This document shows, piece after piece, positions 1 through 64,000 of a DNA stretch of 64,000 nt. The stretch comes from Richelia sinica FACHB-800. GTDB lineage: Bacteria; Cyanobacteriota; Cyanobacteriia; Cyanobacteriales; Nostocaceae. A program made the translations under genes and the position numbers. The notes under the pieces were generated by a model. That model saw nothing but the letters and a program-made list of their open reading frames with translations, had not been told where the DNA came from and did not search any database. The number at the start of each line of letters is the position of its first letter. Position 1 is the stretch's first letter. The stretch spans positions 62,001 through 126,000 of the forward strand of contig NZ_JACJTT010000005.1 of the NCBI RefSeq assembly GCF_014698825.1, in the 5' to 3' direction.

Positions 1-19
1 TCTCTAGCTTGTGCAATTA

Positions 20-244
20 TTAGACAGATTTATTATTAGATAATCTGGATTTCTGTTCATGGAAGATAGATTGAAAATAATTGATCTTATCTTGTATAGA
101 TTCTGTATGAATATTATTGGCTAGATAAAACATAGCCAAATGTAATGCTTTGAGTTTAATACTAGCAAGAGAACATAAAACTTTATTGATTACTAAAGGT
201 ATCTCTTGTATTAAATCAATACTTTTCTTACAAACTATATTCAT
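20..244 (-). CDS. small hypothetical protein
   Basis: An open frame of about 74 codons, read from an ATG on the minus strand (an in-frame TTG lies 12 nt further out). The product is unrecognised, with a hydrophobic middle and a polar C-terminus, and no domain or signal peptide is evident. It lies divergent to murJ. No clear Shine-Dalgarno or homology cue supports it, so it could be a chance frame in AT-rich DNA. Confidence 0.3.
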   Translation of the reverse strand: MNIVCKKSIDLIQEIPLVINKVLCSLASIKLKALHLAMFYLANNIHTESIQDKINYFQSIFHEQKSRLSNNKSV

Positions 245-347
245 CTGGGTTAACAAACCATTTCTTCAAAATTTCCCTAACAGATGTTAAGATTTCAGGT
301 TAAATGTTTTCAAATATGCGCTCTGCAAGAGGTTTCGGGTATTATTC

Positions 348-1958
348 GTGACTGAACAACAAGAAAATCAAAAACCCTCTCGTTCTTTCGCTGGTATTGC
401 TGGTATTGTTGCCGTAGCAACTTTAATTAGTAAAGTATTCGGTTTAATTAGACAGCAAGCTATAGCAGCTGCTTTTGGTGTAGGCCCTGCCGCTACAGCA
501 TATAGTTACGCCTATATTATCCCTGGCTTTCTCCTCATTTTGCTAGGGGGTGTCAATGGGCCGTTACATAGTGCTGTTGTTAGTGTTTTAGCCAAGCGTA
601 AAGACGAAGAAGCTGCACCACTGGTAGAAACGGTCACAACCTTAGTGGGTGGTTTGCTGTTGGTGGTGACAGTAGCGCAAATTTTCTTAGCAGCACCAGT
701 AATTGATTTGGTTGGTCATGGTTTAGAACCAACTACTAGAGAAATTGCGATTCGGCAGTTGCAAATAATGGCTCCTATGGCCTTATTTTCTGGTCTAATT
801 GGTATTGGTTTTGGCACGCTGAATGCAGCTAATCAATATTGGTTACTCTCCATCAGTCCTTTATTATCTAGTGTGACTGTTGTCATTGGGATTGGTGTTT
901 TAGCTTTGCAATATGGCAAAGAAATTATTAAACCAGAATTTGCCTTTATTGGTGGAATGGTGTTAGCTTGGGGCACTTTAGCTGGGGCAACTCTGCAATG
1001 GGCTGTCCAATTAATTGTGCAATGGCGGTTAGGTTTAGGTTCATTACGGTTGAGATTTGATTTTAAATCTCCGGCTGTAAAGGAAGTAATAGAAATTATG
1101 ACTCCGGCAACTATTTCTTCAGGAATGATGCCGATAAATGTGGCTACAGATTTATATTTTGCTAGTCCTATTCCTGGTGCTGCGGCTGGTTTTAATTATG
1201 CAAATTTGTTAGTCCAAACGCCCTTAGGAATTATTTCTAATATTATTTTATTGCCTTTATTACCTATATTTGCTAAGTTGGCTGAACCAGAAAATTGGCC
1301 AGATTTAAAATTACGTATTCGTCAAGGATTGTTATTAACTGCGGTGACAATGCTACCTTTAGGGGCGTTAATGGTAGCTTTATCAGTACCCATTGTGCAG
1401 GTAGTGTATGAACGGGGGGCTTTTAAACAAGAAGCAACCCAGTTGGTATCTTCTCTATTAATTGCCTATGGAATTGGCATGTTTGCCTATTTAGGGCGTG
1501 ATGTTTTGGTGCGGGTGTTTTATGCTTTGGGTGATGGGAAAACACCATTTAAAATCAGCATTTTTAATATTTTACTCAATGCAGCTTTAGATTTTATTCT
1601 TGTAAAACCCTTTGGTGCACCTGGTTTGGTATTAGCTACAGTTGGGGTAAATTGTAGTTCAATTTTGATGCTGTTGTGGTTCTTAAATCGCAAGTTGAAT
1701 GGTTTACCTTTGCGAGAATGGAGTGTACCAATTTTTGGTTTAACTGTGGGTAGTGTGGTTGCTGGGGTTGCGAGTTATGGTACTTTGGTTGCTTGTCGGC
1801 AGGTGTTGGGAAATCAGGGTTTAGTTATTTTAATAGTTGAGTTGTGTGTTGCTGGTGCAGTGGGAATTGGGGTGTTTACGGTTATTGCAGGGATGATGAG
1901 AATACCGGAGGTTAATGGTTTTGTGGTGAAGATGCGGCAGAAGTTTTTGAAGAGGTAA
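348..1958 (+). CDS. murJ: lipid II flippase MurJ (MviN family)
   Basis: Integral inner-membrane protein of the MOP exporter superfamily that flips the lipid-linked peptidoglycan precursor to the periplasm. The 536-aa product has the family's usual length and a run of about 14 hydrophobic segments. Its N-terminal signature SKVFGLIRQQ (around residues 28-37) is the charged first-helix motif of MurJ proteins. The start is GTG, with only a distant AAGAGG (327-332) upstream, so the exact initiator is not certain. It is transcribed alone: the upstream neighbour is divergent and the downstream gap is long. Nothing is broken. Confidence 0.93.
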   Translation: MTEQQENQKPSRSFAGIAGIVAVATLISKVFGLIRQQAIAAAFGVGPAATAYSYAYIIPGFLLILLGGVNGPLHSAVVSVLAKRKDEEAAPLVETVTTLVGGLLLVVTVAQIFLAAPVIDLVGHGLEPTTREIAIRQLQIMAPMALFSGLIGIGFGTLNAANQYWLLSISPLLSSVTVVIGIGVLALQYGKEIIKPEFAFIGGMVLAWGTLAGATLQWAVQLIVQWRLGLGSLRLRFDFKSPAVKEVIEIMTPATISSGMMPINVATDLYFASPIPGAAAGFNYANLLVQTPLGIISNIILLPLLPIFAKLAEPENWPDLKLRIRQGLLLTAVTMLPLGALMVALSVPIVQVVYERGAFKQEATQLVSSLLIAYGIGMFAYLGRDVLVRVFYALGDGKTPFKISIFNILLNAALDFILVKPFGAPGLVLATVGVNCSSILMLLWFLNRKLNGLPLREWSVPIFGLTVGSVVAGVASYGTLVACRQVLGNQGLVILIVELCVAGAVGIGVFTVIAGMMRIPEVNGFVVKMRQKFLKR

Positions 1959-2029
1959 ATCAAGGAATATCACGATTATTTTTTACCCAATCAACAAAAT
2001 TCATTATAGATGTTTCAGTAGGTTGGGTT

Positions 2030-2172
2030 AATACCAATTTAAAAAATGATTGTTACAGATGTAGGTTGGGTTGAGGTACGAAACCCAACACTCTAAAACC
2101 TTGTAAACGTTGGGTTTCACCTTGTTCAACCCAACCTACGCATCTGTCGCATTCTTTTATGGAATTGGTATA
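2030..2172. repeat. MITE-like inverted-repeat element
   Basis: A 143-bp non-coding element whose ends are the inverted repeats ATACCAATT (2031-2039) and AATTGGTAT (2163-2171). Inside are further nested inverted arms (GTAGGTTGGGTT near 2061, AACCCAACCTAC near 2129), so almost the whole element can fold on itself. It encodes no protein. Its size and structure fit the miniature transposable elements common in filamentous cyanobacteria, but no target-site duplication was identified with certainty. Confidence 0.6.
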
Positions 2173-2199
2173 AGTCCTACAACATTAGACATCTGGCAT

Positions 2200-2470
2200 A
2201 AATATTTTTTTTGTTTCACCTAGAGTCGCTTCAGAAGAGAACCCAAAGAAGGACTTTTGCAAGAGGCCTATTTTTGATGAAGAAATTCGCCTCAAACACT
2301 TGCGGGGTAAGGGAAATAAAACAAAAGCCCTAAAATGCCTGAAACCATGAGGAAATCAAGATTAAGCAGAAAATATTGACAGAGATAATAAAAACGGATG
2401 CTGTCGGTATCAGGTTGGATGAGTTTAGCTAGAGGCGCACCCATCCCATCTTTTCATACGGAGACCATTG
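2200..2470 (-). pseudogene. decayed cas2 3' part plus CRISPR leader remnant
   Basis: Read on the minus strand, 2426-2375 matches the intact cas2 at 25067-25118 with 2 mismatches in 52 nt. Positions 2377-2338 match the end of cas2 and the first leader bases (25171-25210) with 3 mismatches in 40. The two blocks abut at a CAAT that occurs at both junctions in the intact gene, so about 55 bp was lost between short direct repeats. Weaker similarity to cas2 continues to about 2470. At the other side, 2264-2200 resembles the sequence just beyond the live array (28620-28694), though that segment may belong to a dispersed repeat. The frame is interrupted and not functional. The rest of this 1959-2635 gap holds the MITE and the Rrf2 promoter region. 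Confidence 0.75.
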
Positions 2471-2635
2471 TATCAATCCGTGATTCCGGTGCAAAATCAA
2501 GCAACTTTAAGAATTATTACCTAAATACACCAGCAAGCCGATAGATTTATGATATTTTGTAAGTAATAAGTGAGATGCTATTACATCTGACACTTTAAAT
2601 AAACTACCTGCGGATAAGAAACGTTAAACCTATCA

Positions 2636-3121
2636 ATGTACAGTAGTATTTTAAATACAGACTTGAATAATAGCCAAAGCTACGCTCTTCTCGATCTATC
2701 TGCCAAGGTGGAATATGCGCTCTTAGCACTCTTAGAACTAGCCATCCACCATGACCAAAAAGTCCCTCTGACGATGAATGAGATTGCAGCCAAGCAACCC
2801 ATCCCAGAGCGATATCTAGAACAAATTCTCACTCACCTGCGTCGTGCTGGTGTTGTGCAGAGTCAACGAGGTTCCAAAGGTGGTTTTTTGCTATTGCGTG
2901 AACCCTGGCAGATTACCTTGCTAGAAATAGTTACCTTGGTAGAAGGGGAACGTAAAGAAAAAGAGAGTGCAGAAACTCGAACCATCGAAAAAACTTTGGT
3001 GTTGGAAATTTGGGAACAAGCTAACGCTTCGGCAATTGAAGTATTGCGCGGTTATACGCTCCAAGATTTGTGTCAGGAAATAGAAACTCGCACTCAAAAC
3101 AATCCCATGTATTACATTTAA
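2636..3121 (+). CDS. Rrf2 family transcriptional regulator
   Basis: A 161-aa DNA-binding protein of the Rrf2 family. The winged helix covers roughly residues 20-95, with the family signature of a recognition helix followed by a GSKGGF wing (VVQSQRGSKGGFLL). Only one cysteine (LCQEIE, near the C-terminus) is present, so it lacks the three-cysteine Fe-S cluster motif of IscR/NsrR. This resembles CymR-type members, which sense cysteine status by partner binding. It lies 18 bp upstream of cysK on the same strand and probably forms an operon with it. Control of sulfur/cysteine metabolism is therefore likely by inference from context and family. Confidence 0.85.
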   Translation: MYSSILNTDLNNSQSYALLDLSAKVEYALLALLELAIHHDQKVPLTMNEIAAKQPIPERYLEQILTHLRRAGVVQSQRGSKGGFLLLREPWQITLLEIVTLVEGERKEKESAETRTIEKTLVLEIWEQANASAIEVLRGYTLQDLCQEIETRTQNNPMYYI

Positions 3122-3139
3122 TCACCCAGAGGTATAGTC

Positions 3140-4102
3140 ATGCGAATAGCAAAAAATATTACTGAATTAGTAGGTAGAACACCCTTAGTACAGTTGAATA
3201 AAATTCCCCAAAGCATTGGTGCAGTAGCGCGAATTGCGGTCAAACTAGAAAGTATGAATCCCGCAGCTTCTGTGAAAGACAGAATTGGTGTGAGCATGGT
3301 GGAAGCCGCAGAAGCAAAAGGGTTAATTTTCCCAGGAAAAACCACCTTAGTTGAGCCGACTTCGGGCAATACAGGAATTGCTTTAGCCATGGTTGCAGCA
3401 GCTAAAGGTTACCGCCTAATTTTAACCATGCCGGATACCATGAGCCAAGAAAGAAGACTGATGCTGAGGGCTTATGGAGCGCATCTAGAGTTAACACCAG
3501 GGGTGGAAGGAATGCGGGGAGCGATCGCTAGAGCTACAGAAATCGTAGCTAGAACCCCCAATGCTTATATGTTGCAACAGTTTAGTAATGCTGCCAACCC
3601 CCAAATTCATGCTCGGACTACAGCCGAAGAAATTTGGAATGACACCGATGGAGAAATTGATATCCTCATTGCTGGAGTTGGCACTGGAGGAACAATTACA
3701 GGGGTTTCTGAAGTAATTAAACAGCGTAAACCCAGCTTTCGAGCGGTGGCAGTCGAACCAGTGAATAGCCCCGTTTTAGGTGGAGGAAAACCAGGCCCCC
3801 ATAAAATTCAAGGTATCGGCCCCGGCTTTATTCCCGCTATTTACCGTTCAGAATTGGTAGATGAAATCATTCAAGTTACAGATGAGCAATCTATTTCCTA
3901 TAGTCGTCGGTTAGCAAAGGAAGAAGGACTATTGTCAGGGATTTCCACTGGCGCGGCTTTATATGCAGCCCTACAAGTTGCCAAGCGTCCAGAAAATGCC
4001 GATAAATTAATAGTCATGGTACAACCCAGCTTTGGTGAACGCTACCTCAGCACACCACTCTTTAAAGACCCAGAAGAAAGCGAATGGTTGACGCAAGTTT
4101 AA
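3140..4102 (+). CDS. cysK: cysteine synthase A (O-acetylserine sulfhydrylase)
   Basis: A PLP-dependent fold-type II enzyme that makes L-cysteine from O-acetylserine and sulfide. The product has the standard length of about 320 aa. The Schiff-base lysine is K46 in [10 protein letters not shown], the substrate loop is PTSGNTG (residues 73-79), and the glycine-rich phosphate cup is [10 protein letters not shown] in the middle of the protein. It follows an Rrf2 regulator by 18 bp, so the pair is likely co-transcribed. An inverted repeat just after the stop codon can end the message. The enzyme appears intact; a related beta-synthase is a remote alternative. Confidence 0.93.
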
Positions 4103-4133
4103 AAGTTGATTCCTTCATAATTAATCAACTTTT
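4101..4133. terminator. bidirectional stem-loop between cysK and CadD-like gene
   Basis: Arms AAAAGTTGAT (4101-4110) and ATCAACTTTT (4124-4133) form a 10-bp stem with a 13-nt loop. A-runs and T-runs on either side let it work for both converging transcripts. It overlaps the stop codon of the minus-strand gene. Confidence 0.65.
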
Positions 4134-4799
4134 CTTCACCAATACCAGCAAACAAATACAACTAGCCAGGAGCTTAATCGGACTCAAAGCTTGACTTTTC
4201 CACACAATTACCAATCCTAAACCCATCAGTACGAAAGGTACAAGATAATTACCATACTTGGTGAAAAAATCAGCTATTTTCCTCTGGTGGGTTAATTTAT
4301 AGGCTGCATAACACCAAATTGCTAATAAACAAAAGAATACAAATATAATTAAAATAAAACCTGCTAAATTTGTACTAGAAAATAAAGGTATATAAATACT
4401 AATATTATCGCTGCCATTAGCAATAGTCACTAGGGCAACAGTGTAGATTTGTGGTGAGAGAAAATGCTCACTAATTGATGTTTTAGATAATGTTATTTCT
4501 GAAGTTTCTTCAGGCAATGAACCTAGTTCCTGATTCACCAAACTACTGATACCAATAGCCAAAGGTACTAACCCCAGTAAACCAATCAATTCTGGCGGTA
4601 GAATTAGTCCACCTAATAAGCCTGGTAAACTGAGGATTAACAATATAGTAAATCCCAAATATTGGCCGCAGACAACTTGCCAAGACCGAAAATTATCATT
4701 GACTTGAGTAAAAAACACCAACAAAATTACCAGGTCATCAATATTAGTAGCACTAAAAGCGGCGACTCCGGTAATGATGGATGTGAATAATTCGTCCAT
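4125..4799 (-). CDS. CadD-family cadmium resistance/cation transporter
   Basis: A 224-aa membrane protein with about six hydrophobic segments. The family signatures are both present: NIDDLVILLVFF at residues 20-31 and NGSDNISIYIPLF in the second half. Members of this family (Cad, PF03596) are linked with cadmium resistance or small-cation efflux; the actual substrate here is unknown. It is divergently arranged with a paralogue 80 bp away, which has the same length and motifs, so the pair probably arose by inverted duplication and may share a promoter region. Confidence 0.8.
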   Translation of the reverse strand: MDELFTSIITGVAAFSATNIDDLVILLVFFTQVNDNFRSWQVVCGQYLGFTILLILSLPGLLGGLILPPELIGLLGLVPLAIGISSLVNQELGSLPEETSEITLSKTSISEHFLSPQIYTVALVTIANGSDNISIYIPLFSSTNLAGFILIIFVFFCLLAIWCYAAYKLTHQRKIADFFTKYGNYLVPFVLMGLGLVIVWKSQALSPIKLLASCICLLVLVKKS

Positions 4800-4879
4800 G
4801 CTTGAAAATTTTTATCTTGATGCACTTGCAGATTACAAATATTGATATGTTGATAAATGGTATTTAATCAAATTTTACC

Positions 4880-5545
4880 ATGACCCATTTAATTACTGAT
4901 TTTACTCAAGGCATCATTGCATTTACAGCTACTAATATTGACGATATTCTCATTTTGTTATTATTTTTCTCCCAGATAGACCAAAGTTTTCGCCGTAGAC
5001 ACATTATTATTGGTCAATATTTGGGATTTTCTGCCATTATTCTCCTGAGCTTACCAGGATTCTTTGGCGGTTTATTTATTCAAAAAGAATTCATTGGTCT
5101 GTTAGGACTAATACCAATCATAATTGGTGTGAAGCAACTTTTTACTAGAAAAGAAGAAACTACAGAAATTCAAGCTGTTAGTGCAGATTTATTAGACGCA
5201 TCCTATTCTAACTCTCGATTTTCTTTCTTGTTAAGTGTTTTACATCCAAATACTTATAAAGTTGCGGCTATTACCATTGCTAACGGTGGAGATAATATTA
5301 GTATTTACATTCCTCTATTTGCAGGGCAGAACTTTGCTAGTTTAGGAATCACCCTATTAGTGTTTTTCGCAATGGTAGGGGTTTGGTGCGGTATAGCTTA
5401 TTTATTAAGTCGTCAGAGGGCTATTGCTACTATTTTAAGTCGTTATGGTCAAGCGATGGTTCCTTTTATTTTAATTGCCTTGGGTTTATTAATTATGTAT
5501 GAAAGAGGAACTTTTAATTTAATTAAATCCCTGATAGGGAAGTAA
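4880..5545 (+). CDS. CadD-family cadmium resistance/cation transporter (paralogue)
   Basis: A 221-aa polytopic membrane protein, paralogous to its divergent neighbour. It carries NIDDILILLLFF near the N-terminus and NGGDNISIYIPLF in the fourth hydrophobic segment, the hallmarks of the Cad family. A hydrophilic loop around residues 95-115 (RKEETTEIQ) separates the two halves, as in the neighbour. Substrate specificity cannot be read from sequence. The divergent pair may act as a heteromer or as alternatives; that is inference. Confidence 0.8.
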   Translation: MTHLITDFTQGIIAFTATNIDDILILLLFFSQIDQSFRRRHIIIGQYLGFSAIILLSLPGFFGGLFIQKEFIGLLGLIPIIIGVKQLFTRKEETTEIQAVSADLLDASYSNSRFSFLLSVLHPNTYKVAAITIANGGDNISIYIPLFAGQNFASLGITLLVFFAMVGVWCGIAYLLSRQRAIATILSRYGQAMVPFILIALGLLIMYERGTFNLIKSLIGK

Positions 5546-5567
5546 ACGAGTTTTTAATTTTTGATTT

Positions 5568-6371
5568 TCAAGCTTGGGCAACTAATTTCCAGCTAACCAT
5601 CATTAAGATGCTATAGATGATAAAACGCAGAGGACGTTGAGGTGCTATCTGGCAAAGTTTCGCACCGATGAGAACTCCGGGTACTGAACCGATCCAAATT
5701 GGCACTACTAAACTCCAATTCACAGTTCCTAATGTGAGGTGACCAAAGGATGTGAAAATTAATAAAATTGCTGCCTGAGTAATATCTGTACCTACTAATT
5801 TACGTGCATCCAGGCGGAAAAACCCAATCAAAACTAAGGCAAACATCGAACCTGAAGAAACACTAGTCATCCCTACACAAAAGCCTAAAACTGCCCCAAG
5901 CACTACAGTGAGAATGCGCCCTAGATGAGTTTTGACATTTAATTTTGGCAGTTCTGGTAAGTTGAATTTGGGAAAAAATGTCATCAACAACATTTGTATT
6001 AATGCTGTCAATGTAACGATTAAAATCATTACTCCTAATAACCGCAGTAGGAGGCTATCTATGTCATGTTGTCCACTGTTTCTGAGGTGGTGTAAAGCTG
6101 CTACACCCAGTAATGAACCAGAAACACTACCCATGGCTAGCCATTTGACTATTTCCAAATCCAAGGTTTTTTGTTGCCAGTGTTTCACTCCACCTACTAC
6201 CTTCATTAAAGTGGCTGCTACTACATCAGAACTAATAGCAATAGATGGGGGCACTTGAAAGAAAAAAATCAACATGGGTGTGATGAGAGAAGCACCACCT
6301 ATTCCCGTTAAACCAACGATGATACCAATGACAAAGCTGAAAAAAGGTAGTAACAAGTAGTCCATATACAT
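5568..6371 (-). CDS. TauE/SafE family sulfite/anion permease
   Basis: A 267-aa protein with about eight hydrophobic helices in two halves. The first half has the family's glycine-rich GLTGIGGASLITPML motif and the second half GMTSVSSGSMFALVLIGF. Members export sulfite, sulfoacetate and other organosulfur anions. An in-frame ATG at 6365 is an equally good start. It is convergent with the CadD paralogue. Proximity to cysK makes a link with sulfur plausible, but it is not in the same operon. Confidence 0.82.
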   Translation of the reverse strand: MYMDYLLLPFFSFVIGIIVGLTGIGGASLITPMLIFFFQVPPSIAISSDVVAATLMKVVGGVKHWQQKTLDLEIVKWLAMGSVSGSLLGVAALHHLRNSGQHDIDSLLLRLLGVMILIVTLTALIQMLLMTFFPKFNLPELPKLNVKTHLGRILTVVLGAVLGFCVGMTSVSSGSMFALVLIGFFRLDARKLVGTDITQAAILLIFTSFGHLTLGTVNWSLVVPIWIGSVPGVLIGAKLCQIAPQRPLRFIIYSILMMVSWKLVAQA

Positions 6372-6710
6372 ATCTGGTAGTAGGTTTTAGCTGTGTTGAG
6401 TTTGAAGATAAAGCTTCCTCGCAGAATATAATTACTACTCAAGGGTGAGTTTTTCTGCCTTGTGAACAGCCAGGAAGTAATTTTTAAATCGTAAAACACT
6501 AAAATCCGATTGACTTACTGTATTTTATCTTAAATCTGCCAAAAGTCTAGTGTCAATTGATATAAATTGATCCCCAGTTTTGTGCTTTTCTTGTGAGGTA
6601 GATTAGCCAGAAATCTTCTTTATAGAAACTACAGTTATGGGCGTTTGTATTAAATAGCTGAATTATTTATTGTAATAACTTCGTGTAATTCACCATGTTT
6701 ATATTTTCCA

Positions 6711-7018
6711 GTAGGGGCGGGTTTACCAATGTCTTGGTTGATGGTTGATGATATCTGTGAACCCGCCCCTACTATTTCTGTGGATGTATGGTCTAGGGGT
6801 AGTTTTACCAATATCTTGGTTGATGGTTAATGATATCTGTGAACCTGCCCCTACAATTTCTGTGGATGTATGGTCTAGGGGTAGTTTTACCAATATCTTG
6901 GTTGATGGTTAATGATATCTGTGAACCTGCCCCTACAATTTCTGTGGATGTATGGTCTAGGGGTAGTTTTACCAATATCTTGGTTGATGGTTGATGATAT
7001 CTGTGAACCCGCCCCTAC
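6711..7018. repeat. 82-bp tandem repeat, four copies
   Basis: Four copies with a strict 82-bp period (TAGGGG anchors at 6712, 6794, 6876, 6958); the last copy is shortened. Each copy carries an outer inverted pair (TAGGGGCGGG with CCCGCCCCTA in the best-kept copies), so each unit can fold into a hairpin. No reading frame here looks genuine. The rest of the 6372-7074 gap is AT-rich and shows no recognisable gene. Confidence 0.85.
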
Positions 7019-7074
7019 AACTGCTATCCCGGCTAATATAAAGATGTATCGTCGCCCTACACTCCCTAAGACCC

Positions 7075-8355
7075 ATGACATCAACTGTGCTAAAGTTTCC
7101 CCGCCTAAATGCTCCCCAGCTACACCAGTTGTCTAACGGTTTAACTATTATTGCCGAGCAAATGCCAGTGGAAGCAGTGAACCTGAGTTTGTGGACAAAT
7201 ATCGGTTCTGCTGTGGAGTCTGATGATATTAACGGTATGGCTCACTTTTTAGAGCATATGATTTTTAAGGGAACACAGCGATTAGTTAGTGGTGAGTTTG
7301 AGCGACGAATTGAGGAACGAGGGGCGGTAACTAATGCTGCGACTAGTCAGGATTACACTCATTACTATATAACTACTGCTCCTAAAGATTTTGCAGAATT
7401 AGCACCACTGCAAATAGATGTGGTTTGTAATCCCAGTATTCCTGATGATGCTTTTGAACGGGAAAGGTTGGTGGTTTTAGAAGAAATTCGCCGTTCTGAA
7501 GATAATCCCCGGCGGCGTATTTTTCGCTGGTCGATGGAAATGGCCTTTGATAGTTTGCCTTATCGCCGTCCAGTATTGGGGCCAGAATCGGTAATTGCTC
7601 AATTGCAACCTCAGCAAATGCGCGATTTTCATAACTATTGGTATCAACCACAGTCAATTACAGCTGTGGCTGTGGGAAATTTACCTGTGGAAGAATTGAT
7701 AGATGTTGTGGCAGAGGGATTTACTAAATATCGACAACCAGGAACACTGCACAGGGAACAGAGAAAAGCTCATCCTGAAGCTGCATTTACAGAAATTGTC
7801 AGACAGGAATTTGTTGATGAAAGTCTCCAGCAAGCTAGGTTAATTATGGTTTGGCGAGTACCTGGGTTGATGGAACTTGATGAAACCTATGCTTTGGATG
7901 TGATAGCGGGAATTTTGGGACATGGACGGACATCTCGACTGGTGCAAGATTTGCGGGAAGAACGGGGGTTAGTGAGTACAATTTCCGTCAGCAATATGAG
8001 TCATCTATTGCAAGGAACATTTTATATTTCCGCTAAGTGTGGAGTAGAAGATTTAGCAGCGGTGGAAGATGCGATCGCTCAACATCTTCGCACATTACAA
8101 ACTGAGTTGGTGAAGGAATCAGAAATTGCCAAGATGCAGCGACGGGTAGCAAACCGATTTATTTTTGGCAATGAAACCCCAAGCGATCGCGCCGGTCTGT
8201 ATGGATACTATCATTCTTTGATTGGGGATTTAGAACCAGCCTTTAATTATCCAAACTATATTCAGTCCCAGGATGCTGTTGATTTAATGCAAGCAGCAAA
8301 GCAGTATCTTTCTCCAGATGCCTATGGTGTAGTTGTGGTCAAGCCAGGTGAGTAG
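7075..8355 (+). CDS. M16 family zinc peptidase (processing-peptidase type)
   Basis: A 426-aa single-unit insulinase-family peptidase. The inverted zinc motif HxxEH is HFLEH at residues 57-61, followed by the usual glutamate region in the RRSEDNPRRR stretch. The second half keeps the inactive-repeat fold with an R/Y-type motif (HGRTSRLVQDLREE). Such cyanobacterial proteins resemble the mitochondrial and chloroplast processing peptidases; substrates are unknown. There is no signal peptide. The gene is 63 bp upstream of the kinase-like gene and may be co-transcribed. Many cyanobacteria have two adjacent M16 genes; only one is here. Confidence 0.88.
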   Translation: MTSTVLKFPRLNAPQLHQLSNGLTIIAEQMPVEAVNLSLWTNIGSAVESDDINGMAHFLEHMIFKGTQRLVSGEFERRIEERGAVTNAATSQDYTHYYITTAPKDFAELAPLQIDVVCNPSIPDDAFERERLVVLEEIRRSEDNPRRRIFRWSMEMAFDSLPYRRPVLGPESVIAQLQPQQMRDFHNYWYQPQSITAVAVGNLPVEELIDVVAEGFTKYRQPGTLHREQRKAHPEAAFTEIVRQEFVDESLQQARLIMVWRVPGLMELDETYALDVIAGILGHGRTSRLVQDLREERGLVSTISVSNMSHLLQGTFYISAKCGVEDLAAVEDAIAQHLRTLQTELVKESEIAKMQRRVANRFIFGNETPSDRAGLYGYYHSLIGDLEPAFNYPNYIQSQDAVDLMQAAKQYLSPDAYGVVVVKPGE

Positions 8356-8418
8356 AGTTGGGGTTTATCTCTGGGAAATTGGTAATCTAGTTTTGATAAC
8401 CAACCACTGACAAAATAT

Positions 8419-9285
8419 ATGCTTTGGACTGAAATTGATACTCATATTAGTGATGTCACAGGTGACAAATTCCGCTCAACACAGCATCTTTCTGTTAGTG
8501 GTGGATGTATCAATCAAGGTTATGCAGTCAGTGATGGTAAGCTGACCTATTTTGTCAAATTAAACCAAGCCTCCCATGTAGCAATGTTTGAAGCCGAAAC
8601 ATTGGGTTTACAGCAGATGTATGCAACTGGCAGTATCCGTGTGCCTAAACCTCTATGTTGGGGCATCACAGGTAATTCTAGTTACATTGTCCTAGAATGG
8701 TTGCAAATGGGAGGTGGAAACAACAAATCTTGGCAACAGATGGGGCAGAATTTGGCAGCAATACACAAAGCGACCAGTGACAAGGGTTTTGGTTGGGATA
8801 TGAATAACACCATTGGTTCTACGCCACAAATCAATCCTTGGACTGATGACTGGGCAGAATTTTATTGTCAACACCGTTTAGGTTATCAATTTCAGTTAGC
8901 AAGACGACGGGGTGGCAATTTTCCTCACCAAGAACAGTTATTAGCAGCTATCCCCGAATTATTAGCGGGTCATGAGGTGCAACCTTCCTTAGTCCATGGG
9001 GATTTATGGGGTGGGAATGCTGGGTGTACTGTAGACGGGGAACCAGTGATTTTTGACCCAGCCACTTATTATGGTGATAGGGAAGTAGATATTGCCATGA
9101 CTGAGTTGTTTGGGGGTTTTCCGGCTGCATTTTATCAAGGTTATGAAGAGGTGTTTCCTTTAGATCATGGGTATGAAAGGCGGAAAACTTTGTATAACCT
9201 TTATCATGTTTTGAACCATTTCAATTTGTTTGGTGGTGGTTATGGTTCCCAAGCTAATCGGATGATTGAGCAGATTTTACGCTAG
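8419..9285 (+). CDS. fructosamine/ketosamine-3-kinase family protein
   Basis: A 288-aa protein of the aminoglycoside-phosphotransferase-like kinase fold. The catalytic Brenner-type motif is VHGDLWGGNAG (around residues 193-203) and the metal-binding motif is IFDPATYYGDRE. The N-terminal part has GGCINQGY as the nucleotide loop. Family members phosphorylate ketosamines formed by protein glycation, which leads to deglycation. Length and motif order match the family. It is likely soluble and cytosolic. Confidence 0.85.
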   Translation: MLWTEIDTHISDVTGDKFRSTQHLSVSGGCINQGYAVSDGKLTYFVKLNQASHVAMFEAETLGLQQMYATGSIRVPKPLCWGITGNSSYIVLEWLQMGGGNNKSWQQMGQNLAAIHKATSDKGFGWDMNNTIGSTPQINPWTDDWAEFYCQHRLGYQFQLARRRGGNFPHQEQLLAAIPELLAGHEVQPSLVHGDLWGGNAGCTVDGEPVIFDPATYYGDREVDIAMTELFGGFPAAFYQGYEEVFPLDHGYERRKTLYNLYHVLNHFNLFGGGYGSQANRMIEQILR

Positions 9286-9314
9286 ATACAAGATTGCACA
9301 AAGCAGAGAAGCAA

Positions 9315-9641
9315 ATGAATACTCAATTGGTCGATTCATTAGTGCAAATTATTACTTCCCTGAGTACGGAAGAACGTCTATTACTACAAGAACGCCTCAA
9401 CAGTATGGCAATTCAAGTTACTCCTGATGTATGTGGTGGACAGCCACGTATTCGTAACAGCCGTATTCCTGTGTGGACTTTGGTAGAATTCCGTCAACAA
9501 GGCGCAGATGATGAGGAATTACTGCGGAACTATCCTGGCCTGACTAGAGAGGATTTAACGGCAGCATGGACATACTATGCACAGCATCAGGAAGAGTTAA
9601 ATAATGTGCTAACTGCTATGAATCAGGAGGATAATGCTTAA
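9315..9641 (+). CDS. DUF433 domain protein, probable antitoxin
   Basis: A product of about 108 aa from the ATG at 9315 (an upstream TTG gives 7 more residues). The C-terminal half is a DUF433 domain, with the typical VCGGQPRIRNSRIPVWTLVE segment, a DNA-binding-like fold related to MerR/HTH proteins. It overlaps the next gene by 8 bp. DUF433 proteins paired with DUF5615 PIN-like proteins are treated as VapBC-like toxin-antitoxin modules. The antitoxin role is inferred from family and pairing. Confidence 0.82.
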   Translation: MNTQLVDSLVQIITSLSTEERLLLQERLNSMAIQVTPDVCGGQPRIRNSRIPVWTLVEFRQQGADDEELLRNYPGLTREDLTAAWTYYAQHQEELNNVLTAMNQEDNA

Positions 9642-10023
9642 GTTCTACTCCAACGAGAATTTTCCAATGGATATGGTGATAGAACTGCGTCGGCTTGGCT
9701 ATGATGTTCTAACTTCTCAAGAGGCTGGACAAGCTAACCAAGGTATTCCTGATCAAGAAGTGCTGGCTTTTGGCAATCAAATTGAGCGAATAGTCATTAC
9801 TCTCAACCGTGATGACTTTATCGACCTACACCATAAGGGTATTTCTCACCAAGGCATAATCATTTGTAAAACTGATAGAGACTACACAGGACAAGTACAA
9901 ACTCTGCATCTTTATCTACAACAAGTAGAAAATCTGAAAAATCGTCTCATTCGAGTGAAAAAGCAGAACCAACGTAAATCCAGCCAGCAGGTGTTTATAA
10001 TTCAAGAATATAAAGGCAACTAA
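9634..10023 (+). CDS. DUF5615 PIN-like protein, probable toxin
   Basis: A 129-aa Mut7-C/PIN-like protein. The N-terminal MLKFYSNENF with a following GYDVLTSQEAG, then ITLNRDDFIDLH, give the spaced acidic residues of a PIN-type nuclease. It is translationally coupled to the DUF433 gene by an 8-bp overlap. An RNase toxin role is inferred from the family. The basic C-terminus (RVKKQNQRK) could bind nucleic acid. Confidence 0.82.
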   Translation: MLKFYSNENFPMDMVIELRRLGYDVLTSQEAGQANQGIPDQEVLAFGNQIERIVITLNRDDFIDLHHKGISHQGIIICKTDRDYTGQVQTLHLYLQQVENLKNRLIRVKKQNQRKSSQQVFIIQEYKGN

Positions 10024-10043
10024 AGTAACTATTTGATTAATTA

Positions 10044-10065
10044 GGGTAGGTTTAATAGCCTACCC
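10044..10065. terminator. stem-loop between converging genes
   Basis: Arms GGGTAGG (10044-10050) and CCTACCC (10059-10065) with an 8-nt loop lie between the DUF5615 gene and the oppositely oriented WYL gene. No long T-run follows, so termination efficiency is uncertain. Confidence 0.45.
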
Positions 10066-10073
10066 CATAGAAT

Positions 10074-10940
10074 TTAAGTCATGGTTTCGATATCGTATAA
10101 TTGGCACAGACTGCGGATTTTCTGCTGAAGGAGCGATCGCACATTTTCCGGTGAGACTATCTCGCAGTCGTCCCCATAACGCAACACTTCCCGCACCAAC
10201 CAGAAGGGATTTGATACTCGTCTCACCACTTGGCGGACTTCTCCTATCACTTCATTGCTGATGTCATTGGGTTTTGGTTCATAGGCTTTAATCAAACCAC
10301 GATAAAAGTGTAAGTACACTTTTAGGTTATCTAGCCCTTCATGTCGCCATTGTCCGTTTATTGGTACAACACCTTTAATTTTATCCAGGCGCAAACAGCG
10401 ATTGTGTATCAGTTCTGGAAAGTCTGTATTGGCAACATCTTCGGTGTCATCTTCATCGCACCAAATATTTAAGTAAAAACGCTTCTCTTCAAAAGTGATT
10501 TCGGCATAACGCACAGTAAAAGACAAATCTCCAAACTGAGGATTTGCATAGAGTAAGTGAAAAGGTTGTTGATTTTGGCGGAATTGGTCTGCCAGAATAC
10601 GCCATGCTTCCGTCGGTTGGCTGACTTGCTGGAGTATTTGTTGACGTATGGGAAGCTCAAGTTGTCCGCGTTCTAGTAATAGGCTAGAGATAGTTTGCGC
10701 TTGTTCAATAAAACCTGAGTCCTTTAGCAGTCCTATAGCTTGCTGGAGTGCTACTACTTGCGTTGAGTTTAAGGTAAAGGGTTCACCGACTTCAAACTCA
10801 TGTTGAGCGATCGCTACCAATAATCCAGATACACTGGGAGACTTACCCCAGAAGATACGCAATTTGCGGGCGATTTCTTCTAGTTGTTCTTTTGTTCCAG
10901 AGGGGATTGACAGTGTAATTGTCTCTTTTTTTCTAGACAT
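10074..10940 (-). CDS. WYL-domain CRISPR-associated transcriptional regulator
   Basis: A 288-aa protein with an N-terminal helical DNA-binding-like part and a C-terminal WYL-type ligand domain (FHLLYANPQFGDLSF, then LYLNIWCDEDD-like strands and a basic VRREV segment). It lies divergent to cas3' at the head of a type I-D locus. The established parallel is Sll7009 of Synechocystis 6803, a WYL-type protein next to its I-D locus whose loss raises crRNA levels. Repression of this cas operon is inferred. Similarity to WYL proteins was judged by eye and the canonical W-Y-L triplet is not cleanly visible. Confidence 0.75.
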   Translation of the reverse strand: MSRKKETITLSIPSGTKEQLEEIARKLRIFWGKSPSVSGLLVAIAQHEFEVGEPFTLNSTQVVALQQAIGLLKDSGFIEQAQTISSLLLERGQLELPIRQQILQQVSQPTEAWRILADQFRQNQQPFHLLYANPQFGDLSFTVRYAEITFEEKRFYLNIWCDEDDTEDVANTDFPELIHNRCLRLDKIKGVVPINGQWRHEGLDNLKVYLHFYRGLIKAYEPKPNDISNEVIGEVRQVVRRVSNPFWLVREVLRYGDDCEIVSPENVRSLLQQKIRSLCQLYDIETMT

Positions 10941-10949
10941 TCACAAAAA

Positions 10950-10991
10950 TGTAATTACAGTATTGACATGCAGGGGTATTTACAGTTATTG
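10950..10991 (+). promoter_or_regulatory. putative cas operon promoter and operator repeats
   Basis: TTGACA (10963-10968) and TTATTG (10986-10991) are spaced by 17 bp. Overlapping them are the 10-bp palindrome TGTAATTACA (10950-10959) and two direct repeats of TTACAGT(T)ATTG starting at 10955 and 10980, one helical-turn multiple (25 bp) apart. This would suit binding of a dimeric repressor such as the divergent WYL protein. It is a sequence-based prediction only. Confidence 0.4.
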
Positions 10992-11051
10992 TATCTGTAT
11001 TAAAGATTTCAGTAACAAAAAAATCAGCTAAACGCATTTGTAATTGCTAAT

Positions 11052-11138
11052 TTGGAATTTACAAGCCAGATTCAAGATAGTTTGTTGAGATATGCAAGAT
11101 TGCAACCATTAGTTGCAGAAATTGAAGTGAGTTATTAA
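11052..11138 (+). CDS. possible 28-aa leader peptide before cas3'
   Basis: A TTG-initiated frame reading MEFTSQIQDSLLRYARLQPL and onward, ending 4 nt before the cas3' ATG. Codon choice looks coding-like and its stop overlaps the cas3' ribosome-binding site (AAGGA). It could be a leader peptide or the relic of a larger gene. No homologue is recognised and evidence is weak. Confidence 0.25.
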   Translation: MEFTSQIQDSLLRYARLQPLVAEIEVSY

Positions 11139-11142
11139 GGAT

Positions 11143-13320
11143 ATGTTAGAAAATTATAGTATTCAACTTAAGTCTGTTTATTCACAAACTGTCCCCACAC
11201 CTGATGGAGTAACATTACCAGATGGTTGGTCACTTTCTTGGCATCAATTAGAAACTTTAAAAGCTTTGCGTGACCCAAATATTGATGTAGTGTTTAACAC
11301 TGCCATGACTGGTGATGGTAAAAGTTTAGCTGCTTATTTAGAAGTTCTTCAAGGTGAATTTTCCGCAATTGGACTTTACCCAACCAATGAATTAGCACGT
11401 GACCAAGAAACACAGCTTCAAGGATATATTGATATATTCCAGCCAGAAAACCAACCGCGCGTATTTAGATTAAGTGGTGCTGATTTAGAAATATATGCAG
11501 AAAATGAAGGCTTAAAAAAAGGGGCGGCACTTTTAACGCTTGCTAGCCAAAGAGAAGCATTATTAACTAACCCTGATATTTTTCATTATTTACATAGAGG
11601 TGCTTATATTATTTCTGGCGATAGTCCTGATAAACTATGGAACAAAATTGATAAAGATTTCGACTTATTTATTTTTGATGAGTTTCATGTTTTTGCAGCA
11701 CCGCAAATCGCCAGCGTAATTAACTCCATGCTGTTAATTCGCTGTACAAATCGCCGGAAAAAGTTCCTCTTTCTCTCCGCGACACCAGATAGAGATTTAA
11801 TTAGTAGATTAGAAACAGCCGAATTTCGGTGTCGAGAAATAAGCCCTCTGGAGGAAGATAAATATCAATTTCCTGATACTCCAGAACAAGAAACGCAATT
11901 AAAAAACCAAGGATGGAGACAGGTAGCACGAGATATTTCACTTAAATTTATATCTTTAGAACCGAGTTTTAAGGCTTCAGAAACTTGGTTGAAAGAGAAT
12001 AGTAATTTAATTGTATCTCACTTTCAGCAACATACAGGCAGTAAAGGTGCGATTATTCTTAATTCGATTGCAGCAGTCAAGCGGCTGACTCAATTTTTTC
12101 AAGAACTTTTAAAACCTTATAATTTAACTGTAGGTGAAAACACAGGTTTATCTAGCAAAGGAGAAAAAGAGCTAAGTCTTGCGGCTGATTTAGTTCTAGG
12201 TACTAGCACTATTGATGTTGGTGTGGACTTCAAAATTAACTTTTTAATCTTTGAATCATCAGATTCAGGTAACTTTATTCAGCGTTTAGGAAGATTAGGA
12301 AGACATGACGGATATGAAAAAAACGGTCAAAAAGTTAAGTTTGATAATTTTACAGCTTATGCTTTAGTGCCTAACTTTTTAGTTGAGCGTTTATTTCAAA
12401 CTGAATCACCACCATTACAAGTTAATGGTATTTATGAGCGTCCATTTTTGCAACAAACTCTCAAAGACCAATATCGGAAAATTAATGATTTTCGTGGTTA
12501 TTATCGCCGTTGGGGTGCTGTACAGTCGTTTTGGCTATGTTATAAATTGAGCGATCGCACCATTCAACAACAGTATGCCCAAAGTCGCGAAAAGTTTCAA
12601 GCAGCCTGTGAAAAAGTATTTGATACCAGCTTAAAATCACAAGCCGGACGTATCTCCGCATGGGCTAAAGAATGGAAAGAAAAATCCGGTAAATCAGGAA
12701 ATCCCATTGCTGATGATGCTGCTAGTTTTCGCGGTTCCAGTCCGTTGCAATGTGGACTATATGATTTAACCGAAAACAACGAAGCGGAAAGATTTAAAAC
12801 CTATGATTTACCAGGCATTTTAAGCAACTTAGAAATTGAAATGTGGACAGAGGCGGGATTTATACGGACATTGAAAGAAACCGCCGAACGTACCGGACAA
12901 CCCATAGCCAAAGGTAGATTTGCCCATTGTCTCGCATTTATAAAGTTGCGTTCCTATCGTGAAGAACGGTTGAACTGGAAATTTACCTATTCTGGAGACT
13001 TACAACCCATCGCTGATGCTTGGAAAGTACAGGTTTTAACAGGTATAGGAATATGGCAACCGGATAACCCTTGGATAGGTCAAATTGATAAAAAGCTGAA
13101 GAAAGAAGGTTTAGTTTGTTATATAATTCGTCGTCCTGTTACAGAAGTGCGGATGCGGTTAAGACTCCCAATGCACTTTCAGCTTTACCCCATCAGCGAC
13201 CAGTCCAGTGTTCATGATGCTAATACACCCTATTCTATAGCCTTTGGTCAGTCTGCATTGTTGCTGGATACGCTTGCTTATACCTTTAAAAGCAAAGGAG
13301 ATGAAATATGGATTGCTTGA
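11143..13320 (+). CDS. cas3: type I-D CRISPR helicase Cas3'
   Basis: A 725-aa superfamily-2 helicase that unwinds target DNA for the I-D effector. Walker A is TGDGKS at residues 56-61, Walker B DEFH at 179-182, motif III SATP at 212-215, and motif VI QRLGRLGRH lies near residue 385. No HD nuclease domain is present; in subtype I-D that nuclease sits in Cas10d, which this locus fits. It begins the operon under the putative promoter opposite the WYL gene, with AAGGA before the ATG. Two vestigial CRISPR repeats start 2 bp after its stop codon, and a roughly 2-kb insert separates it from cas10d. Confidence 0.93.
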   Translation: MLENYSIQLKSVYSQTVPTPDGVTLPDGWSLSWHQLETLKALRDPNIDVVFNTAMTGDGKSLAAYLEVLQGEFSAIGLYPTNELARDQETQLQGYIDIFQPENQPRVFRLSGADLEIYAENEGLKKGAALLTLASQREALLTNPDIFHYLHRGAYIISGDSPDKLWNKIDKDFDLFIFDEFHVFAAPQIASVINSMLLIRCTNRRKKFLFLSATPDRDLISRLETAEFRCREISPLEEDKYQFPDTPEQETQLKNQGWRQVARDISLKFISLEPSFKASETWLKENSNLIVSHFQQHTGSKGAIILNSIAAVKRLTQFFQELLKPYNLTVGENTGLSSKGEKELSLAADLVLGTSTIDVGVDFKINFLIFESSDSGNFIQRLGRLGRHDGYEKNGQKVKFDNFTAYALVPNFLVERLFQTESPPLQVNGIYERPFLQQTLKDQYRKINDFRGYYRRWGAVQSFWLCYKLSDRTIQQQYAQSREKFQAACEKVFDTSLKSQAGRISAWAKEWKEKSGKSGNPIADDAASFRGSSPLQCGLYDLTENNEAERFKTYDLPGILSNLEIEMWTEAGFIRTLKETAERTGQPIAKGRFAHCLAFIKLRSYREERLNWKFTYSGDLQPIADAWKVQVLTGIGIWQPDNPWIGQIDKKLKKEGLVCYIIRRPVTEVRMRLRLPMHFQLYPISDQSSVHDANTPYSIAFGQSALLLDTLAYTFKSKGDEIWIA

Positions 13321-13322
13321 AA

Positions 13323-13425
13323 TTTCAATCCCTGATAGGGATTTTAGAAAGCTTTGTAAGAAAGCCCAGGAGCAACCGCCATTGCATACATGGATATTCG
13401 TTTCAATCCCTGATAGGGATTTTAG
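13323..13425 (-). CRISPR. two vestigial CRISPR repeats in reverse orientation
   Basis: A 25-bp sequence (TTTCAATCCCTGATAGGG then ATTTTAG) occurs at 13323-13347 and again at 13401-13425, 78 bp apart. On the minus strand each ends in ATCAGGGATTGAAA, and the second gives the full GGATTGAAAC end. They share the AATCCCT/AGGGATT hairpin and 3' end with the main array, but the 5' part differs (CTAAAATCCC rather than TATATAATCC). If the repeat is about 37 nt, the spacer between would be about 41 nt. This looks like the residue of a second, related array. Confidence 0.6.
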
Positions 13426-13487
13426 GCAACTTAATGGCGTTACTACCTTTGATGATTTTAGCTCAAAATAGTTTGTTTGACATAGCT

Positions 13488-13502
13488 ACCCCTAAGAGGG
13501 GT
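13488..13502. other. hairpin ACCCCT/AGGGGT in the cas3' 3' region
   Basis: ACCCCT-AAG-AGGGGT forms a 6-bp stem with a 3-nt loop and is followed by TGAATAAC, which faintly resembles a CRISPR-repeat 3' end. No T-run follows. It may be another decayed repeat or an mRNA-stabilising stem. Confidence 0.35.
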
Positions 13503-13582
13503 TGAATAACCATGAATAAAATTTATGATTTAGGAGATATACTTTAGTCATAGTTCAGGAGGCATTGAGTATAGGAGATGAC

Positions 13583-13897
13583 ATGAACCAAAAAACTTAT
13601 AGCAAGATAGCTAGTGCTGCAACCTTTTTACTCACCAATCGTGCTACTGAGTGTAAGGATTATCTTGAGCCACCTTTTCGCCTTGCCATCGACATTTTAG
13701 AAGTGATGAATGATGGTAAACCTTATAAGCCTTGCGAAATAGCTCAGTATCTAATGATGCAGAATATAGACTATCGGGAGAAAGGCTTAAATCCTAGTAC
13801 GGTGCGCCAAGTATTACAAGCACTCAGAGCAGGTTCAGTACCTATAGTAAGTGACCGCAAAAAGGGTTGGTATATCAAAGGTCAGTCCCTAACCTAG
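13583..13897 (+). CDS. winged-helix-like small protein in the cas operon
   Basis: 104 aa from the ATG at 13583, preceded by ATAGGAG (13571-13577), which favours it over an upstream in-frame TTG. The central part (DILEVMNDGKPYKPCEIAQY, then a helix LNPSTVRQVLQALR and a short hairpin SDRKKGWYI) has the order of a winged helix-turn-helix. No named family is recognised. It lies in the insert between cas3' and cas10d on the coding strand. A local regulator or a DNA/RNA-binding accessory factor is possible; function is unknown. Confidence 0.72.
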   Translation: MNQKTYSKIASAATFLLTNRATECKDYLEPPFRLAIDILEVMNDGKPYKPCEIAQYLMMQNIDYREKGLNPSTVRQVLQALRAGSVPIVSDRKKGWYIKGQSLT

Positions 13898-14125
13898 TTT
13901 AACAATGAATTTTGGAGAAGGTTTTTATTGTTTACTTAGTCATTGCAGTAGCAATCACCATTGGATACATGAGATAAGTAATCCGAGTCCTCACCCAGAT
14001 AGTTCATAACTACGGGCTGACAAGGTGTCATAATTTTCATTTTCCTGGTTCATTACTATTTTTGACTTTTGTTCAGTAAAAATTTTCTCCCAAATCAAAA
14101 ATCCTATTTTCACGGAGAAATTAAC

Positions 14126-14362
14126 ATGAGAACAACCAGAAAAATTACACCTTCAGCATCATCATCTTGTGTACAGTTAGAACTTCCCTTGTATCGGAAA
14201 CCAATCCTGCATATTAAGAAAAAAGTTCGTGGTAAAAACAGAAAAGGATTTGACTTGTTAGAAGAAGCTGTAAATTGTTTTCAAATTGCACTAGATAGAA
14301 ATGAAATTAAATCTCCGGAAGCTAGAGATGCCATAAGACAATTTCTATCCTTTGTAAAATAG
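14126..14362 (+). CDS. 78-aa basic hypothetical protein in the cas operon
   Basis: Starts at the ATG preceded by CGGAG (14113-14117); a longer frame upstream lacks a better site. The N-terminal half is basic (HIKKKVRGKNRKGFDLLEEA) and the C-terminal half is predicted helical (FQIALDRNEIKSPEARDAI). It could be a small nucleic-acid-binding protein or antitoxin-like. No family is recognised. The 228 bp upstream of it contains nothing identifiable. Confidence 0.6.
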   Translation: MRTTRKITPSASSSCVQLELPLYRKPILHIKKKVRGKNRKGFDLLEEAVNCFQIALDRNEIKSPEARDAIRQFLSFVK

Positions 14363-14490
14363 GATAATTAGTTACCTTGGTGCGTTACCAACACACTAAC
14401 GCACCAATCAAATCATTTTTGATGATAGCAATAATCTTTATCTATAAAATATAGATTATTATAGCTGTTCACTTTCTGGAGCATCATAAA

Positions 14491-14943
14491 ATGCAAAAAG
14501 ACACTCCCACAATTACAGAACTTAAACAACTATCCTTACAACTGCCAGAAAAAATACCTTACTTGAAAATGTTAGTTCTCTTTGGTTCTAGAGCAACTGG
14601 TAATACCAAAGCTAATAGTGACTGGGATTTTGCAGTTTTATGTGACGAAGAACAACGTCAGACTTACATAGGAAATCATCATTCTTCTTTATTTGAACTA
14701 CCAAGTTTGGTTGGGCAATTGTTAAAAATAAATTCTGACATTATAGATATTGTCGAACTCAATCATTGTTCTTGGTTAATTGCTCATTTTATAGCCCGTG
14801 ATGGAATTGTCTTGTTTGAAAAATATTGTGGAGAATTTGAGAAATTTAAATTAAATTCATTGAAAAGTGAAACTGAGTTAAAACAATATCGCCAAGAACA
14901 ATATCGAATCCTTGACAGAGAATTAAAGAAGTGGGGAGCATGA
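14491..14943 (+). CDS. mntA: MNT nucleotidyltransferase antitoxin (MntA)
   Basis: A 150-aa minimal nucleotidyltransferase. The GSx10DxD catalytic motif is G32-S33 ... D44-W-D46 (FGSRATG ... SDWDFAV), and a further acidic residue lies in IIDIVELNH. In the characterised HEPN-MNT system of Aphanizomenon flos-aquae, encoded beside a I-D CRISPR locus, MNT di-AMPylates the active-site tyrosine of the HEPN toxin and silences it. Here the stop codon overlaps the hepT start (ATGA), so the two are coupled. The function is transferred from that homologue. Confidence 0.9.
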   Translation: MQKDTPTITELKQLSLQLPEKIPYLKMLVLFGSRATGNTKANSDWDFAVLCDEEQRQTYIGNHHSSLFELPSLVGQLLKINSDIIDIVELNHCSWLIAHFIARDGIVLFEKYCGEFEKFKLNSLKSETELKQYRQEQYRILDRELKKWGA

Positions 14944-15392
14944 GTAATATAGACTCGGAAATAATTGTAGCTAGGCTCAGGCTAATTAATAAATATTACA
15001 ACACATTAGAAGAATTCCGCTCCATTAGCCTTGATGAATTTTTGTCTGATTTTCGTCAACAACTTGTTGTAGAAAGACTTCTGCAATTAATGACTCAAGC
15101 CGCAATAGACATCAACGACCATATATTGTCAAAGCTAAACCCTGGGCAAGCTTTCACTAATTTTGAGGCTTTTATCGAATTGGGTCAATATCAAATCATT
15201 ACACCAGAACTAGCTAAACAAATTGCACCATCGTCAGGATTAAGAAATCGGTTAGTGCATGAATATGACGATATAGACCCAAATCAAGTTTTCAAAGCAA
15301 TTAGTTTTGCTTTACAGCAATACCCACTTTATGTTAGACAAATCAACTCTTATTTGATTTCATTGGAAGAAGACAATGGCTATAAAAAGTAA
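14940..15392 (+). CDS. hepT: HEPN ribonuclease toxin (HepT)
   Basis: 150 aa from the ATG overlapping the mntA stop, with GGGGAG just upstream. The RX4HXY motif is R102-NRLV-H107-E-Y109. The tyrosine number equals Tyr109, the AMPylated residue in the Aphanizomenon toxin, which also supports this start over an ATG 9 nt upstream. That homologue trims 4 nt from the 3' end of certain tRNAs. The last 17 bp overlap the start of cas10d, so toxin and interference gene are translationally linked. Confidence 0.92.
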   Translation: MSNIDSEIIVARLRLINKYYNTLEEFRSISLDEFLSDFRQQLVVERLLQLMTQAAIDINDHILSKLNPGQAFTNFEAFIELGQYQIITPELAKQIAPSSGLRNRLVHEYDDIDPNQVFKAISFALQQYPLYVRQINSYLISLEEDNGYKK

Positions 15393-18300
15393 AGAATCAG
15401 ATGAATATCAACAGTTATCGCTCTTAGAAACAGAAAACAGTTCAGAAGAATTTCAATCATCAGAAGATGACTGGTTATCAAGTGAATTTGGCTTTGATAG
15501 TGATGGCGATAGAACTATTGAAACCAAAGGACAATTACTCACACTTAAACTATTAAGAGAAGCAATTAAATCGCAAAATACCAATGATCAAGTAATGGCA
15601 GATTTTGCCGAGTATGTTTTACCTAATCTGCTGAAAATAGCTATTGGTGTCACGGCTAAAGGTGGTAAATTCTTTGATGAAATAGATGAAAAGCGAGCAG
15701 CAGAAGGTAAAAGCAGAGTTAGACGGGATAATGCTGCTGACCAATCTTTAAATACACACTTGCTCAACGGTTTATTTCCAGCAAATTTAATTGAGCAAAG
15801 ATTAGAAAAGCTCGATACTACTGTTAAACGAGTAGTCAAAGATAAAGAACGACGTTTAGTAATTGCTGGGTTTATTTTACATGACTTTGAAAAGTTCCCA
15901 GATGCACCGGAAGATTGTCGCAAGTTACCTTTAGATGAACATAGAAAAATCATTGATGAAAAAGTTAAACAATTAGGACTTGATAAATTTATCAATCCTG
16001 ATAATCCTGAAGATTATCAAGAGTATCTTGATGATTTATTGTGTATGGCTTACAATGCACAAAGACGCTGGGATACTAACTGGAATTTTTCTGAGTTTGG
16101 CTTAAATCCCGTTTTAAAAGACCGGACTATTCAGAGTCTATCAGATTTAACTTGTTTAGCTGATTCTCTCGCTTCAATTATCAAACATCCCCAAGACGCA
16201 GAAAATCCAAGACTGAATGAAATTATTCATAGTCTCAGTGATGGTAAATTGAAATTTACTTATCATCACATTGCCGAAAATAGAGGCGTTTTAACCAACG
16301 TTGTTAATAATGCTGTCATTGAAGCTCATACTAACTTAAATACTGAGGAAAATAAATATTATCAACCTTTGTTATATCTACCAACTGGTGTAATTTATCT
16401 AGCTTTGCGTGATGCTCCCCCTATCTCATCAGCAACTTTACCAGACTTGGTAGTTGATAAGATTAAATCTCTCTGTGCTGGTCAATTGAAGCTCAGACAA
16501 ACGGGGTTTGGTAGAGATGGAAAAGGGATGAAATATGCTGAATATTACAACCTCTTTTTTGATTCTCCTGGTTTAATGCAAGTTGCTTTAGATGCAACAC
16601 TGAGAATTTTAAAATCTGGTAAACCATCAGTTGCTAAAAGTCGCAGTGAGAATTTAGTGAAATTTCAAAAGCAGAGTGTTTTATCTGCTGATTACGATTT
16701 TAACTTTGATGATGATATACGTATTGATCAAATTGCCGAATTTGGAGATTTAATTACTCGTAAAATTTGGGAAGAAACAGTTGAGAGAATTGAAATAGCT
16801 AGAAAAAAAGATAAAAAACTTCCAGAAGTTCCCAAGTTTGATTTAACTCACAAAGTCGCTGAATTTTGGAATTTAACAGAATATTTACCCCAAATCAGAG
16901 AAATTCAACTTATCAATGAAAGTTTGAAAGAACAAAAACTCAAAGGTAATACCGGGGGTGTACCTTATGAATGGTATTACCTAGCAGCTAAATATCTGGA
17001 GAAGAATCAAGGTGTTGAAGATGTTAGAGAAAATTGTCAACAGGTGATTGATTATTTAACAAATTTAATATCACCAATTCTAACTCAGTATCAATTACCC
17101 GATGGTTGGGATGATTTAAGGTTATGGGTAACGAGAGTAGTGATGTTACCTAGCGCGAATAAAGCAGCATCTGTCAAAACGGAAGTTGATAATTTTCTCC
17201 ATGAGTTAAGTAACTATAACGCTGCTAAAAAGTCAGGGAGAGGTAAACAATTAATTTGCTCAATTTCTCACTCAGCTTACACTGTTACTGAGCAAATGGA
17301 ATCAGCGGTTTTATTTACTCCCCAAGTTTATACTAATAAGCAAATGTTAGGAGGTTCTAACGCTAAACGCAACATTTCCAGTATTGCAGGAGTGGAAATG
17401 ATGCTCAGACAAATATTGATGAATCAAACTCAAGCAGTAGGTAAAAGATTTGAAGATGGTAAATATCGCTATCTCTACTTTTATCCAACTTATTACTTCA
17501 CACCAGAAACTAATAAGTTCTTACAAAAAGCTTACACCAATATTGCTCAAACTCGGTTCGATACTAGCATCCGAAATCATTTCATTAGTAAAGATTTACA
17601 GGTTGATTTGGGTAAAGAAAATTATCAAAGTGTGGATAGTTTCTTAATTGATGAAAATTTAGATAGTGAAAAAGACCGCACATTTAAACTTTCCTATCCT
17701 GAAGATCAACCTTTAACTTTTTACTTCATGGCTTTACCTCCTGGAAGAGACAGCACTGATACTGAATCTTGGGTAATGCCGAGTTGGTTAGCGTTTGCTT
17801 TTCCGATGATTTTAGATGTGAAAACTGTAGTTTCTGAGTCTCCTATTCCTCCATTTAATGACGGTGCAGAATTTGAAGAAACCGTATTTCTTGATAGTGC
17901 GCCTCATGCTTTCCGAACTTTGGTGAAAAGAGATAGATTCAGACTTGATTACATTCTCGAAGGTTGGGAAGAGTACGGTATTCAATATCCTGCACCTTTA
18001 AATGTATTAACTGCTGCTTACGCTATTCATTTAGATGTCAATGCTAGGCAAGGTAAAACTGGTTATGATGCTAACTGGGGGAAATTTACGGAACTAGCCA
18101 AGGATTTTGAAACCAGTCCTCTGTATGTCTTTGCTTATCTGAATAAATGGGTGCGTAACCAAGGAGTGGAAACAGCCAGGCTTGAAAAAATCAAGCTTTA
18201 CACTTATCATTTTTACCCTTGTTTTGACCCTTATACAAAATTTGATTTTAATCAGGAGAAATTAATTGTGGGAGAAGCGTCTAATTTGAATCATCCAAAG

Positions 18301-18726
18301 AAATTAACGGAACTGTATCGCCGTTTTTACCGGGCGAATAAAAGGTTTAATCCTAAAGCTAATGCTGTTTTAAAACCGATTGATATTGCTGCGGAAACTA
18401 TTCTGAAAGCAGATTCAAGTGTGTTTGAGGGTGAAACCTTAACTTTAGCAGTAGCAGCAGAGATTTTTAAACTCATGGATCGGGTACATTCTTCAACTGC
18501 TGAAGGACGCTGGATGATGAGTAAACGAGAGGAAGAAAGACAAGCTGTTTTAGATTTTGCTAGATATTTTGTAGAGGAAGTATTTGAGAAAAGTTTTAAA
18601 AGCGATCGCGCGCGTTTAGCAGGTCGTCAATTAAACCTGATTCGCGATACCTGTGAATTTCTTTATCGTTTAGAAGATGACAAAGAAAACGCAGATAAAT
18701 CTAAATCTGACGACGAAGATCCGTAG
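15376..18726 (+). CDS. cas10d: type I-D large subunit Cas10d (Csc3)
   Basis: The 1116-aa large subunit of the I-D complex, combining PAM/target recognition with the nuclease. An acidic N-terminal tail (1-50) precedes an HD nuclease region with H128 and the HD pair H169-D170 (FILHDFEKFP). The middle is the Cas10-like part, where no canonical GGDD motif was noticed. The C-terminal 150 residues are helical and double as Cas11d from an internal start. The ATG lies inside hepT without its own good SD, implying coupled translation. The stop codon touches a 29-bp palindrome. Length is typical of Csc3 proteins. Confidence 0.93.
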   Translation: MAIKSKESDEYQQLSLLETENSSEEFQSSEDDWLSSEFGFDSDGDRTIETKGQLLTLKLLREAIKSQNTNDQVMADFAEYVLPNLLKIAIGVTAKGGKFFDEIDEKRAAEGKSRVRRDNAADQSLNTHLLNGLFPANLIEQRLEKLDTTVKRVVKDKERRLVIAGFILHDFEKFPDAPEDCRKLPLDEHRKIIDEKVKQLGLDKFINPDNPEDYQEYLDDLLCMAYNAQRRWDTNWNFSEFGLNPVLKDRTIQSLSDLTCLADSLASIIKHPQDAENPRLNEIIHSLSDGKLKFTYHHIAENRGVLTNVVNNAVIEAHTNLNTEENKYYQPLLYLPTGVIYLALRDAPPISSATLPDLVVDKIKSLCAGQLKLRQTGFGRDGKGMKYAEYYNLFFDSPGLMQVALDATLRILKSGKPSVAKSRSENLVKFQKQSVLSADYDFNFDDDIRIDQIAEFGDLITRKIWEETVERIEIARKKDKKLPEVPKFDLTHKVAEFWNLTEYLPQIREIQLINESLKEQKLKGNTGGVPYEWYYLAAKYLEKNQGVEDVRENCQQVIDYLTNLISPILTQYQLPDGWDDLRLWVTRVVMLPSANKAASVKTEVDNFLHELSNYNAAKKSGRGKQLICSISHSAYTVTEQMESAVLFTPQVYTNKQMLGGSNAKRNISSIAGVEMMLRQILMNQTQAVGKRFEDGKYRYLYFYPTYYFTPETNKFLQKAYTNIAQTRFDTSIRNHFISKDLQVDLGKENYQSVDSFLIDENLDSEKDRTFKLSYPEDQPLTFYFMALPPGRDSTDTESWVMPSWLAFAFPMILDVKTVVSESPIPPFNDGAEFEETVFLDSAPHAFRTLVKRDRFRLDYILEGWEEYGIQYPAPLNVLTAAYAIHLDVNARQGKTGYDANWGKFTELAKDFETSPLYVFAYLNKWVRNQGVETARLEKIKLYTYHFYPCFDPYTKFDFNQEKLIVGEASNLNHPKKLTELYRRFYRANKRFNPKANAVLKPIDIAAETILKADSSVFEGETLTLAVAAEIFKLMDRVHSSTAEGRWMMSKREEERQAVLDFARYFVEEVFEKSFKSDRARLAGRQLNLIRDTCEFLYRLEDDKENADKSKSDDEDP
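18268..18726 (+). CDS. cas11d: type I-D small subunit Cas11d from an internal start
   Basis: Inside cas10d and in frame with it, AGGAG (18254-18258) stands 9 nt before a GTG that is codon 965 (LIV-GEASN). Translation from there gives a 152-aa helical protein identical to the Cas10d C-terminus. Independent translation of the small subunit from within cas10d has been shown for cyanobacterial I-D systems (Synechocystis). Here the site is predicted from spacing and frame, not measured. Its product would line the crRNA-target duplex in the complex. Confidence 0.72.
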   Translation: MGEASNLNHPKKLTELYRRFYRANKRFNPKANAVLKPIDIAAETILKADSSVFEGETLTLAVAAEIFKLMDRVHSSTAEGRWMMSKREEERQAVLDFARYFVEEVFEKSFKSDRARLAGRQLNLIRDTCEFLYRLEDDKENADKSKSDDEDP

Positions 18727-18751
18727 GGGTTTAGCAATGCTAAACCCCTAC
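18723..18751. repeat. 29-bp palindrome between cas10d and csc2
   Basis: GTAGGGGTTTAGCA, one central base, then the exact complement; 14-bp arms. The same 29 bp recurs at 34733-34761, so it is a dispersed palindromic repeat. The left arm overlaps the cas10d stop codon. As RNA it would form a strong hairpin inside the cas message, which could set different stabilities for the two sides. Confidence 0.8.
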
Positions 18752-18801
18752 CCCACCCAAAAATTTTACTAACTTCATTAACCCTAATTTGGAGAAACAT
18801 T

Positions 18802-19812
18802 ATGGCATTTTTAAAAACCGTTGACGCTAAATTATTTCAATCTGAAATCCCCTACAAACCAATGGGTAAATATGCCCACTTTCTCACCATTCGTGTGACC
18901 GAATCTTATCCTTTATTTCAAACAGATAGCGAACTCAACAAAGCACGAGTTAGAGCAGGAGTCAAAGACAAAAACACCATTAGCCGTCTTTCCATGTTCA
19001 AACGTAAACAGTCCACGCCAGAAAGATTAGTAGGTCGGGAATTATTGCGGAAATACGAATTTATGACAGCAGAAGATTGTGAATATAACGTTAAATTTGC
19101 AATGGATAATCCTGATTGTATTATTTACGGCTTTGCTATTGGTGACTCCGGTTCAGAAAAATCAAAAGTTGTCGTAGATACTGCATTTTCAATTACAGCT
19201 TTTGATGAATCTCACGAAACATTTACCCTCAATGCACCTTTTGAAAATGGGACAATGGCTTCTAAAGGTGAAGATAATTCTAAACCTGGTGAAGTTACTA
19301 GCAGAATTAATCAACAAGACCACATTAAACCACAGGTATTTTTTCCCAGCATTGTTACACTCAAAGACCCTACAGAAGCCAGTTTTTTATATGTTTTAAA
19401 TAACATTATCAGAACTCGACACTATGGCGCACAAACAACCCGTACAGGTCGCATCAGAAACGAATTAATCGGAGTTGTATTTGCTGATGGAGAAATTGCC
19501 AGTAATCTCCGTTGGACTCAAGCAATATATGACCAAATGAAGGCTAATAATACACTCAAATCACCAGATCCTTTAGACGAAGATGATGTAATTACTGCTG
19601 CTAAAAAGGCAATTGAGAATTTAATGGCAGATGAGTTTATTGTGCATACTGACTTTATTGGTGATGCTTTTATACCTTTGTTGAATGAAGTCAAAACCCT
19701 GACTAATAACGAAGCAGGAATTAAATCTATTTTGCAAAAAGCTGATGCAGAAGCTAAAGAATATGCCAATAAACATATTAGCAAAAAGAAAACTGCGGCT
19801 AAGGCTAAGTAA
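18802..19812 (+). CDS. csc2: type I-D backbone subunit Csc2 (Cas7d)
   Basis: The 336-aa RAMP-type protein that polymerises along the crRNA to form the I-D backbone. Length and position (after cas10d, before csc1) match Csc2. Characteristic stretches include an N-terminal KPMGKYAHFLTIRVTESYPL and a central RTRHYGAQTTRTGRIRNELI, a basic loop suited to RNA contact. The start has GGAGA upstream. The C-terminus is lysine-rich (KKKTAAKAK). It is followed by csc1 after only 5 bp. Confidence 0.92.
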   Translation: MAFLKTVDAKLFQSEIPYKPMGKYAHFLTIRVTESYPLFQTDSELNKARVRAGVKDKNTISRLSMFKRKQSTPERLVGRELLRKYEFMTAEDCEYNVKFAMDNPDCIIYGFAIGDSGSEKSKVVVDTAFSITAFDESHETFTLNAPFENGTMASKGEDNSKPGEVTSRINQQDHIKPQVFFPSIVTLKDPTEASFLYVLNNIIRTRHYGAQTTRTGRIRNELIGVVFADGEIASNLRWTQAIYDQMKANNTLKSPDPLDEDDVITAAKKAIENLMADEFIVHTDFIGDAFIPLLNEVKTLTNNEAGIKSILQKADAEAKEYANKHISKKKTAAKAK

Positions 19813-19817
19813 CAGCC

Positions 19818-20525
19818 ATGACTATTATCTACCGTTGTCAATTAGAACTACACGACAGTCTGTATTTTGCCACTCGTGAAATTGGCAGACTATACGAAAC
19901 GGAGCCAATAATTCACAATTATGCACTCTGTTATGCACTCGGCTTAGTTGATAACCCTGTTTACTCAACTACCGTTGCTGAAGAAGATTCCTATTGCTAT
20001 TTCTGTCCTGAACAAGTGCCAAAATATGAGGAACATTTAACCCCACTCAACCAACAGGAAATTTATGTTACTCCGGCTCGTTCTCTCAATCATACGGCTA
20101 TTCTGAATACATGGAAGTATGCTAATAATAACTACCATGTAGAAATGGAGAAAACCCAAAAGAATATTCCCAGTTTTGGACGAGCCAAAGAAATTGCGCC
20201 AGAAAGTCAATTTGAGTTTTTTCTCATCTCTGAAAAACACATCAAATTACCGAAATGGATTCGTTTGGGAAAATGGATGAGTAAGGCTGAGTTAATAGTT
20301 AAAGAATTACCTAAACCGAAAAAGACTGAAGGTGTATTCACCTGTTCTCATCCTTTAAATCCTTTGGATGTCATGTTTACTAATCAAGTAATTAGCTATG
20401 ATGTAGTAAATATGCCGCCAGTTAGTCTAATTCAAAATGTGCAAATGCGAGGGGAATATTACTATTTTGATGATGTCAAAGATGTAAAACTTCCTAAGTT
20501 GATGCAATACCGTTTTCGGAGTTAA
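19818..20525 (+). CDS. csc1: type I-D subunit Csc1 (Cas5d)
   Basis: A 235-aa Cas5-type RAMP protein expected to cap the 5' handle of the crRNA in the I-D complex. The order and length fit Csc1. The N-terminal strand IIYRCQLELHDSLYFATREI is the first RAMP beta strand, and a proline/lysine-rich region (ELPKPKKTEGVF) lies near residue 165. It has no visible SD, as expected for coupling to csc2 across a 5-bp gap. Its stop codon abuts an opposite-strand gene end. Confidence 0.92.
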   Translation: MTIIYRCQLELHDSLYFATREIGRLYETEPIIHNYALCYALGLVDNPVYSTTVAEEDSYCYFCPEQVPKYEEHLTPLNQQEIYVTPARSLNHTAILNTWKYANNNYHVEMEKTQKNIPSFGRAKEIAPESQFEFFLISEKHIKLPKWIRLGKWMSKAELIVKELPKPKKTEGVFTCSHPLNPLDVMFTNQVISYDVVNMPPVSLIQNVQMRGEYYYFDDVKDVKLPKLMQYRFRS

Positions 20526-20945
20526 TTACTGACCAAAACCTTTACCTCTTTTTTTCTTTTTAGGAGGACTTAAAGGCATTAATTCAGTCATCAGACTACC
20601 ACGATTTTGTAACATTAACTTACGATTTCGATCCCGTTGATAAGTTGCTATTTCTTCTGCATGGGGATGATCCGGATCTATTTTGAGATGGGTAATAGAT
20701 ACTACATATTGTGCTTGATCTTCATCTTTGGGATTATCGTTTTTGCTGACTAGTCGGCACATAATCCCACCTTCATCTCCAGAATAAGCTACCCAATCAA
20801 CCTCAAATTCTTTCTCTGGATTGACTAGTTCTCCCCTTTTTTTCAACATTTTTAAGAATTCTTTCCTTGCCTTGACTTTAATTGGTAAACTGGCTTCTAA
20901 CTTTTCAGTAAGTGCAGTTGCTACATTTTTATCATCAATTCTCAT
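20526..20945 (-). CDS. unknown 139-aa protein, opposite strand in the cas locus
   Basis: A frame read against the cas operon, ending exactly where csc1 ends. The product has an N-terminal helical region, a mixed middle (VDWVAYSGDEGGIMCRLVSK) and a very basic tail (PPKKKKRGKGFGQ). The balanced domain-like composition argues for a real gene. No family is recognised. Its position, flanked by csc1 and the 2OG oxygenase gene, would require a separate promoter in 20946-21035. It interrupts the cas operon, so cas6 onward may be transcribed separately. Confidence 0.65.
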   Translation of the reverse strand: MRIDDKNVATALTEKLEASLPIKVKARKEFLKMLKKRGELVNPEKEFEVDWVAYSGDEGGIMCRLVSKNDNPKDEDQAQYVVSITHLKIDPDHPHAEEIATYQRDRNRKLMLQNRGSLMTELMPLSPPKKKKRGKGFGQ

Positions 20946-21035
20946 GTATCTAACCCTCTATGGTATTTTGTTTAAGTTTAAAATTATTACAATCATAAAC
21001 TGAAATACTTAATTATTCTTTCCTGCTTTTGTACC

Positions 21036-21647
21036 GTGAAATACTATCAACAACAACCCAACGCCTTCCCCATTAATTACCTTAACGACTTATGGGGAGA
21101 AATCAATTCTTGCCCTTACTTTGCTGTCAACAACCTCAACCGCGATTTTGTCAACACCAAAGGTTTTTCTGTAGTATTCCAACGTGAAGGAATCGCAGAA
21201 GTAGAAAAAAAATTTCCTTTTTTCAAGCCTTATTTAGATTTGGCTCTTCAGCCTAATTGCAACGCTTTTTATCTTAATCCTTTACTGCTCAAAGAAGGTT
21301 CTCGTGTTGACCCGCATATAGATAGGTCGCTCCGTTCCTATTGTAAAACAATTCAACCACCGGCTTATGTCAGCGTTCTCTATGTGCGTGTCCCAGAAAA
21401 CATGGAGGGAGGAGAATTAGTCTTAAAATCCCACAAACGCCAAGTTGGACAAATTAAACCCCAAACTAATACCCTGCTTTACTTTCAAGGTGATTTAACT
21501 CATTCCGTTAATGCTGTCAAAACTCCTGGTAATCGCTTGAGTTTGGTTTGTGAGCAGTATAATTTAGATGAGAGTGAATTAGAAGAAATACCGTATTTTA
21601 CTTTAGAGTCTAGAGCTACTCAAGCGATAAATAAGAAACGCAAGTAA
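21036..21647 (+). CDS. 2OG-Fe(II) oxygenase in the type I-D locus
   Basis: A 203-aa double-stranded beta-helix dioxygenase. The iron ligands fit HxD in VDPHIDRSL (around residues 91-99) and a distal H in GDLTHSVNAV; the 2-oxoglutarate arginine fits NRLSLVCEQY. The start is GTG. Members hydroxylate proteins, nucleic acids or small molecules with 2-oxoglutarate and O2. It sits between the interference genes and cas6 on the same strand. Whether it serves the CRISPR system is unknown; it may be cargo. Confidence 0.8.
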   Translation: MKYYQQQPNAFPINYLNDLWGEINSCPYFAVNNLNRDFVNTKGFSVVFQREGIAEVEKKFPFFKPYLDLALQPNCNAFYLNPLLLKEGSRVDPHIDRSLRSYCKTIQPPAYVSVLYVRVPENMEGGELVLKSHKRQVGQIKPQTNTLLYFQGDLTHSVNAVKTPGNRLSLVCEQYNLDESELEEIPYFTLESRATQAINKKRK

Positions 21648-21666
21648 AAAATTACATCAAGTTTTA

Positions 21667-21689
21667 ATTTCCTCATTGAGAAAGGAAAT
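21667..21689 (+). promoter_or_regulatory. hairpin covering the cas6 ribosome-binding site
   Basis: Arms ATTTCCT (21667-21673) and AGGAAAT (21683-21689) pair across a 9-nt loop. The right arm contains the only purine-rich SD (AAGGAAA) before the cas6 ATG at 21699, so folding would mask it. This is a structural prediction only. Confidence 0.4.
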
Positions 21690-21698
21690 ATCTAAAAT

Positions 21699-22529
21699 AT
21701 GCCTCATAGCTTAGTGTTAAATCTGCTTCCCCAGTCACCTATCCCACCCCAATATCTAACAGGAAGACACTTACACGCTCTATTTCTCACACTAGTCAGT
21801 TCTGTAGATTATAGCTTGGGCGATCGCTTGCATGATGCCACCGCAGATAAAGCCTTCACCCTCTCCCCCTTGCAAATTCACTCTCCACGCTCCCACAGGG
21901 GTGCTAGCAAACACACAACCTTGCAATTCTTTCATTCCCAACCTATCCTCCCAGGAACCCCTTGCTGGTGGAGAATATCCCTTTTAGACGACACTCTTTT
22001 TAGTCAACTAACGCAACTATGGCTAAATCTCAACCCTGATAAACCTTGGCATTTAGGCCCTGCTGACTTATTTATCACCAGCATACAAGGCACACCCCAG
22101 TCTACCCAACCTTGGGCAAATGCTACCACCTATGCTCAATTATATGAACAAGCCGGCGCAGTTGAGAAAACAATTAGCTTGATTTTTGCTACACCAACCG
22201 CTTTCCGTCAAGGCAAGTTTGATACCACTCTTCCTACTAGAGAATGTGTGTTTAATTCCCTTCTTTCCCGTTGGCATAAATATAGTGGCATAGAATTTTC
22301 AGATATTGCCATCGAATCTATTTTTCCTTCATTTATTAATATTCACACAGAAATAGTAGCTGATTCTCGTAGTAAATTTATTGGCGTTATGGGCGAGATT
22401 ACATATCGAATTATGGGTGATTTAGAACCAGAAAAAGTTAAGCAAATTAATGCTTTAGCTGACTTCGCTTTGTATGCTGGTGCGGGAAGAAAAACAACAA
22501 TGGGTATGGGAATGATAAGAAGAAGGTGA
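21699..22529 (+). CDS. cas6: CRISPR pre-crRNA endoribonuclease Cas6 (type I-D)
   Basis: The 276-aa repeat-specific RNase that cuts pre-crRNA at the base of the repeat hairpin. The C-terminal glycine-rich loop is YAGAGRKTTMGMGMIRR, the diagnostic Cas6 signature. H24/H26 (GRHLHALFL) near the N-terminus are candidate catalytic or RNA-contact histidines. Its expected substrate is the AATCCCTA/TAGGGATT hairpin of the adjacent array, leaving the 5' handle ATTGAAAC. The final arginines and stop lie at the edge of a 36-bp direct duplication. Confidence 0.93.
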   Translation: MPHSLVLNLLPQSPIPPQYLTGRHLHALFLTLVSSVDYSLGDRLHDATADKAFTLSPLQIHSPRSHRGASKHTTLQFFHSQPILPGTPCWWRISLLDDTLFSQLTQLWLNLNPDKPWHLGPADLFITSIQGTPQSTQPWANATTYAQLYEQAGAVEKTISLIFATPTAFRQGKFDTTLPTRECVFNSLLSRWHKYSGIEFSDIAIESIFPSFINIHTEIVADSRSKFIGVMGEITYRIMGDLEPEKVKQINALADFALYAGAGRKTTMGMGMIRRR

Positions 22530-22596
22530 CAGTTAAGAAGCTGACAGGGAACAGGTGACAGGTGACAGTTAAGAAGCTGACAGGGAATAGGTGACA
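22525..22596. repeat. 36-bp direct repeat, two copies (AGGTGAC-rich)
   Basis: A unit beginning GGTGACAGTTAAGAAGCTGA repeats at 22525 and 22561 with one base difference. It is built from AGGTGAC-like heptamers of the cyanobacterial short-tandem-repeat class. The first copy overlaps the last codon and the stop of cas6. Confidence 0.85.
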
Positions 22597-22610
22597 GAGA
22601 GAATTTAGTA

Positions 22611-22981
22611 ATGAAAATTGAATCACATCGAGATTTAATTGTGTGGCAAAAATCTAATCTATGGATATGGTAGTCCAAATTTATCAATTATCTACCGCAT
22701 TTCCGAATAGCGAAATTTATCGGCTGACATCACAAATTACTCGTGCTGCTTCATCCGTACCTGCCAATATTGCCGAAGGTCACGCACGAGGCACAACAAA
22801 AATTGATTTTGCTCATTTTCTGGCTATTGCTAAAGGTTCACTCATGGAAACAGAAACTTTTCTGATGCTAGCAGTCAGACTAAATAATTTAACTCCAGAG
22901 CAAGCAAATCCCACGTTATCTCTAATTACAGAGATTAGCAAAATGCTGACTTCTTTGCGCTACCGCATCCTTAATAATTAA
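22611..22981 (+). pseudogene. four-helix-bundle (23S rRNA IVP-like) protein, frameshifted
   Basis: The frame from the ATG reads MKIESHRDLIVWQKS and then stops at 22671-22673. Removing one copy of the duplicated pentamer AATCT (22651-22655, 22656-22660) restores DLIVWQKSMDMVVQIYQL and joins the downstream frame, giving a complete protein of about 122 aa of the S23/IVP four-helix family (RAASSVPANIAEGHARGT is the signature). The 5-bp tandem duplication therefore broke the gene. An internal ATG at 22661 could still give a shortened product lacking the first helix. Such proteins have no known CRISPR role. Confidence 0.8.
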
Positions 22982-23000
22982 TGAATTAATCATGAAAGGA

Positions 23001-23108
23001 CTAATAATAATCTTGCGTCTGTAATTCTTTTACTCTTCAGACCCCACGCCCACACCCACGCCTACACCCACCTAATAATAATCTTGCGTCTGTAATTCTT
23101 TTACTCTT
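23001..23108. repeat. 37-bp direct repeat, two copies
   Basis: CTAATAATAATCTTGCGTCT and the next 17 bases occur at 23001-23037 and 23072-23108 (71-bp period), separated by a C-rich stretch of CCCACACC-like units. It lies between the broken IVP gene and cas4 and is non-coding. Confidence 0.85.
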
Positions 23109-23126
23109 ACCTCTCACCTATTTACT

Positions 23127-23776
23127 ATGACTAAACAAAACACTCTTAATAATCTAACCGCATCTTCTTTACTGTCACCTGTCACCTGTCACCTATCACC
23201 TATTACTATCGCTTCTCTCAATCAATATTCATACTGTCCCCATAGATGTTGGCGGATGCACTGTGCAGGAGAATTTCAAGATAATCAATACACAATTGAA
23301 GGCACAAGTTTACATGGTAAAGTACATACGACAGGTGAAGGTAAACGGGAATCAACTTGGCAATTTCGCTCAATTTGGCTCAAGTCTGAACAGTATAACC
23401 TGAGTGGTAAATCAGATTTAATTGAAGAAGAAAACGGCGAATTTTACCCAGTGGAATATAAGCGGGGACGCAAGGGGAATGGGATAATGATGAATTACAA
23501 GTTTGTGCCCAAGCTTTATGTTTAGAGGAAATGACTGGTAAATCTGTAAACATTGGCTATGTTTATTATGCCCAATCTCATCAACGACAATTAGTACAAA
23601 TTACGCCAGAATTACGCCAAAGCACAATTGACACTATTGCATCTGTGCAGAATCTGTTAATCACAGGAATAATGCCTAAACCTATTTACAGTAAACGCTG
23701 TAAAGGTTGTAGTTTATATTCTCAATGTTTACCCGAAGTTCGCGAAAAAATGAGCCGCTATCAAGAAGAAAATTAA
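23127..23776 (+). pseudogene. cas4: CRISPR-associated Cas4 nuclease, frameshifted
   Basis: Two frames together make one Cas4. The first has the leading cysteine (YCPHRCW), GKSDLIEE and the RecB-type ExK motif PVEYKRG. The second has the QxxxY-like region and the C-terminal Fe-S cysteines KRCKGCSLYSQC. They are joined by restoring one T after AAGGGGAAT (about 23480), which would read KGNWDNDEL in place of KGNGIMMN. As it stands, translation stops at 23523-23525, before the Fe-S cluster ligands. The N-terminus also contains heptamer-repeat codons (LLSPVTCHLSPIT). Cas4 trims prespacers and checks the PAM; it is probably inactive unless the base loss is a sequence error. Confidence 0.85.
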
Positions 23777-23786
23777 GGAGTTAATT

Positions 23787-24791
23787 ATGGGAACACTATA
23801 TGTCGCACATGATGATGCTTTTATTGGCAAAACTGATGAGAGATTGATTGTCAAAGCTGAGAAGAAAATTCTACAAGATATTCCTTTTATTCAGGTCGAG
23901 GGAATTGTAATTTTAGGACGAGCAACAGTTTCACCTGCGGTTGTTGAAGAGATTTTAACCCGCAAAATCGGTTTAACTTTTATCAACCAAATCGGACATT
24001 ATTTAGGCAGACTTGAACCGGAACATACAAAAAACATCTTTGTGCGTAAAGCTCAATGGAGTGCAGCAGGAGAAACACCCCAATCTATACATTTAGTTAA
24101 AGGTTTTGTACGGGGTAAATTGAAAAACTATCGTAATGCTTTACTTCGCGCTCAAAGGGAAGATGCTGGGCTTGATTTGAGTAGTTATATTACTAAATTA
24201 GAGCAAGCAATATCACCAATTGAGCAAACAGATAAAATTGCCTCCCTCCGAGGTCTAGAAGGTGCAGGAAGCGCAGCTTATTTCGGGTGTTTTGACCAAC
24301 TGATTAAACATCCAGATTTTGAATTTTCCAAACGTAAACGCCGACCTGCAACCGACCCTGTAAATTCTCTCTTGGGTTTTGGCTATACCTTGTTACAACA
24401 CGACATTCAAAACGCCGTGAATATCGTCGGTTTTGACCCCTATCTTGGATATTTGCACTTTGACCATTATGGCAGACCTTCCCTAGCTTTGGACTTAATG
24501 GAAGAATTTCGCCCCTTGGTAGTGGATGCAATGGTGTTGTCACTCATCAACAAGCGATCGCTCACACCAGCAGATTTTATCACCGAACCCCTCAGCAATG
24601 CCATGAAATTAAACCCAGAGGGTAAAAAAACATTTCTAAAAGCCTATCAACAAAAGAAACTCGCAAACTTCAAACACCCAGTATTAGGACGCAAATGTAC
24701 ATATCAAGAAGCCTTTGAAATTCAAGGGCGGTTATTAGCTAAATATCTCATGGGTGAAATTGAGCAATATCCACCTTTAGTATTGAGGTGA
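23787..24791 (+). CDS. cas1: CRISPR integrase Cas1
   Basis: The 334-aa integrase subunit of the Cas1-Cas2 spacer acquisition complex. Catalytic residues are readable: E158 in RGLEGAGSAAYF, H224 in GYLHFDHYG and an acidic pair E239/E240 in LALDLMEEFRP. AAGGAG stands before the ATG. Length and motifs are complete. It follows cas4 by 10 bp and precedes cas2 across a 122-bp gap that is filled with short repeats, so coupling to cas2 is loose. The family assignment is certain; the I-D subtype follows from context. Confidence 0.95.
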   Translation: MGTLYVAHDDAFIGKTDERLIVKAEKKILQDIPFIQVEGIVILGRATVSPAVVEEILTRKIGLTFINQIGHYLGRLEPEHTKNIFVRKAQWSAAGETPQSIHLVKGFVRGKLKNYRNALLRAQREDAGLDLSSYITKLEQAISPIEQTDKIASLRGLEGAGSAAYFGCFDQLIKHPDFEFSKRKRRPATDPVNSLLGFGYTLLQHDIQNAVNIVGFDPYLGYLHFDHYGRPSLALDLMEEFRPLVVDAMVLSLINKRSLTPADFITEPLSNAMKLNPEGKKTFLKAYQQKKLANFKHPVLGRKCTYQEAFEIQGRLLAKYLMGEIEQYPPLVLR

Positions 24792-24870
24792 CAGGGAACA
24801 GGTGACAGGTGACAGTAAAGAAAGCAGGGGAAGCAGGGGGAGAATAAACTTCTATCTATTCCCTATTCCC

Positions 24871-24912
24871 AATGACAAATGACCAATGACAAATGACCAA
24901 TGACAAATAACC
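24871..24912. repeat. 14-bp tandem repeat abutting the cas2 start
   Basis: Three head-to-tail copies of AATGACAAATGACC (the third with one change) end 1 bp before the cas2 ATG. They leave no recognisable Shine-Dalgarno for cas2. Upstream at 24787-24825 are AGGTGAC heptamers and an AAGCAGGGG pair. Confidence 0.85.
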
Positions 24913-24913
24913 T

Positions 24914-25186
24914 ATGTTCATAGTTGTCAGTTACGATATACCCGAAGATAAACGCCGGACAAAAGTTCACTCGGTTCTTAAATCTTACGGACAATGGATG
25001 CAGTTTAGTGTTTTCGAGTGTGATTTGACTCCAACTCAGTATGCTAAGATGCGATCGCGTTTAGCCAAACTCATCAAACCTGATACCGACAGCATCCGTT
25101 TTTATTTTCTCTGTCAATGTTGTCAAGGCAAAGTAGAACGCATTGGTGGTGAACCAGTCAGAGACAACACAATCTTTTTTGCTTAA
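24914..25186 (+). CDS. cas2: CRISPR-associated Cas2
   Basis: A 90-aa ferredoxin-fold protein that bridges Cas1 dimers. The N-terminal strand FIVVSYDIPEDKRR carries the conserved aspartate D8, and the end FFA matches other cyanobacterial Cas2 proteins. It is complete and in the usual place next to the leader. No SD is visible because a tandem repeat fills the upstream region. A second, decayed copy of its 3' part lies at about 2340-2470 on the other strand. Confidence 0.94.
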   Translation: MFIVVSYDIPEDKRRTKVHSVLKSYGQWMQFSVFECDLTPTQYAKMRSRLAKLIKPDTDSIRFYFLCQCCQGKVERIGGEPVRDNTIFFA

Positions 25187-25468
25187 TCTTGATTTCATCA
25201 TGGTTTCAGGTTCCAAAATGCGCGGATAGGTAGGTGTAAAAATGGAAGCCGTGAGAAAATTGCCTCTATCTCAATCACAGCAACGATTTCCAGCATTTAT
25301 CCTCTAAATCACATCCGCGCAAAGCCTCAAACCCTTACAGGAAAAGACTTTTTTGATTTTTTATTTCCTTGTACTCTTGCCAACCAACTGGCAAAACCAT
25401 ATAATTTTAATCAGTTCGCACAACCGTACCTTGAAAACTAAATATAAAAATGGTTTCAGCCTACCGCA
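25187..25468 (+). promoter_or_regulatory. CRISPR leader
   Basis: 282 bp between the cas2 stop and the first repeat, non-coding and AT-rich near the array. It contains the inverted pair TTGCCA/TGGCAA around 25380, and ATGGTTTCAG occurs at both ends. By position it should hold the array promoter and the Cas1-Cas2/IHF-type docking signals. No -10/-35 pair stands out clearly. Confidence 0.7.
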
Positions 25469-28400
25469 GTTTTAAAACTATATAATCCCTATTAGGGATT
25501 GAAACTACAATAGGACTAAGTATGGCTAGATTGCATGGAACGTTTTAAAACTATATAATCCCTATTAGGGATTGAAACTCCTGTTCTCCCCAAGTTGGGC
25601 TAGTGCCTTTGGGGTTTTAAAACTATATAATCCCTATTAGGGATTGAAACTATATATACTACCGATAGTGGTGAGGACTTCGCGTTTTAAAACTATATAA
25701 TCCCTATTAGGGATTGAAACGGCGCGATAAGCAAGTAACCCGGCCCCCACAATGTTTTAAAACTATATAATCCCTATTAGGGATTGAAACACAGTCAATT
25801 AAGGTTACTTCGATAGGGCAATCACCGCGTTTTAAAACTATATAATCCCTATTAGGGATTGAAACTAGAACTTTTTCGGGCTTTGTCAAAAGTCTGAATA
25901 AGTTTTAAAACTATATAATCCCTATTAGGGATTGAAACCTGACCATCCTGGATGGTAAAACTGGTTATCGGGGTTTTAAAACTATATAATCCCTATTAGG
26001 GATTGAAACTGATGCTAAGGTTTTGGCTGCATTAGCAGTTGCATGTTTTAAAACTATATAATCCCTATTAGGGATTGAAACACCGAGGTCATTTGATAGC
26101 ATCCAAGCATTATGGATGGTTTTAAAACTATATAATCCCTATTAGGGATTGAAACTCCTCCCAAAAAGTGACTCATTGCGGTCGTGTCGTGTCTGGTTTT
26201 AAAACTATATAATCCCTATTAGGGATTGAAACAAAGGTCTGTCAGGAAATCGAGCTTGTCGTTAGGTTTTAAAACTATATAATCCCTATTAGGGATTGAA
26301 ACATAGACAGCTATTCTCACTCTATAGATGATTCCCGTTTTAAAACTATATAATCCCTATTAGGGATTGAAACTTCTAATCACTTCAACAAACAGGACAA
26401 AGGCTCTAGTTTTAAAACTATATAATCCCTATTAGGGATTGAAACGAAGGCTTGCCTAAAATCTCCCCGTCAAACAATAGTTTTAAAACTATATAATCCC
26501 TATTAGGGATTGAAACATCGTCCATGCGGATTTCCATCTCTGTGCCGATGGTTTTAAAACTATATAATCCCTATTAGGGATTGAAACTTGTCCACACCGA
26601 ATCACCAGGGGACGTAACCTGGTTTTAAAACTATATAATCCCTATTAGGGATTGAAACTAGATGAACTAACCGCGAGAGCGGAACATATCAAGTTTTAAA
26701 ACTATATAATCCCTATTAGGGATTGAAACTTCTCTATGCAGAAAGTTGATTGGCGGTTTTGCTCAGTTTTAAAACTATATAATCCCTATTAGGGATTGAA
26801 ACATCAACGGCATACCTATCAAATACCCGATAATGTTTTAAAACTATATAATCCCTATTAGGGATTGAAACATTAAGAGGGACGTTACCACCAAAGCCCC
26901 ACATCAAGTTTTAAAACTATATAATCCCTATTAGGGATTGAAACACTAAATTCTGTTGGGGAGTGTAGTGATATATCTGTTTTAAAACTATATAATCCCT
27001 ATTAGGGATTGAAACTTTGTCGCTGCCATCGCCCAAGTCATCGGAGAAGAAGTTTTAAAACTATATAATCCCTATTAGGGATTGAAACTCATCAATTGTT
27101 AGCAACCAAGGCATCTCTACCCAGTTTTAAAACTATATAATCCCTATTAGGGATTGAAACAAGTCTTTGGCAGATGCTCCAAATTTCCTCATACGGTTTT
27201 AAAACTATATAATCCCTATTAGGGATTGAAACTTGCTTATGCGTGGAACAATCTGTATAGCGAATGGCAAGGTTTTAAAACTATATAATCCCTATTAGGG
27301 ATTGAAACTCGCATCTGGCGGAGTTCGTCACAAGCTTGCAGCTCAAGTTTTAAAACTATATAATCCCTATTAGGGATTGAAACGAGCCTGAGAAGGTTCC
27401 TCCTTGAGGAGTTACATAGGTTTTAAAACTATATAATCCCTATTAGGGATTGAAACACACCTTCGCTACTTGGGCGATCGCTTCAGGAGTTAGGTTTTAA
27501 AACTATATAATCCCTATTAGGGATTGAAACTGATTTATTACAAACTGAGTATGTATAGAATGATTTCTGTTTTAAAACTATATAATCCCTATTAGGGATT
27601 GAAACGTGCCTCATGTTGGTGAACTCAACGTGAAGGAAGTCGTTTTAAAACTATATAATCCCTATTAGGGATTGAAACTTGTAAAACCCTTGTGTGGTAA
27701 GGGTTACAGAAGAGTTTTAAAACTATATAATCCCTATTAGGGATTGAAACCCAAGTGGTAAAAATAATGCTTCCTCTCGTCCAGCGTTTTAAAACTATAT
27801 AATCCCTATTAGGGATTGAAACTGGTTTGAGGTGAACTAACCCAGTCAAACCAAAGTGGTGTTTTAAAACTATATAATCCCTATTAGGGATTGAAACCAA
27901 GTCAAGCCAGATACCGCACCAATTAACAGAGATGTTTTAAAACTATATAATCCCTATTAGGGATTGAAACAAACGTGCCGTCCGTGAACTCAAAAATTTA
28001 GCTAAAGTTTTAAAACTATATAATCCCTATTAGGGATTGAAACATCCTCATCTAATTGAAGTTCTTCGATTTCATCCTTGTTTTAAAACTATATAATCCC
28101 TATTAGGGATTGAAACTTCATCAGCCCTTTTACCAGAAGCTCATCATATCGTTTTAAAACTATATAATCCCTATTAGGGATTGAAACTCTTTCTGGGCAA
28201 TGGCCAGATGATAAATATCACGTTTTAAAACTATATAATCCCTATTAGGGATTGAAACAGAAGCCGAAATAGCCGAAGCCAAAAAAGCTCTAGGTTTTAA
28301 AACTATATAATCCCTATTAGGGATTGAAACCTCACAGAGACCACCTGCGAGCAACCTGTATTCCCGTTTTAAAACTATATAATCCCTATTAGGGATTGAA

Positions 28401-28619
28401 ACTCTTAAAGTTAGCACTCTTGGAATTTTTAAAGGAGGTTTTAAAACTATATAATCCCTATTAGGGATTGAAACGAGCGATTTCGCTTACAAGAACCTGG
28501 GAACAGGCTAGGTTTTAAAACTATATAATCCCTATTAGGGATTGAAACCTGGACAGAGACACAAATAAAACACGTATTTTTAGTTTTAAAACTATATAAT
28601 CTCTATTAGGGGCCAGACA
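25469..28619 (+). CRISPR. type I-D CRISPR array, 44 repeats and 43 spacers
   Basis: The repeat is 37 bp: GTTTTAAAACTATATAATCC followed by CTATTAGGGATTGAAAC. I counted 43 complete copies, all apparently identical, from 25469-25505 to 28512-28548. A 44th at 28583 has a C-to-T change and loses its 3' end (GGCCAGAC instead of ATTGAAAC). Spacers are 32-40 bp, mostly 33-38. The hairpin is AATCCCTA/TAGGGATT. The decayed repeat at the far end and the leader beside cas2 fix the direction: oldest spacers to the right, transcription to the right. Confidence 0.98.
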
Positions 28620-28926
28620 TCTTACAAAAGTTCTTCTTTGTGTTCTCTTCTTTGCGCCTTTGCGCCTTTGCGTGAAACAAAAAAATATTATTGCAACACA
28701 AAATCAATATTTCCATTAACAACCCAATAGGCTATTTTCTTATCTGTTATACAGCTAAATTTTATCATCATAAAAACTTAAGCCTTGTGGACACAATATC
28801 CGCACCACAAGACTTAATATCAACTAAATACACAACGACTTAACGCACCAATAAATATCCGCTGGCACATTAAACCAATTACCTTTCAAAATCCCCAATC
28901 ATTTTCCAGAATATAACATAATTAAC
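28620..28926. other. non-coding region beyond the CRISPR array
   Basis: Contains a run of GCGCCTTT units ending CGTGAAAC (about 28653-28677), a pattern that looks like a dispersed cyanobacterial repeat, then AT-rich sequence. Positions 28620-28694 resemble 2264-2200 on the other strand. I see no gene. Confidence 0.5.
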
Positions 28927-29643
28927 TTACCCCAAATCAAACAACAATATTTCCGCTTTGATATTAGTGGTAATTTCTAAATCTTCCGCTCCATTAACTT
29001 GTACCCCATCACCTGCCCTTAATTCCTCACCATTCAAATTAGCCACACCTTGAGCAATTTGTAACCAAGCATAACGAGTAGATGGTACATGATATTTAAT
29101 CACATCACCAGATTCTAAAACCGCACCATATAAATCAACATCTTGATGTATAGTTACAGCCCCATCTCGTCCATCTTTAGCTGCAATGAGACGTAATTTT
29201 CCTTGCTTTTCTTCTAGAGGAAAAACTTTTTGTTCATACCTGGGAGTTAATCCTTGTTGGTTGGGAACAATCCAAATTTGTAACAAGTGTAAATCTTCAG
29301 TATCAGAATGATTAAATTCGCTGTGAGTAATTCCAGTTCCTGCACTCATCACTTGAACTTCACCAGGACGAATTACAGACCCTGTACCCAAGCTATCTTT
29401 ATGTTCAACCGCACCTGATAAAACATAGGTGAGAATTTCCATATCTCGATGTCCATGGGTAGGAAATCCAGCACCAGGAGCAATGCGGTCATCATTAATA
29501 ACTCTCAAAGAACGGAAGCCCATCCGATTCGGATCATAGAAATGGCTAAAGGAAAATGTATGATAACTATCAAGCCAACCTATTTGACTCCGACCCCGTA
29601 AGTTTCTATCATGAATTAGGTAGTTAATTGTGTTGTTAGTCAT
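28927..29643 (-). CDS. pirin family protein (bicupin, quercetinase-like)
   Basis: A 238-aa bicupin. The N-terminal cupin has the metal site HGH (H63, H65) in [12 protein letters not shown] and a second histidine group in [10 protein letters not shown]. This is the YhaK/pirin pattern, in which some members oxidise quercetin-like flavonols. The C-terminal cupin is degenerate. It is cytosolic with no signal peptide. An AraC regulator lies upstream on the same strand 253 bp away, and the two may form one regulatory unit. Confidence 0.88.
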
Positions 29644-29896
29644 AATCTTTGATAGAGATAGATATTAATTAGGCAAAGAAAAATTGTGTAATCTTGGAAA
29701 AAGTCAAAGAATTGGTAATTGCTAGAACCAATTCCCTGAACCTAACAATTATCTTAGAAGATATACACCTAAAAATGAAAGTACGCACTAAAAAGTAAGC
29801 TACTTACCAAAAAGTAACTATGGTATTTCCCTATGATTTATATAGGCATTTAGTTACGCTTCAGAGCCAAGATTTAGCCACAGAAAAATCTTGATT

Positions 29897-30817
29897 CTAA
29901 ATTTTCACCTGTTCTCTGTACACCTTGGGTGTTGTACCGACAAATTTCCGAAACACGCTAGTAAAGTGACTTTGATTTTGAAAACCCACTAGTCGAGATA
30001 TTTCATCAATGGTTTTCTCGGTATGAGTTAATAGTCTTTTCCCTTCTTCAATGCGACAGTTTAATACATACTGGTGGGGTGCAAAACCAGTTGACTGCTT
30101 GAATAATCGAGAAAAGTGATACATACTCATATCTACAAAAGCAGAAATATCTGGTAAAGATAAATCTGTTTGTAAGTTTTCCTGAATGTAGGAAATAGCT
30201 TTTTGTAACTTCCGTTGTGATAAACCTTTACCCTGAGAAGTATTGGTAGTGTTCGCACTAAATGTAGAATAATGCCTAATTAAATGCATACACAGGGCAT
30301 TGGTTAGTGATTGAACATAAATACGCGTACCTTTGCCATCAAATTCCAGTTCTGATTTGAGTGATAATCCAATTTGCTGAATTAAGTGATCAGGTGTAGC
30401 GAAATGAGGAAGTAAATGAATATTGTGAAAATCTCCTGACTCAAAAGCAGTACGTTGAAAGAAAGCAGGTTCTATGCTCAACAGTAGAAATTCTCCCTCT
30501 TTATCCCATCGAGAAAGGTGATCAGTCTTGGCTGGGATGATAATAACATCACCACTATAAATCGATTCTGTTTGGAGTTTACCGTTTAATATTCGCTCGG
30601 CCTTGGTGTTCTTGGCATCAAGACTAATAACTACGATATGCTGTTGAAAGAAGTGTTCAGGAGTTTCATGGCTGGGCTGACGATGATACTCTAGATTCAC
30701 CCCATGCCAACTAGCATTGTAACTAGAGAGTAAGGGCGATCGCGGTACAATGTCTGCACAGGAATGTTCGTGAACACAGTCAACAGTTAAACGTTTCTCT
30801 TGTCCCATCGTTTTCAC
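29897..30817 (-). CDS. AraC family transcriptional regulator
   Basis: A 306-aa protein with an N-terminal cupin-like sensing part (VIIPAKTDHLSRW) and a C-terminal double helix-turn-helix. In the latter, ISAFVDMSMYHFSRLFKQST is the first HTH and EISRLVGFQNQSHFTSVFRK the second, about residues 205-300. It probably activates the downstream pirin gene; the ligand is unknown. The start is the ATG at 30817; an in-frame ATG lies 9 nt inside (MKTMGQ). Confidence 0.88.
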   Translation of the reverse strand: MKTMGQEKRLTVDCVHEHSCADIVPRSPLLSSYNASWHGVNLEYHRQPSHETPEHFFQQHIVVISLDAKNTKAERILNGKLQTESIYSGDVIIIPAKTDHLSRWDKEGEFLLLSIEPAFFQRTAFESGDFHNIHLLPHFATPDHLIQQIGLSLKSELEFDGKGTRIYVQSLTNALCMHLIRHYSTFSANTTNTSQGKGLSQRKLQKAISYIQENLQTDLSLPDISAFVDMSMYHFSRLFKQSTGFAPHQYVLNCRIEEGKRLLTHTEKTIDEISRLVGFQNQSHFTSVFRKFVGTTPKVYREQVKI

Positions 30818-31135
30818 GTCAGAGAGATAAATATAATTGTTGTTTAGGTGTCAGTGTACATATCCTAGACTATTCTCAAGAAAAAACTTCGAGTAAGAAA
30901 CAATTTGCTACTAAGCAATTCAGATCCAAAATCCATTATGTTCTGGGACTAGAAGCTGCAAATCTCCCATTGTAATCATCTGAAACCCTTGCCAATACAG
31001 GGAATTTTCCATTGTTTCAATCTGGTAGTTTTTGATTTCACCAAGTATTGACAAGGCATGAATGTATTTGCAAGTTTATGTTTCACTTCGTGAACCTGAA
31101 AGCGTTACCCTAGATGCTAAAGTTCACAAAAAATT
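30818..31135. other. intergenic region between divergent genes
   Basis: AT-rich spacer between the AraC gene and the next plus-strand gene. A TTGACA (around 31048) could be a -35 box for the right-hand gene, but no convincing -10 follows. Nothing else is seen. Confidence 0.4.
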
Positions 31136-31699
31136 ATGACACCAGAAGCAATCGCCGTCACCCTCACAGAGTTATTTGGTGCAGAAGCAGTACAAACCAT
31201 TGCACCAGGTTCTTGGCAAGTAGAAAATACCGATTATCGCCTCTTAGTGTTGCTCTCAGAAGATCATACATGGCTGAGAGTTTTATTACCCATTTTGCCT
31301 TTACAAGAAGCTGAAGCCTTTTTAACCCAATTCCTAGAGGCTAACTTTGATGACACCCAGGAAACACGTTACGCTGTATATGATGGGGTATTGTGGGGGG
31401 TATTTCAACATAATAGCGGCACTTTAGTGAGTGCAGACTTGAGTCATGCGATCGCTCGTCTCATTTCTTTATATCAAACTGGTGTCAATGATGTCTTCAA
31501 CCGTTTAGTAGAAACTCGGATGCGGCAAATCATTCAAGTCGCAAAACAACAAGGTCAAACATTACAAGCCACCATGCAAAACCTAGAAAGATTTTACGCA
31601 GAAGGCTTATTAGGGGAAATCAACCAAACTTCCGCCTTGCGTGAACAAATGCTAGCAGCTTGGCAAACACAGTTAGAACGTCTTTGGCATGAACTGTAA
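31136..31699 (+). CDS. conserved hypothetical protein (187 aa)
   Basis: A soluble acidic protein. The N-terminal two thirds look like an alpha/beta chaperone-type domain (YRLLVLLSEDHTWLRVLLPI), and the C-terminal third is helical with many glutamines (IIQVAKQQGQTLQATMQNL), possibly coiled. A YbjN/type-III-chaperone-like fold is a guess. It overlaps the longest frame of the next gene but not its likely start. It sits ahead of the DUF2358 and ArsA-like genes on the same strand. Confidence 0.7.
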   Translation: MTPEAIAVTLTELFGAEAVQTIAPGSWQVENTDYRLLVLLSEDHTWLRVLLPILPLQEAEAFLTQFLEANFDDTQETRYAVYDGVLWGVFQHNSGTLVSADLSHAIARLISLYQTGVNDVFNRLVETRMRQIIQVAKQQGQTLQATMQNLERFYAEGLLGEINQTSALREQMLAAWQTQLERLWHEL

Positions 31700-31787
31700 T
31701 TTACAAGCCCCCCACAATCTTAATGAAACTTCAATACCAACAAGATACACAGACCCATTGGCCCATCACCGTTATCTTTCATCACCT

Positions 31788-32180
31788 ATGACCGACATCC
31801 TTGATATTCTCCAACAGGACTATCAAAGATTTCCTGTTAATCAAACCTATAGTATTTACGCACCAGACGTTTACTTTCAAGATCCTGTTTTTAAGTTTCG
31901 TGGTATCAAGCTTTACAAGTTGATGATTCAGTTCATCCACACCTTCTTCCTAAACGCCAAAATGGAATTACATAACATTCAACGTCAAGGAGACATAATT
32001 AAAAGTGAATGGACATTAAACTGGACTTCTCCACTGCCTTGGCAACCCCGTATTTCTATTTCTGGTTGGAGTGAACTGTCTCTCAACCCTGAAGGATTAA
32101 TCATTTCCCACAGAGATTATTGGCATAGTTCCCAGTTTGATGTGGTCAAACAGCATTTCTTTTCCGTCAAGAGTCGATAA
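31788..32180 (+). CDS. DUF2358 domain protein
   Basis: 130 aa from the ATG at 31788; an upstream frame would add 33 residues of unlikely composition. The pattern VYFQDPVFKFRGIKLY, then ISGWSELSLNPEGLI and SHRDYWHSS matches the SnoaL/NTF2-like DUF2358 family found in cyanobacteria and plastids. Function is unknown. It lies 43 bp upstream of the ArsA-type ATPase gene. Confidence 0.75.
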   Translation: MTDILDILQQDYQRFPVNQTYSIYAPDVYFQDPVFKFRGIKLYKLMIQFIHTFFLNAKMELHNIQRQGDIIKSEWTLNWTSPLPWQPRISISGWSELSLNPEGLIISHRDYWHSSQFDVVKQHFFSVKSR

Positions 32181-32223
32181 TGTAAATAAATGTAAATAAA
32201 ATTCAGGCAGGACAGAACCATAC

Positions 32224-33411
32224 ATGCGAGTAATCTTAATGACTGGGAAAGGTGGCGTAGGTAAAACCTCCGTTGCTGCCGCTACTGGACTTCGCTGTGC
32301 AGAACTAGGCTATCGAACCCTAGTTTTAAGCACAGACCCTGCTCATTCCTTAGCAGATAGTTTCGACCTAGAACTAGCACACGAACCCCGCAACATCCGT
32401 CCTAACCTTTGGGGTGCAGAACTAGATGCCCTCAAAGAACTAGAAGGCAACTGGGGTGCAGTGAAACGCTACATTACCCAAGTATTACAAGCGCGGGGTT
32501 TAGAAGGAATACAGGCAGAAGAATTAGCTATCTTACCAGGCATGGATGAAATTTTCGGCTTGGTCAGAATGAAACGTCACTATGATGAAGGAGACTTTGA
32601 CGTTTTAATTATTGACTCTGCCCCCACTGGTACAGCATTGCGTCTATTGAGCTTACCAGAAGTCGGTGGTTGGTATATGCGTCGGTTCTACAAACCATTC
32701 CAAAATATTTCTGTAGCCCTCAGACCTCTAGTTGAACCAATCTTTAAACCCATTGCTGGCTTCTCTCTCCCTGACAAAGAGGTAATGGACGCACCCTATG
32801 AATTTTATGAACAAATCGAAGCCCTAGAAAAAGTATTGACCGACAATACCCAAACCTCAGTGCGTCTAGTCACCAACCCAGAAAAAATGGTGATTAAAGA
32901 ATCTCTCCGTGCTCATGCCTATTTGAGTTTATATAATGTCGCCACAGATTTAGTGGTAGCTAACCGCATTATTCCCAAAGAAGTGGAAGATCCATTTTTC
33001 CAAAGATGGAAAGAAAATCAAGAACAATATCGCCAAGAAATCCATGAAAACTTCCACCCCCTCCCAGTGAAAGAAATTCCACTCTTCTCAGCAGAAATGT
33101 GTGGTTTAGCAGCCCTAGAAAGATTGAAAGATACTCTCTACAAAGATGAAGATCCAACCCAGGTTTATTACAAAGAAACCACTATCCGCGTTGTACAGGA
33201 AAACAATCAATATAGCCTGGAATTATATTTACCCAACATCCCTAAAAGCCAAATTCAACTCAGTAAAAGTGGAGATGAATTAAATATCACAATTGGTAAT
33301 CATCGCCGTAACTTAGTCTTACCCCAAGCCCTAGCCGCACTTCAACCAGCCGGTGCAAAGATGGAAGAAGATTATTTAAAAATCCGCTTTGCTGATGGCG
33401 TAAAAGTGTAA
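32224..33411 (+). CDS. ArsA/Get3 family ATPase with C-terminal alpha-crystallin-like domain
   Basis: A 395-aa protein. The deviant Walker A is GKGGVGKT at residues 8-15, switch [13 protein letters not shown] follows, and switch II is [12 protein letters not shown]. The last 85 residues ([20 protein letters not shown] and on) read like a small-heat-shock/alpha-crystallin fold, the ArsA_HSP20-type tail. The CxxC of eukaryotic Get3 dimers was not seen. Likely roles are protein targeting or chaperoning rather than arsenite export, since no arsB or arsR lies nearby. That is inference. Confidence 0.88.
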
Positions 33412-33448
33412 ATACAGCCAATTAAATTTTCATGGCTTCAATTTAGAG

Positions 33449-33580
33449 ATGATATCTAGCAGGGAAGAGGAAACCCAAAAAAATACGTTAGAAAGTGTCT
33501 TTATCCCTGCTGAATACATCTCTATCCAAGAAATCATCACCAGATTTCTGACAAAAAAGAGATACTACACCAGAACTTAA
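33449..33580 (+). CDS. possible 43-aa hypothetical protein
   Basis: ATG frame [20 protein letters not shown] and onward, ending TKKRYYTRT, overlapping the end of mtnA by 4 bp. Composition is protein-like but no SD is visible and nothing similar is recognised. It could be the tail of a lost gene. Confidence 0.3.
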
Positions 33581-34623
33581 CCCACCGTTCCTGTAGAATA
33601 AGCACAGACAAGATTACCCGGTGCAAAAGCACCATTTTCAGTAATAATCGCCGTAATTAACTCTGCTGGTGTCACATCAAAAGCTGGGTTATAAAATTCC
33701 ACACCAGATGGCGTAAGCACCGTATCACCAACTTGGTAAATCTCCACTGGGTTTCGTTCTTCAATGGGAATTTGACTACCATCCGCTAATTCAAAATCTA
33801 CAGTAGATAGAGGTGCAGCTACAAAGAAAGGTATATTGTGAGCCTTGGCAACTATAGCTAAACTATAAGTACCAATTTTATTAGCAGTATCACCATTAGC
33901 AGCGATTCTATCTGCACCCACAACCACAGCATGAATTAAACCTTGCTTCATGCAATGGGCAGCCATATTATCAGTAATCACAGTCACAGGAATACCTTCT
34001 TGCACACATTCCCAAGCCGTGAGTTTTGCACCTTGTAAGCGAGGACGGGTTTCATCGGCAAACACCCTGGTTAACCTTCCTTCTCGCCAAGCAGAACGCA
34101 CCACACCCAACGCCGTACCATAACCAGCAGTAGCCAAAGCGCCAGCATTACAATGAGTTAATAAAGTCAGCTTTTCTGGAGTTTTTGGTAAAGCTGCCAA
34201 ACCGTGATCACCAATGGCTTGACATGTTTGTAAATCTTCCAGTTGAATAGCTTGGGCAGTTTCCAGCAAAGTTTGTTTGATTTCGGCCACTGTGCCTAAA
34301 ATTTCATAGGCGGTTTTCAGCATTCGCCCAATAGCCCAAAATAAATTTACTGCGGTTGGTCGAGTGGAACGTAATAAATCAGCAACTTGTTCTAATTTTT
34401 CTAAAAAGACTTGGCGGTCATCAGTTTCTATTTCCCTAGCGCCCAAGTACATCCCGTAGGCAGCAGCTACACCAATAGCCGGCGCACCTCTGACAATCAT
34501 AGTTCTAATAGCTTCCGCCATGTCCTCACTGCGGTGAATTTCCACCGCAGCATACTCATTTGGTAAGCGGGTTTGGTCGATGAGTACCACTGAGTCATTA
34601 TGCCAAACTACGGGATAAAGCAT
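33577..34623 (-). CDS. mtnA: S-methyl-5-thioribose-1-phosphate isomerase
   Basis: A 348-aa enzyme of the methionine salvage pathway that converts methylthioribose-1-phosphate to methylthioribulose-1-phosphate. Family motifs are present: [13 protein letters not shown] near residue 45, the catalytic cysteine in [14 protein letters not shown] (around 157), and the aspartate/NK motif [18 protein letters not shown]. It is full length. No other salvage gene adjoins it. Confidence 0.93.
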
Positions 34624-34732
34624 AAAAATTTAAAAATTCCCCATTGAAGATTCAATATGCAAATATTGTGATTCGCACCTAGTCCATAAGTCAAATTATT
34701 TTTCTTCAATTGATGGTAAATCGTCTCATGTT

Positions 34733-34761
34733 GTAGGGGTTTAGCAATGCTAAACCCCTAC
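34733..34761. repeat. 29-bp palindrome, second copy
   Basis: Identical to the palindrome after cas10d (18723-18751), with the same 14-bp arms. It lies in the gap between mtnA and dnaG. Its recurrence shows that it is a dispersed element, not a cas-specific signal. Confidence 0.8.
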
Positions 34762-34840
34762 GAAAAATATGGTCTTTCCCTTGACACATATTTGCTGTTT
34801 TATGTCACTGTGTAAGTCCTAGATTGATAAGAACAACGAA

Positions 34841-36748
34841 TTAAATTAGTTCTGTGAAAGAAAATTGACGTTGCTTATCTAATTCTTGCAGGCGCATTTT
34901 TTCGGTGTAAAATGCTTGATAATAGGATTGCCAACGTTCTGGCTCTAGTTGAGGGTCAGTTTTTTCCCACATTTCTAAATAGTGACGATAGCGTTTTTCG
35001 CGAAAGACTCTTTCTAAACAAGCTAATGAAGCTTGAATAACTTGGGGAGTACGGATAATTTCTTTCTTGCTTTTTTCACTGAGATGAAATAAATGAGAAA
35101 CAAATTCTAATTCTTCACCTGATTCTAAATAAATGTTTTGTAAGCTAGAAATTAAGTTAGATTCATTGACTGTAAATTCAGATATTGTTTGCCACAAAAA
35201 GCGGTGATGGGAAAGGCTAAATTCTAAGTTGCGTGTTTCTAGCTCGTGGATAATTTCTTGACGATGGGGAGGACAGTGTAGATATACACGCAATAATAAC
35301 GCCTCAGCTTGTTCTAATAGACTACGTTCAGTGGTGATTAGAGATAGCTTTGGCGTTGTTGGTTCCTGCTTGCGTACCCGTAAACTTGAGGGTTGAACGG
35401 TTGCAGGTGATATTTGAGTTAGTAGATTTTCTACTCGTAGGGGTATTAATCTAGCGTCCCCTAAGCTGAGTATTTCTGCACAGTAGGAAATATAGTAATT
35501 TAGTGTATCACTATTAACTATATTTTTCAATAGTTTTACTAGCTGTTGGGAGACTTGTTGAAATTCTGTGGCTTGGCGGAGGTCTTTATTTTGTATAGTT
35601 TGCTGAATCTGCCAATCTAACCACAGGGGTGCATTGACTAATAGTTGCTGATAGTCTGTGGCTGTGTGAGTATGTAGGTATTCGTCAGCGTCTTTACCGT
35701 TGGGGAGGTTCAAAATTTTTAACTGGACTTCACCTTTATAGGCTAGAGTGGCGATTTCCCCAATGGCACGTTCGGCTGCGTTGGTACCGGCTTTATCTGC
35801 GTCGAAGTTAAGAATTAGTTGTTTGGAGTCGGTGTAGCGTAAAAGCAGGCGGACTTGTTCTAAACTTAAAGCTGTACCCAAGGATGCAACGGCGTTGTCA
35901 ATCCCAGCTGCGTGGAGTGCGATCGCATCAAAATATCCCTCCACTACCACTGCTCGATCATCTTGGGAAATACCATTTTTAGCTAAGTCTAAGGCAAATA
36001 GGGTTTTTCCTTTATTGAATAATTCTGTTTCCGGGGAGTTGAGATATTTCGGTTGTTCATCGGTCAAAGTTCTCCCACCAAAGGCAATTACCCGTCCTTG
36101 CACATCGCGAATGGGAATCATCAAGCGATCGCGAAATACATCATAATAACCGCTTCCTTCCTTGCGTGGTTTAATTAAACCTGCTTTTTCCACCAGTTGG
36201 ACTGGATAGCGTTTATTTTCTACCAAATAGCGGTACAGGGTTTCCCAACCTGCTGGTGCATAACCTAAACCAAATTGCTGGATGGTTTCTGCTTGGATTT
36301 GTCGTTGATGTAAATATTCCATTGCCCTGTTGCCTAAAGATTGGCGCAGAGCATGTTGATAAAATTGGGATGCAGAAGCCACCACTTCATATAATTGTTC
36401 CCGCAAAGACAACTGACGCTGCAATTCCTGTCTTTGTTCAGGTTCCAAGGTTTTAATCGGGACTTGATAACGCTTGGCTAAATCTAGAACCACCTCTGTA
36501 AATTGGCGTTTTCCCACCTCCATCAAAAACTTAATTGCATTACCCCCTGCTTGACAGCCAAAGCAAAAGTACATTTGCTTGCTGGGACTAACTGTAAAGC
36601 TAGGACTTTTTTCTTCATGAAAAGGGCATAACCCCACAAAATCTTTCCCACGCTTCCGCAATACCACATACTCCGAGACCACATCAACAACATCGGCCCG
36701 GTGTTTCACTTCTTCAATCGTGTCTGGGTGTAAACGAGGAATTTGCAT
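34841..36748 (-). CDS. dnaG: DNA primase
   Basis: A 635-aa primase that makes RNA primers for replication. The N-terminal CHC2 zinc site is C41-x2-H44 and C62-x2-C65 (CPFHEEK, FCFGC). The TOPRIM core includes VVVEGYFDAIALH and LNFDADKAG in the middle. The C-terminal part is the helicase-interaction region. Full length and intact. The start is preceded by a long stretch of 9-bp repeats, which displaces any promoter. Confidence 0.95.
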   Translation of the reverse strand: MQIPRLHPDTIEEVKHRADVVDVVSEYVVLRKRGKDFVGLCPFHEEKSPSFTVSPSKQMYFCFGCQAGGNAIKFLMEVGKRQFTEVVLDLAKRYQVPIKTLEPEQRQELQRQLSLREQLYEVVASASQFYQHALRQSLGNRAMEYLHQRQIQAETIQQFGLGYAPAGWETLYRYLVENKRYPVQLVEKAGLIKPRKEGSGYYDVFRDRLMIPIRDVQGRVIAFGGRTLTDEQPKYLNSPETELFNKGKTLFALDLAKNGISQDDRAVVVEGYFDAIALHAAGIDNAVASLGTALSLEQVRLLLRYTDSKQLILNFDADKAGTNAAERAIGEIATLAYKGEVQLKILNLPNGKDADEYLHTHTATDYQQLLVNAPLWLDWQIQQTIQNKDLRQATEFQQVSQQLVKLLKNIVNSDTLNYYISYCAEILSLGDARLIPLRVENLLTQISPATVQPSSLRVRKQEPTTPKLSLITTERSLLEQAEALLLRVYLHCPPHRQEIIHELETRNLEFSLSHHRFLWQTISEFTVNESNLISSLQNIYLESGEELEFVSHLFHLSEKSKKEIIRTPQVIQASLACLERVFREKRYRHYLEMWEKTDPQLEPERWQSYYQAFYTEKMRLQELDKQRQFSFTELI

Positions 36749-36751
36749 TTG

Positions 36752-37024
36752 GTTAGGAGTTCAGGAGTTCAGAAGTTCAGAAGTTCAGGAGTTCAGAAGT
36801 TCAGAAGTTCAGAAGTTCAGAAGTTCAGAAGTATGCCTCCGGCACGCTGCGCGAACAAAAGGTCAGGAGTATGCTTACGGCACGCTACGTGAACAGAAGT
36901 TTAAAAATTCAAGAATTAAACAGTAATGGTATGAATTATTCTGTAACTCCTGCAACTACTGTAACTCCTGCAACTACTGTAACTCCTGCAACTCCTGTAA
37001 CTTCTGCAACTTCTGTAACTTCTG
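36752..37024. repeat. short tandem repeats between dnaG and amidase gene
   Basis: Three blocks. At about 36752-36831 a 9-bp unit AGTTCAGAA/AGTTCAGGA is repeated about nine times. At 36832-36900 two degenerate copies of a GCACGCTGCGCGAAC-type element occur. At 36950-37024 an 18-bp unit GTAACTCCTGCAACTACT and variants are repeated about four times. All are non-coding; this accounts for most of the 36749-37120 gap. Confidence 0.8.
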
Positions 37025-37120
37025 TCTTCTTCCCTGTGTCACCTATTATATTGTTGTTGCGAATTCAAGAATAACGGCTAAAATTGCATACGCTAAAGCT
37101 TAACAACGGGAATTTGAGAA

Positions 37121-38476
37121 ATGGGAAGGATTTTTATTTCTGCGGCCCACGGGGGTAAGGAAGCAGGGGGAATTGATCCGGGTGCGATCGCTGGTGGTAC
37201 AACTGAAGCTAGAGAAATGATTTTGTTACGGGATTTAATGGTCACGGAACTCAGGGCACGAAACATAGAAGTTTTGGGGGTTCCTGATGATTTAAGTGCG
37301 GCCCGAACTATCGATTGGATTAATTCTCGCGCTCGTCCTAAGGATGTGGCAATAGAAATTCATGCTGATGCGGCCAATAATCCTTCTGTACGTGGGGGCA
37401 GCATTTTCTATATTGCGAACAATGACCAGCGTAAACAACACGCGGAATTGGTACTGACTGGCTTGTTGCGTCGTGTTCCTCAGTTACCTAATCGCGGTGC
37501 CAAACCAGATACAGATAGTGGTTTAGGTAGTTTAACATTTTGCCGACGAACTGCGATCGCTTCTTTATTGCTACAAGTGGGTTTTATCAGTAGCCCCGAT
37601 GACCGTACCTTACTTCAAAGTCGTCGTCGGGATTTTGCATTAGGAATTGTCGATGGACTTGTAGCTTGGAGTCGAGCTATTGACCCTAGTCCAGATACCA
37701 CACCAGAAGCTAACTACCCGCAAATTAATATTAACATTAACGGTCAAAATTATTTTGAACAAGGAATATTAATTAATGGTAATGCTTATATTCCCATTGA
37801 TTTAGCAGATCGCTTACGCATAGACCTATCAACAGCACCCCAAGTCCGCCGGCTTACCTACCGCCGCATTGTTTATATTAAAGCGATTGAATTGAAAGAT
37901 TTTAATATTTCTGTCAGTTGGGATAGTTCTACCCGAACTTTGAATTTACGGTCAATTTTGACAGTTTGTGCTGGACAACTCAATCAGATTATTGCTAATG
38001 GTCATACTACTGAATTACAATTGCAACTTTTCCTCCAAAAGAATAATGAAAATGGTCTGATGAAATTCCCAGACCTGCCGAAACTCTATCGAGAAGAGGG
38101 TGCAATTGAAGGGGTAAACTATGATATTGCTTTTTGTCAAATGTGTTTAGAAACAGATTTTTTACGCTTTGGGGGAGATTTAAAACCTGAGCAAAATAAC
38201 TTTGCCGGCTTAGGGTCAATTGGTGGTGGTTCAGAGGCAGCAACTTTCCCCAGTGCTAGAATTGGCGTGAGAGCGCATATTCAACATTTAAAAGCCTATG
38301 CAAGTTTAGAACCTTTAGTTAAAGAAGAGGTAGATCCGCGATTTCGATTTGTAACTAGAGGCATTGCCCCATCAATTGAACAACTATCCGGTAGATGGTC
38401 GGCAGATTTAGATTATGGTGCGAAAATTATAGCCATGTTAAAGAGATTATATCAATCTGCCAAGTTAATTGATTAA
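37121..38476 (+). CDS. N-acetylmuramoyl-L-alanine amidase with glucosaminidase-like C-terminus
   Basis: A 451-aa cell-wall hydrolase. The N-terminal Amidase_3 fold has its first zinc histidine in ISAAHGGKEAGG and a later one in IEIHADAANN, with Q/E residues in LLLQVGFISSP. After residue 190 comes a linker and a small copper-amine-oxidase-N-like stalk (ILINGNAYIPIDLADRL). The C-terminus (LETDFLRFGGDLKPEQNNF, FAGLGSIGGG) resembles bacterial glucosaminidase domains. No signal peptide is obvious, so export is unclear. Confidence 0.85.
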   Translation: MGRIFISAAHGGKEAGGIDPGAIAGGTTEAREMILLRDLMVTELRARNIEVLGVPDDLSAARTIDWINSRARPKDVAIEIHADAANNPSVRGGSIFYIANNDQRKQHAELVLTGLLRRVPQLPNRGAKPDTDSGLGSLTFCRRTAIASLLLQVGFISSPDDRTLLQSRRRDFALGIVDGLVAWSRAIDPSPDTTPEANYPQINININGQNYFEQGILINGNAYIPIDLADRLRIDLSTAPQVRRLTYRRIVYIKAIELKDFNISVSWDSSTRTLNLRSILTVCAGQLNQIIANGHTTELQLQLFLQKNNENGLMKFPDLPKLYREEGAIEGVNYDIAFCQMCLETDFLRFGGDLKPEQNNFAGLGSIGGGSEAATFPSARIGVRAHIQHLKAYASLEPLVKEEVDPRFRFVTRGIAPSIEQLSGRWSADLDYGAKIIAMLKRLYQSAKLID

Positions 38477-38618
38477 GCAAGGAACAATTATATATAGCCC
38501 CCGTCATCGAGAGCATGACCATCTACAATCATGTCAGTTTGATGTTGGTAAAAAAGTAGAAACTATCTCAGTAAACCCACGTCATTCTACCCATCATTCA
38601 TAATTTGGAATATAACCT

Positions 38619-39311
38619 ATGAGTCGTCTTATACGTTGGCAATCTGGCACAGCTACACTCATGGCTATGGCAATTACCAGTAGTGTAGTTACACCTTTAT
38701 TCACATTGCGTCCTGTTCAAGCTCAAGGATTCAATCTCAATCAATCTCGGTTTGTGACAATTCCTGCCAATGTGACTTTACCTGTCACCTATGAAAAAGA
38801 AAAAGTTATCGTTAAGCCAGGGGAAAATTTAGCTTTAACTTTGAGAATTGCTGAGGATGTGATTGACAGGAATCGCAATATTTTAATTCCTGCAAATACA
38901 GAAGTTGTTGGTGAATTACAGGCAGTTAATTTAGATGATGGTTACTATAACAATAATAGTAATCAAAGCCGTAAAGGTGTACGTTTTGTTGCCAAAGAAT
39001 TAGTATTTTCTTCTGGTCGTCGTCAATCAATTAGTGCTAATTCCCGGACTATTACAACCACAGAAAAAATTAGCACAGGTGCTGATACAGGACAGGTTTT
39101 AACTGATGCAGCTATCGGTGCAGGTGCGGCCAGTGTGATAGCTTTAATTACCGGCAATAGGAAAATAGAAGTTTTAGAACCTGTAGCTGGTGGTGCGGCA
39201 GGAGCCTTAGCAAGTGTGTTATTACGGAAAAGAACTGCTGAAGTCTTCGTTTTAAGACCAGAACAAGATTTAGACATTACCCTAACTTCGAGTTTAAGAC
39301 TGAACCGTTAG
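38619..39311 (+). CDS. exported hypothetical protein sharing a domain with its neighbour
   Basis: 230 aa with a signal-like N-terminus (hydrophobic stretch then VQAQG near residue 36). Residues 45-230 align by eye with residues 245-415 of the next gene: IPANVTLPVTYEKEKVIV, RNILIPANTEVVGEL and the glycine/alanine-rich ...GAGAASVIALITGNRKIEV are conserved. The domain has no known function; the hydrophobic Gly/Ala stretch may insert into a membrane. The two genes are tandem duplicates of the domain. Confidence 0.75.
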   Translation: MSRLIRWQSGTATLMAMAITSSVVTPLFTLRPVQAQGFNLNQSRFVTIPANVTLPVTYEKEKVIVKPGENLALTLRIAEDVIDRNRNILIPANTEVVGELQAVNLDDGYYNNNSNQSRKGVRFVAKELVFSSGRRQSISANSRTITTTEKISTGADTGQVLTDAAIGAGAASVIALITGNRKIEVLEPVAGGAAGALASVLLRKRTAEVFVLRPEQDLDITLTSSLRLNR

Positions 39312-39520
39312 TAGATTAACTCAATGTCATTGGTGAATTTAATTAATTGCATAGAGCGATCGCCTAAAATTACAGACAAGCGATCGCTCCATTTGTAGAT
39401 ATTGAGAATTATGGCAAATTTGTAATATTTTTGACAAAAAAATATAAACTTTGGAAACTGTTGATGGCTCTCAAAGTCTTTGGAAATACCAGGGAAATCA
39501 TACTAACACCATAAAAATCA

Positions 39521-40768
39521 ATGTTGACTCGAAACTTTTGTCAATCAAAAACAGCTTTCGTTATGGCCTTGGGTGTTGCAGTCGGTAGTGTATCACCCTT
39601 CCTCACCATTACACCTTCTCTGGCTCAAACCACCTTTACCGACGTTCAATCTAGTTATTGGGCCTCGCAATTCATTCGCGAGTTATCCCAGCGGGGTATA
39701 GTTGCAGGATTCCCTGATGGTAGCTTCCGTCCCGAAGAACCAGTGACCCGCGCTCAATTTGCTGCCATGTTAAACAAAGCTTTTACCAAAGCAGCAAAGC
39801 GGTCAGCTATTAATTTTACTGATGTTGCTAGCAACTATTGGGGATATAGTGCGATCCAAACAGCCTACACCACTGGTTTTATGTCAGGATATCCAGGGAA
39901 CAAGTTTAAGCCCGGTGAAGCCATTCCCCGTCAACAGGTTTTAGTTTCCCTCGCCAACGGTTTAGAATATACCGCCAGTGGTAGTGTCACCAATATCTTA
40001 CAATTTTACAACGATGCCAATAACATCGCTGATTATGCCCGCAGTCCCATAGCTGCGGCTACAGAAAAGAAAATAGTCGTCAATTATCCCAACGTTAAAT
40101 TTCTCAACCCTACCACCAGTGCTACCCGTGCTCAAGTAGCAGCCTTTATTTATCAAGCATTGGTCAGCACAAACCAAGCCACAGCTATTAACTCACCTTA
40201 CATCGTCACTCTGCAAGGTACTACTACACCACCAGTGGCAACATCAGTCACTATTCCTCAGGGTACGGTGATTCCAGTCAAGTATGAAAAAGCGAAAAAA
40301 ATACTAGTCACTAAAGAAGAAACAGCACCTCTCACCTTGACAGTTGCCCAAAATATTATCACCCAAGATAAACGCATCTTAATTCCTGCGGGTAGTGAGG
40401 TGGTTGGTCAACTGAAACCTGCTCAAGGCGGTTCTCAATTTGTGGCGCAGAAATTAGTATTAACTACAGGTGAAGAGTATACCCTGAGTGCCACCTCTAA
40501 TGTGATTACCAAAACCGAAACCGTCACTAAAGGCGCTAGCACTGGTACAATCATTCAAAATACCGTTTTGGGTGCAGGTGCAGCCGCAGCCGTCGCAGCA
40601 GTCACAGGCGATCGCGCCATTGCTACAGAAGAGATTTTAGGCGGTGCAGGAATTGGTGCTTTAATTAGTCTATTTTTAGGCAAAACCAGTGTTGAATTAA
40701 TCGCCATTGAACCCAATACAGATTTACAAATGACCATCAATCAAAACTTACCAATTTCTCTCAAATAA
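39521..40768 (+). CDS. SLH-domain exported protein
   Basis: 415 aa with a signal peptide (cleavage after SLAQ-T, about residue 36). Three S-layer homology repeats follow: FTDVQSSYWASQFIREL..., FTDVASNYWGYSAIQ... and FYNDANNIADYARSPIAA..., each with the ITRAQ-like motif (VTRAQFAAML, IPRQQVLVSL, ATRAQVAAFI). The C-terminal half is the paralogous domain shared with the preceding gene. The SLH part should bind peptidoglycan-linked polymer, tethering the protein in the periplasm or outer envelope. Confidence 0.88.
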   Translation: MLTRNFCQSKTAFVMALGVAVGSVSPFLTITPSLAQTTFTDVQSSYWASQFIRELSQRGIVAGFPDGSFRPEEPVTRAQFAAMLNKAFTKAAKRSAINFTDVASNYWGYSAIQTAYTTGFMSGYPGNKFKPGEAIPRQQVLVSLANGLEYTASGSVTNILQFYNDANNIADYARSPIAAATEKKIVVNYPNVKFLNPTTSATRAQVAAFIYQALVSTNQATAINSPYIVTLQGTTTPPVATSVTIPQGTVIPVKYEKAKKILVTKEETAPLTLTVAQNIITQDKRILIPAGSEVVGQLKPAQGGSQFVAQKLVLTTGEEYTLSATSNVITKTETVTKGASTGTIIQNTVLGAGAAAAVAAVTGDRAIATEEILGGAGIGALISLFLGKTSVELIAIEPNTDLQMTINQNLPISLK

Positions 40769-40907
40769 TACCATCTCAATTGGTGATTATAGTCTAATTT
40801 GCACATTCTTGCAGATGTCTATGCTAACAGCCTTTCATTGCCTCAGTTTTAGTTAATATCCTCAACGCTCTGTACGTTGCTATAACATCAAACCAATCTG
40901 TCGTGGA

Positions 40908-40924
40908 GCGGGCATCTTGCCCGC
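40908..40924. other. GCGGGC/GCCCGC hairpin
   Basis: GCGGGC-ATCTT-GCCCGC forms a 6-bp GC stem after the SLH gene. ATTTCTTT follows, so it may help termination. The sequence also looks like a dispersed cyanobacterial palindrome. The 40769-41039 gap shows nothing else. Confidence 0.45.
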
Positions 40925-41039
40925 ATTTCTTTGCCAATTTCAGCAATTATTTTTGATTTTTAGAGACCTAGATAAGGTAGTTAGGACATTAACTCAAACT
41001 ACAACCTAGAAATCCAAATACTTTTAGCACTTTCACCTG

Positions 41040-42404
41040 TCACCTATCACCTGCTTCTGCCTGTGGTAACCAAATAATAAATGTTGTTCCAGGGCTTTTT
41101 GGTGTAGTAATCACCGAATGAATTGCTGGACTCAAAACTTCTATTTTTCCCTGCATTTGTTCTATTAATTGTTTCGCAATCGAGATACCCAAACCAGTTC
41201 CCGGAATTTCCGTCTGTGCTTGCACTCCCCGATAATATCTTTCTCCTAAATGTTGTAAATCTTCTGGAGGAATACCAGGGCCAGTATCACTAATCACTAT
41301 CCCTTGAAAATCTCCTTTTTCTTGCCCTACTTGCACTAAAATTTTTCCACCAGATGGAGTATATTTCAAAGCATTATCAAGAATGTTACTTAACACTTCT
41401 CGTAAAGCTTTTATGTTCACTTTTACTAATGGTAACTGAGGCGAAATATCAGCCAGTAATTGTAAATTTCTCTCTTGGGCAATAGCCTGAGCAGATGTTA
41501 ATAATGGTGTTAATAAATCTGTAATGCTACAATCAATAGCTTGTTCACCAGAACCTGGTAATAATAATGCTGGTTTGGGTTCTTTGTGGATAGTTGCTTC
41601 TACAACCACTTCCGATTTAGGTAAAGAAACAGGTGCTAAATCTGCTGTTGTCAGGTCAATGACTCGATCAAACTGTTGCAATAATTCTTGCAAGCGATCG
41701 CTCTCCCGCACAATACTACTAGCCACATCACGGTTAGCATCCGTTGGTCGCAGTCGTTTCAGCAACAACTTTCCAAAAGTTCGTAGTGCAGTTAACGGGT
41801 TCCGAAACTGGTGCAACAGATTATCCAATAAATCCCGCTGTTCCTCTTGTAGAATTTGCTGTTCCTCTAACTGGTGCTGCAACCAAGCTCGTCTTTGGTC
41901 CAAAATGCAAGCTATGGCTAGGGTTTTTACGATCCTTTGAATTTCATTTTGTTCTCGTTCATTCCACGGACGGTCATCTCTCCTAGTCACCAATAAGCCC
42001 ATCATCACACCCTCATAAATCAGGGGTAATACAACTTGAAATCCATTGAGTAAGTATTCCTGATGTAAATTTGGTTGACCAGCCTCTGTATTTTCCGACT
42101 CCCGTGAGGACTGAGAAGATGCTAAACTATTTGAGGAGAACTTCCCTACATCATCAGGTAATGCCAAAACACTAGCAACTGGTATAGGCTGATTTAAGGT
42201 AGCTTCACCCAACTCCCTACCACTAATTAATCTACCTGTTTCTGGATAAATCACCACAGGCACTAACAGCGCCTCTTTCGTTGGTGTTTCTACTAACTCT
42301 TGAGTTAGATAAACAACACTTAACGAAGCTCCCATTCCTTGAGCTAGGAGCGTGATTTGTTCTCGACACAAAGCAAGAAAATCAGAACTGGCAGACATTA
42401 ACAT
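41040..42404 (-). CDS. GAF-like sensor histidine kinase
   Basis: A 454-aa soluble kinase. The N-terminal 165 residues form a GAF-like sensory part; the HisKA helix begins around residue 190 with the phospho-acceptor in LLHQFRNPLTALRTF. The ATPase boxes are LSNILDNALKYTP (N), ISDTGPGIP (G1) and GTGLGIS (G2). No membrane segment and no adjacent response regulator are present, so its partner is elsewhere. Confidence 0.9.
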   Translation of the reverse strand: MLMSASSDFLALCREQITLLAQGMGASLSVVYLTQELVETPTKEALLVPVVIYPETGRLISGRELGEATLNQPIPVASVLALPDDVGKFSSNSLASSQSSRESENTEAGQPNLHQEYLLNGFQVVLPLIYEGVMMGLLVTRRDDRPWNEREQNEIQRIVKTLAIACILDQRRAWLQHQLEEQQILQEEQRDLLDNLLHQFRNPLTALRTFGKLLLKRLRPTDANRDVASSIVRESDRLQELLQQFDRVIDLTTADLAPVSLPKSEVVVEATIHKEPKPALLLPGSGEQAIDCSITDLLTPLLTSAQAIAQERNLQLLADISPQLPLVKVNIKALREVLSNILDNALKYTPSGGKILVQVGQEKGDFQGIVISDTGPGIPPEDLQHLGERYYRGVQAQTEIPGTGLGISIAKQLIEQMQGKIEVLSPAIHSVITTPKSPGTTFIIWLPQAEAGDR

Positions 42405-42695
42405 TGTTTAGGTATGGCTCATGATGAGAGATTGTCAAAAAAATCAATAAAATACCAAATCTCACTGCACTTATTTAATAAAGCTTAACTCAATATTTGC
42501 AGTAATTGTCGGCTCTAGAGCCTTATCTACCCTGTTGGTGGGTGTTTCTCCCCTTTTCAAACTCTTACTTATGTTGTATCGGAAGGTAAAAAACCATTGA
42601 TTTTTTAGATTAGAACTTATATAATTACGACGGGTTTTGTAGCTATGACTACAATCTACAGCTACATCTATAGCTTGAAAGAGGAGGAAAATAGG

Positions 42696-43013
42696 TTGGC
42701 AAGGAGACGTAAGAGGAAAAGTCGTCGTCGCCAGGAAGGACGGCGTATTTTAGAGCATGTGCCTCAATATAGCATCGAAAGCGGCGAAGATAAACCTGTG
42801 ACAGCAGCAAGAAAATTTATTCAAGCTGAAGGAATATTGCCACCCGCATTGCTACTAGTAAAGCGCAACGAACACACAACAGACCGTTATTTTTGGGCAG
42901 AAAAAGGACTGTTTGGCGCTCAATACGTAGAAGAGAATCATTTCTTGTTTCCCAGCCTCAGAGTTTTAGAATCTGGTTCTGTACCTGAACCTCTAGCTTT
43001 GGCAAGTCGGTAA
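42696..43013 (+). CDS. DUF3155 domain protein
   Basis: A protein of about 106 aa with a very basic N-terminus (ARRRKRKSRRRQEGRRILEH), then YSIESGEDKPVTAARKFIQA, the DUF3155 signature of cyanobacteria. I prefer the TTG at 42696 because AGGAGG (42682-42687) lies 8 nt upstream and the frame then opens with the conserved arginine block. An ATG at 42645 would add 17 residues. Function is unknown; nucleic-acid binding is plausible from charge. Confidence 0.8.
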   Translation: MARRRKRKSRRRQEGRRILEHVPQYSIESGEDKPVTAARKFIQAEGILPPALLLVKRNEHTTDRYFWAEKGLFGAQYVEENHFLFPSLRVLESGSVPEPLALASR

Positions 43014-43454
43014 ACTACTAAATCCTCATCTGACGCATTGAATGTGACTTCTGACTATGACATTAATTAACTGGCAAAATTGCTCAGTTTATGCAAAAAT
43101 TCCATTTTTTTTAACTTTGTAGCTGAACTTGCCAGTAAAGCTTCTCCAAGTAATTGGACAATCAACTCCTATCCATCCGTTGCGGTTGCACGAGTTGGTG
43201 TCTAGTAATATCACAGCAGGGAGTAGCAACAGAGCCTACATGATCCAAAAGCAAAGCAGTGACGTTGGCTTTTGTGTACCTTTGGATAGTGAAGCAGGTC
43301 TGTCAGCCGATCTAAACTTTCCTAGACAACGGCACATTGTCAGGAAAAATAGATGCAAAATCCTGGTTGTACCTTCTCCCTTCTGTCATTTTCCCTACAC
43401 AGTCAGTCAGAAGTACGCATTTTACCTCTTAGTGATGGTCTGAGCAACCAACAG
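43014..43454. other. intergenic region with a doubtful 104-codon frame
   Basis: A TTG-initiated frame runs from 43129 to 43443 (begins MPVKLLQVIGQSTPIHPL). It has no SD, no recognised domain and an irregular end, so I do not call it a gene. Otherwise no signal is visible. Confidence 0.4.
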
Positions 43455-43985
43455 TCAATTAATCAAGCTTAACTGTAATGCCCTTTGTAACTCAGCCAGT
43501 TCATCACGATGGGCAATTACAGTAATTGTGCTTGGGGAGGTTTGCTCCTTGGGGATAGGTTCCAGTTTGAGCGAAACCTTCTCAAGTCTTCCTGCTTTTT
43601 GCCAGTAAAACCAACCGCTCACAGGTGCAAGCAGGATTAACAACAAAAATAACTGTCCGATATTCGGAAACACTAGCGATAATACCAGTGATAAGCACAG
43701 AAGACCAGTCAATGCCAGTAGTGATAAAAATATTGCCAAAAACCAACTGGGTCTGACAAATCCTTCAAAAGTCACTTCATTATTTTTTTGATCTACGGCT
43801 GTTACTCTGTAAGAACGGGACTGAAAATAGTCTTTCAATTCCTTCATCAAAGCAGCTTCATCTTGTTGAGAAGTTAATTTAGCTACCTCTGTACGGTCTT
43901 TAGTGGCAGCACGAATAAAGAACCACAGCCCGACTAATAATAGCAAAGTGAGCAGGAAAGTAGATGGTAAAACAGCTGAATCCAT
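43455..43985 (-). CDS. cofactor assembly of complex C (CCB-type) protein
   Basis: A 176-aa membrane protein with one N-terminal transmembrane helix (FLLTLLLLVGLWFFI) and a two-helix hairpin around residues 80-125. The soluble segments resemble CCB-type factors (probably the CCB1/DUF3529 group), which help attach heme c-i to cytochrome b6 in the b6f complex. The assignment is from the arrangement of helices and recognised motifs such as VDQKNNEVTFEGFVRPSWFL; the subgroup is uncertain. Confidence 0.6.
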   Translation of the reverse strand: MDSAVLPSTFLLTLLLLVGLWFFIRAATKDRTEVAKLTSQQDEAALMKELKDYFQSRSYRVTAVDQKNNEVTFEGFVRPSWFLAIFLSLLALTGLLCLSLVLSLVFPNIGQLFLLLILLAPVSGWFYWQKAGRLEKVSLKLEPIPKEQTSPSTITVIAHRDELAELQRALQLSLIN

Positions 43986-44262
43986 AACCTTGTTGACTGG
44001 AGGAGACTTATCATAATCAATTATTGGTCAAATTGACCTCTAGTTGATGTACTCTTGCCAAAGAGTAGGGTGTAAAAAGTGAAAAATTAAAAATTGAAAA
44101 TGAGTACAAGACTGAAGCAAAACCTCAGCAAGTATGGATTTGAGATTATTTCTCAACCTGATTCTTAGAGTAGTTCAGGTTGAGATTTTGAGACTTTCGA
44201 TTTTCAATTGAGTATAATCAACACCCAAAAACCTTGAAGAGTCTATTCACTGGCTTAACTTT

Positions 44263-44832
44263 ATGACACAAAACCCCGAAAACTCCTCCTCCAATCTCCG
44301 AGCGATCGCTGAAATGTTTCGTTTAACAGGTTGGATCAGTTTCTGGATACAGTTAGTGCTGGGAGTGATTTCTGGCATCATTATCTTGCTATTTGGCATC
44401 TTTAGTCAAAGAGCAGGTAGTCCTAGCAACAACCCAGGTACAGGGTTTGGAGTGTTTTTGGCTATTTGTGGACTAGTAGTTTTAGGTGCAGGTATTTATT
44501 TAGCTTATCGTTACACCCGCATTGGCAATCAACTTCAATCTTCCAACCCCAACAATCGTCCTCGCAAGCTAGAAACCATACAAATATTGCGCTTAGGACT
44601 CTGGATAAATTTAGGAGGAACACTAGTCACGTTGATTGGGGCCCAAGCTATAGTCGGAACATTAGTAGCTAGGTCTATATCTCCCCAAGCTATCAGCACA
44701 CAACTATTTGACCCCAATCGCATTATCAGCGGTTTAGATATGCTAGTGGTTCAAGCTAACACTAATACCGTTTCTGCTCATGTTGCAGGGTTACTAGCAT
44801 CACTGTTATTACTCAACCGCATTACCAAGTAA
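44263..44832 (+). CDS. DUF3611 family membrane protein
   Basis: A 189-aa protein with four predicted transmembrane helices: around 25-47, 60-82, 108-130 and 165-185. The motif FRLTGWISFWIQLVLGVIS and the later LRLGLWINLGGTLVTLIGAQ match the cyanobacterial/plastid DUF3611 family. No function is established. It is transcribed alone and is convergent with the CsgG-like gene. Confidence 0.75.
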   Translation: MTQNPENSSSNLRAIAEMFRLTGWISFWIQLVLGVISGIIILLFGIFSQRAGSPSNNPGTGFGVFLAICGLVVLGAGIYLAYRYTRIGNQLQSSNPNNRPRKLETIQILRLGLWINLGGTLVTLIGAQAIVGTLVARSISPQAISTQLFDPNRIISGLDMLVVQANTNTVSAHVAGLLASLLLLNRITK

Positions 44833-44869
44833 GAAGATAAAAAATACAGCAAGTACATTGCTTACCATC

Positions 44870-45916
44870 TTATTGAGCAGGTTTAGCAATATCCCCAACT
44901 TTAAATTTCCCACCAGAGATAATTTTGCCCACACTAGAACTATCATCAGCTTCCACTATCTCAATCACACCTAGTGGTTGTGTAATACTACGGATAACTT
45001 TTCCAGTAGCTGGATCTTTTACTTGTTTTGTGACTCGCTCAATCGACAGTTTAATTCCTGTGCGATAACCATCGGATTTACCTTTATTTAAAACAACACT
45101 ATTTCCCGTCACGTCAGCAACCACAGCATTTACAGTGGGTGCTGCTTTTGGTAAAGCAGCTAATTTACTAGATTTAGCATTTAATTCAGTTACCACTTGT
45201 TCAATAGCTTTCTCAGTGGCTAATGTCAATAACTTACCTTCATTACTAGTAGAAGAACCACCACCAATTCCTAGTATGGAAACTTGACTGTCTGACTGAC
45301 TTTGATTGCCATTTCCTTCTGCTACAAATAATATTTCCGCTGTATTTGTATTCACAACTCGAATATTCAATTTTACATAGGCATCTGTATCAGTAGAACC
45401 TGCACCAATGCCCAGAAAGCCACCACCAGAACGTCTTTGTTGTAAATCAAATTGAGTAACTGAGCCAATGACGATCGCATCTACACCTAATATCCGGCCA
45501 ATTTGAGCCGCTGTACTAGCGTCTAATCGTCCAGAAGCACCTAAATTCTGTTCCCGCAGAATGGCATCTAATTGACTGCGTTCCACAACAACAAAATTAC
45601 CGTCTTTAACTAATCTATTAACTAAGATATCGCTAACACCTTTACTGCCACCTTGAATAATTGATAATAAACTGGGATTACTAACACTGCTAAAATCAAA
45701 ATCAAGTACAGCTATTCTGACCTTTTCATTAGCAGCTATTTTGAAGTTAGTTAAGGAATGACTCTTCTGAGGAAAATTGACAGCTTGACTTTCATTGGCA
45801 TTTGCAGACTCTACACCAAAACCAACTAAATTTAGAGCTAAACATGAAGTTATAAACGGTAAATATAAGCTCGATTTTAAACCTGGATTGTTATAGGAGT
45901 GGCTCAATTGATGCAT
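44870..45916 (-). CDS. CsgG/HfaB family exported protein
   Basis: 348 aa with an N-terminal signal-like segment ending SANA. Residues 65-250 carry the CsgG-type fold: VRIAVLDFDFSS, VNRLVKDGNFVVVERSQLDA and GRILGVDAIVIGSVTQFD. CsgG forms the curli secretion pore, but many relatives act as envelope lipoproteins or stress factors. No lipobox cysteine is placed for acylation here and no other curli gene is near, so a pore role is unproven. Confidence 0.8.
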   Translation of the reverse strand: MHQLSHSYNNPGLKSSLYLPFITSCLALNLVGFGVESANANESQAVNFPQKSHSLTNFKIAANEKVRIAVLDFDFSSVSNPSLLSIIQGGSKGVSDILVNRLVKDGNFVVVERSQLDAILREQNLGASGRLDASTAAQIGRILGVDAIVIGSVTQFDLQQRRSGGGFLGIGAGSTDTDAYVKLNIRVVNTNTAEILFVAEGNGNQSQSDSQVSILGIGGGSSTSNEGKLLTLATEKAIEQVVTELNAKSSKLAALPKAAPTVNAVVADVTGNSVVLNKGKSDGYRTGIKLSIERVTKQVKDPATGKVIRSITQPLGVIEIVEADDSSSVGKIISGGKFKVGDIAKPAQ

Positions 45917-46321
45917 CTATTTATCCTCACTTAGTGAACTTGCGGTACGGAGCAAATATACCAAAAAATTTTTGCTACGGTAAAGTACAGTTATAAATAC
46001 ATATTGGAAAATCACATTTCCGTAAACGCTCACTTTTATTCGTCATTCCCAATTAAAGGCAGAAAATATTTGGTTCTTTCTATAGTCTCTCGGTCATGGA
46101 TAGTATAAATACATAAATTATCAGTATAATTTTTAACTGATTTATCGTTTTCACATCTTCCACAGACTGTAAATACGAATGAAGTGAAACCAGTGGATTT
46201 TTGGAAAAACCCTCACTCCTCCACACAATAATTATTTAATCTGACTAATGACTAATGACTAAAAATCAGGATATGCTGATGTTTTGGCAGAAAGATATAG
46301 GCGAAAAATTGAGTAAAATCT
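45917..46321. other. intergenic region before serS
   Basis: AT-rich spacer. It contains three heptamers of TAATGAC type near 46243-46263, a member of the short tandem repeat class. The string ACTCCTCCACAC occurs near 46215 but lacks the flanking hairpins of an sRNA. No gene is seen. Confidence 0.4.
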
Positions 46322-47602
46322 GTGCTAGATATTAAGCAAATACGGGAAAATCCCCAATTCGTTCAAGAACGCTTGAATAGTCGTAGTGGTAAATATGACA
46401 TCCAGCCAATTTTAGAGTTAAATCAAAAGCAACGGGAACTAGAAAGTACACGTAATCAACTTCAGGCCCGTAGCAATGAAATTGGTAAACTCGTTGGTCA
46501 AAAGGTCAAATCTGGTGTTAATCCCCAAGATCCAGAAATTCAAGCCTTAAAAGATGAAGGTAATTCCATTAAAGCGCAATTAAGTGGACTGGAACCCCAA
46601 GAGAAAGAATTCAAAGCTCAAATTGAGGAGTTGGTGTTAGCACTGCCTAACTTACCTAGCGATTCTACACCCTTTGGTCAAAGTGAGGAAGAAAACCAAG
46701 AAGTCAGACGCTGGGGAGATGAATATATTCCCCAAAACCCAAATATCCTCCCCCATTGGGAAATTGGTGAAAAGTTAGGTATTCTCAATTTTGAACGTGC
46801 GGTCAAAATTGCCCAAAGTCGGTTTGTCACCCTGGTTGGTGCAGGTGCAGCTTTGGAGAGGGCATTAATTCAGTTTATGCTGAAGACACAAACAGAAGCT
46901 GGCTATGTAGAAGTTAGTCCTCCGTTATTGGTAAATACTGATTCTTTAACTGGCACTGGCCAGTTACCAAAATTTGGAGAAGATAGCTTTAAATGTGCTG
47001 ATGATGATTTGTGGTTGATACCCACAGCAGAAGTTCCTGTAACTAACCTTTATCGGGGGGAAATTCTGAATGGGGAAGATTTGCCAATTTACCACTGTGC
47101 TTATACTCCCTGTTTTCGTCGAGAAGCAGGAAGTTATGGAAGAGATATGCGGGGTTTAATTAGGTTGCATCAATTCAATAAAGTTGAGTTGGTAAAACTT
47201 GTTCATCCTAGTTCTTCTTTTGATGAATTAGAGAAATTAGTCGGCAATGCGGAAGCGATTTTACAGGCTTTAAAATTGCCATACCGGGTGATTAATTTAT
47301 GTACAGGTGATTTAGGTTTTGGGTCAACAAAAACCTATGATTTAGAAGTTTGGTTGCCTTCTGCTGGGAAGTATCGAGAAATTTCTAGCTGTTCAAATTG
47401 TGGTGATTTCCAAGCGAGAAGGGCAGATATTCGTTTTAAGGAAGGTAATAAGAAAGGAACGCAATTTGTCCATACTCTCAACGGTTCTGGTTTAGCTGTG
47501 GGTAGAACAATGGCAGCTATTCTGGAAAATTATCAGCAACCAGATGGCACAATTCAAGTACCAGAGGTGTTACAGGTTTATTTGGGTAGGGAGGTTTTGT
47601 GA
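46322..47602 (+). CDS. serS: seryl-tRNA synthetase
   Basis: A 426-aa class II synthetase that charges tRNA-Ser. The N-terminal coiled-coil arm (residues 30-105) is followed by motif 2 ([20 protein letters not shown]) and motif 3 ([19 protein letters not shown]). The length is standard. The start is GTG, matching the usual [10 protein letters not shown] opening. No T-box or other leader element was seen upstream. Confidence 0.95.
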
Positions 47603-47614
47603 TTTAGGATTTTT

Positions 47615-47643
47615 GTAGAGACGTTTTCAGGGTACGTCTCTAC
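47615..47643. repeat. GTAGAGACGT palindrome after serS
   Basis: GTAGAGACGT (47615-47624) and ACGTCTCTAC (47634-47643) form a perfect 10-bp stem with a 9-nt loop. It resembles a palindrome widely dispersed in cyanobacterial genomes. No T-run follows on the plus strand, so termination is possible but not assured. Confidence 0.6.
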
Positions 47644-47718
47644 TATGAAAAAAAAGTTATTTATTTTTCACATCACGTAAATTTATTAATTCTTGGCATA
47701 AATACCCAAGTTGCTGAC

Positions 47719-49398
47719 ATGAATCTTCTTCATACCCTGTCAGATTTCCTAGACTCCAAGACCATAATTTCTCCTTCAACTCCTAGCTATTACTACCAAG
47801 GAAAATGTCCCCAAACTGGTGAACTATTAAAGCTACCACGCACAACTTTAGCAGAAGCCATAGCCCAAGGTTTAATGGCACAATTACAAGAAAATAACCT
47901 TTATTCCCATGAAGGAAAAATGTATGGAATTTTAATAGTTGAGTTAGTAACTGGTGAACAAAGAGTAATTAAAGCTTTCTCAGGATTATTGAATGGTTGC
48001 AGTATCGTTGATGGTTGGGTTCCACCTATTCCCGGTAGAGAAGAAGTAGCTTTATTGGAAGCACAAACTTTAGCAGCATTAGAAAATATTAAACAAGAAC
48101 TTATTCACCTGCAACAACTACCAGAACGACAAAAATATGCAACATTAACAGCCGAATTTTACCAGGAATTACAAACTATCGATATTCACCATCGTCACAA
48201 CAAACAACAACGCCAAGAAAAACGCCAGCAACTATGTCAAACACTCACAGGTGAAACCCTTTCTTTAGCCATAGCCCAACTGGAAACAGAAAGCCAGAAA
48301 GAAGGAATTGCCCGCCGTCACCTCAAACGTCGTCAAAATCTTGTTTTAAAGCCTCTCCAAGAGCTAATAGCTGCCGCAGATACAAAGATTAGAGACCTCA
48401 AACAACGCCGCAAAGAACTATCTCGACAGTTACAAGCTCAAATGCACGCTGCCTACAGTTTAACTAATTTTTCTGGGCAGTCTTTATCATTGCAGGAATT
48501 ACTACCCGCAGGAACACCCACGGGTACAGGTGACTGTTGCGCTCCTAAGTTATTACATTATGCTGCCACTCATCAACTAAAACCTATCGCTATGGCTGAG
48601 TTTTGGTATGGCCCTTCATCTGTACAGGATAAAGTACAGGGTGAGTTTTACGGTGCTTGTGAGGAAAGGTGTCAACCGTTGATGGGGTTTTTGTTATCGG
48701 GACTGCAATCTCATTATTTTCTCAAAGGAGAGGAAAGTCATCTGCGCTTTTCTCCTACTCAGGAGTCGAGTGGTAATGAGGAAATTATTTATGAAGATGA
48801 ATGGCTAATAGCGGTGAATAAGCCCCCAGGCTTGCTGTCTGTACCAGGACGCTATCATGATAATCAAGATAGTGTTCTCAGTCGCTTGCGTCTTCGCTAT
48901 GGTGGAGAATTAATGGCTGTGCATCGATTAGACCAAGAGACTTCAGGAATATTACTTATAGCCAAAGACAGTTTTAGCTATTCTCACCTGAGTCAACAGT
49001 TTCAACAACGAAAAATTCACAAGGTTTATGAAGCTATTCTGGCCGGTAATCTCAAGGTAAATACAGGTGTAATTAATTTACCTTTGTGGGGAAATCCAGA
49101 AAAACGACCTTATCAACAAGTTGATTTTCAATATGGTAAACCGAGTATTACTCAGTTTCGAGTGATAGAACGAGTAGACAATTACACTCGTGTGGAATTT
49201 ATCCCGTTAACGGGACGCACTCACCAATTGCGAGTTCATGCAGCTGATCAACAAGGACTAGGTATAGTGATTTTAGGCGATCGCTTCTATGGTTGCAATG
49301 CTGGTGTCACACGATTACATCTCCATGCGCGAGAACTGACCTTTCAACATCCCCATTCCGGGCACAAAATACATCTCCACACCAAAACGCCATTCTAA
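47719..49398 (+). CDS. RluA family pseudouridine synthase with long N-terminal extension
   Basis: A 559-aa protein. The catalytic domain fills about residues 355-559, with the RluA aspartate motif HRLDQETSGILL and the downstream GRTHQLRVHA. The first 350 residues are an extra region containing a long charged helical stretch (around residues 115-255, rich in Q/E/K/R) that should form a coiled coil. Single-domain RluA proteins are about 220-320 aa. The extension may select the RNA target (rRNA or tRNA); no S4 domain is visible. It is convergent with the next gene, 1 bp apart. Confidence 0.88.
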   Translation: MNLLHTLSDFLDSKTIISPSTPSYYYQGKCPQTGELLKLPRTTLAEAIAQGLMAQLQENNLYSHEGKMYGILIVELVTGEQRVIKAFSGLLNGCSIVDGWVPPIPGREEVALLEAQTLAALENIKQELIHLQQLPERQKYATLTAEFYQELQTIDIHHRHNKQQRQEKRQQLCQTLTGETLSLAIAQLETESQKEGIARRHLKRRQNLVLKPLQELIAAADTKIRDLKQRRKELSRQLQAQMHAAYSLTNFSGQSLSLQELLPAGTPTGTGDCCAPKLLHYAATHQLKPIAMAEFWYGPSSVQDKVQGEFYGACEERCQPLMGFLLSGLQSHYFLKGEESHLRFSPTQESSGNEEIIYEDEWLIAVNKPPGLLSVPGRYHDNQDSVLSRLRLRYGGELMAVHRLDQETSGILLIAKDSFSYSHLSQQFQQRKIHKVYEAILAGNLKVNTGVINLPLWGNPEKRPYQQVDFQYGKPSITQFRVIERVDNYTRVEFIPLTGRTHQLRVHAADQQGLGIVILGDRFYGCNAGVTRLHLHARELTFQHPHSGHKIHLHTKTPF

Positions 49399-49399
49399 A

Positions 49400-50497
49400 T
49401 CATTCCCATCCCTGCATTTCTACTAATTCCATACACAAATTATTAATTAGCTCTAAATCTGGTCGATGAGGTAAATTTGATTGTTCATAAAACACATCCA
49501 TTTGTTTGACTAAATCATCAGCCATACTCATCACCTGTTCATAGCTATATTCTCCCTCCCGAATTGCTTGCAAATCCTCAATATCACCAGCAATTCTCCG
49601 GTCTACAATTATTTCTCCACGCTGCAATATTTCCAAACCACTCCGCAGCAGTCGAATACAGTGCATTCCATGTTTCAAATCAAAACCTGACTTTCTTTCC
49701 ATTTCAGCCCTAGCGGGATTACGATTTTCTTGCCAAGACAGATAAGCCTTCCACTCCCGCAAGGCAATTTGATAATTTTGACTCTTTTTTAATAACCGAA
49801 TAAAATCTTTCCGACTATGAGTAAAATTCTGTGTATATGCTAAAGCCTCATCTGGTAAAGCATATTGTTTCAACATTCCTTTAAAATCAATATCTGCCGT
49901 CAACAGTTTATATAGTTGCTCAGATTCTTCCAGAAATTCTATTTTTCCTCTAATTAATATATAAAGATATTCCAAAAAAGCATTTAACTCATCTTTAGAT
50001 AAAGGCTCTTCATCTTCAATGCCAAAATCAGCAGGAACAGGTTTCTTACTAGGTGGATTTAATAACCACTTGCGATGGGTTTCCATTTTCTTAATTTGAG
50101 CAAAAGCATAACCAGCATAGGTATGTTTAACTTTCTTGCTCAAAAATATTTGGCGGTGACTGATTAAATGCTGTCCCACAGCAGTTAAAACAGGGTAATT
50201 TTCTAACCACAACAATTCTAAAACATTCGGATTTGCTCCTGCTAATAAATTAATAATTTTCCTTAACTCATAAATCACCGTATCTTGATTATTATCCAAA
50301 AAGGGTAAAATACCTGGTTCATGCCAACCAGTATCTTTTTGTTCAATCTGATCAAATCCCAAATAATAACGTTTGGGAGCAATAAACACTCCCCGGTAAT
50401 CATAATCAGAATCAGGACGATTTAACCCATAACCATGACTACCTGCTAACCCGATGAAAATGGTTCTTGCTTCTACTGCTCGTCTTTCCATGGCCAC
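49400..50497 (-). CDS. predicted nucleotidyltransferase (DNA polymerase beta superfamily)
   Basis: A 365-aa protein with the nucleotidyltransferase active-site pattern GSHGYGLNRPDSDYDYRG near residues 18-35, where G-S and the D-x-D pair hold the metal ions. The rest is helical, with AGANPNVLELLWLENY, as in the COG3541-type predicted nucleotidyltransferases. The substrate is unknown. It is not coupled to a HEPN gene, unlike mntA earlier in the window. Confidence 0.8.
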   Translation of the reverse strand: MAMERRAVEARTIFIGLAGSHGYGLNRPDSDYDYRGVFIAPKRYYLGFDQIEQKDTGWHEPGILPFLDNNQDTVIYELRKIINLLAGANPNVLELLWLENYPVLTAVGQHLISHRQIFLSKKVKHTYAGYAFAQIKKMETHRKWLLNPPSKKPVPADFGIEDEEPLSKDELNAFLEYLYILIRGKIEFLEESEQLYKLLTADIDFKGMLKQYALPDEALAYTQNFTHSRKDFIRLLKKSQNYQIALREWKAYLSWQENRNPARAEMERKSGFDLKHGMHCIRLLRSGLEILQRGEIIVDRRIAGDIEDLQAIREGEYSYEQVMSMADDLVKQMDVFYEQSNLPHRPDLELINNLCMELVEMQGWE

Positions 50498-50566
50498 CAG
50501 TTGATACTCGCATTATTCACAACTTTAATTTTTGCCTTCCTGTCTGTAATCTGTACGTCTCTGGAG

Positions 50567-50611
50567 TAAAAAAATAAAAATCTGAGCAAATCTAACTTGC
50601 TGCTCAGATTC
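50567..50611 (-). terminator. intrinsic terminator reading leftward, upstream of rplU
   Basis: Arms AATCTGAGCA (50579-50588) and TGCTCAGATT (50601-50610), a 10-bp stem with a 12-nt loop. On the minus strand it is followed directly by TTTTTATTTTTTT. It is well formed for a minus-strand transcript, yet no annotated minus-strand gene lies to its right before rplU. Confidence 0.7.
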
Positions 50612-50699
50612 TGGAGTTTAGTTCTGTGTCCTGATTATCTACAACAGCAAACCCGCCCATTCCAGTCAACGCCAGCAAAATTTTTATTTTTTACAATTC

Positions 50700-50729
50700 T
50701 TGACTGATAAATTGCAAACAATATATGAT
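50700..50729 (+). promoter_or_regulatory. putative rplU-rpmA promoter
   Basis: TTGACT (50700-50705) and TATGAT (50724-50729) with 18-bp spacing form a good sigma-70-like pair. A 5' leader of about 120 nt would precede the rplU ATG, leaving room for ribosomal-protein autoregulation. Confidence 0.55.
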
Positions 50730-50858
50730 GTTAGATTGTCTGTCTAATTTCCGCTCGGATCAGGTAGACACAATTGAAAAGCTGGCAAAAGCAATTAACT
50801 GCGTCTCTACAAGAGATTAACTCCAGCTACCTGTACGGCAACCTGCAAAAAAAATTCC

Positions 50859-51257
50859 ATGACCTACGCAATTATTGAAACTGGTGGCAAACAACTCAAA
50901 GTAGAAGCAGGTCGTTTTTACGACATTGAACTACTCCACGCCGAACCAGAAGAAAAAGTTACAATAAACTCTGTATTACTTGTGCAGCATGATGGTGAAG
51001 TCACCATTGGCCAGCCATTAGTAACTGGTGCCACTGTAGAAGGAACAATTTTGAGACATTTGAGAGGTCGCAAAGTTATCGTCTACAAGATGAAGCCTAA
51101 GAAGAAAACCCGCAAAAAACGGGGTCATCGTCAGGAAATCACCAGACTTTTGATTAACTCTATCACTCTCAACGGTACAGTTTTAGTTTCTGAAGACGCA
51201 CCAATCTCTGTCACTCCCGCTGTGGAAAGTGCCGCAGAAGAAGCTGCTGCGGAATAA
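50859..51257 (+). CDS. rplU: 50S ribosomal protein L21
   Basis: A 132-aa protein of the large ribosomal subunit, binding 23S rRNA. It opens with [18 protein letters not shown], and the basic block [17 protein letters not shown] lies around residues 75-91, as in L21. The C-terminus has an alanine/glutamate-rich tail (SAAEEAAAE), longer than the roughly 103-aa E. coli protein. It is followed by rpmA after 45 bp in the classic L21-L27 order. Confidence 0.96.
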
Positions 51258-51302
51258 TTAATCAATAATTAAACAGAAACATAAATTCAGCACGAGGAAA
51301 TC

Positions 51303-51578
51303 ATGGCTCATAAGAAAGGAACAGGTAGTACACGCAACGGTCGTGACTCTAATGCTCAACGACTAGGTGTAAAGCGTTTTGGTGGTCAAGTTGTGCGTGC
51401 AGGGAATATTCTGGTACGTCAACGGGGAACCAAATTCCACCCCGGTAACAATGTGGGTATTGGTAATGATGACACCTTGTTTGCCTTAGTTGACGGTGTA
51501 GTTACCTTTGAAAGAAAAGGTAAGTCTCGCAAAAAAGTTAGCGTTTACCCCGCTGCAACTGAAGCTGTAGCTAGCTAA
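51303..51578 (+). CDS. rpmA: 50S ribosomal protein L27
   Basis: A 91-aa protein near the peptidyl-transferase centre. It opens directly with [20 protein letters not shown], the conserved glycine-rich arm, with no cleavable prepeptide of the Firmicutes type. [15 protein letters not shown] is also conserved. An SD (CGAGGAAATC) is upstream. It is co-transcribed with rplU. Confidence 0.96.
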
Positions 51579-51587
51579 TTTTTCACT

Positions 51588-51634
51588 CAGTTGTCAATGG
51601 TTTGAGTTGAATTTAACTTTGCTATTGACAACTG
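51588..51634. terminator. inverted repeat after rpmA
   Basis: CAGTTGTCAATG (51588-51599) pairs with TATTGACAACTG (51623-51634) across a 23-nt loop. It lies between rpmA and a converging gene. No clear T-run follows; it is a weak terminator or processing site. Confidence 0.45.
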
Positions 51635-51642
51635 AAGCAAGA

Positions 51643-52068
51643 TTATACTAATTGATTCAGGAATGCACCGCCTACCAAGCCAGCAATAGAAGTGATAGAC
51701 ATCAAAGTAAAAGCCAGACTTTCCTTGACTCCAGCAGATTGAAAGTCTATTTTGACAAGAATTGTCGCTGCTATCATTAGCAAAGTATCCAAAAATACCT
51801 TAAACCAGGCCAGCATCAGAAAAAAGAGAAATGCTGCTGCTACAGTAGCCCCAAAAGCTCTGATATTAGATTTGAGGAAGATGCTGTAATATTGGGCTAA
51901 TTTTGACCAAGGAGTAGTCAAGCCGAGTAGCAAGATTAAGATAGCAACTAAAATTACTAGCCAAATAACCCAAGAGACATGGGTTTCTGATATTACCCAG
52001 CCTAAAGTACCATAACTTAGCAGCACTAGTGCTAGGGAAAACCAAGGAATTATTTTGAAAATGGACAT
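51643..52068 (-). CDS. conserved hypothetical membrane protein (141 aa)
   Basis: Four predicted transmembrane helices: residues 8-25, 33-50, 70-95 and 115-138. No named domain is recognised; the pattern AFGATVAAAFLFFLMLAWF is hydrophobic without catalytic residues. It is a likely inner-membrane protein. It converges on rpmA. Confidence 0.65.
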   Translation of the reverse strand: MSIFKIIPWFSLALVLLSYGTLGWVISETHVSWVIWLVILVAILILLLGLTTPWSKLAQYYSIFLKSNIRAFGATVAAAFLFFLMLAWFKVFLDTLLMIAATILVKIDFQSAGVKESLAFTLMSITSIAGLVGGAFLNQLV

Positions 52069-52448
52069 AGGTTGGTATTCCCAAGACTGGGTACAGCTAT
52101 TTCTACCCTCAGGTATAGGAAATCAAAGGCCATATTGAACCTAACCCAAGATAGAGGCTGCCCAATCTGTTTGTTTTGTTTAGTGAGTATAACTCGTGTG
52201 TGAGCAAGGACTAGTTAGACCTTGAGAGCATAGTTGCGAGTGAAGTGAGACGGATGCAGATTTTTCTAGCCTTTAATCTCAGTTTAACATCATCTTTTTT
52301 TCTCACCCAACCTATGGGCAATTAAACTCTCCCGAAAAAAGCTAACAAGTTTGGTGAGAATTACGGTAGAAATAAGTTAAATATGATCTTAAACATTTGT
52401 AAACTGTTAGCAGTCGAATAGCCGCTTGTCACATCTGAAGGACTGACC
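52069..52448. other. intergenic region before cruF
   Basis: Mixed-composition spacer that should contain the divergent promoters of the small membrane protein gene and cruF. TAAATATGATC near 52378 could be a -10. No riboswitch or gene is recognised. Confidence 0.35.
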
Positions 52449-53360
52449 ATGAGACAACTTGTTATTGCTGAACGCGTATGCCTAATAGGTCATATCGTGT
52501 CTATGGTATTTGGACTAGTAGGGATATTGCTAGTTATTCCTAACCCCGAAATTATTTCCAGCTTATCTGAAGTTGGAGAACAGGCTATGCAAATGAGTAT
52601 GGCTGGTGGTGGGGTAGTGTATATGATTTTGGGTGCGGCTGGGGTGTTCCTGTATGCCTACCGAACTTTGGGTTTAGGTCGCGCTTTGGCTTTTCTATTA
52701 CCTTCTGTGTTGATTTCTTTAACCAGTGAATTATTAGGGACTAGCACAGGCTTTCCTTTTGGTCACTACAGCTATCTGAGTGGCTTGGGTTACAAAATTG
52801 CTGGTTTAGTACCCTTCACAATTCCCCTGTCTTGGTTTTACTTGGGATGTGTGGCTTATGTACTAGCACGAGTTGGCTTAGAAGTTGATAGAAAACCCTC
52901 TTTGTTGCGGCATATTGGTGCAATTGGTTTGGGTGCTTTGCTGCTGACATCTTGGGATTTTGTCCTTGACCCTGCCATGAGTCAAACTTCTCTTCCCTTC
53001 TGGTACTGGCACAAACCAGGTGCTTTCTTTGGAATGCCCTATCAAAACTTTGTGGGCTGGATGGGAACTGGTATGGTGTTTATGTCAGTTGCTGCCCTAT
53101 TGTGGAAAAATAATCCCATTAAATTAGAACGTTTTCCGCTGACCGTACCTTTAATAGTTTATTTAGGGAACTTTGGTTTTGCCACAGTGATGAGTTTAGC
53201 GGCTGGTTTCTCTATCCCTGTTTTACTAGGTTTAGTGCTTGGTGTCACTCCGGCTGTAGTCCTGTGGTTAAAGGGTTCTAGTGCATCTGCTACTCCTCTT
53301 GCTGTTGAACCAGTAGCTAAGGAAGTGTCAGTTGCTAGCGTTAAGGTTGCTCTTAAGTAA
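52449..53360 (+). CDS. cruF: carotenoid 1'-hydratase CruF
   Basis: A 303-aa membrane enzyme with about eight hydrophobic segments, from the carotenoid biosynthesis protein family (DUF422-like). CruF hydrates gamma-carotene at C-1' on the way to myxol glycosides. Typical features are LTSELLGTSTGFPFGHYSYL and LTSWDFVLDPAMSQT, with conserved histidine and acidic residues in membrane loops. It stands upstream of cruG on the same strand, as in other cyanobacteria. Confidence 0.88.
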   Translation: MRQLVIAERVCLIGHIVSMVFGLVGILLVIPNPEIISSLSEVGEQAMQMSMAGGGVVYMILGAAGVFLYAYRTLGLGRALAFLLPSVLISLTSELLGTSTGFPFGHYSYLSGLGYKIAGLVPFTIPLSWFYLGCVAYVLARVGLEVDRKPSLLRHIGAIGLGALLLTSWDFVLDPAMSQTSLPFWYWHKPGAFFGMPYQNFVGWMGTGMVFMSVAALLWKNNPIKLERFPLTVPLIVYLGNFGFATVMSLAAGFSIPVLLGLVLGVTPAVVLWLKGSSASATPLAVEPVAKEVSVASVKVALK

Positions 53361-53373
53361 GCTGAATGAAAAG

Positions 53374-53451
53374 GTGCTGAGTAAATTCAGTAGACAAATA
53401 CTCAGCACGCTTCATGCTTGTCTTGGGGGTGTGAAGCGCCTCTTCACACCC
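53374..53451 (+). terminator. two stem-loops between cruF and cruG
   Basis: First: GTGCTGAGTA (53374-53383) with TACTCAGCAC (53399-53408). Second: GGGTGTGAAG (53427-53436) with CTTCACACCC (53442-53451), shortly followed by TATTTTTGC. The second is the better terminator; it may separate or attenuate the two genes. Confidence 0.55.
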
Positions 53452-53592
53452 ATACCCCTATTTTTGCTTGCAACTTGCTTTATCTGCGGATAAAGTCTGG
53501 GAAAATTTAATAATTGTTTAGACTCTTCTAGTTTGATTATCTGCACGTCTTAAGACGGCAAAGCGTCCACAAAGTTTTAATAGCTGAGTATT

Positions 53593-54777
53593 TTGATTAT
53601 AGACAGCCTTCTCCCTCTCCTCTTACTCTTATTTCAAGTCCCAGCCACAGCCATTCTTTTATCTCGACTGTTGAAGGGGCCTATGCGCCATCCACCTCTA
53701 CAACCACAACAGCCAACACCGGAAATGTTAGGTAGTGTGAGCATTGTAGTCCCGACTCTCAATGAGGCTTTACGAATTAGCCCTTTATTGGCTGGTTTAA
53801 GTCAACAAAGTTATGAAGTGAGGGAAATCATTGTTGTTGATAGCAGGTCTGTAGATGGTACACCAGACTTGGTAAAAGCTGCTAATACCAAAGACCCCCG
53901 CTTTCGTGTGTTTACTGATGACCCTTTACCACCTGGTTGGGTGGGTCGGCCTTGGGCTTTACATAATGGTTTTTTGCAAACTGCCAAAGGAAGTAAGTGG
54001 TTTTTGGGGATGGATGCAGATGTTCAGCCTCATCCTGGCTTGGTAGCAAGTTTAGTGGAGACGGCAGAAGCAGAGGGTTATGATTTGGTGTCCCTGTCAC
54101 CCCAGTTTATTCTCAAATATCCAGGGGAATGCTGGCTGCAACCAGCTTTATTAATGACCCTGCTATATCGATTTGATTCTGCTGGTGTGAATAGTTCCCA
54201 AGCAGAAAGGGTGATGGCCAATGGACAATGTTTTTTATGCCGTCGTGAGGTTTTGGGGGCGGTAGATGGTTACAGTAGTGCTAAGGGTTCGTTTTGTGAT
54301 GATGTCACTTTGGCGCGGAATGTGGCAGCACAGGGCTTCCAGGTGGGTTTTTTAGATGGGGCCAAGGTGCTCAAGGTCAGGATGTATGAGGGGGCGTGGG
54401 AAACATGGAAGGAATGGGGACGTAGTCTTGATTTGAAGGATGCTTCTTCCCGCGCGCAAATTTGGGGTGATTTGTGGTTACTGTTAGCTGTTCAGGGTTT
54501 ACCTTTGATAGTTGTTTTGAGTTACCTCCTCATTTCCCCACCTATTCATCTGACCATGTCTTTGTTGCTGGGTCTGAATATATTTCTGCTGATAATTCGC
54601 TTTGCTTTATTATTAGCGATCGCTCCTTCTTATGATCGGACAAATTCCCAAGGTGGTTGGTTATTTTGGCTTTCTCCCCTAGCTGACCCCTTAGCAGTGT
54701 TGAGAATTTTTCTATCTGCATTCCGCCAGCCACGAGAATGGAGGGGCAGAGAATACGCTGATATGGTGTCTGGTTGA
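53593..54777 (+). CDS. cruG: myxol 2'-O-glycosyltransferase CruG
   Basis: A 394-aa glycosyltransferase of the GT2 fold, with an N-terminal membrane anchor (LLPLLLLLFQVPATAILL) and a C-terminal hydrophobic pair around residues 295-350. The GT-A core shows VSIVVPTLNEALRISPLL, the DxD-like MDADVQPHPG, and the acceptor site CDDVTLARNV. CruG attaches sugar to the 2' hydroxyl of myxol or related carotenoids. The start is a TTG giving MIIDSLLP; no better ATG exists. It pairs with cruF upstream, separated by 232 bp with hairpins. Confidence 0.85.
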   Translation: MIIDSLLPLLLLLFQVPATAILLSRLLKGPMRHPPLQPQQPTPEMLGSVSIVVPTLNEALRISPLLAGLSQQSYEVREIIVVDSRSVDGTPDLVKAANTKDPRFRVFTDDPLPPGWVGRPWALHNGFLQTAKGSKWFLGMDADVQPHPGLVASLVETAEAEGYDLVSLSPQFILKYPGECWLQPALLMTLLYRFDSAGVNSSQAERVMANGQCFLCRREVLGAVDGYSSAKGSFCDDVTLARNVAAQGFQVGFLDGAKVLKVRMYEGAWETWKEWGRSLDLKDASSRAQIWGDLWLLLAVQGLPLIVVLSYLLISPPIHLTMSLLLGLNIFLLIIRFALLLAIAPSYDRTNSQGGWLFWLSPLADPLAVLRIFLSAFRQPREWRGREYADMVSG

Positions 54778-54839
54778 AAGAAAGCAGGGGTTATTGGTAT
54801 GGCTGAGGCCATACTCCTGAACTTCTCAGTTACTTCACC

Positions 54840-55748
54840 CTATTCCACATCATTGCCTAGCTTGTCACCACGTTCTAATTCCCAAAGAATTTGATTTCCT
54901 TCTCTGCGTACCCGTGAAACTATCCAGTTACGCCAGCGCCATTGGTCTCCACGACTGGTGACAGCACTAGCATGAACATCCATTAAATCTGCTAATTCAG
55001 AACTGGTAATTAAGTAGCCTTTTTCTGCAATTTCATCAGCAATACGCAATGTTTCCACCAAGTTACGGAGTTGGGAAACTCTCATTTCCGGCGGTTTTTC
55101 GTCATTTGTGGTTGCAGCCGATGCTGTAGGTGGTTCCATAGTGGTTAAGTCTGATGCAAAAGTATTGCAATCCTGTGTATCTTTGTTAATTATTGTAGAG
55201 TTTAGTGCGGATTCTGATACTTTTGCTACTTTTGTTAAAGTTAATTTAGGTAAAGATTGGTAAATATTGGTAGATGGTAATTGTTGCAAAGAGGGGATTT
55301 TACCAGTAGCAAAAGAACGTGCGATCGCATCACATCTTTCGTTACCGATATTACCGGAATGTCCTCTCACATGTTGCCAGTTGATTAGCCGATTATTAAG
55401 ATTGTCAAGACTTTCTAACAAATCTTGATTTTGGACTGGGTTGCCATCGGCTTTTTTCCAGCCTTTCTTCTTCCAGTTTTTCACCCATTTGGTGACACAG
55501 TTGATCAGATACTCGCTATCAGTGTAGAGATTGATTGGTTGGCTTTGTCCAGAGGCTTGGAAATATTCCAAGGCAGCGATCGCTGCCTGCATTTCCATTT
55601 TATTATTGGTAGTATGGCGGGAACCATCGCCCATTTCATAGACTGAGCCATCATTAAAATAAACCACCACACCCCAACCACCAGGGCCAGGATTACCTGT
55701 GCAAGCGCCATCAGTATATATACTTTCTATTATGCGTTGGGTAGACAT
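54840..55748 (-). CDS. rnhA: ribonuclease HI with an additional C-terminal domain
   Basis: 302 aa from the ATG beginning MSTQRIIESIY (an upstream ATG adds 9 residues). Residues 1-155 are classical RNase HI: the acidic D-E-D-D carboxylates lie in YTDGACTGNPGPGGWG, KMEMQAAIAAL, LYTDSEYLI and GHSGNIGNERCDAIAR. A polar linker follows, then about 75 residues resembling a helix-turn-helix (LITSSELADLMDVHASAVTS, then WRWRNWIVSRVRREG). It removes RNA from RNA/DNA hybrids. The C-terminal addition is unusual next to the E. coli enzyme of 155 aa. Confidence 0.92.
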   Translation of the reverse strand: MSTQRIIESIYTDGACTGNPGPGGWGVVVYFNDGSVYEMGDGSRHTTNNKMEMQAAIAALEYFQASGQSQPINLYTDSEYLINCVTKWVKNWKKKGWKKADGNPVQNQDLLESLDNLNNRLINWQHVRGHSGNIGNERCDAIARSFATGKIPSLQQLPSTNIYQSLPKLTLTKVAKVSESALNSTIINKDTQDCNTFASDLTTMEPPTASAATTNDEKPPEMRVSQLRNLVETLRIADEIAEKGYLITSSELADLMDVHASAVTSRGDQWRWRNWIVSRVRREGNQILWELERGDKLGNDVE

Positions 55749-55851
55749 AGTCAGCGATTTCAAATTCATCAACAAAGCAGAAAATTACAGAAAAATTAAT
55801 TAGTAATCAAGCTAAAGAATAACTAAGATTAACACAATCATCTCCACAATG

Positions 55852-57135
55852 TTATTTAACATTAGGTGGCAGAATATTCAATAATAAGGGTAATTGTACA
55901 CTTACTATTGTGCCTATATGGAAATCAGAGCGTATATTTAAATCTCCACCATGGGCATTAACAATTCGCTTACTAATTGCTAAACCTAAGCCAGTACCAT
56001 CAGGTTTAGTGGAAAAAAAAGGCTGCATCACCTGAGTTAATATATTTGGGGGGATAGGTTCTCCATCATTTTGAATATCAATAGTAATTTGACCTGGACA
56101 ACTCAAATTTAAACTGCATTTGACAACAGCACCTGGTGAACTAGCCTCAAAGGCATTACGCATCAAATTAATAAATACTTGTTTGAGTTTATCCCCATCT
56201 GCTAAAACTTTTACCATTTTATTAGCCGGAATAAATGCAATTTTTTTATCTTGTGCCTCTGCCATTGATTGCACATATATCAACAATGTTTGGATAAATT
56301 CATGTATTTCTAGTTCAGCAAGCTGTAAAACTTGAGGTTTGGCATATAATAAAATTTCATTTAGCAATCTTTCTAAACGATTGGCTTCACTAAGTGCTAA
56401 AAATAATCGCTCTTGAGCATCATCATTAAAAATATGTTTTTGAAAATACTTTAATCCCATTTTCATCGTTGTCAAGGGATTGCGAATTTCATGAACTATA
56501 CTAGCTGTAAATTCTCCAATTGCTGCTAGAGTTTCTTGCTCAATTAATTTCCCTTGTGCTGCCTTTAATTCAATTGTTCGTTTTTCTACTTCTGCTGCCA
56601 AAATTCGATTAAATTGACACTGTTGTTGATAAAGTTGATAATGATCAATTGCTGTAGCGGCTCTTTCTGCAAATAATTCGACGATTTCAATTTCTTCAGG
56701 ACTATATTTGCGCGGTTGTTGATGAAATGAGCAAATAGTACCAATGATTTCACCTTGAGCAGTTCGCAAAGGGATTCCTAAATAGGAACAATATCCTGCT
56801 GGTGCTTCTCCATATTCAGGATGTTGATTGACATCTTCAACTGCTAGGGAGTGACCAAGTTCTATGACTGTTCCTGTCAGTGAACCGTGCAAGGCATAAA
56901 TATGTTCTCCTGCACCCATATCAATGCTACTAGCTAAAACATTTTCTAACCCAGCTTGACAAAGGGTAACAACTGACCAATGGACATCTATCAGTTCACT
57001 CACTCCACAGGCAATTTTTTGTAAATAAAGACTTAATTCTCCAGTCCGATAATTTAAAGACGATAAAAGCTCTATTACTTTTAACTGGCGTTTAATTAAC
57101 TGGTTTGAAAAGTTTTGATCATCACTAGCTTGCAT
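55852..57135 (-). CDS. GAF sensor histidine kinase
   Basis: A 427-aa soluble kinase. An N-terminal GAF domain covers about 25-175 (LGIPLRTAQGEIIGTICSFH). A coiled linker and a HisKA domain follow, with the acceptor in ASIVHEIRNPLTTMKMGL, then the HATPase boxes INLMRNAFEASSPG, DIQNDGEPIPP and [12 protein letters not shown]. No transmembrane helix and no adjacent regulator are present. The start is the ATG at 57135. Confidence 0.9.
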   Translation of the reverse strand: MQASDDQNFSNQLIKRQLKVIELLSSLNYRTGELSLYLQKIACGVSELIDVHWSVVTLCQAGLENVLASSIDMGAGEHIYALHGSLTGTVIELGHSLAVEDVNQHPEYGEAPAGYCSYLGIPLRTAQGEIIGTICSFHQQPRKYSPEEIEIVELFAERAATAIDHYQLYQQQCQFNRILAAEVEKRTIELKAAQGKLIEQETLAAIGEFTASIVHEIRNPLTTMKMGLKYFQKHIFNDDAQERLFLALSEANRLERLLNEILLYAKPQVLQLAELEIHEFIQTLLIYVQSMAEAQDKKIAFIPANKMVKVLADGDKLKQVFINLMRNAFEASSPGAVVKCSLNLSCPGQITIDIQNDGEPIPPNILTQVMQPFFSTKPDGTGLGLAISKRIVNAHGGDLNIRSDFHIGTIVSVQLPLLLNILPPNVK

Positions 57136-58017
57136 CGGTTGTTGTTTTAAATAGCCAGATATTAAGAGTATGTTGAATATTTGTATATATTTTTTAGTGA
57201 AATTTTACATTTATCAATGTAGCATCTAGATCATTAACGTGGATATGTTTTCCTTTTCAGCCTGTGTTTTTCTGTGTTTTCTATCCCTTCCAGATTAGGT
57301 GGTTTCTTGTTTCATGAATGAGACACGCTTGCATACAGAGTTTATATGAGATGTTCCTGAGAAACTGATAAAAAAATTTTCAACATCATATCATTTATAG
57401 AATAAGTAAATTTTTATTGTGAATAATCTTAAAACTTGTTTCTTGTATTAATATTATCTATTAATCAAATCCATAGATGAACAAGTGCAACTACATACCC
57501 TTGTCAAGGATGGAGATTTTACATTTGATGTCTATACAATAAACAATCTGAAAATAATATCACAAAAATCATAAATATTTATGAGTTACGCACAATTTAC
57601 AGAATAATGAACCATGAAGACAATGAAGCAATAAGGTTTGAGAGAAATTTTGTGTAAGTTCTCATATTATTATTTCCGTGATGTTAACACATTTTCTAGC
57701 ATGGTAGCTACTATATGAACCCTCAAATTATAGGGATCATCCCAAATGTGTAAGTTTATTTTTTCTGAGTTTTTAACTTAAAAAAGACATGACATGAACA
57801 AACCACGAAGATACAAATAACACGTATCGCTAAAGCGAAAGCTTCGCTAACGCGGAGCCTTTTCGGCTAATTATTCCGCGTTTTTGCAAAATAGAGATGC
57901 TCCCAAATCATAAGTTACAAAACTATATTGTATAGGTTATTATTGATGATTATATCAAAAGATAAGTTCTCACTTATTCTCTCCTTTGGGGATTAATCAC
58001 TTAGTTTGGTTATAGTA
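57136..58017. other. long AT-rich intergenic region
   Basis: About 880 bp without a credible gene. The only structure noticed is the palindrome AGCGAAAGCTTCGCT (57834-57848), followed by an ACGCGGAGCC tract, a dispersed-repeat pattern. It probably holds promoters for the two divergent kinase genes. Confidence 0.4.
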
Positions 58018-59136
58018 ATGAATGTGAATGCAAGTAATAGTGATGGTATAGACAGATTTATTTACGGAAAGATTCAAAATTTTTCCCTAAAATCACGCTT
58101 GATTATGGGAATTATATTTATATTTGCGTTCGGAGTATTTGGCTTAAATATATGGATAAATTTAGAAATTCATCAAATGATTATGAGGACTAATCCTCAA
58201 GCCAATTTATACATTTTAAGTTTAATTCCCCAAGTGAGAAATATGAGTATATTATGGCTGGTGCTGACAACAGTCATGACTAGCTTATTTATCAAGCAAT
58301 CCCTCTTTTCATTACAACAAATGAATGATTGGGCTATCACTTGTATTACCAACCCAAATCCACAGGAAATCAAGTTAAAAGGTATCCCTAAAGAAATTAG
58401 AACCTTAGCACATAGTTGGAATGAACTGTTAATGCAGTTGCACAATATTAAAGAGCAACAGAGACAATTAATTAATGATTTAGCCCATGAATTACGCACG
58501 CCATTAACAATGATTTTTGGCTATTTGCAACGCACCTTAAAACGTAGCCAAAATTTAACTGATGCTCAAAAAGAAACCTTAGAAATGGCAGTAGCAGATG
58601 CAGAACGCATGATTGAAATTTTACAAGATTTCCTAGATTTAGCCAGAGCGAGTAATAGTGTCATGCCCTTACCTGCAACTATAGTCTTGATCAATGATGT
58701 ATTGATAGACATGGCACAAATTACAGCTAAATTTGAACATAGAAAAATTGATTTAGATTTACCTCCTGTTTCGATTAAAGTCAAGGCAGATTATCAACAA
58801 TTAATGCAGGTATTTAAACATTTACTCAATAATGCAGTGAAATTTTCAAATGATAGGGAACCAATTACTTTACAACTAAATGAAGGGAATGGTTGGGTAA
58901 CTGTGCAAGTGAGCGATCGCGCTCCCACAATTCCCGAACAAGAATATGCTCGCATCTTTGAGCCTTTTTACCGCATCGATTCATCTCGTACCCGTGCAAC
59001 TGGGGGGACTGGTTTGGGTTTAGCCATAGTCAAACGTTTGGTAGAAAATATGGGTGGTCAGATTGCAGTCCAACCCAGACCCATGCAAGGAAATACTTTT
59101 ATGATCAAACTACCTAGCATAGATTCAAAAATATGA
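58018..59136 (+). CDS. membrane sensor histidine kinase
   Basis: About 372 aa from the ATG at 58018 (an in-frame TTG lies 12 nt upstream). Two transmembrane helices, roughly residues 25-48 and 75-95, flank a short periplasmic loop. Then come a linker, HisKA with [19 protein letters not shown], and ATPase boxes ([25 protein letters not shown]). It overlaps the response regulator by 4 bp (ATGA) and must act with it. The stimulus is unknown. Confidence 0.9.
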
Positions 59137-59807
59137 CAGCACATATCCTGATGGTGGAAGATGAAGTTAAACTGGCCCGCTTTATTGAATTAGAACTCAA
59201 CAGCGAAGGATATCAGGTCAGTGTTGCTCATGATGGAATTACAGGTTTAACCTTAGCACGAGAGTCTACACCAGATTTATTAATCTTGGATTGGATGCTC
59301 CCGGATTTATCTGGTGTAGAAATTTGTCGTCGGTTGCGAACTACAGGCAATCTAGTACCAGTAATTTTGTTAACAGCGAAGGATGAAGTAAGCGATCGCG
59401 TCACCGGCTTAGATGCAGGTGCGGATGATTATGTAGTCAAGCCATTTAGTATTGAAGAATTACTCGCGAGAATCCGTGCTCATTTACGTCGAACTCAAGA
59501 AACCGATAAAGACATACTATCATTTGATAATTTAAGTTTAAATCGTCGCACCCGTGAAGTATTTCGAGGTAATCGCACCATCGAATTAACAGCTAAAGAA
59601 TTTGATTTATTAGAATATTTCCTCACTTATCCTCGTCAAGTTTTAACTAGAGAACAAATTTTAGAACAAGTGTGGGGTTACGATTTCATGGGAGATTCTA
59701 ATATTATCGAAGTTTATGTTCGTTACCTCCGGCTAAAATTAGAAGAAAATCAAGAAAAACGTTTAATTCATACAGTGAGAAGCGTCGGTTATGCTTTGCG
59801 CGAATAA
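59133..59807 (+). CDS. OmpR-family response regulator
   Basis: A 224-aa protein with a receiver domain (1-120) and an OmpR/PhoB winged helix (125-224). The phospho-acceptor aspartate is in [13 protein letters not shown] (about residue 52), the conserved lysine in [11 protein letters not shown], and the DNA-binding helix region is [13 protein letters not shown]. It is translationally coupled to the upstream kinase and forms a complete two-component system. Confidence 0.93.
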
Positions 59808-59820
59808 CACTAATAATGAA

Positions 59821-60555
59821 TCAACGCTGGGGAGATAACTGAGGAGATTCAATTGTACACATTTGAGTATCACACTTATATTCATACAATTTATAAATAT
59901 AAGGCTCTTGCCAAGATAGAGAAACTTCTAATAGTGCTTTACTGCCGCTCATACCTTGGGCTATAAACAATAATAACGCTATACTATTTAAGATAATGTG
60001 AACACGCCGCCAAACATTGGTTTTATCTTTATAAATATCTGGTAAAATAGCTAAGGAAAAAATCATTAATAAAGCCGCAGTTAAACCATAGTAATAATGA
60101 GAAATATACCATTTATCAGTTTGCCGATAAATTCCCTCTTGACAACCAAGTATCACTAAACCCATACCAGTTAAAGTGGCAAAAATTCCCCGCCACCGTT
60201 TATCCTTGGCTTTATATAACAGAGCTTGGGCAGCAATAGTAGCAAGAAATAAGACAACAATAAAAATGACTTGAAAAGAATTCTTACTCCAAATTTTTTC
60301 ATCAACAATATGACCGAAAATATCATTGCCTAAAGCTAAAAGGACAATCCCAACTACAGCACCTGTTAACCACCGACCAAATTGAACATGTTCTTGGCCG
60401 ACTGCTGGAGAAATTTTGCTTTTACCTGTAGCTTTAGCTTCTAAACGACGTTGACGAGTTTGCCATGCGCGATGCACGATAATACCAATTAAAGGAAAAA
60501 CTACAATTACAGCAATTACCGGATGTAATAATAAAATTATATCTCTGTAGGCCAT
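59821..60555 (-). CDS. DUF4079 family membrane protein
   Basis: A 244-aa protein with about six to seven hydrophobic helices. It opens with DIILLLHPVIAVIVVFPLIG, and paired histidines lie in several helices (LHPV, HYYYG, HIILNS), a pattern compatible with heme or quinone binding. It fits the DUF4079 family common in cyanobacteria; function is unestablished. It is convergent with the response regulator, 13 bp apart. Confidence 0.78.
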   Translation of the reverse strand: MAYRDIILLLHPVIAVIVVFPLIGIIVHRAWQTRQRRLEAKATGKSKISPAVGQEHVQFGRWLTGAVVGIVLLALGNDIFGHIVDEKIWSKNSFQVIFIVVLFLATIAAQALLYKAKDKRWRGIFATLTGMGLVILGCQEGIYRQTDKWYISHYYYGLTAALLMIFSLAILPDIYKDKTNVWRRVHIILNSIALLLFIAQGMSGSKALLEVSLSWQEPYIYKLYEYKCDTQMCTIESPQLSPQR

Positions 60556-60820
60556 ATTCAGTACCTAAGCAAAATTAATTGCACATATTTATTGAAAACA
60601 AAAATCTCTGTATTTCTTACCTGTGAAGATTATCTCTCTTCAATATCAAATTTATTGGGCATGACTATTGATTAACTGAAAATGTGAGTAAATCAAGAAG
60701 GCAGAATACAGAAGAATAAAAGATTGTACAGCTAAATGCAGGACGAAAATTGATGACAAATATATGACGTAAAAATCTTGAAATTTTAACTTCTGAATTC
60801 TGCTGTCTATTGCTTTCCCC

Positions 60821-61201
60821 TTATTTAACTTCTTCTGGTGCAAAGGCAGTGATCTTACCAGATTTTAGGGCAACTACAACATCATAAGTTGCACAGTAAG
60901 AAATTGTAATATTATTTGCTTTGTTGTAGAGATTTACTACCATACCTGCACCACCAGGTTGCACAGAAATTGGTTCTAAATCACCAAAAAAATAACGTCT
61001 CAGTTGATCACCACTACCAAATTGCCCCTTACTTTTATTCAGCATATCGATTTTTTGTTTACTGCTTAAGCCTGTAGCATCTTTCATTTCCTGCTTCATT
61101 CCTTGGGCCGAGACAGGATGAATAGCAGGAAAAGGAGCATTAACAACAGCAAGCATTCCAGCGACAATTACAGTAGCAATGAAGGGAGAATGAGATTTCA
61201 T
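60821..61201 (-). CDS. exported hypothetical protein (126 aa)
   Basis: An N-terminal signal peptide (hydrophobic TVIVAGMLAVVNA, likely cut after VSAQ about residue 33), then a small domain with GDQLRRYFFGDLEPISVQPG and a single cysteine. No family is recognised. It is probably periplasmic. The rest of 60556-60820 is AT-rich, with no credible gene. Confidence 0.65.
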   Translation of the reverse strand: MKSHSPFIATVIVAGMLAVVNAPFPAIHPVSAQGMKQEMKDATGLSSKQKIDMLNKSKGQFGSGDQLRRYFFGDLEPISVQPGGAGMVVNLYNKANNITISYCATYDVVVALKSGKITAFAPEEVK

Positions 61202-61397
61202 TTGTCTATCCTTAATAATGCGACTATATTCAGGTTCACATTTACTACTGAATTACATCTGAAACCTCAATACTAATTATCTGAATTTATGCCTATAAAT
61301 AATTAACAGGTCATTCAGCATTTTCTCAGAATCAGCTTATCTCAGTTTCAATTTTATACCTTAGAATGGATCAAATTGCTGGCAGAATTGTGGCTTT

Positions 61398-62459
61398 ATG
61401 GGTGAAAAACGAAAAAAGAGGTCACATCTTATACTTAAAATTCCCGGACAAGCATATCTGTGGCTAGCAGTCTTGATTTTTGGTGCATCTAACGCTGTCA
61501 CCCGCAAGTTAACAGAAATTGGTGCTCAAAATTTTATAGGCGATCGCAATCCCATTTCTTTGTGTAACGTTTTATTAGTGGGTAACTTGTGTGCGTTGTT
61601 AGTATTGATCACCATATATTGGCAACAGTGGAACCAGACCAACTTACAACAAATTTCAAAACAAGATTGGTTTTATCTCTCCATAGTTGCTATCTTATCT
61701 GGTGCTATTGCTCCCGGTTTGATTTTCCAAGCATTAGCACTAACTAACGTCAATAATATTATTTTAGTAGGTCGCCTAGAACCCCCCCTAATCATCGCTT
61801 TATCAATCTACGTACTCAAAGAAACAGTCAGTCTATGGGAAATTTTCGGTTCCTTGGTGGCTTTTTTCGGTGTAGCGTTAACCATTTTTCTTCAGACTCC
61901 CAAAACAACCATGGTTAATATGGCAGGTTTCACCTTGGGACTGGGGGAAGTATTGGCTGCGATAGTGGCAATTATCACCGCCATTTCCACAATTATTGGC
62001 AAACAAAAAATATCTCATATTCCCGCAGGTATCTACAATATATATCGCACTGCACTAGGCAGCATTATATTTTTTTTTATTGCCTTAACTCTCTATGGTG
62101 CCGACCATTTTATGGATGTATTCTCACCTTTTTTATGGAAATGGATGTTAGTTTATGGAGCAATAATCGTAGTTTTAGGGCAGTCATTTTGGTTAAAAGG
62201 TTTAAGAAGCACTACTACATCTGAAGCCTCCTTAGCAGGTTCTATGACCCCACTAGCAGGCATTTTAGCTGCCTATTTAATCTTAGGTGAAGTGCCGAAC
62301 CAAGCTCAATATTGGGGTGGAAGTTTAATATTACTAGGAATTATCCTCAGTCAAATTGGGATTCACAAGCAACTTGCTGATCAAAGAAAATCTGCTGGGC
62401 AAAATTCTCTAACTAAAGAGCAAATGATTGAATCTGCTATGGGATTCAAGGGATTATAA
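61398..62459 (+). CDS. EamA/DMT family transporter
   Basis: A 353-aa protein with ten predicted transmembrane helices in two EamA repeats. The first helix is YLWLAVLIFGASNAVTRKL; the second repeat includes VYGAIIVVLGQSFWLKGLRS. The EamA glutamate motif appears as LGEVPNQAQYWGG near the end. The length is slightly greater than the usual 300 aa because of charged tails. The substrate (metabolite or amino acid) is not inferable. Confidence 0.88.
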   Translation: MGEKRKKRSHLILKIPGQAYLWLAVLIFGASNAVTRKLTEIGAQNFIGDRNPISLCNVLLVGNLCALLVLITIYWQQWNQTNLQQISKQDWFYLSIVAILSGAIAPGLIFQALALTNVNNIILVGRLEPPLIIALSIYVLKETVSLWEIFGSLVAFFGVALTIFLQTPKTTMVNMAGFTLGLGEVLAAIVAIITAISTIIGKQKISHIPAGIYNIYRTALGSIIFFFIALTLYGADHFMDVFSPFLWKWMLVYGAIIVVLGQSFWLKGLRSTTTSEASLAGSMTPLAGILAAYLILGEVPNQAQYWGGSLILLGIILSQIGIHKQLADQRKSAGQNSLTKEQMIESAMGFKGL

Positions 62460-62484
62460 TTTCTTTTCTCATTTCACCAGAAAT

Positions 62485-62517
62485 GCAAAATCCCACCACC
62501 AAGAGGTGTGGGATTGC
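62485..62517. terminator. stem-loop between eamA-like gene and vipp1
   Basis: GCAAAATCCCACCACC pairs imperfectly with GGTGTGGGATTGC across a short loop. It serves the converging gene pair. No T-run follows on the plus strand, so only moderate support. Confidence 0.5.
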
Positions 62518-62541
62518 ATCAAATTATCATTATGCAAAACT

Positions 62542-63309
62542 TTACAGCTGATCCAATTGCTTGCGGAGGGCATCTAACTCAGCATCAACAGGTTCAGCGG
62601 CTTTAGGACTGGGGGTTTCTTGTGCTGCGGGGAGGGTTTTTGGTTCTGGTGCAGGTGCGAGGGATGCTTTCAACGCAGCTAATTCATCATCAATATCGCT
62701 GCTACCTTCCAACTGAGCAAATTGGTGTTCTAAATCTGCACCCACTAACTCCGCAGTAGATTGAGCGCGAGCTTCTTGCATTAATACCTTCTCTTCCATC
62801 CGCTCAAAGGCTGCCATGGCGCTGCTGGTATTCATGCCACTAACCATTGCACCCAATTGCTCTTGGGCTTTGGCTGCGGTAATCCGTGCTTTGAGCATTT
62901 CTTTCTTGGTTTTGGCCTCAGACAGTTTGCTCTCTAACTGAACCAGATTGCGCTTGAGAGTTTCTACCTGGGTTGTCTGCTGATCTAGACTGGTTTTGAG
63001 AGCAGTGCTAGTTTCTGAGTAGGTTTTCTTGCGCTCTAGAGCTTGACGGGCTAAGTTTTCGTCACCTTTTTGGATCGCTAGTTGAGCGTTACGTTGCCAC
63101 TTATTAATTTCATTTTGGGCATCATTGTACTGTTTCTCAGTGCGTTTTTGTGCAGCGATCGCTTGAGCCACACCCTGACGCAACTGTACCAAGTCCTCCT
63201 GCATCTCCAGGATGGCTTGTTCTAGCATTTTCTCTGGGTCTTCGGCTTTACTGACCAAATCATTCAGGTTAGCACTAACTACTCGTTTCAGGCGATCAAA
63301 TAATCCCAT
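62542..63309 (-). CDS. vipp1: Vipp1/IM30, PspA-family membrane remodelling protein
   Basis: A 255-aa ESCRT-III-like protein that protects and shapes thylakoid membrane. It opens with the amphipathic GLFDRLKRVVSANLNDLVSK, then the long coiled hairpin (25-190). After a proline/alanine linker (PAPEPKTLPAA) it has a short C-terminal helix DAELDALRKQLDQL. That extra helix separates Vipp1 from plain PspA. A second family member lies 208 bp upstream on the same strand. Confidence 0.85.
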   Translation of the reverse strand: MGLFDRLKRVVSANLNDLVSKAEDPEKMLEQAILEMQEDLVQLRQGVAQAIAAQKRTEKQYNDAQNEINKWQRNAQLAIQKGDENLARQALERKKTYSETSTALKTSLDQQTTQVETLKRNLVQLESKLSEAKTKKEMLKARITAAKAQEQLGAMVSGMNTSSAMAAFERMEEKVLMQEARAQSTAELVGADLEHQFAQLEGSSDIDDELAALKASLAPAPEPKTLPAAQETPSPKAAEPVDAELDALRKQLDQL

Positions 63310-63517
63310 AATTTTGTTTTTCCTTTTGAGGTTTACGCACTTGGTGGACAGTGAGCTTGTTTAATTTTTAATAGCTACTTTTCAATCTAATCTTTTTACT
63401 TGGCATTAGTCTCTCTTTCCATTCTGAATCATCAAGAGGTAAATTAGCTAGATTCACTGCCTATACTCAGGATGAATCATCTGGAAATCAGGATTTTTGC
63501 TCAAGTTGCACCTTAGT

Positions 63518-64000
63518 TTATGTAGATTGTTGAGGGTTATTATCTGGTTGTGTGGTATCTGGTGGCATTAGCATTTGATTTTTCATCGCCGCCAATTCCC
63601 CATCTATCTCATTAGTAGATTTCAAATCCGCGAATCGTCGTTCCAGATTCTCGCCACTAATTTGGGCGATCGCTTCCGATTGTGCTTCAATTTGTATGAG
63701 CTTCTCCTCCATACGTTCAAAAGCCGCTAGACTAGACGCGTCACTCAGCCCATGGAGCATTTCCTGAAGACGATAAGCAGCTTCAGCTGAACGAGCGCGA
63801 GCAATATACATATCTTTTTTCGTTCGCACTTCGTTGATTTTTAACTCTAAACTCCGCATATCCTGTTTCAGCTTCTCCACCACCTCTTTTTGCTGCTCGA
63901 TTTGGCTGAAAAGGGCTGTCGCAGTTTCTTGGTAAAGCCGACGTTTTGTCAGGGCTTCCCGTGCCAGTAATTCATTTCCTTGCTGTAAAGACAACTGAGC
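63518..64000 (-). CDS. PspA/IM30 family protein, cut by window edge
   Basis: The C-terminal part of a second PspA-family protein. The frame is open past the window end (it reads AQLSLQQGNELLAREALTKR at the edge), so the true start lies outside. The coiled-coil segment ends in EIDGELAAMKNQ followed by a short disordered tail (PPDTTQPDNNPQ) with no Vipp1 C-terminal helix, so it is closer to PspA. The two adjacent members could work as stress and constitutive forms. Confidence 0.85.
   Translation of the reverse strand, partial: AQLSLQQGNELLAREALTKRRLYQETATALFSQIEQQKEVVEKLKQDMRSLELKINEVRTKKDMYIARARSAEAAYRLQEMLHGLSDASSLAAFERMEEKLIQIEAQSEAIAQISGENLERRFADLKSTNEIDGELAAMKNQMLMPPDTTQPDNNPQQST

Follow-up and report, generated by a model that had tools for sequence, protein, structure and literature searches.

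A decayed and inverted cas2 fragment beside dispersed elements, apart from the live type I-D CRISPR locus of Richelia sinica FACHB-800

Pseudogene fragments of cas genes are a known kind of sequence. In the window (the whole stretch of 64,000 nt of DNA that was analysed), a cas2-like stretch at 2338-2463 on the minus strand, hereafter the relic, resembles such fragments: it is an incomplete cas gene with a disrupted reading frame and lies near a locus of matching type, namely the type I-D CRISPR-Cas locus at 11143-28610. It is unlike other cas pseudogene fragments in being only 126 bp long, inverted, without leader core or array, and located at a probable rearrangement junction. Its sequence is that of the cas2 of the type I-D locus, but searches next to it revealed neither cas1 nor a leader core nor repeats. 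Two short dispersed elements, one next to the relic (copy A) and the other at the end of the live array (copy B), are comparable to MITEs and to transposons with a DDE_Tnp_4-type transposase, which we take to be IS5-like. Their ends are like the 18-bp inverted ends of such a transposon in one relative (G001), and 3-bp duplications flank both this transposon and copy A; A and B differ from these transposons in that both are shorter than 100 bp, too short for a transposase. Among the titles and abstract openings surveyed, none reported the present findings. The relic would be a clear small example of cas-gene debris from genome rearrangement, and its surroundings carry a caution, namely that a dispersed element at an array end can be mistaken for an array flank and hence for the trace of a vanished CRISPR locus.

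The live operon comprises cas3d (11143-13320), cas10d (15376-18726), csc2 (18802-19812), csc1 (19818-20525), cas6d (21699-22529), cas4 in two pieces (23127-23776), cas1 (23787-24791) and, on the plus strand, cas2 (24914-25186; Pfam CRISPR_Cas2, 5.2e-29; PADLOC Cas2d, 4.6e-41), which is the source family of the relic. The leader core (25219-25468, plus strand) precedes the array (25469-28610, plus strand), in which 43 exact repeats are followed by a truncated last repeat at 28583-28610. The leader start motif GCGCGGAT is common to five arrays of the same genome: the live one and those of C67, C33, C7 and C31, the four further arrays with related leaders being L198, L199, L200 and L201. The repeat of the C31 array (L201) is quite different from that of the live array, and a lone repeat was observed about 640 bp past the C33 array.

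The relic contains the 3' half of cas2 and 24 nt past the stop codon. Read on the minus strand from 2463 to 2338, it aligns to the live type I-D cas2 at 25035-25118 and 25170-25210. At 12 of the 121 aligned sites the two sequences differ; the relic also has an insertion of 5 bp and, at CAAT, a deletion of 55 bp, and both indels break the cas2 reading frame. The copied source would have comprised about 176 bp, starting in cas2 at codon 41 and running 24 nt beyond its stop. When the reverse complement of 1950-2640 was used as a blastn query against the 64,000-nt window, matches were obtained at 25035-25124 (95 columns, 83%, E 2e-23), 25170-25210 (41 columns, 93%, E 2e-11) and 28620-28689 (71 columns, 75%, E 5e-7). 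The local alignment of the relic with cas2 plus leader scored 116, compared with a mean of 18.6 and a maximum of 28 in 300 dinucleotide shuffles. A sequence-only reading of this DNA had reported a minus-strand match of 52 nt to cas2 with two mismatches, and this was confirmed (25067-25118, differences at 25076 and 25107). The same reading had described 40 nt with three mismatches as the cas2 end plus the start of the leader; the count is right (25171-25210, differences at 25174, 25179 and 25197), but the 24 nt after the stop are not conserved leader. It had also placed CAAT at both junctions of the intact gene, which agrees with the CAAT copies at 25115 and 25170 that bound the 55-bp deletion. 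The homology reaches 32 nt farther upstream (25035-25066), with seven differences and the 5-bp insertion. Among 42 spacers, none matched within 2200-2640 at E <= 1. Judged by these alignments, the relic is a genuine, ordinary and non-functional cas2 pseudogene fragment in inverted orientation.

The origin of the relic was traced by comparison with other cas2 genes. The genome holds four Cas2 genes, the live one included, and only the live cas2 matched the cas2 part of the relic below E 0.001, by which the other three were rejected as sources; the next match was 28 nt on C16 (E 0.005), followed by weaker ones. The outgroup consisted of the best 80 of 243 Cas2 relatives from a scan of public genomes. 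Matches to the relic at E <= 1e-3 were present in 44 of these 80 loci, the strongest being 48 nt at 90% (L176) versus 95 and 41 columns for the live gene; all 80 scored far below the live cas2 against the relic and were likewise rejected. At 13 sites the relic and the live gene have in common a state that occurs in less than 10% of the 80 other cas2 loci; five of these sites are inside the gene and eight are beyond its stop codon, in a part that aligns only loosely with other genomes. On account of these rare sites, the relic is a decayed copy of the cas2 of its own lineage. The live cas2 has the commonest state of the 80 others at 10 of the 12 sites where the relic differs, the exceptions (25066 and 25174) both being variable sites; the differing site 25197 sits past the cas2 stop, where the alignment is loose. 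The changes thus fall mainly on the relic branch.

Wider searches were performed with both the live and the decayed sequence. The query 25030-25216 gave matches in 144 of 217 family genomes at E <= 1e-9, its own genome included, and among the matches listed, the live gene and the relic alone extended past query position 168 of 187; three candidates were scored per genome, and weaker relics elsewhere may be missed. With the relic itself as the query, 10 of 40 genomes had matches at E <= 0.01, including its own; a full-length Cas2 was present at eight of the nine other loci, whereas tblastn found none at the remaining one (L040). Extra copies of the cas2 end were seen in one of the 80 other cas2 loci, within the stretches examined: in Calothrix sp. 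FI2-JRJ7 (L174, 6321-6440) the cas2 end is duplicated directly downstream of the gene as pieces of 37 and 27 nt.

The relic site is 22 kb left of the CRISPR locus, between MurJ (348-1958) and Rrf2-cysK (2636-4102). The genus was represented by its own genome alone. MurJ was absent from all 29 Rrf2 loci examined in relatives, each with 1.5 kb on both sides, and from all four larger Rrf2 regions, three of which had Rrf2-cysK with cadmium-transporter genes nearby and the fourth (L238) Rrf2 and cadmium-transporter genes without cysK. In six MurJ neighbourhoods of about 20 kb, no array was found, and a test with 32 further proteins of the window likewise detected none of them. Given that the MurJ-Rrf2 adjacency was not found in the relatives examined, the site is probably a rearrangement junction. 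A conserved stretch upstream of Rrf2 (2535-2617, plus strand) forms its right-hand limit; 2555-2617 is 76% identical in G006 (L042/L237), and 2535-2588 is 80% identical in G017 (L048). A junction specific to this genome probably lies within 1959-2535, filled with the relic and two kinds of dispersed repeat. One kind is copy A; the other, unrelated to it, is a palindromic repeat (GTAGGTTGGGTTG...) at 2031-2171 without assigned strand, which matches its own reverse complement and has many full and partial copies in the genome.

Copy A (2187-2269, minus strand) is a MITE-like element of 83 bp, AGGCCTCTTGCA...TGCCAGATGTCT, with related copies elsewhere in the genome and 3-bp AAT/AAT target duplications at 2270-2272 and 2184-2186. 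Copy B (28615-28697, plus strand) adjoins the truncated last repeat; its right end is decayed and therefore approximate. The resemblance between the relic's surroundings and 28620-28694, formerly taken as the distal flank of the array, is real, but it is due to a dispersed repeat. When 2180-2470 was used as the query, seven near-full-length copies (C29, C3 twice, C28, C67 and C12 twice) outscored the array-end copy at 28620-28689, and the surroundings of these seven copies were unrelated sequence. The local score of A with B was 61, compared with 91, 90, 89, 87, 83, 75 and 62 for A with the seven copies; A with five truncated or divergent copies scored 56, 52, 43, 40 and 38. A search with another element copy returned at least 41 matches at E <= 1, with 40 of 66 candidates scored, and many of the 41 were short and within the GCGCCTCTGCG part. 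Copies A and B are not sisters. Their identity of 75% over 71 columns, against approximately 90% between the relic and the live gene, further suggests that A and B were not copied together with cas2. The proposal that a leader had been joined to the distal flank therefore finds no support, as the leader core is absent and seven copies are closer to A than B is; the common flank was rejected as evidence for a collapsed array, being a dispersed element whose copies A and B are not sisters. The sequence-only reading had named a dispersed repeat as an outcome that would refute it, and this outcome applies to the flank side; the cas2 side stands.

The element ends are inverted (AGACCTCTTGCA / TGCAAGAGGTCT). 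Against the inverted end AGACCTCTTGCA, copy A has one and two mismatches of 12, and copy B has two at its left end and six at its decayed right end. An exact 3-bp duplication borders four of nine copies in the genome (A, C67, C12a and C3a) and that of G126; the duplication is inexact in the other five, B included, and in the array copy of G001. Bordered by an AAT/AAT target duplication, copy A thus reached the site by an insertion separate from the relic. In G001, a transposon with two open reading frames matching HTH_Tnp_4 and DDE_Tnp_4 has identical 18-bp inverted ends and ACT on both sides, and a transposon with these element ends was seen in G001 only. Given these ends and the flanking ACT, A and B are best read as short non-autonomous relatives of this DDE_Tnp_4-type transposon.

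We consider it probable that the relic is a short, inverted patch of the cas2 3' end that was left at a rearrangement junction and has since been decaying. About 176 bp of the cas2 of its own lineage would have been pasted, inverted, between MurJ and the Rrf2-cysK-cad cassette, with the repeat-rich junction as the landing place. The patch may have been generated when the rearrangement created the junction, for example by template switching or by filler synthesis, and it would have arrived as a short patch and not as a whole CRISPR locus stripped down later. Point changes, the 5-bp insertion and the 55-bp deletion between the two CAAT copies would have followed. The relic match ends sharply at 25035 and 25210, and these ends speak for a short patch, because at 10% divergence any copied neighbours would be easily visible. 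However, bacterial pseudogenes lose sequence by deletion, and the sharp ends may also be the deletion ends of a larger copy. The 65 bp between the relic and copy A (2273-2337, no strand) had no convincing match. Of the old duplication or relocation that had been proposed earlier, the decayed inverted copy of the cas2 3' end from the live lineage holds, and the collapsed array is unsupported.

A second explanation, which we regard as doubtful, is that a former cas2-leader-array locus in opposite orientation stood here, and that its leader core and array were deleted and the end of cas2 was left beside later insertions. The orientation and distance of the relic fit an inverted duplication, and the genome shows a spread of arrays whose leaders are related, four existing besides the live one. 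No cas2 match at E <= 0.01 was found beside any of these four (3-8 kb around each), which argues that the spreading leader did not drag cas2 along here. The common part of the leader in the live locus starts at about 25215-25219, and the relic stops at 25210. Neither motif of the leader core (GCGCGGAT ... CTTGAAAACTAA) was present in 1959-2636 on either strand, and the best local score of the CRISPR repeat in 1960-2640 was 15 on either strand, below the shuffle means of 17.6 and 18.1. The flanks of the relic were compared with the leaders and trailers of four arrays and with cas1 and the cas2 5' part, in 18 comparisons. The sole one that stood out was between 2275-2337 and the live leader, which are weakly similar near 25350-25373 with order and strand as expected; only 2 of 300 simple shuffles were as good, but the similarity fades with dinucleotide shuffles, 26 of 300 of which were as good. 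If it is real, part of the leader was copied too. The expectation that relatives might carry a CRISPR locus near Rrf2-cysK was borne out in one of four regions (G001), where an array of 36 repeats lies next to non-cas genes, but about 10 kb beyond cysK and not at the relic site. Its leader is partly related (69% over 154 columns), and a search of 18 kb of G001 at the Rrf2 region for six Cas proteins of the window found none of them. This array is situated on the other side of Rrf2-cysK and does not speak for a CRISPR locus where the relic stands. The argument from a distal flank is void with the flank being a dispersed element, and a complete lost CRISPR locus is possible but unproven.

It is rather unlikely that the relic represents the remains of a larger segment copy or a rearrangement without an array, for example one in which the I-D operon was inverted or relocated and part of cas2 stayed behind. 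Neighbourhoods that lie apart in the relatives examined meet at the site, and elements A and B stand inverted on either side of the operon; yet A and B are not sister copies, and the intact live cas2 shows that the piece is not missing from the operon. Moreover, neither cas1 nor the 5' half of cas2 was recognisable beside the relic, where 237 of 300 and 163 of 300 shuffles were as good in the two comparisons. Chance similarity, or a retained functional element in the form of a short open frame or small RNA, is highly improbable, as the homology goes far beyond shuffles and the relic had no Rfam match at E <= 0.1, even though a 50-codon open frame from an ATG crosses the relic and continues into unrelated sequence. 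Three Rfam matches in 1900-2700, all under gathering scores, were located at 2029-2171 on the palindromic repeat. The relic has no present function, as far as can be judged from its sequence.

Insertions of this element family were also compared at last CRISPR repeats. In arrays of three genera, the final repeat gives way to an AGACNTCTTNCA element end at one and the same nucleotide (CCCTATTAGGGATT / GAAAC), the joint being mutated in the live array. The insertion loci are 28583-28697 in the window, L235 (14357-17070), L308/L330 (G126) and, doubtfully, L321 (G027). In G001 the last repeat breaks off as CCCTATTAAGGATT and continues as AGACCTCTTGCA..., with the nucleotide of the break and the element both as in the live window array. 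The G126 element has ATTGAAAC after it, which is the remainder of the repeat with an exact ATT duplication. A pattern search of 217 family genomes gave nine matches in nine genomes, and the reversed control gave seven in seven, so most of the nine are due to chance; three of the nine are in arrays (G000, G001 and G126), where the repeat concerned is in every case the final one observed within 1.5 kb. A second search of 388 genomes of the order, with at most three mismatches, gave 30 matches in 24 genomes versus one in the control, and three of the 30 are in arrays, namely G001 and G126 again plus G027. The G027 case is doubtful: the contig ends 114 bp farther on, and the sequence after the element end is unlike the element.

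When element ends (16 nt, at most three mismatches) were sought near arrays in 89 sources with 84 array calls, three of the calls had one within 250 bp, in each case on the distal side (window, L198 and L235). At 68 of the 80 other cas2 loci, 72 array calls of the GATTGAAA type had no element end within 250 bp, with 15 of these calls having less than 310 bp of sequence beyond and 12 of the 80 loci giving no call. The association between element and array is not general. No further repeats were seen beyond the element at the last-repeat insertions. We tentatively raise the idea, with more doubt than belief, that the last CRISPR repeat is a recurrent target of the element family; the same arrangement would arise if an internal insertion were followed by loss of the repeats distal to it. 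If the idea is true, an inserted element may act as a cap that sets the distal end of an array, and an element close to CRISPR debris could mark a former array. Should the recurrent use of one nucleotide in the last repeat be upheld by a wider count, it would provide a new insight into how array ends are shaped. In the C67 array (L198, 4261-5300), a dispersed element with AAT duplications lies about 110 bp beyond the last repeat.

Several further features of the window were recorded. The two pieces of cas4 (23127-23776) are open reading frames in different frames that cover both halves of the Cas4d profile, which indicates a frameshift or sequencing error. A 2OG-Fe(II) oxygenase-like gene (21036-21647) and a gene for a 23S rRNA intervening-sequence protein (22661-22981) are present among the cas genes. 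Inside the I-D operon, a mini-array of two degenerate repeats and a 41-nt spacer was observed on the minus strand at 13320-13428, and no window site except the spacer itself had at least 9 leading and 12 of the first 20 bases matching this spacer. The mini-array is about 1 kb before genes matching nucleotidyltransferase and HepT (14491-15392), an arrangement that may be like that of CRISPR-regulated toxin-antitoxin loci. The array scan also flagged a periodic repeat of three copies at 6774-6992, which is without the GATTGAAA end of the arrays.
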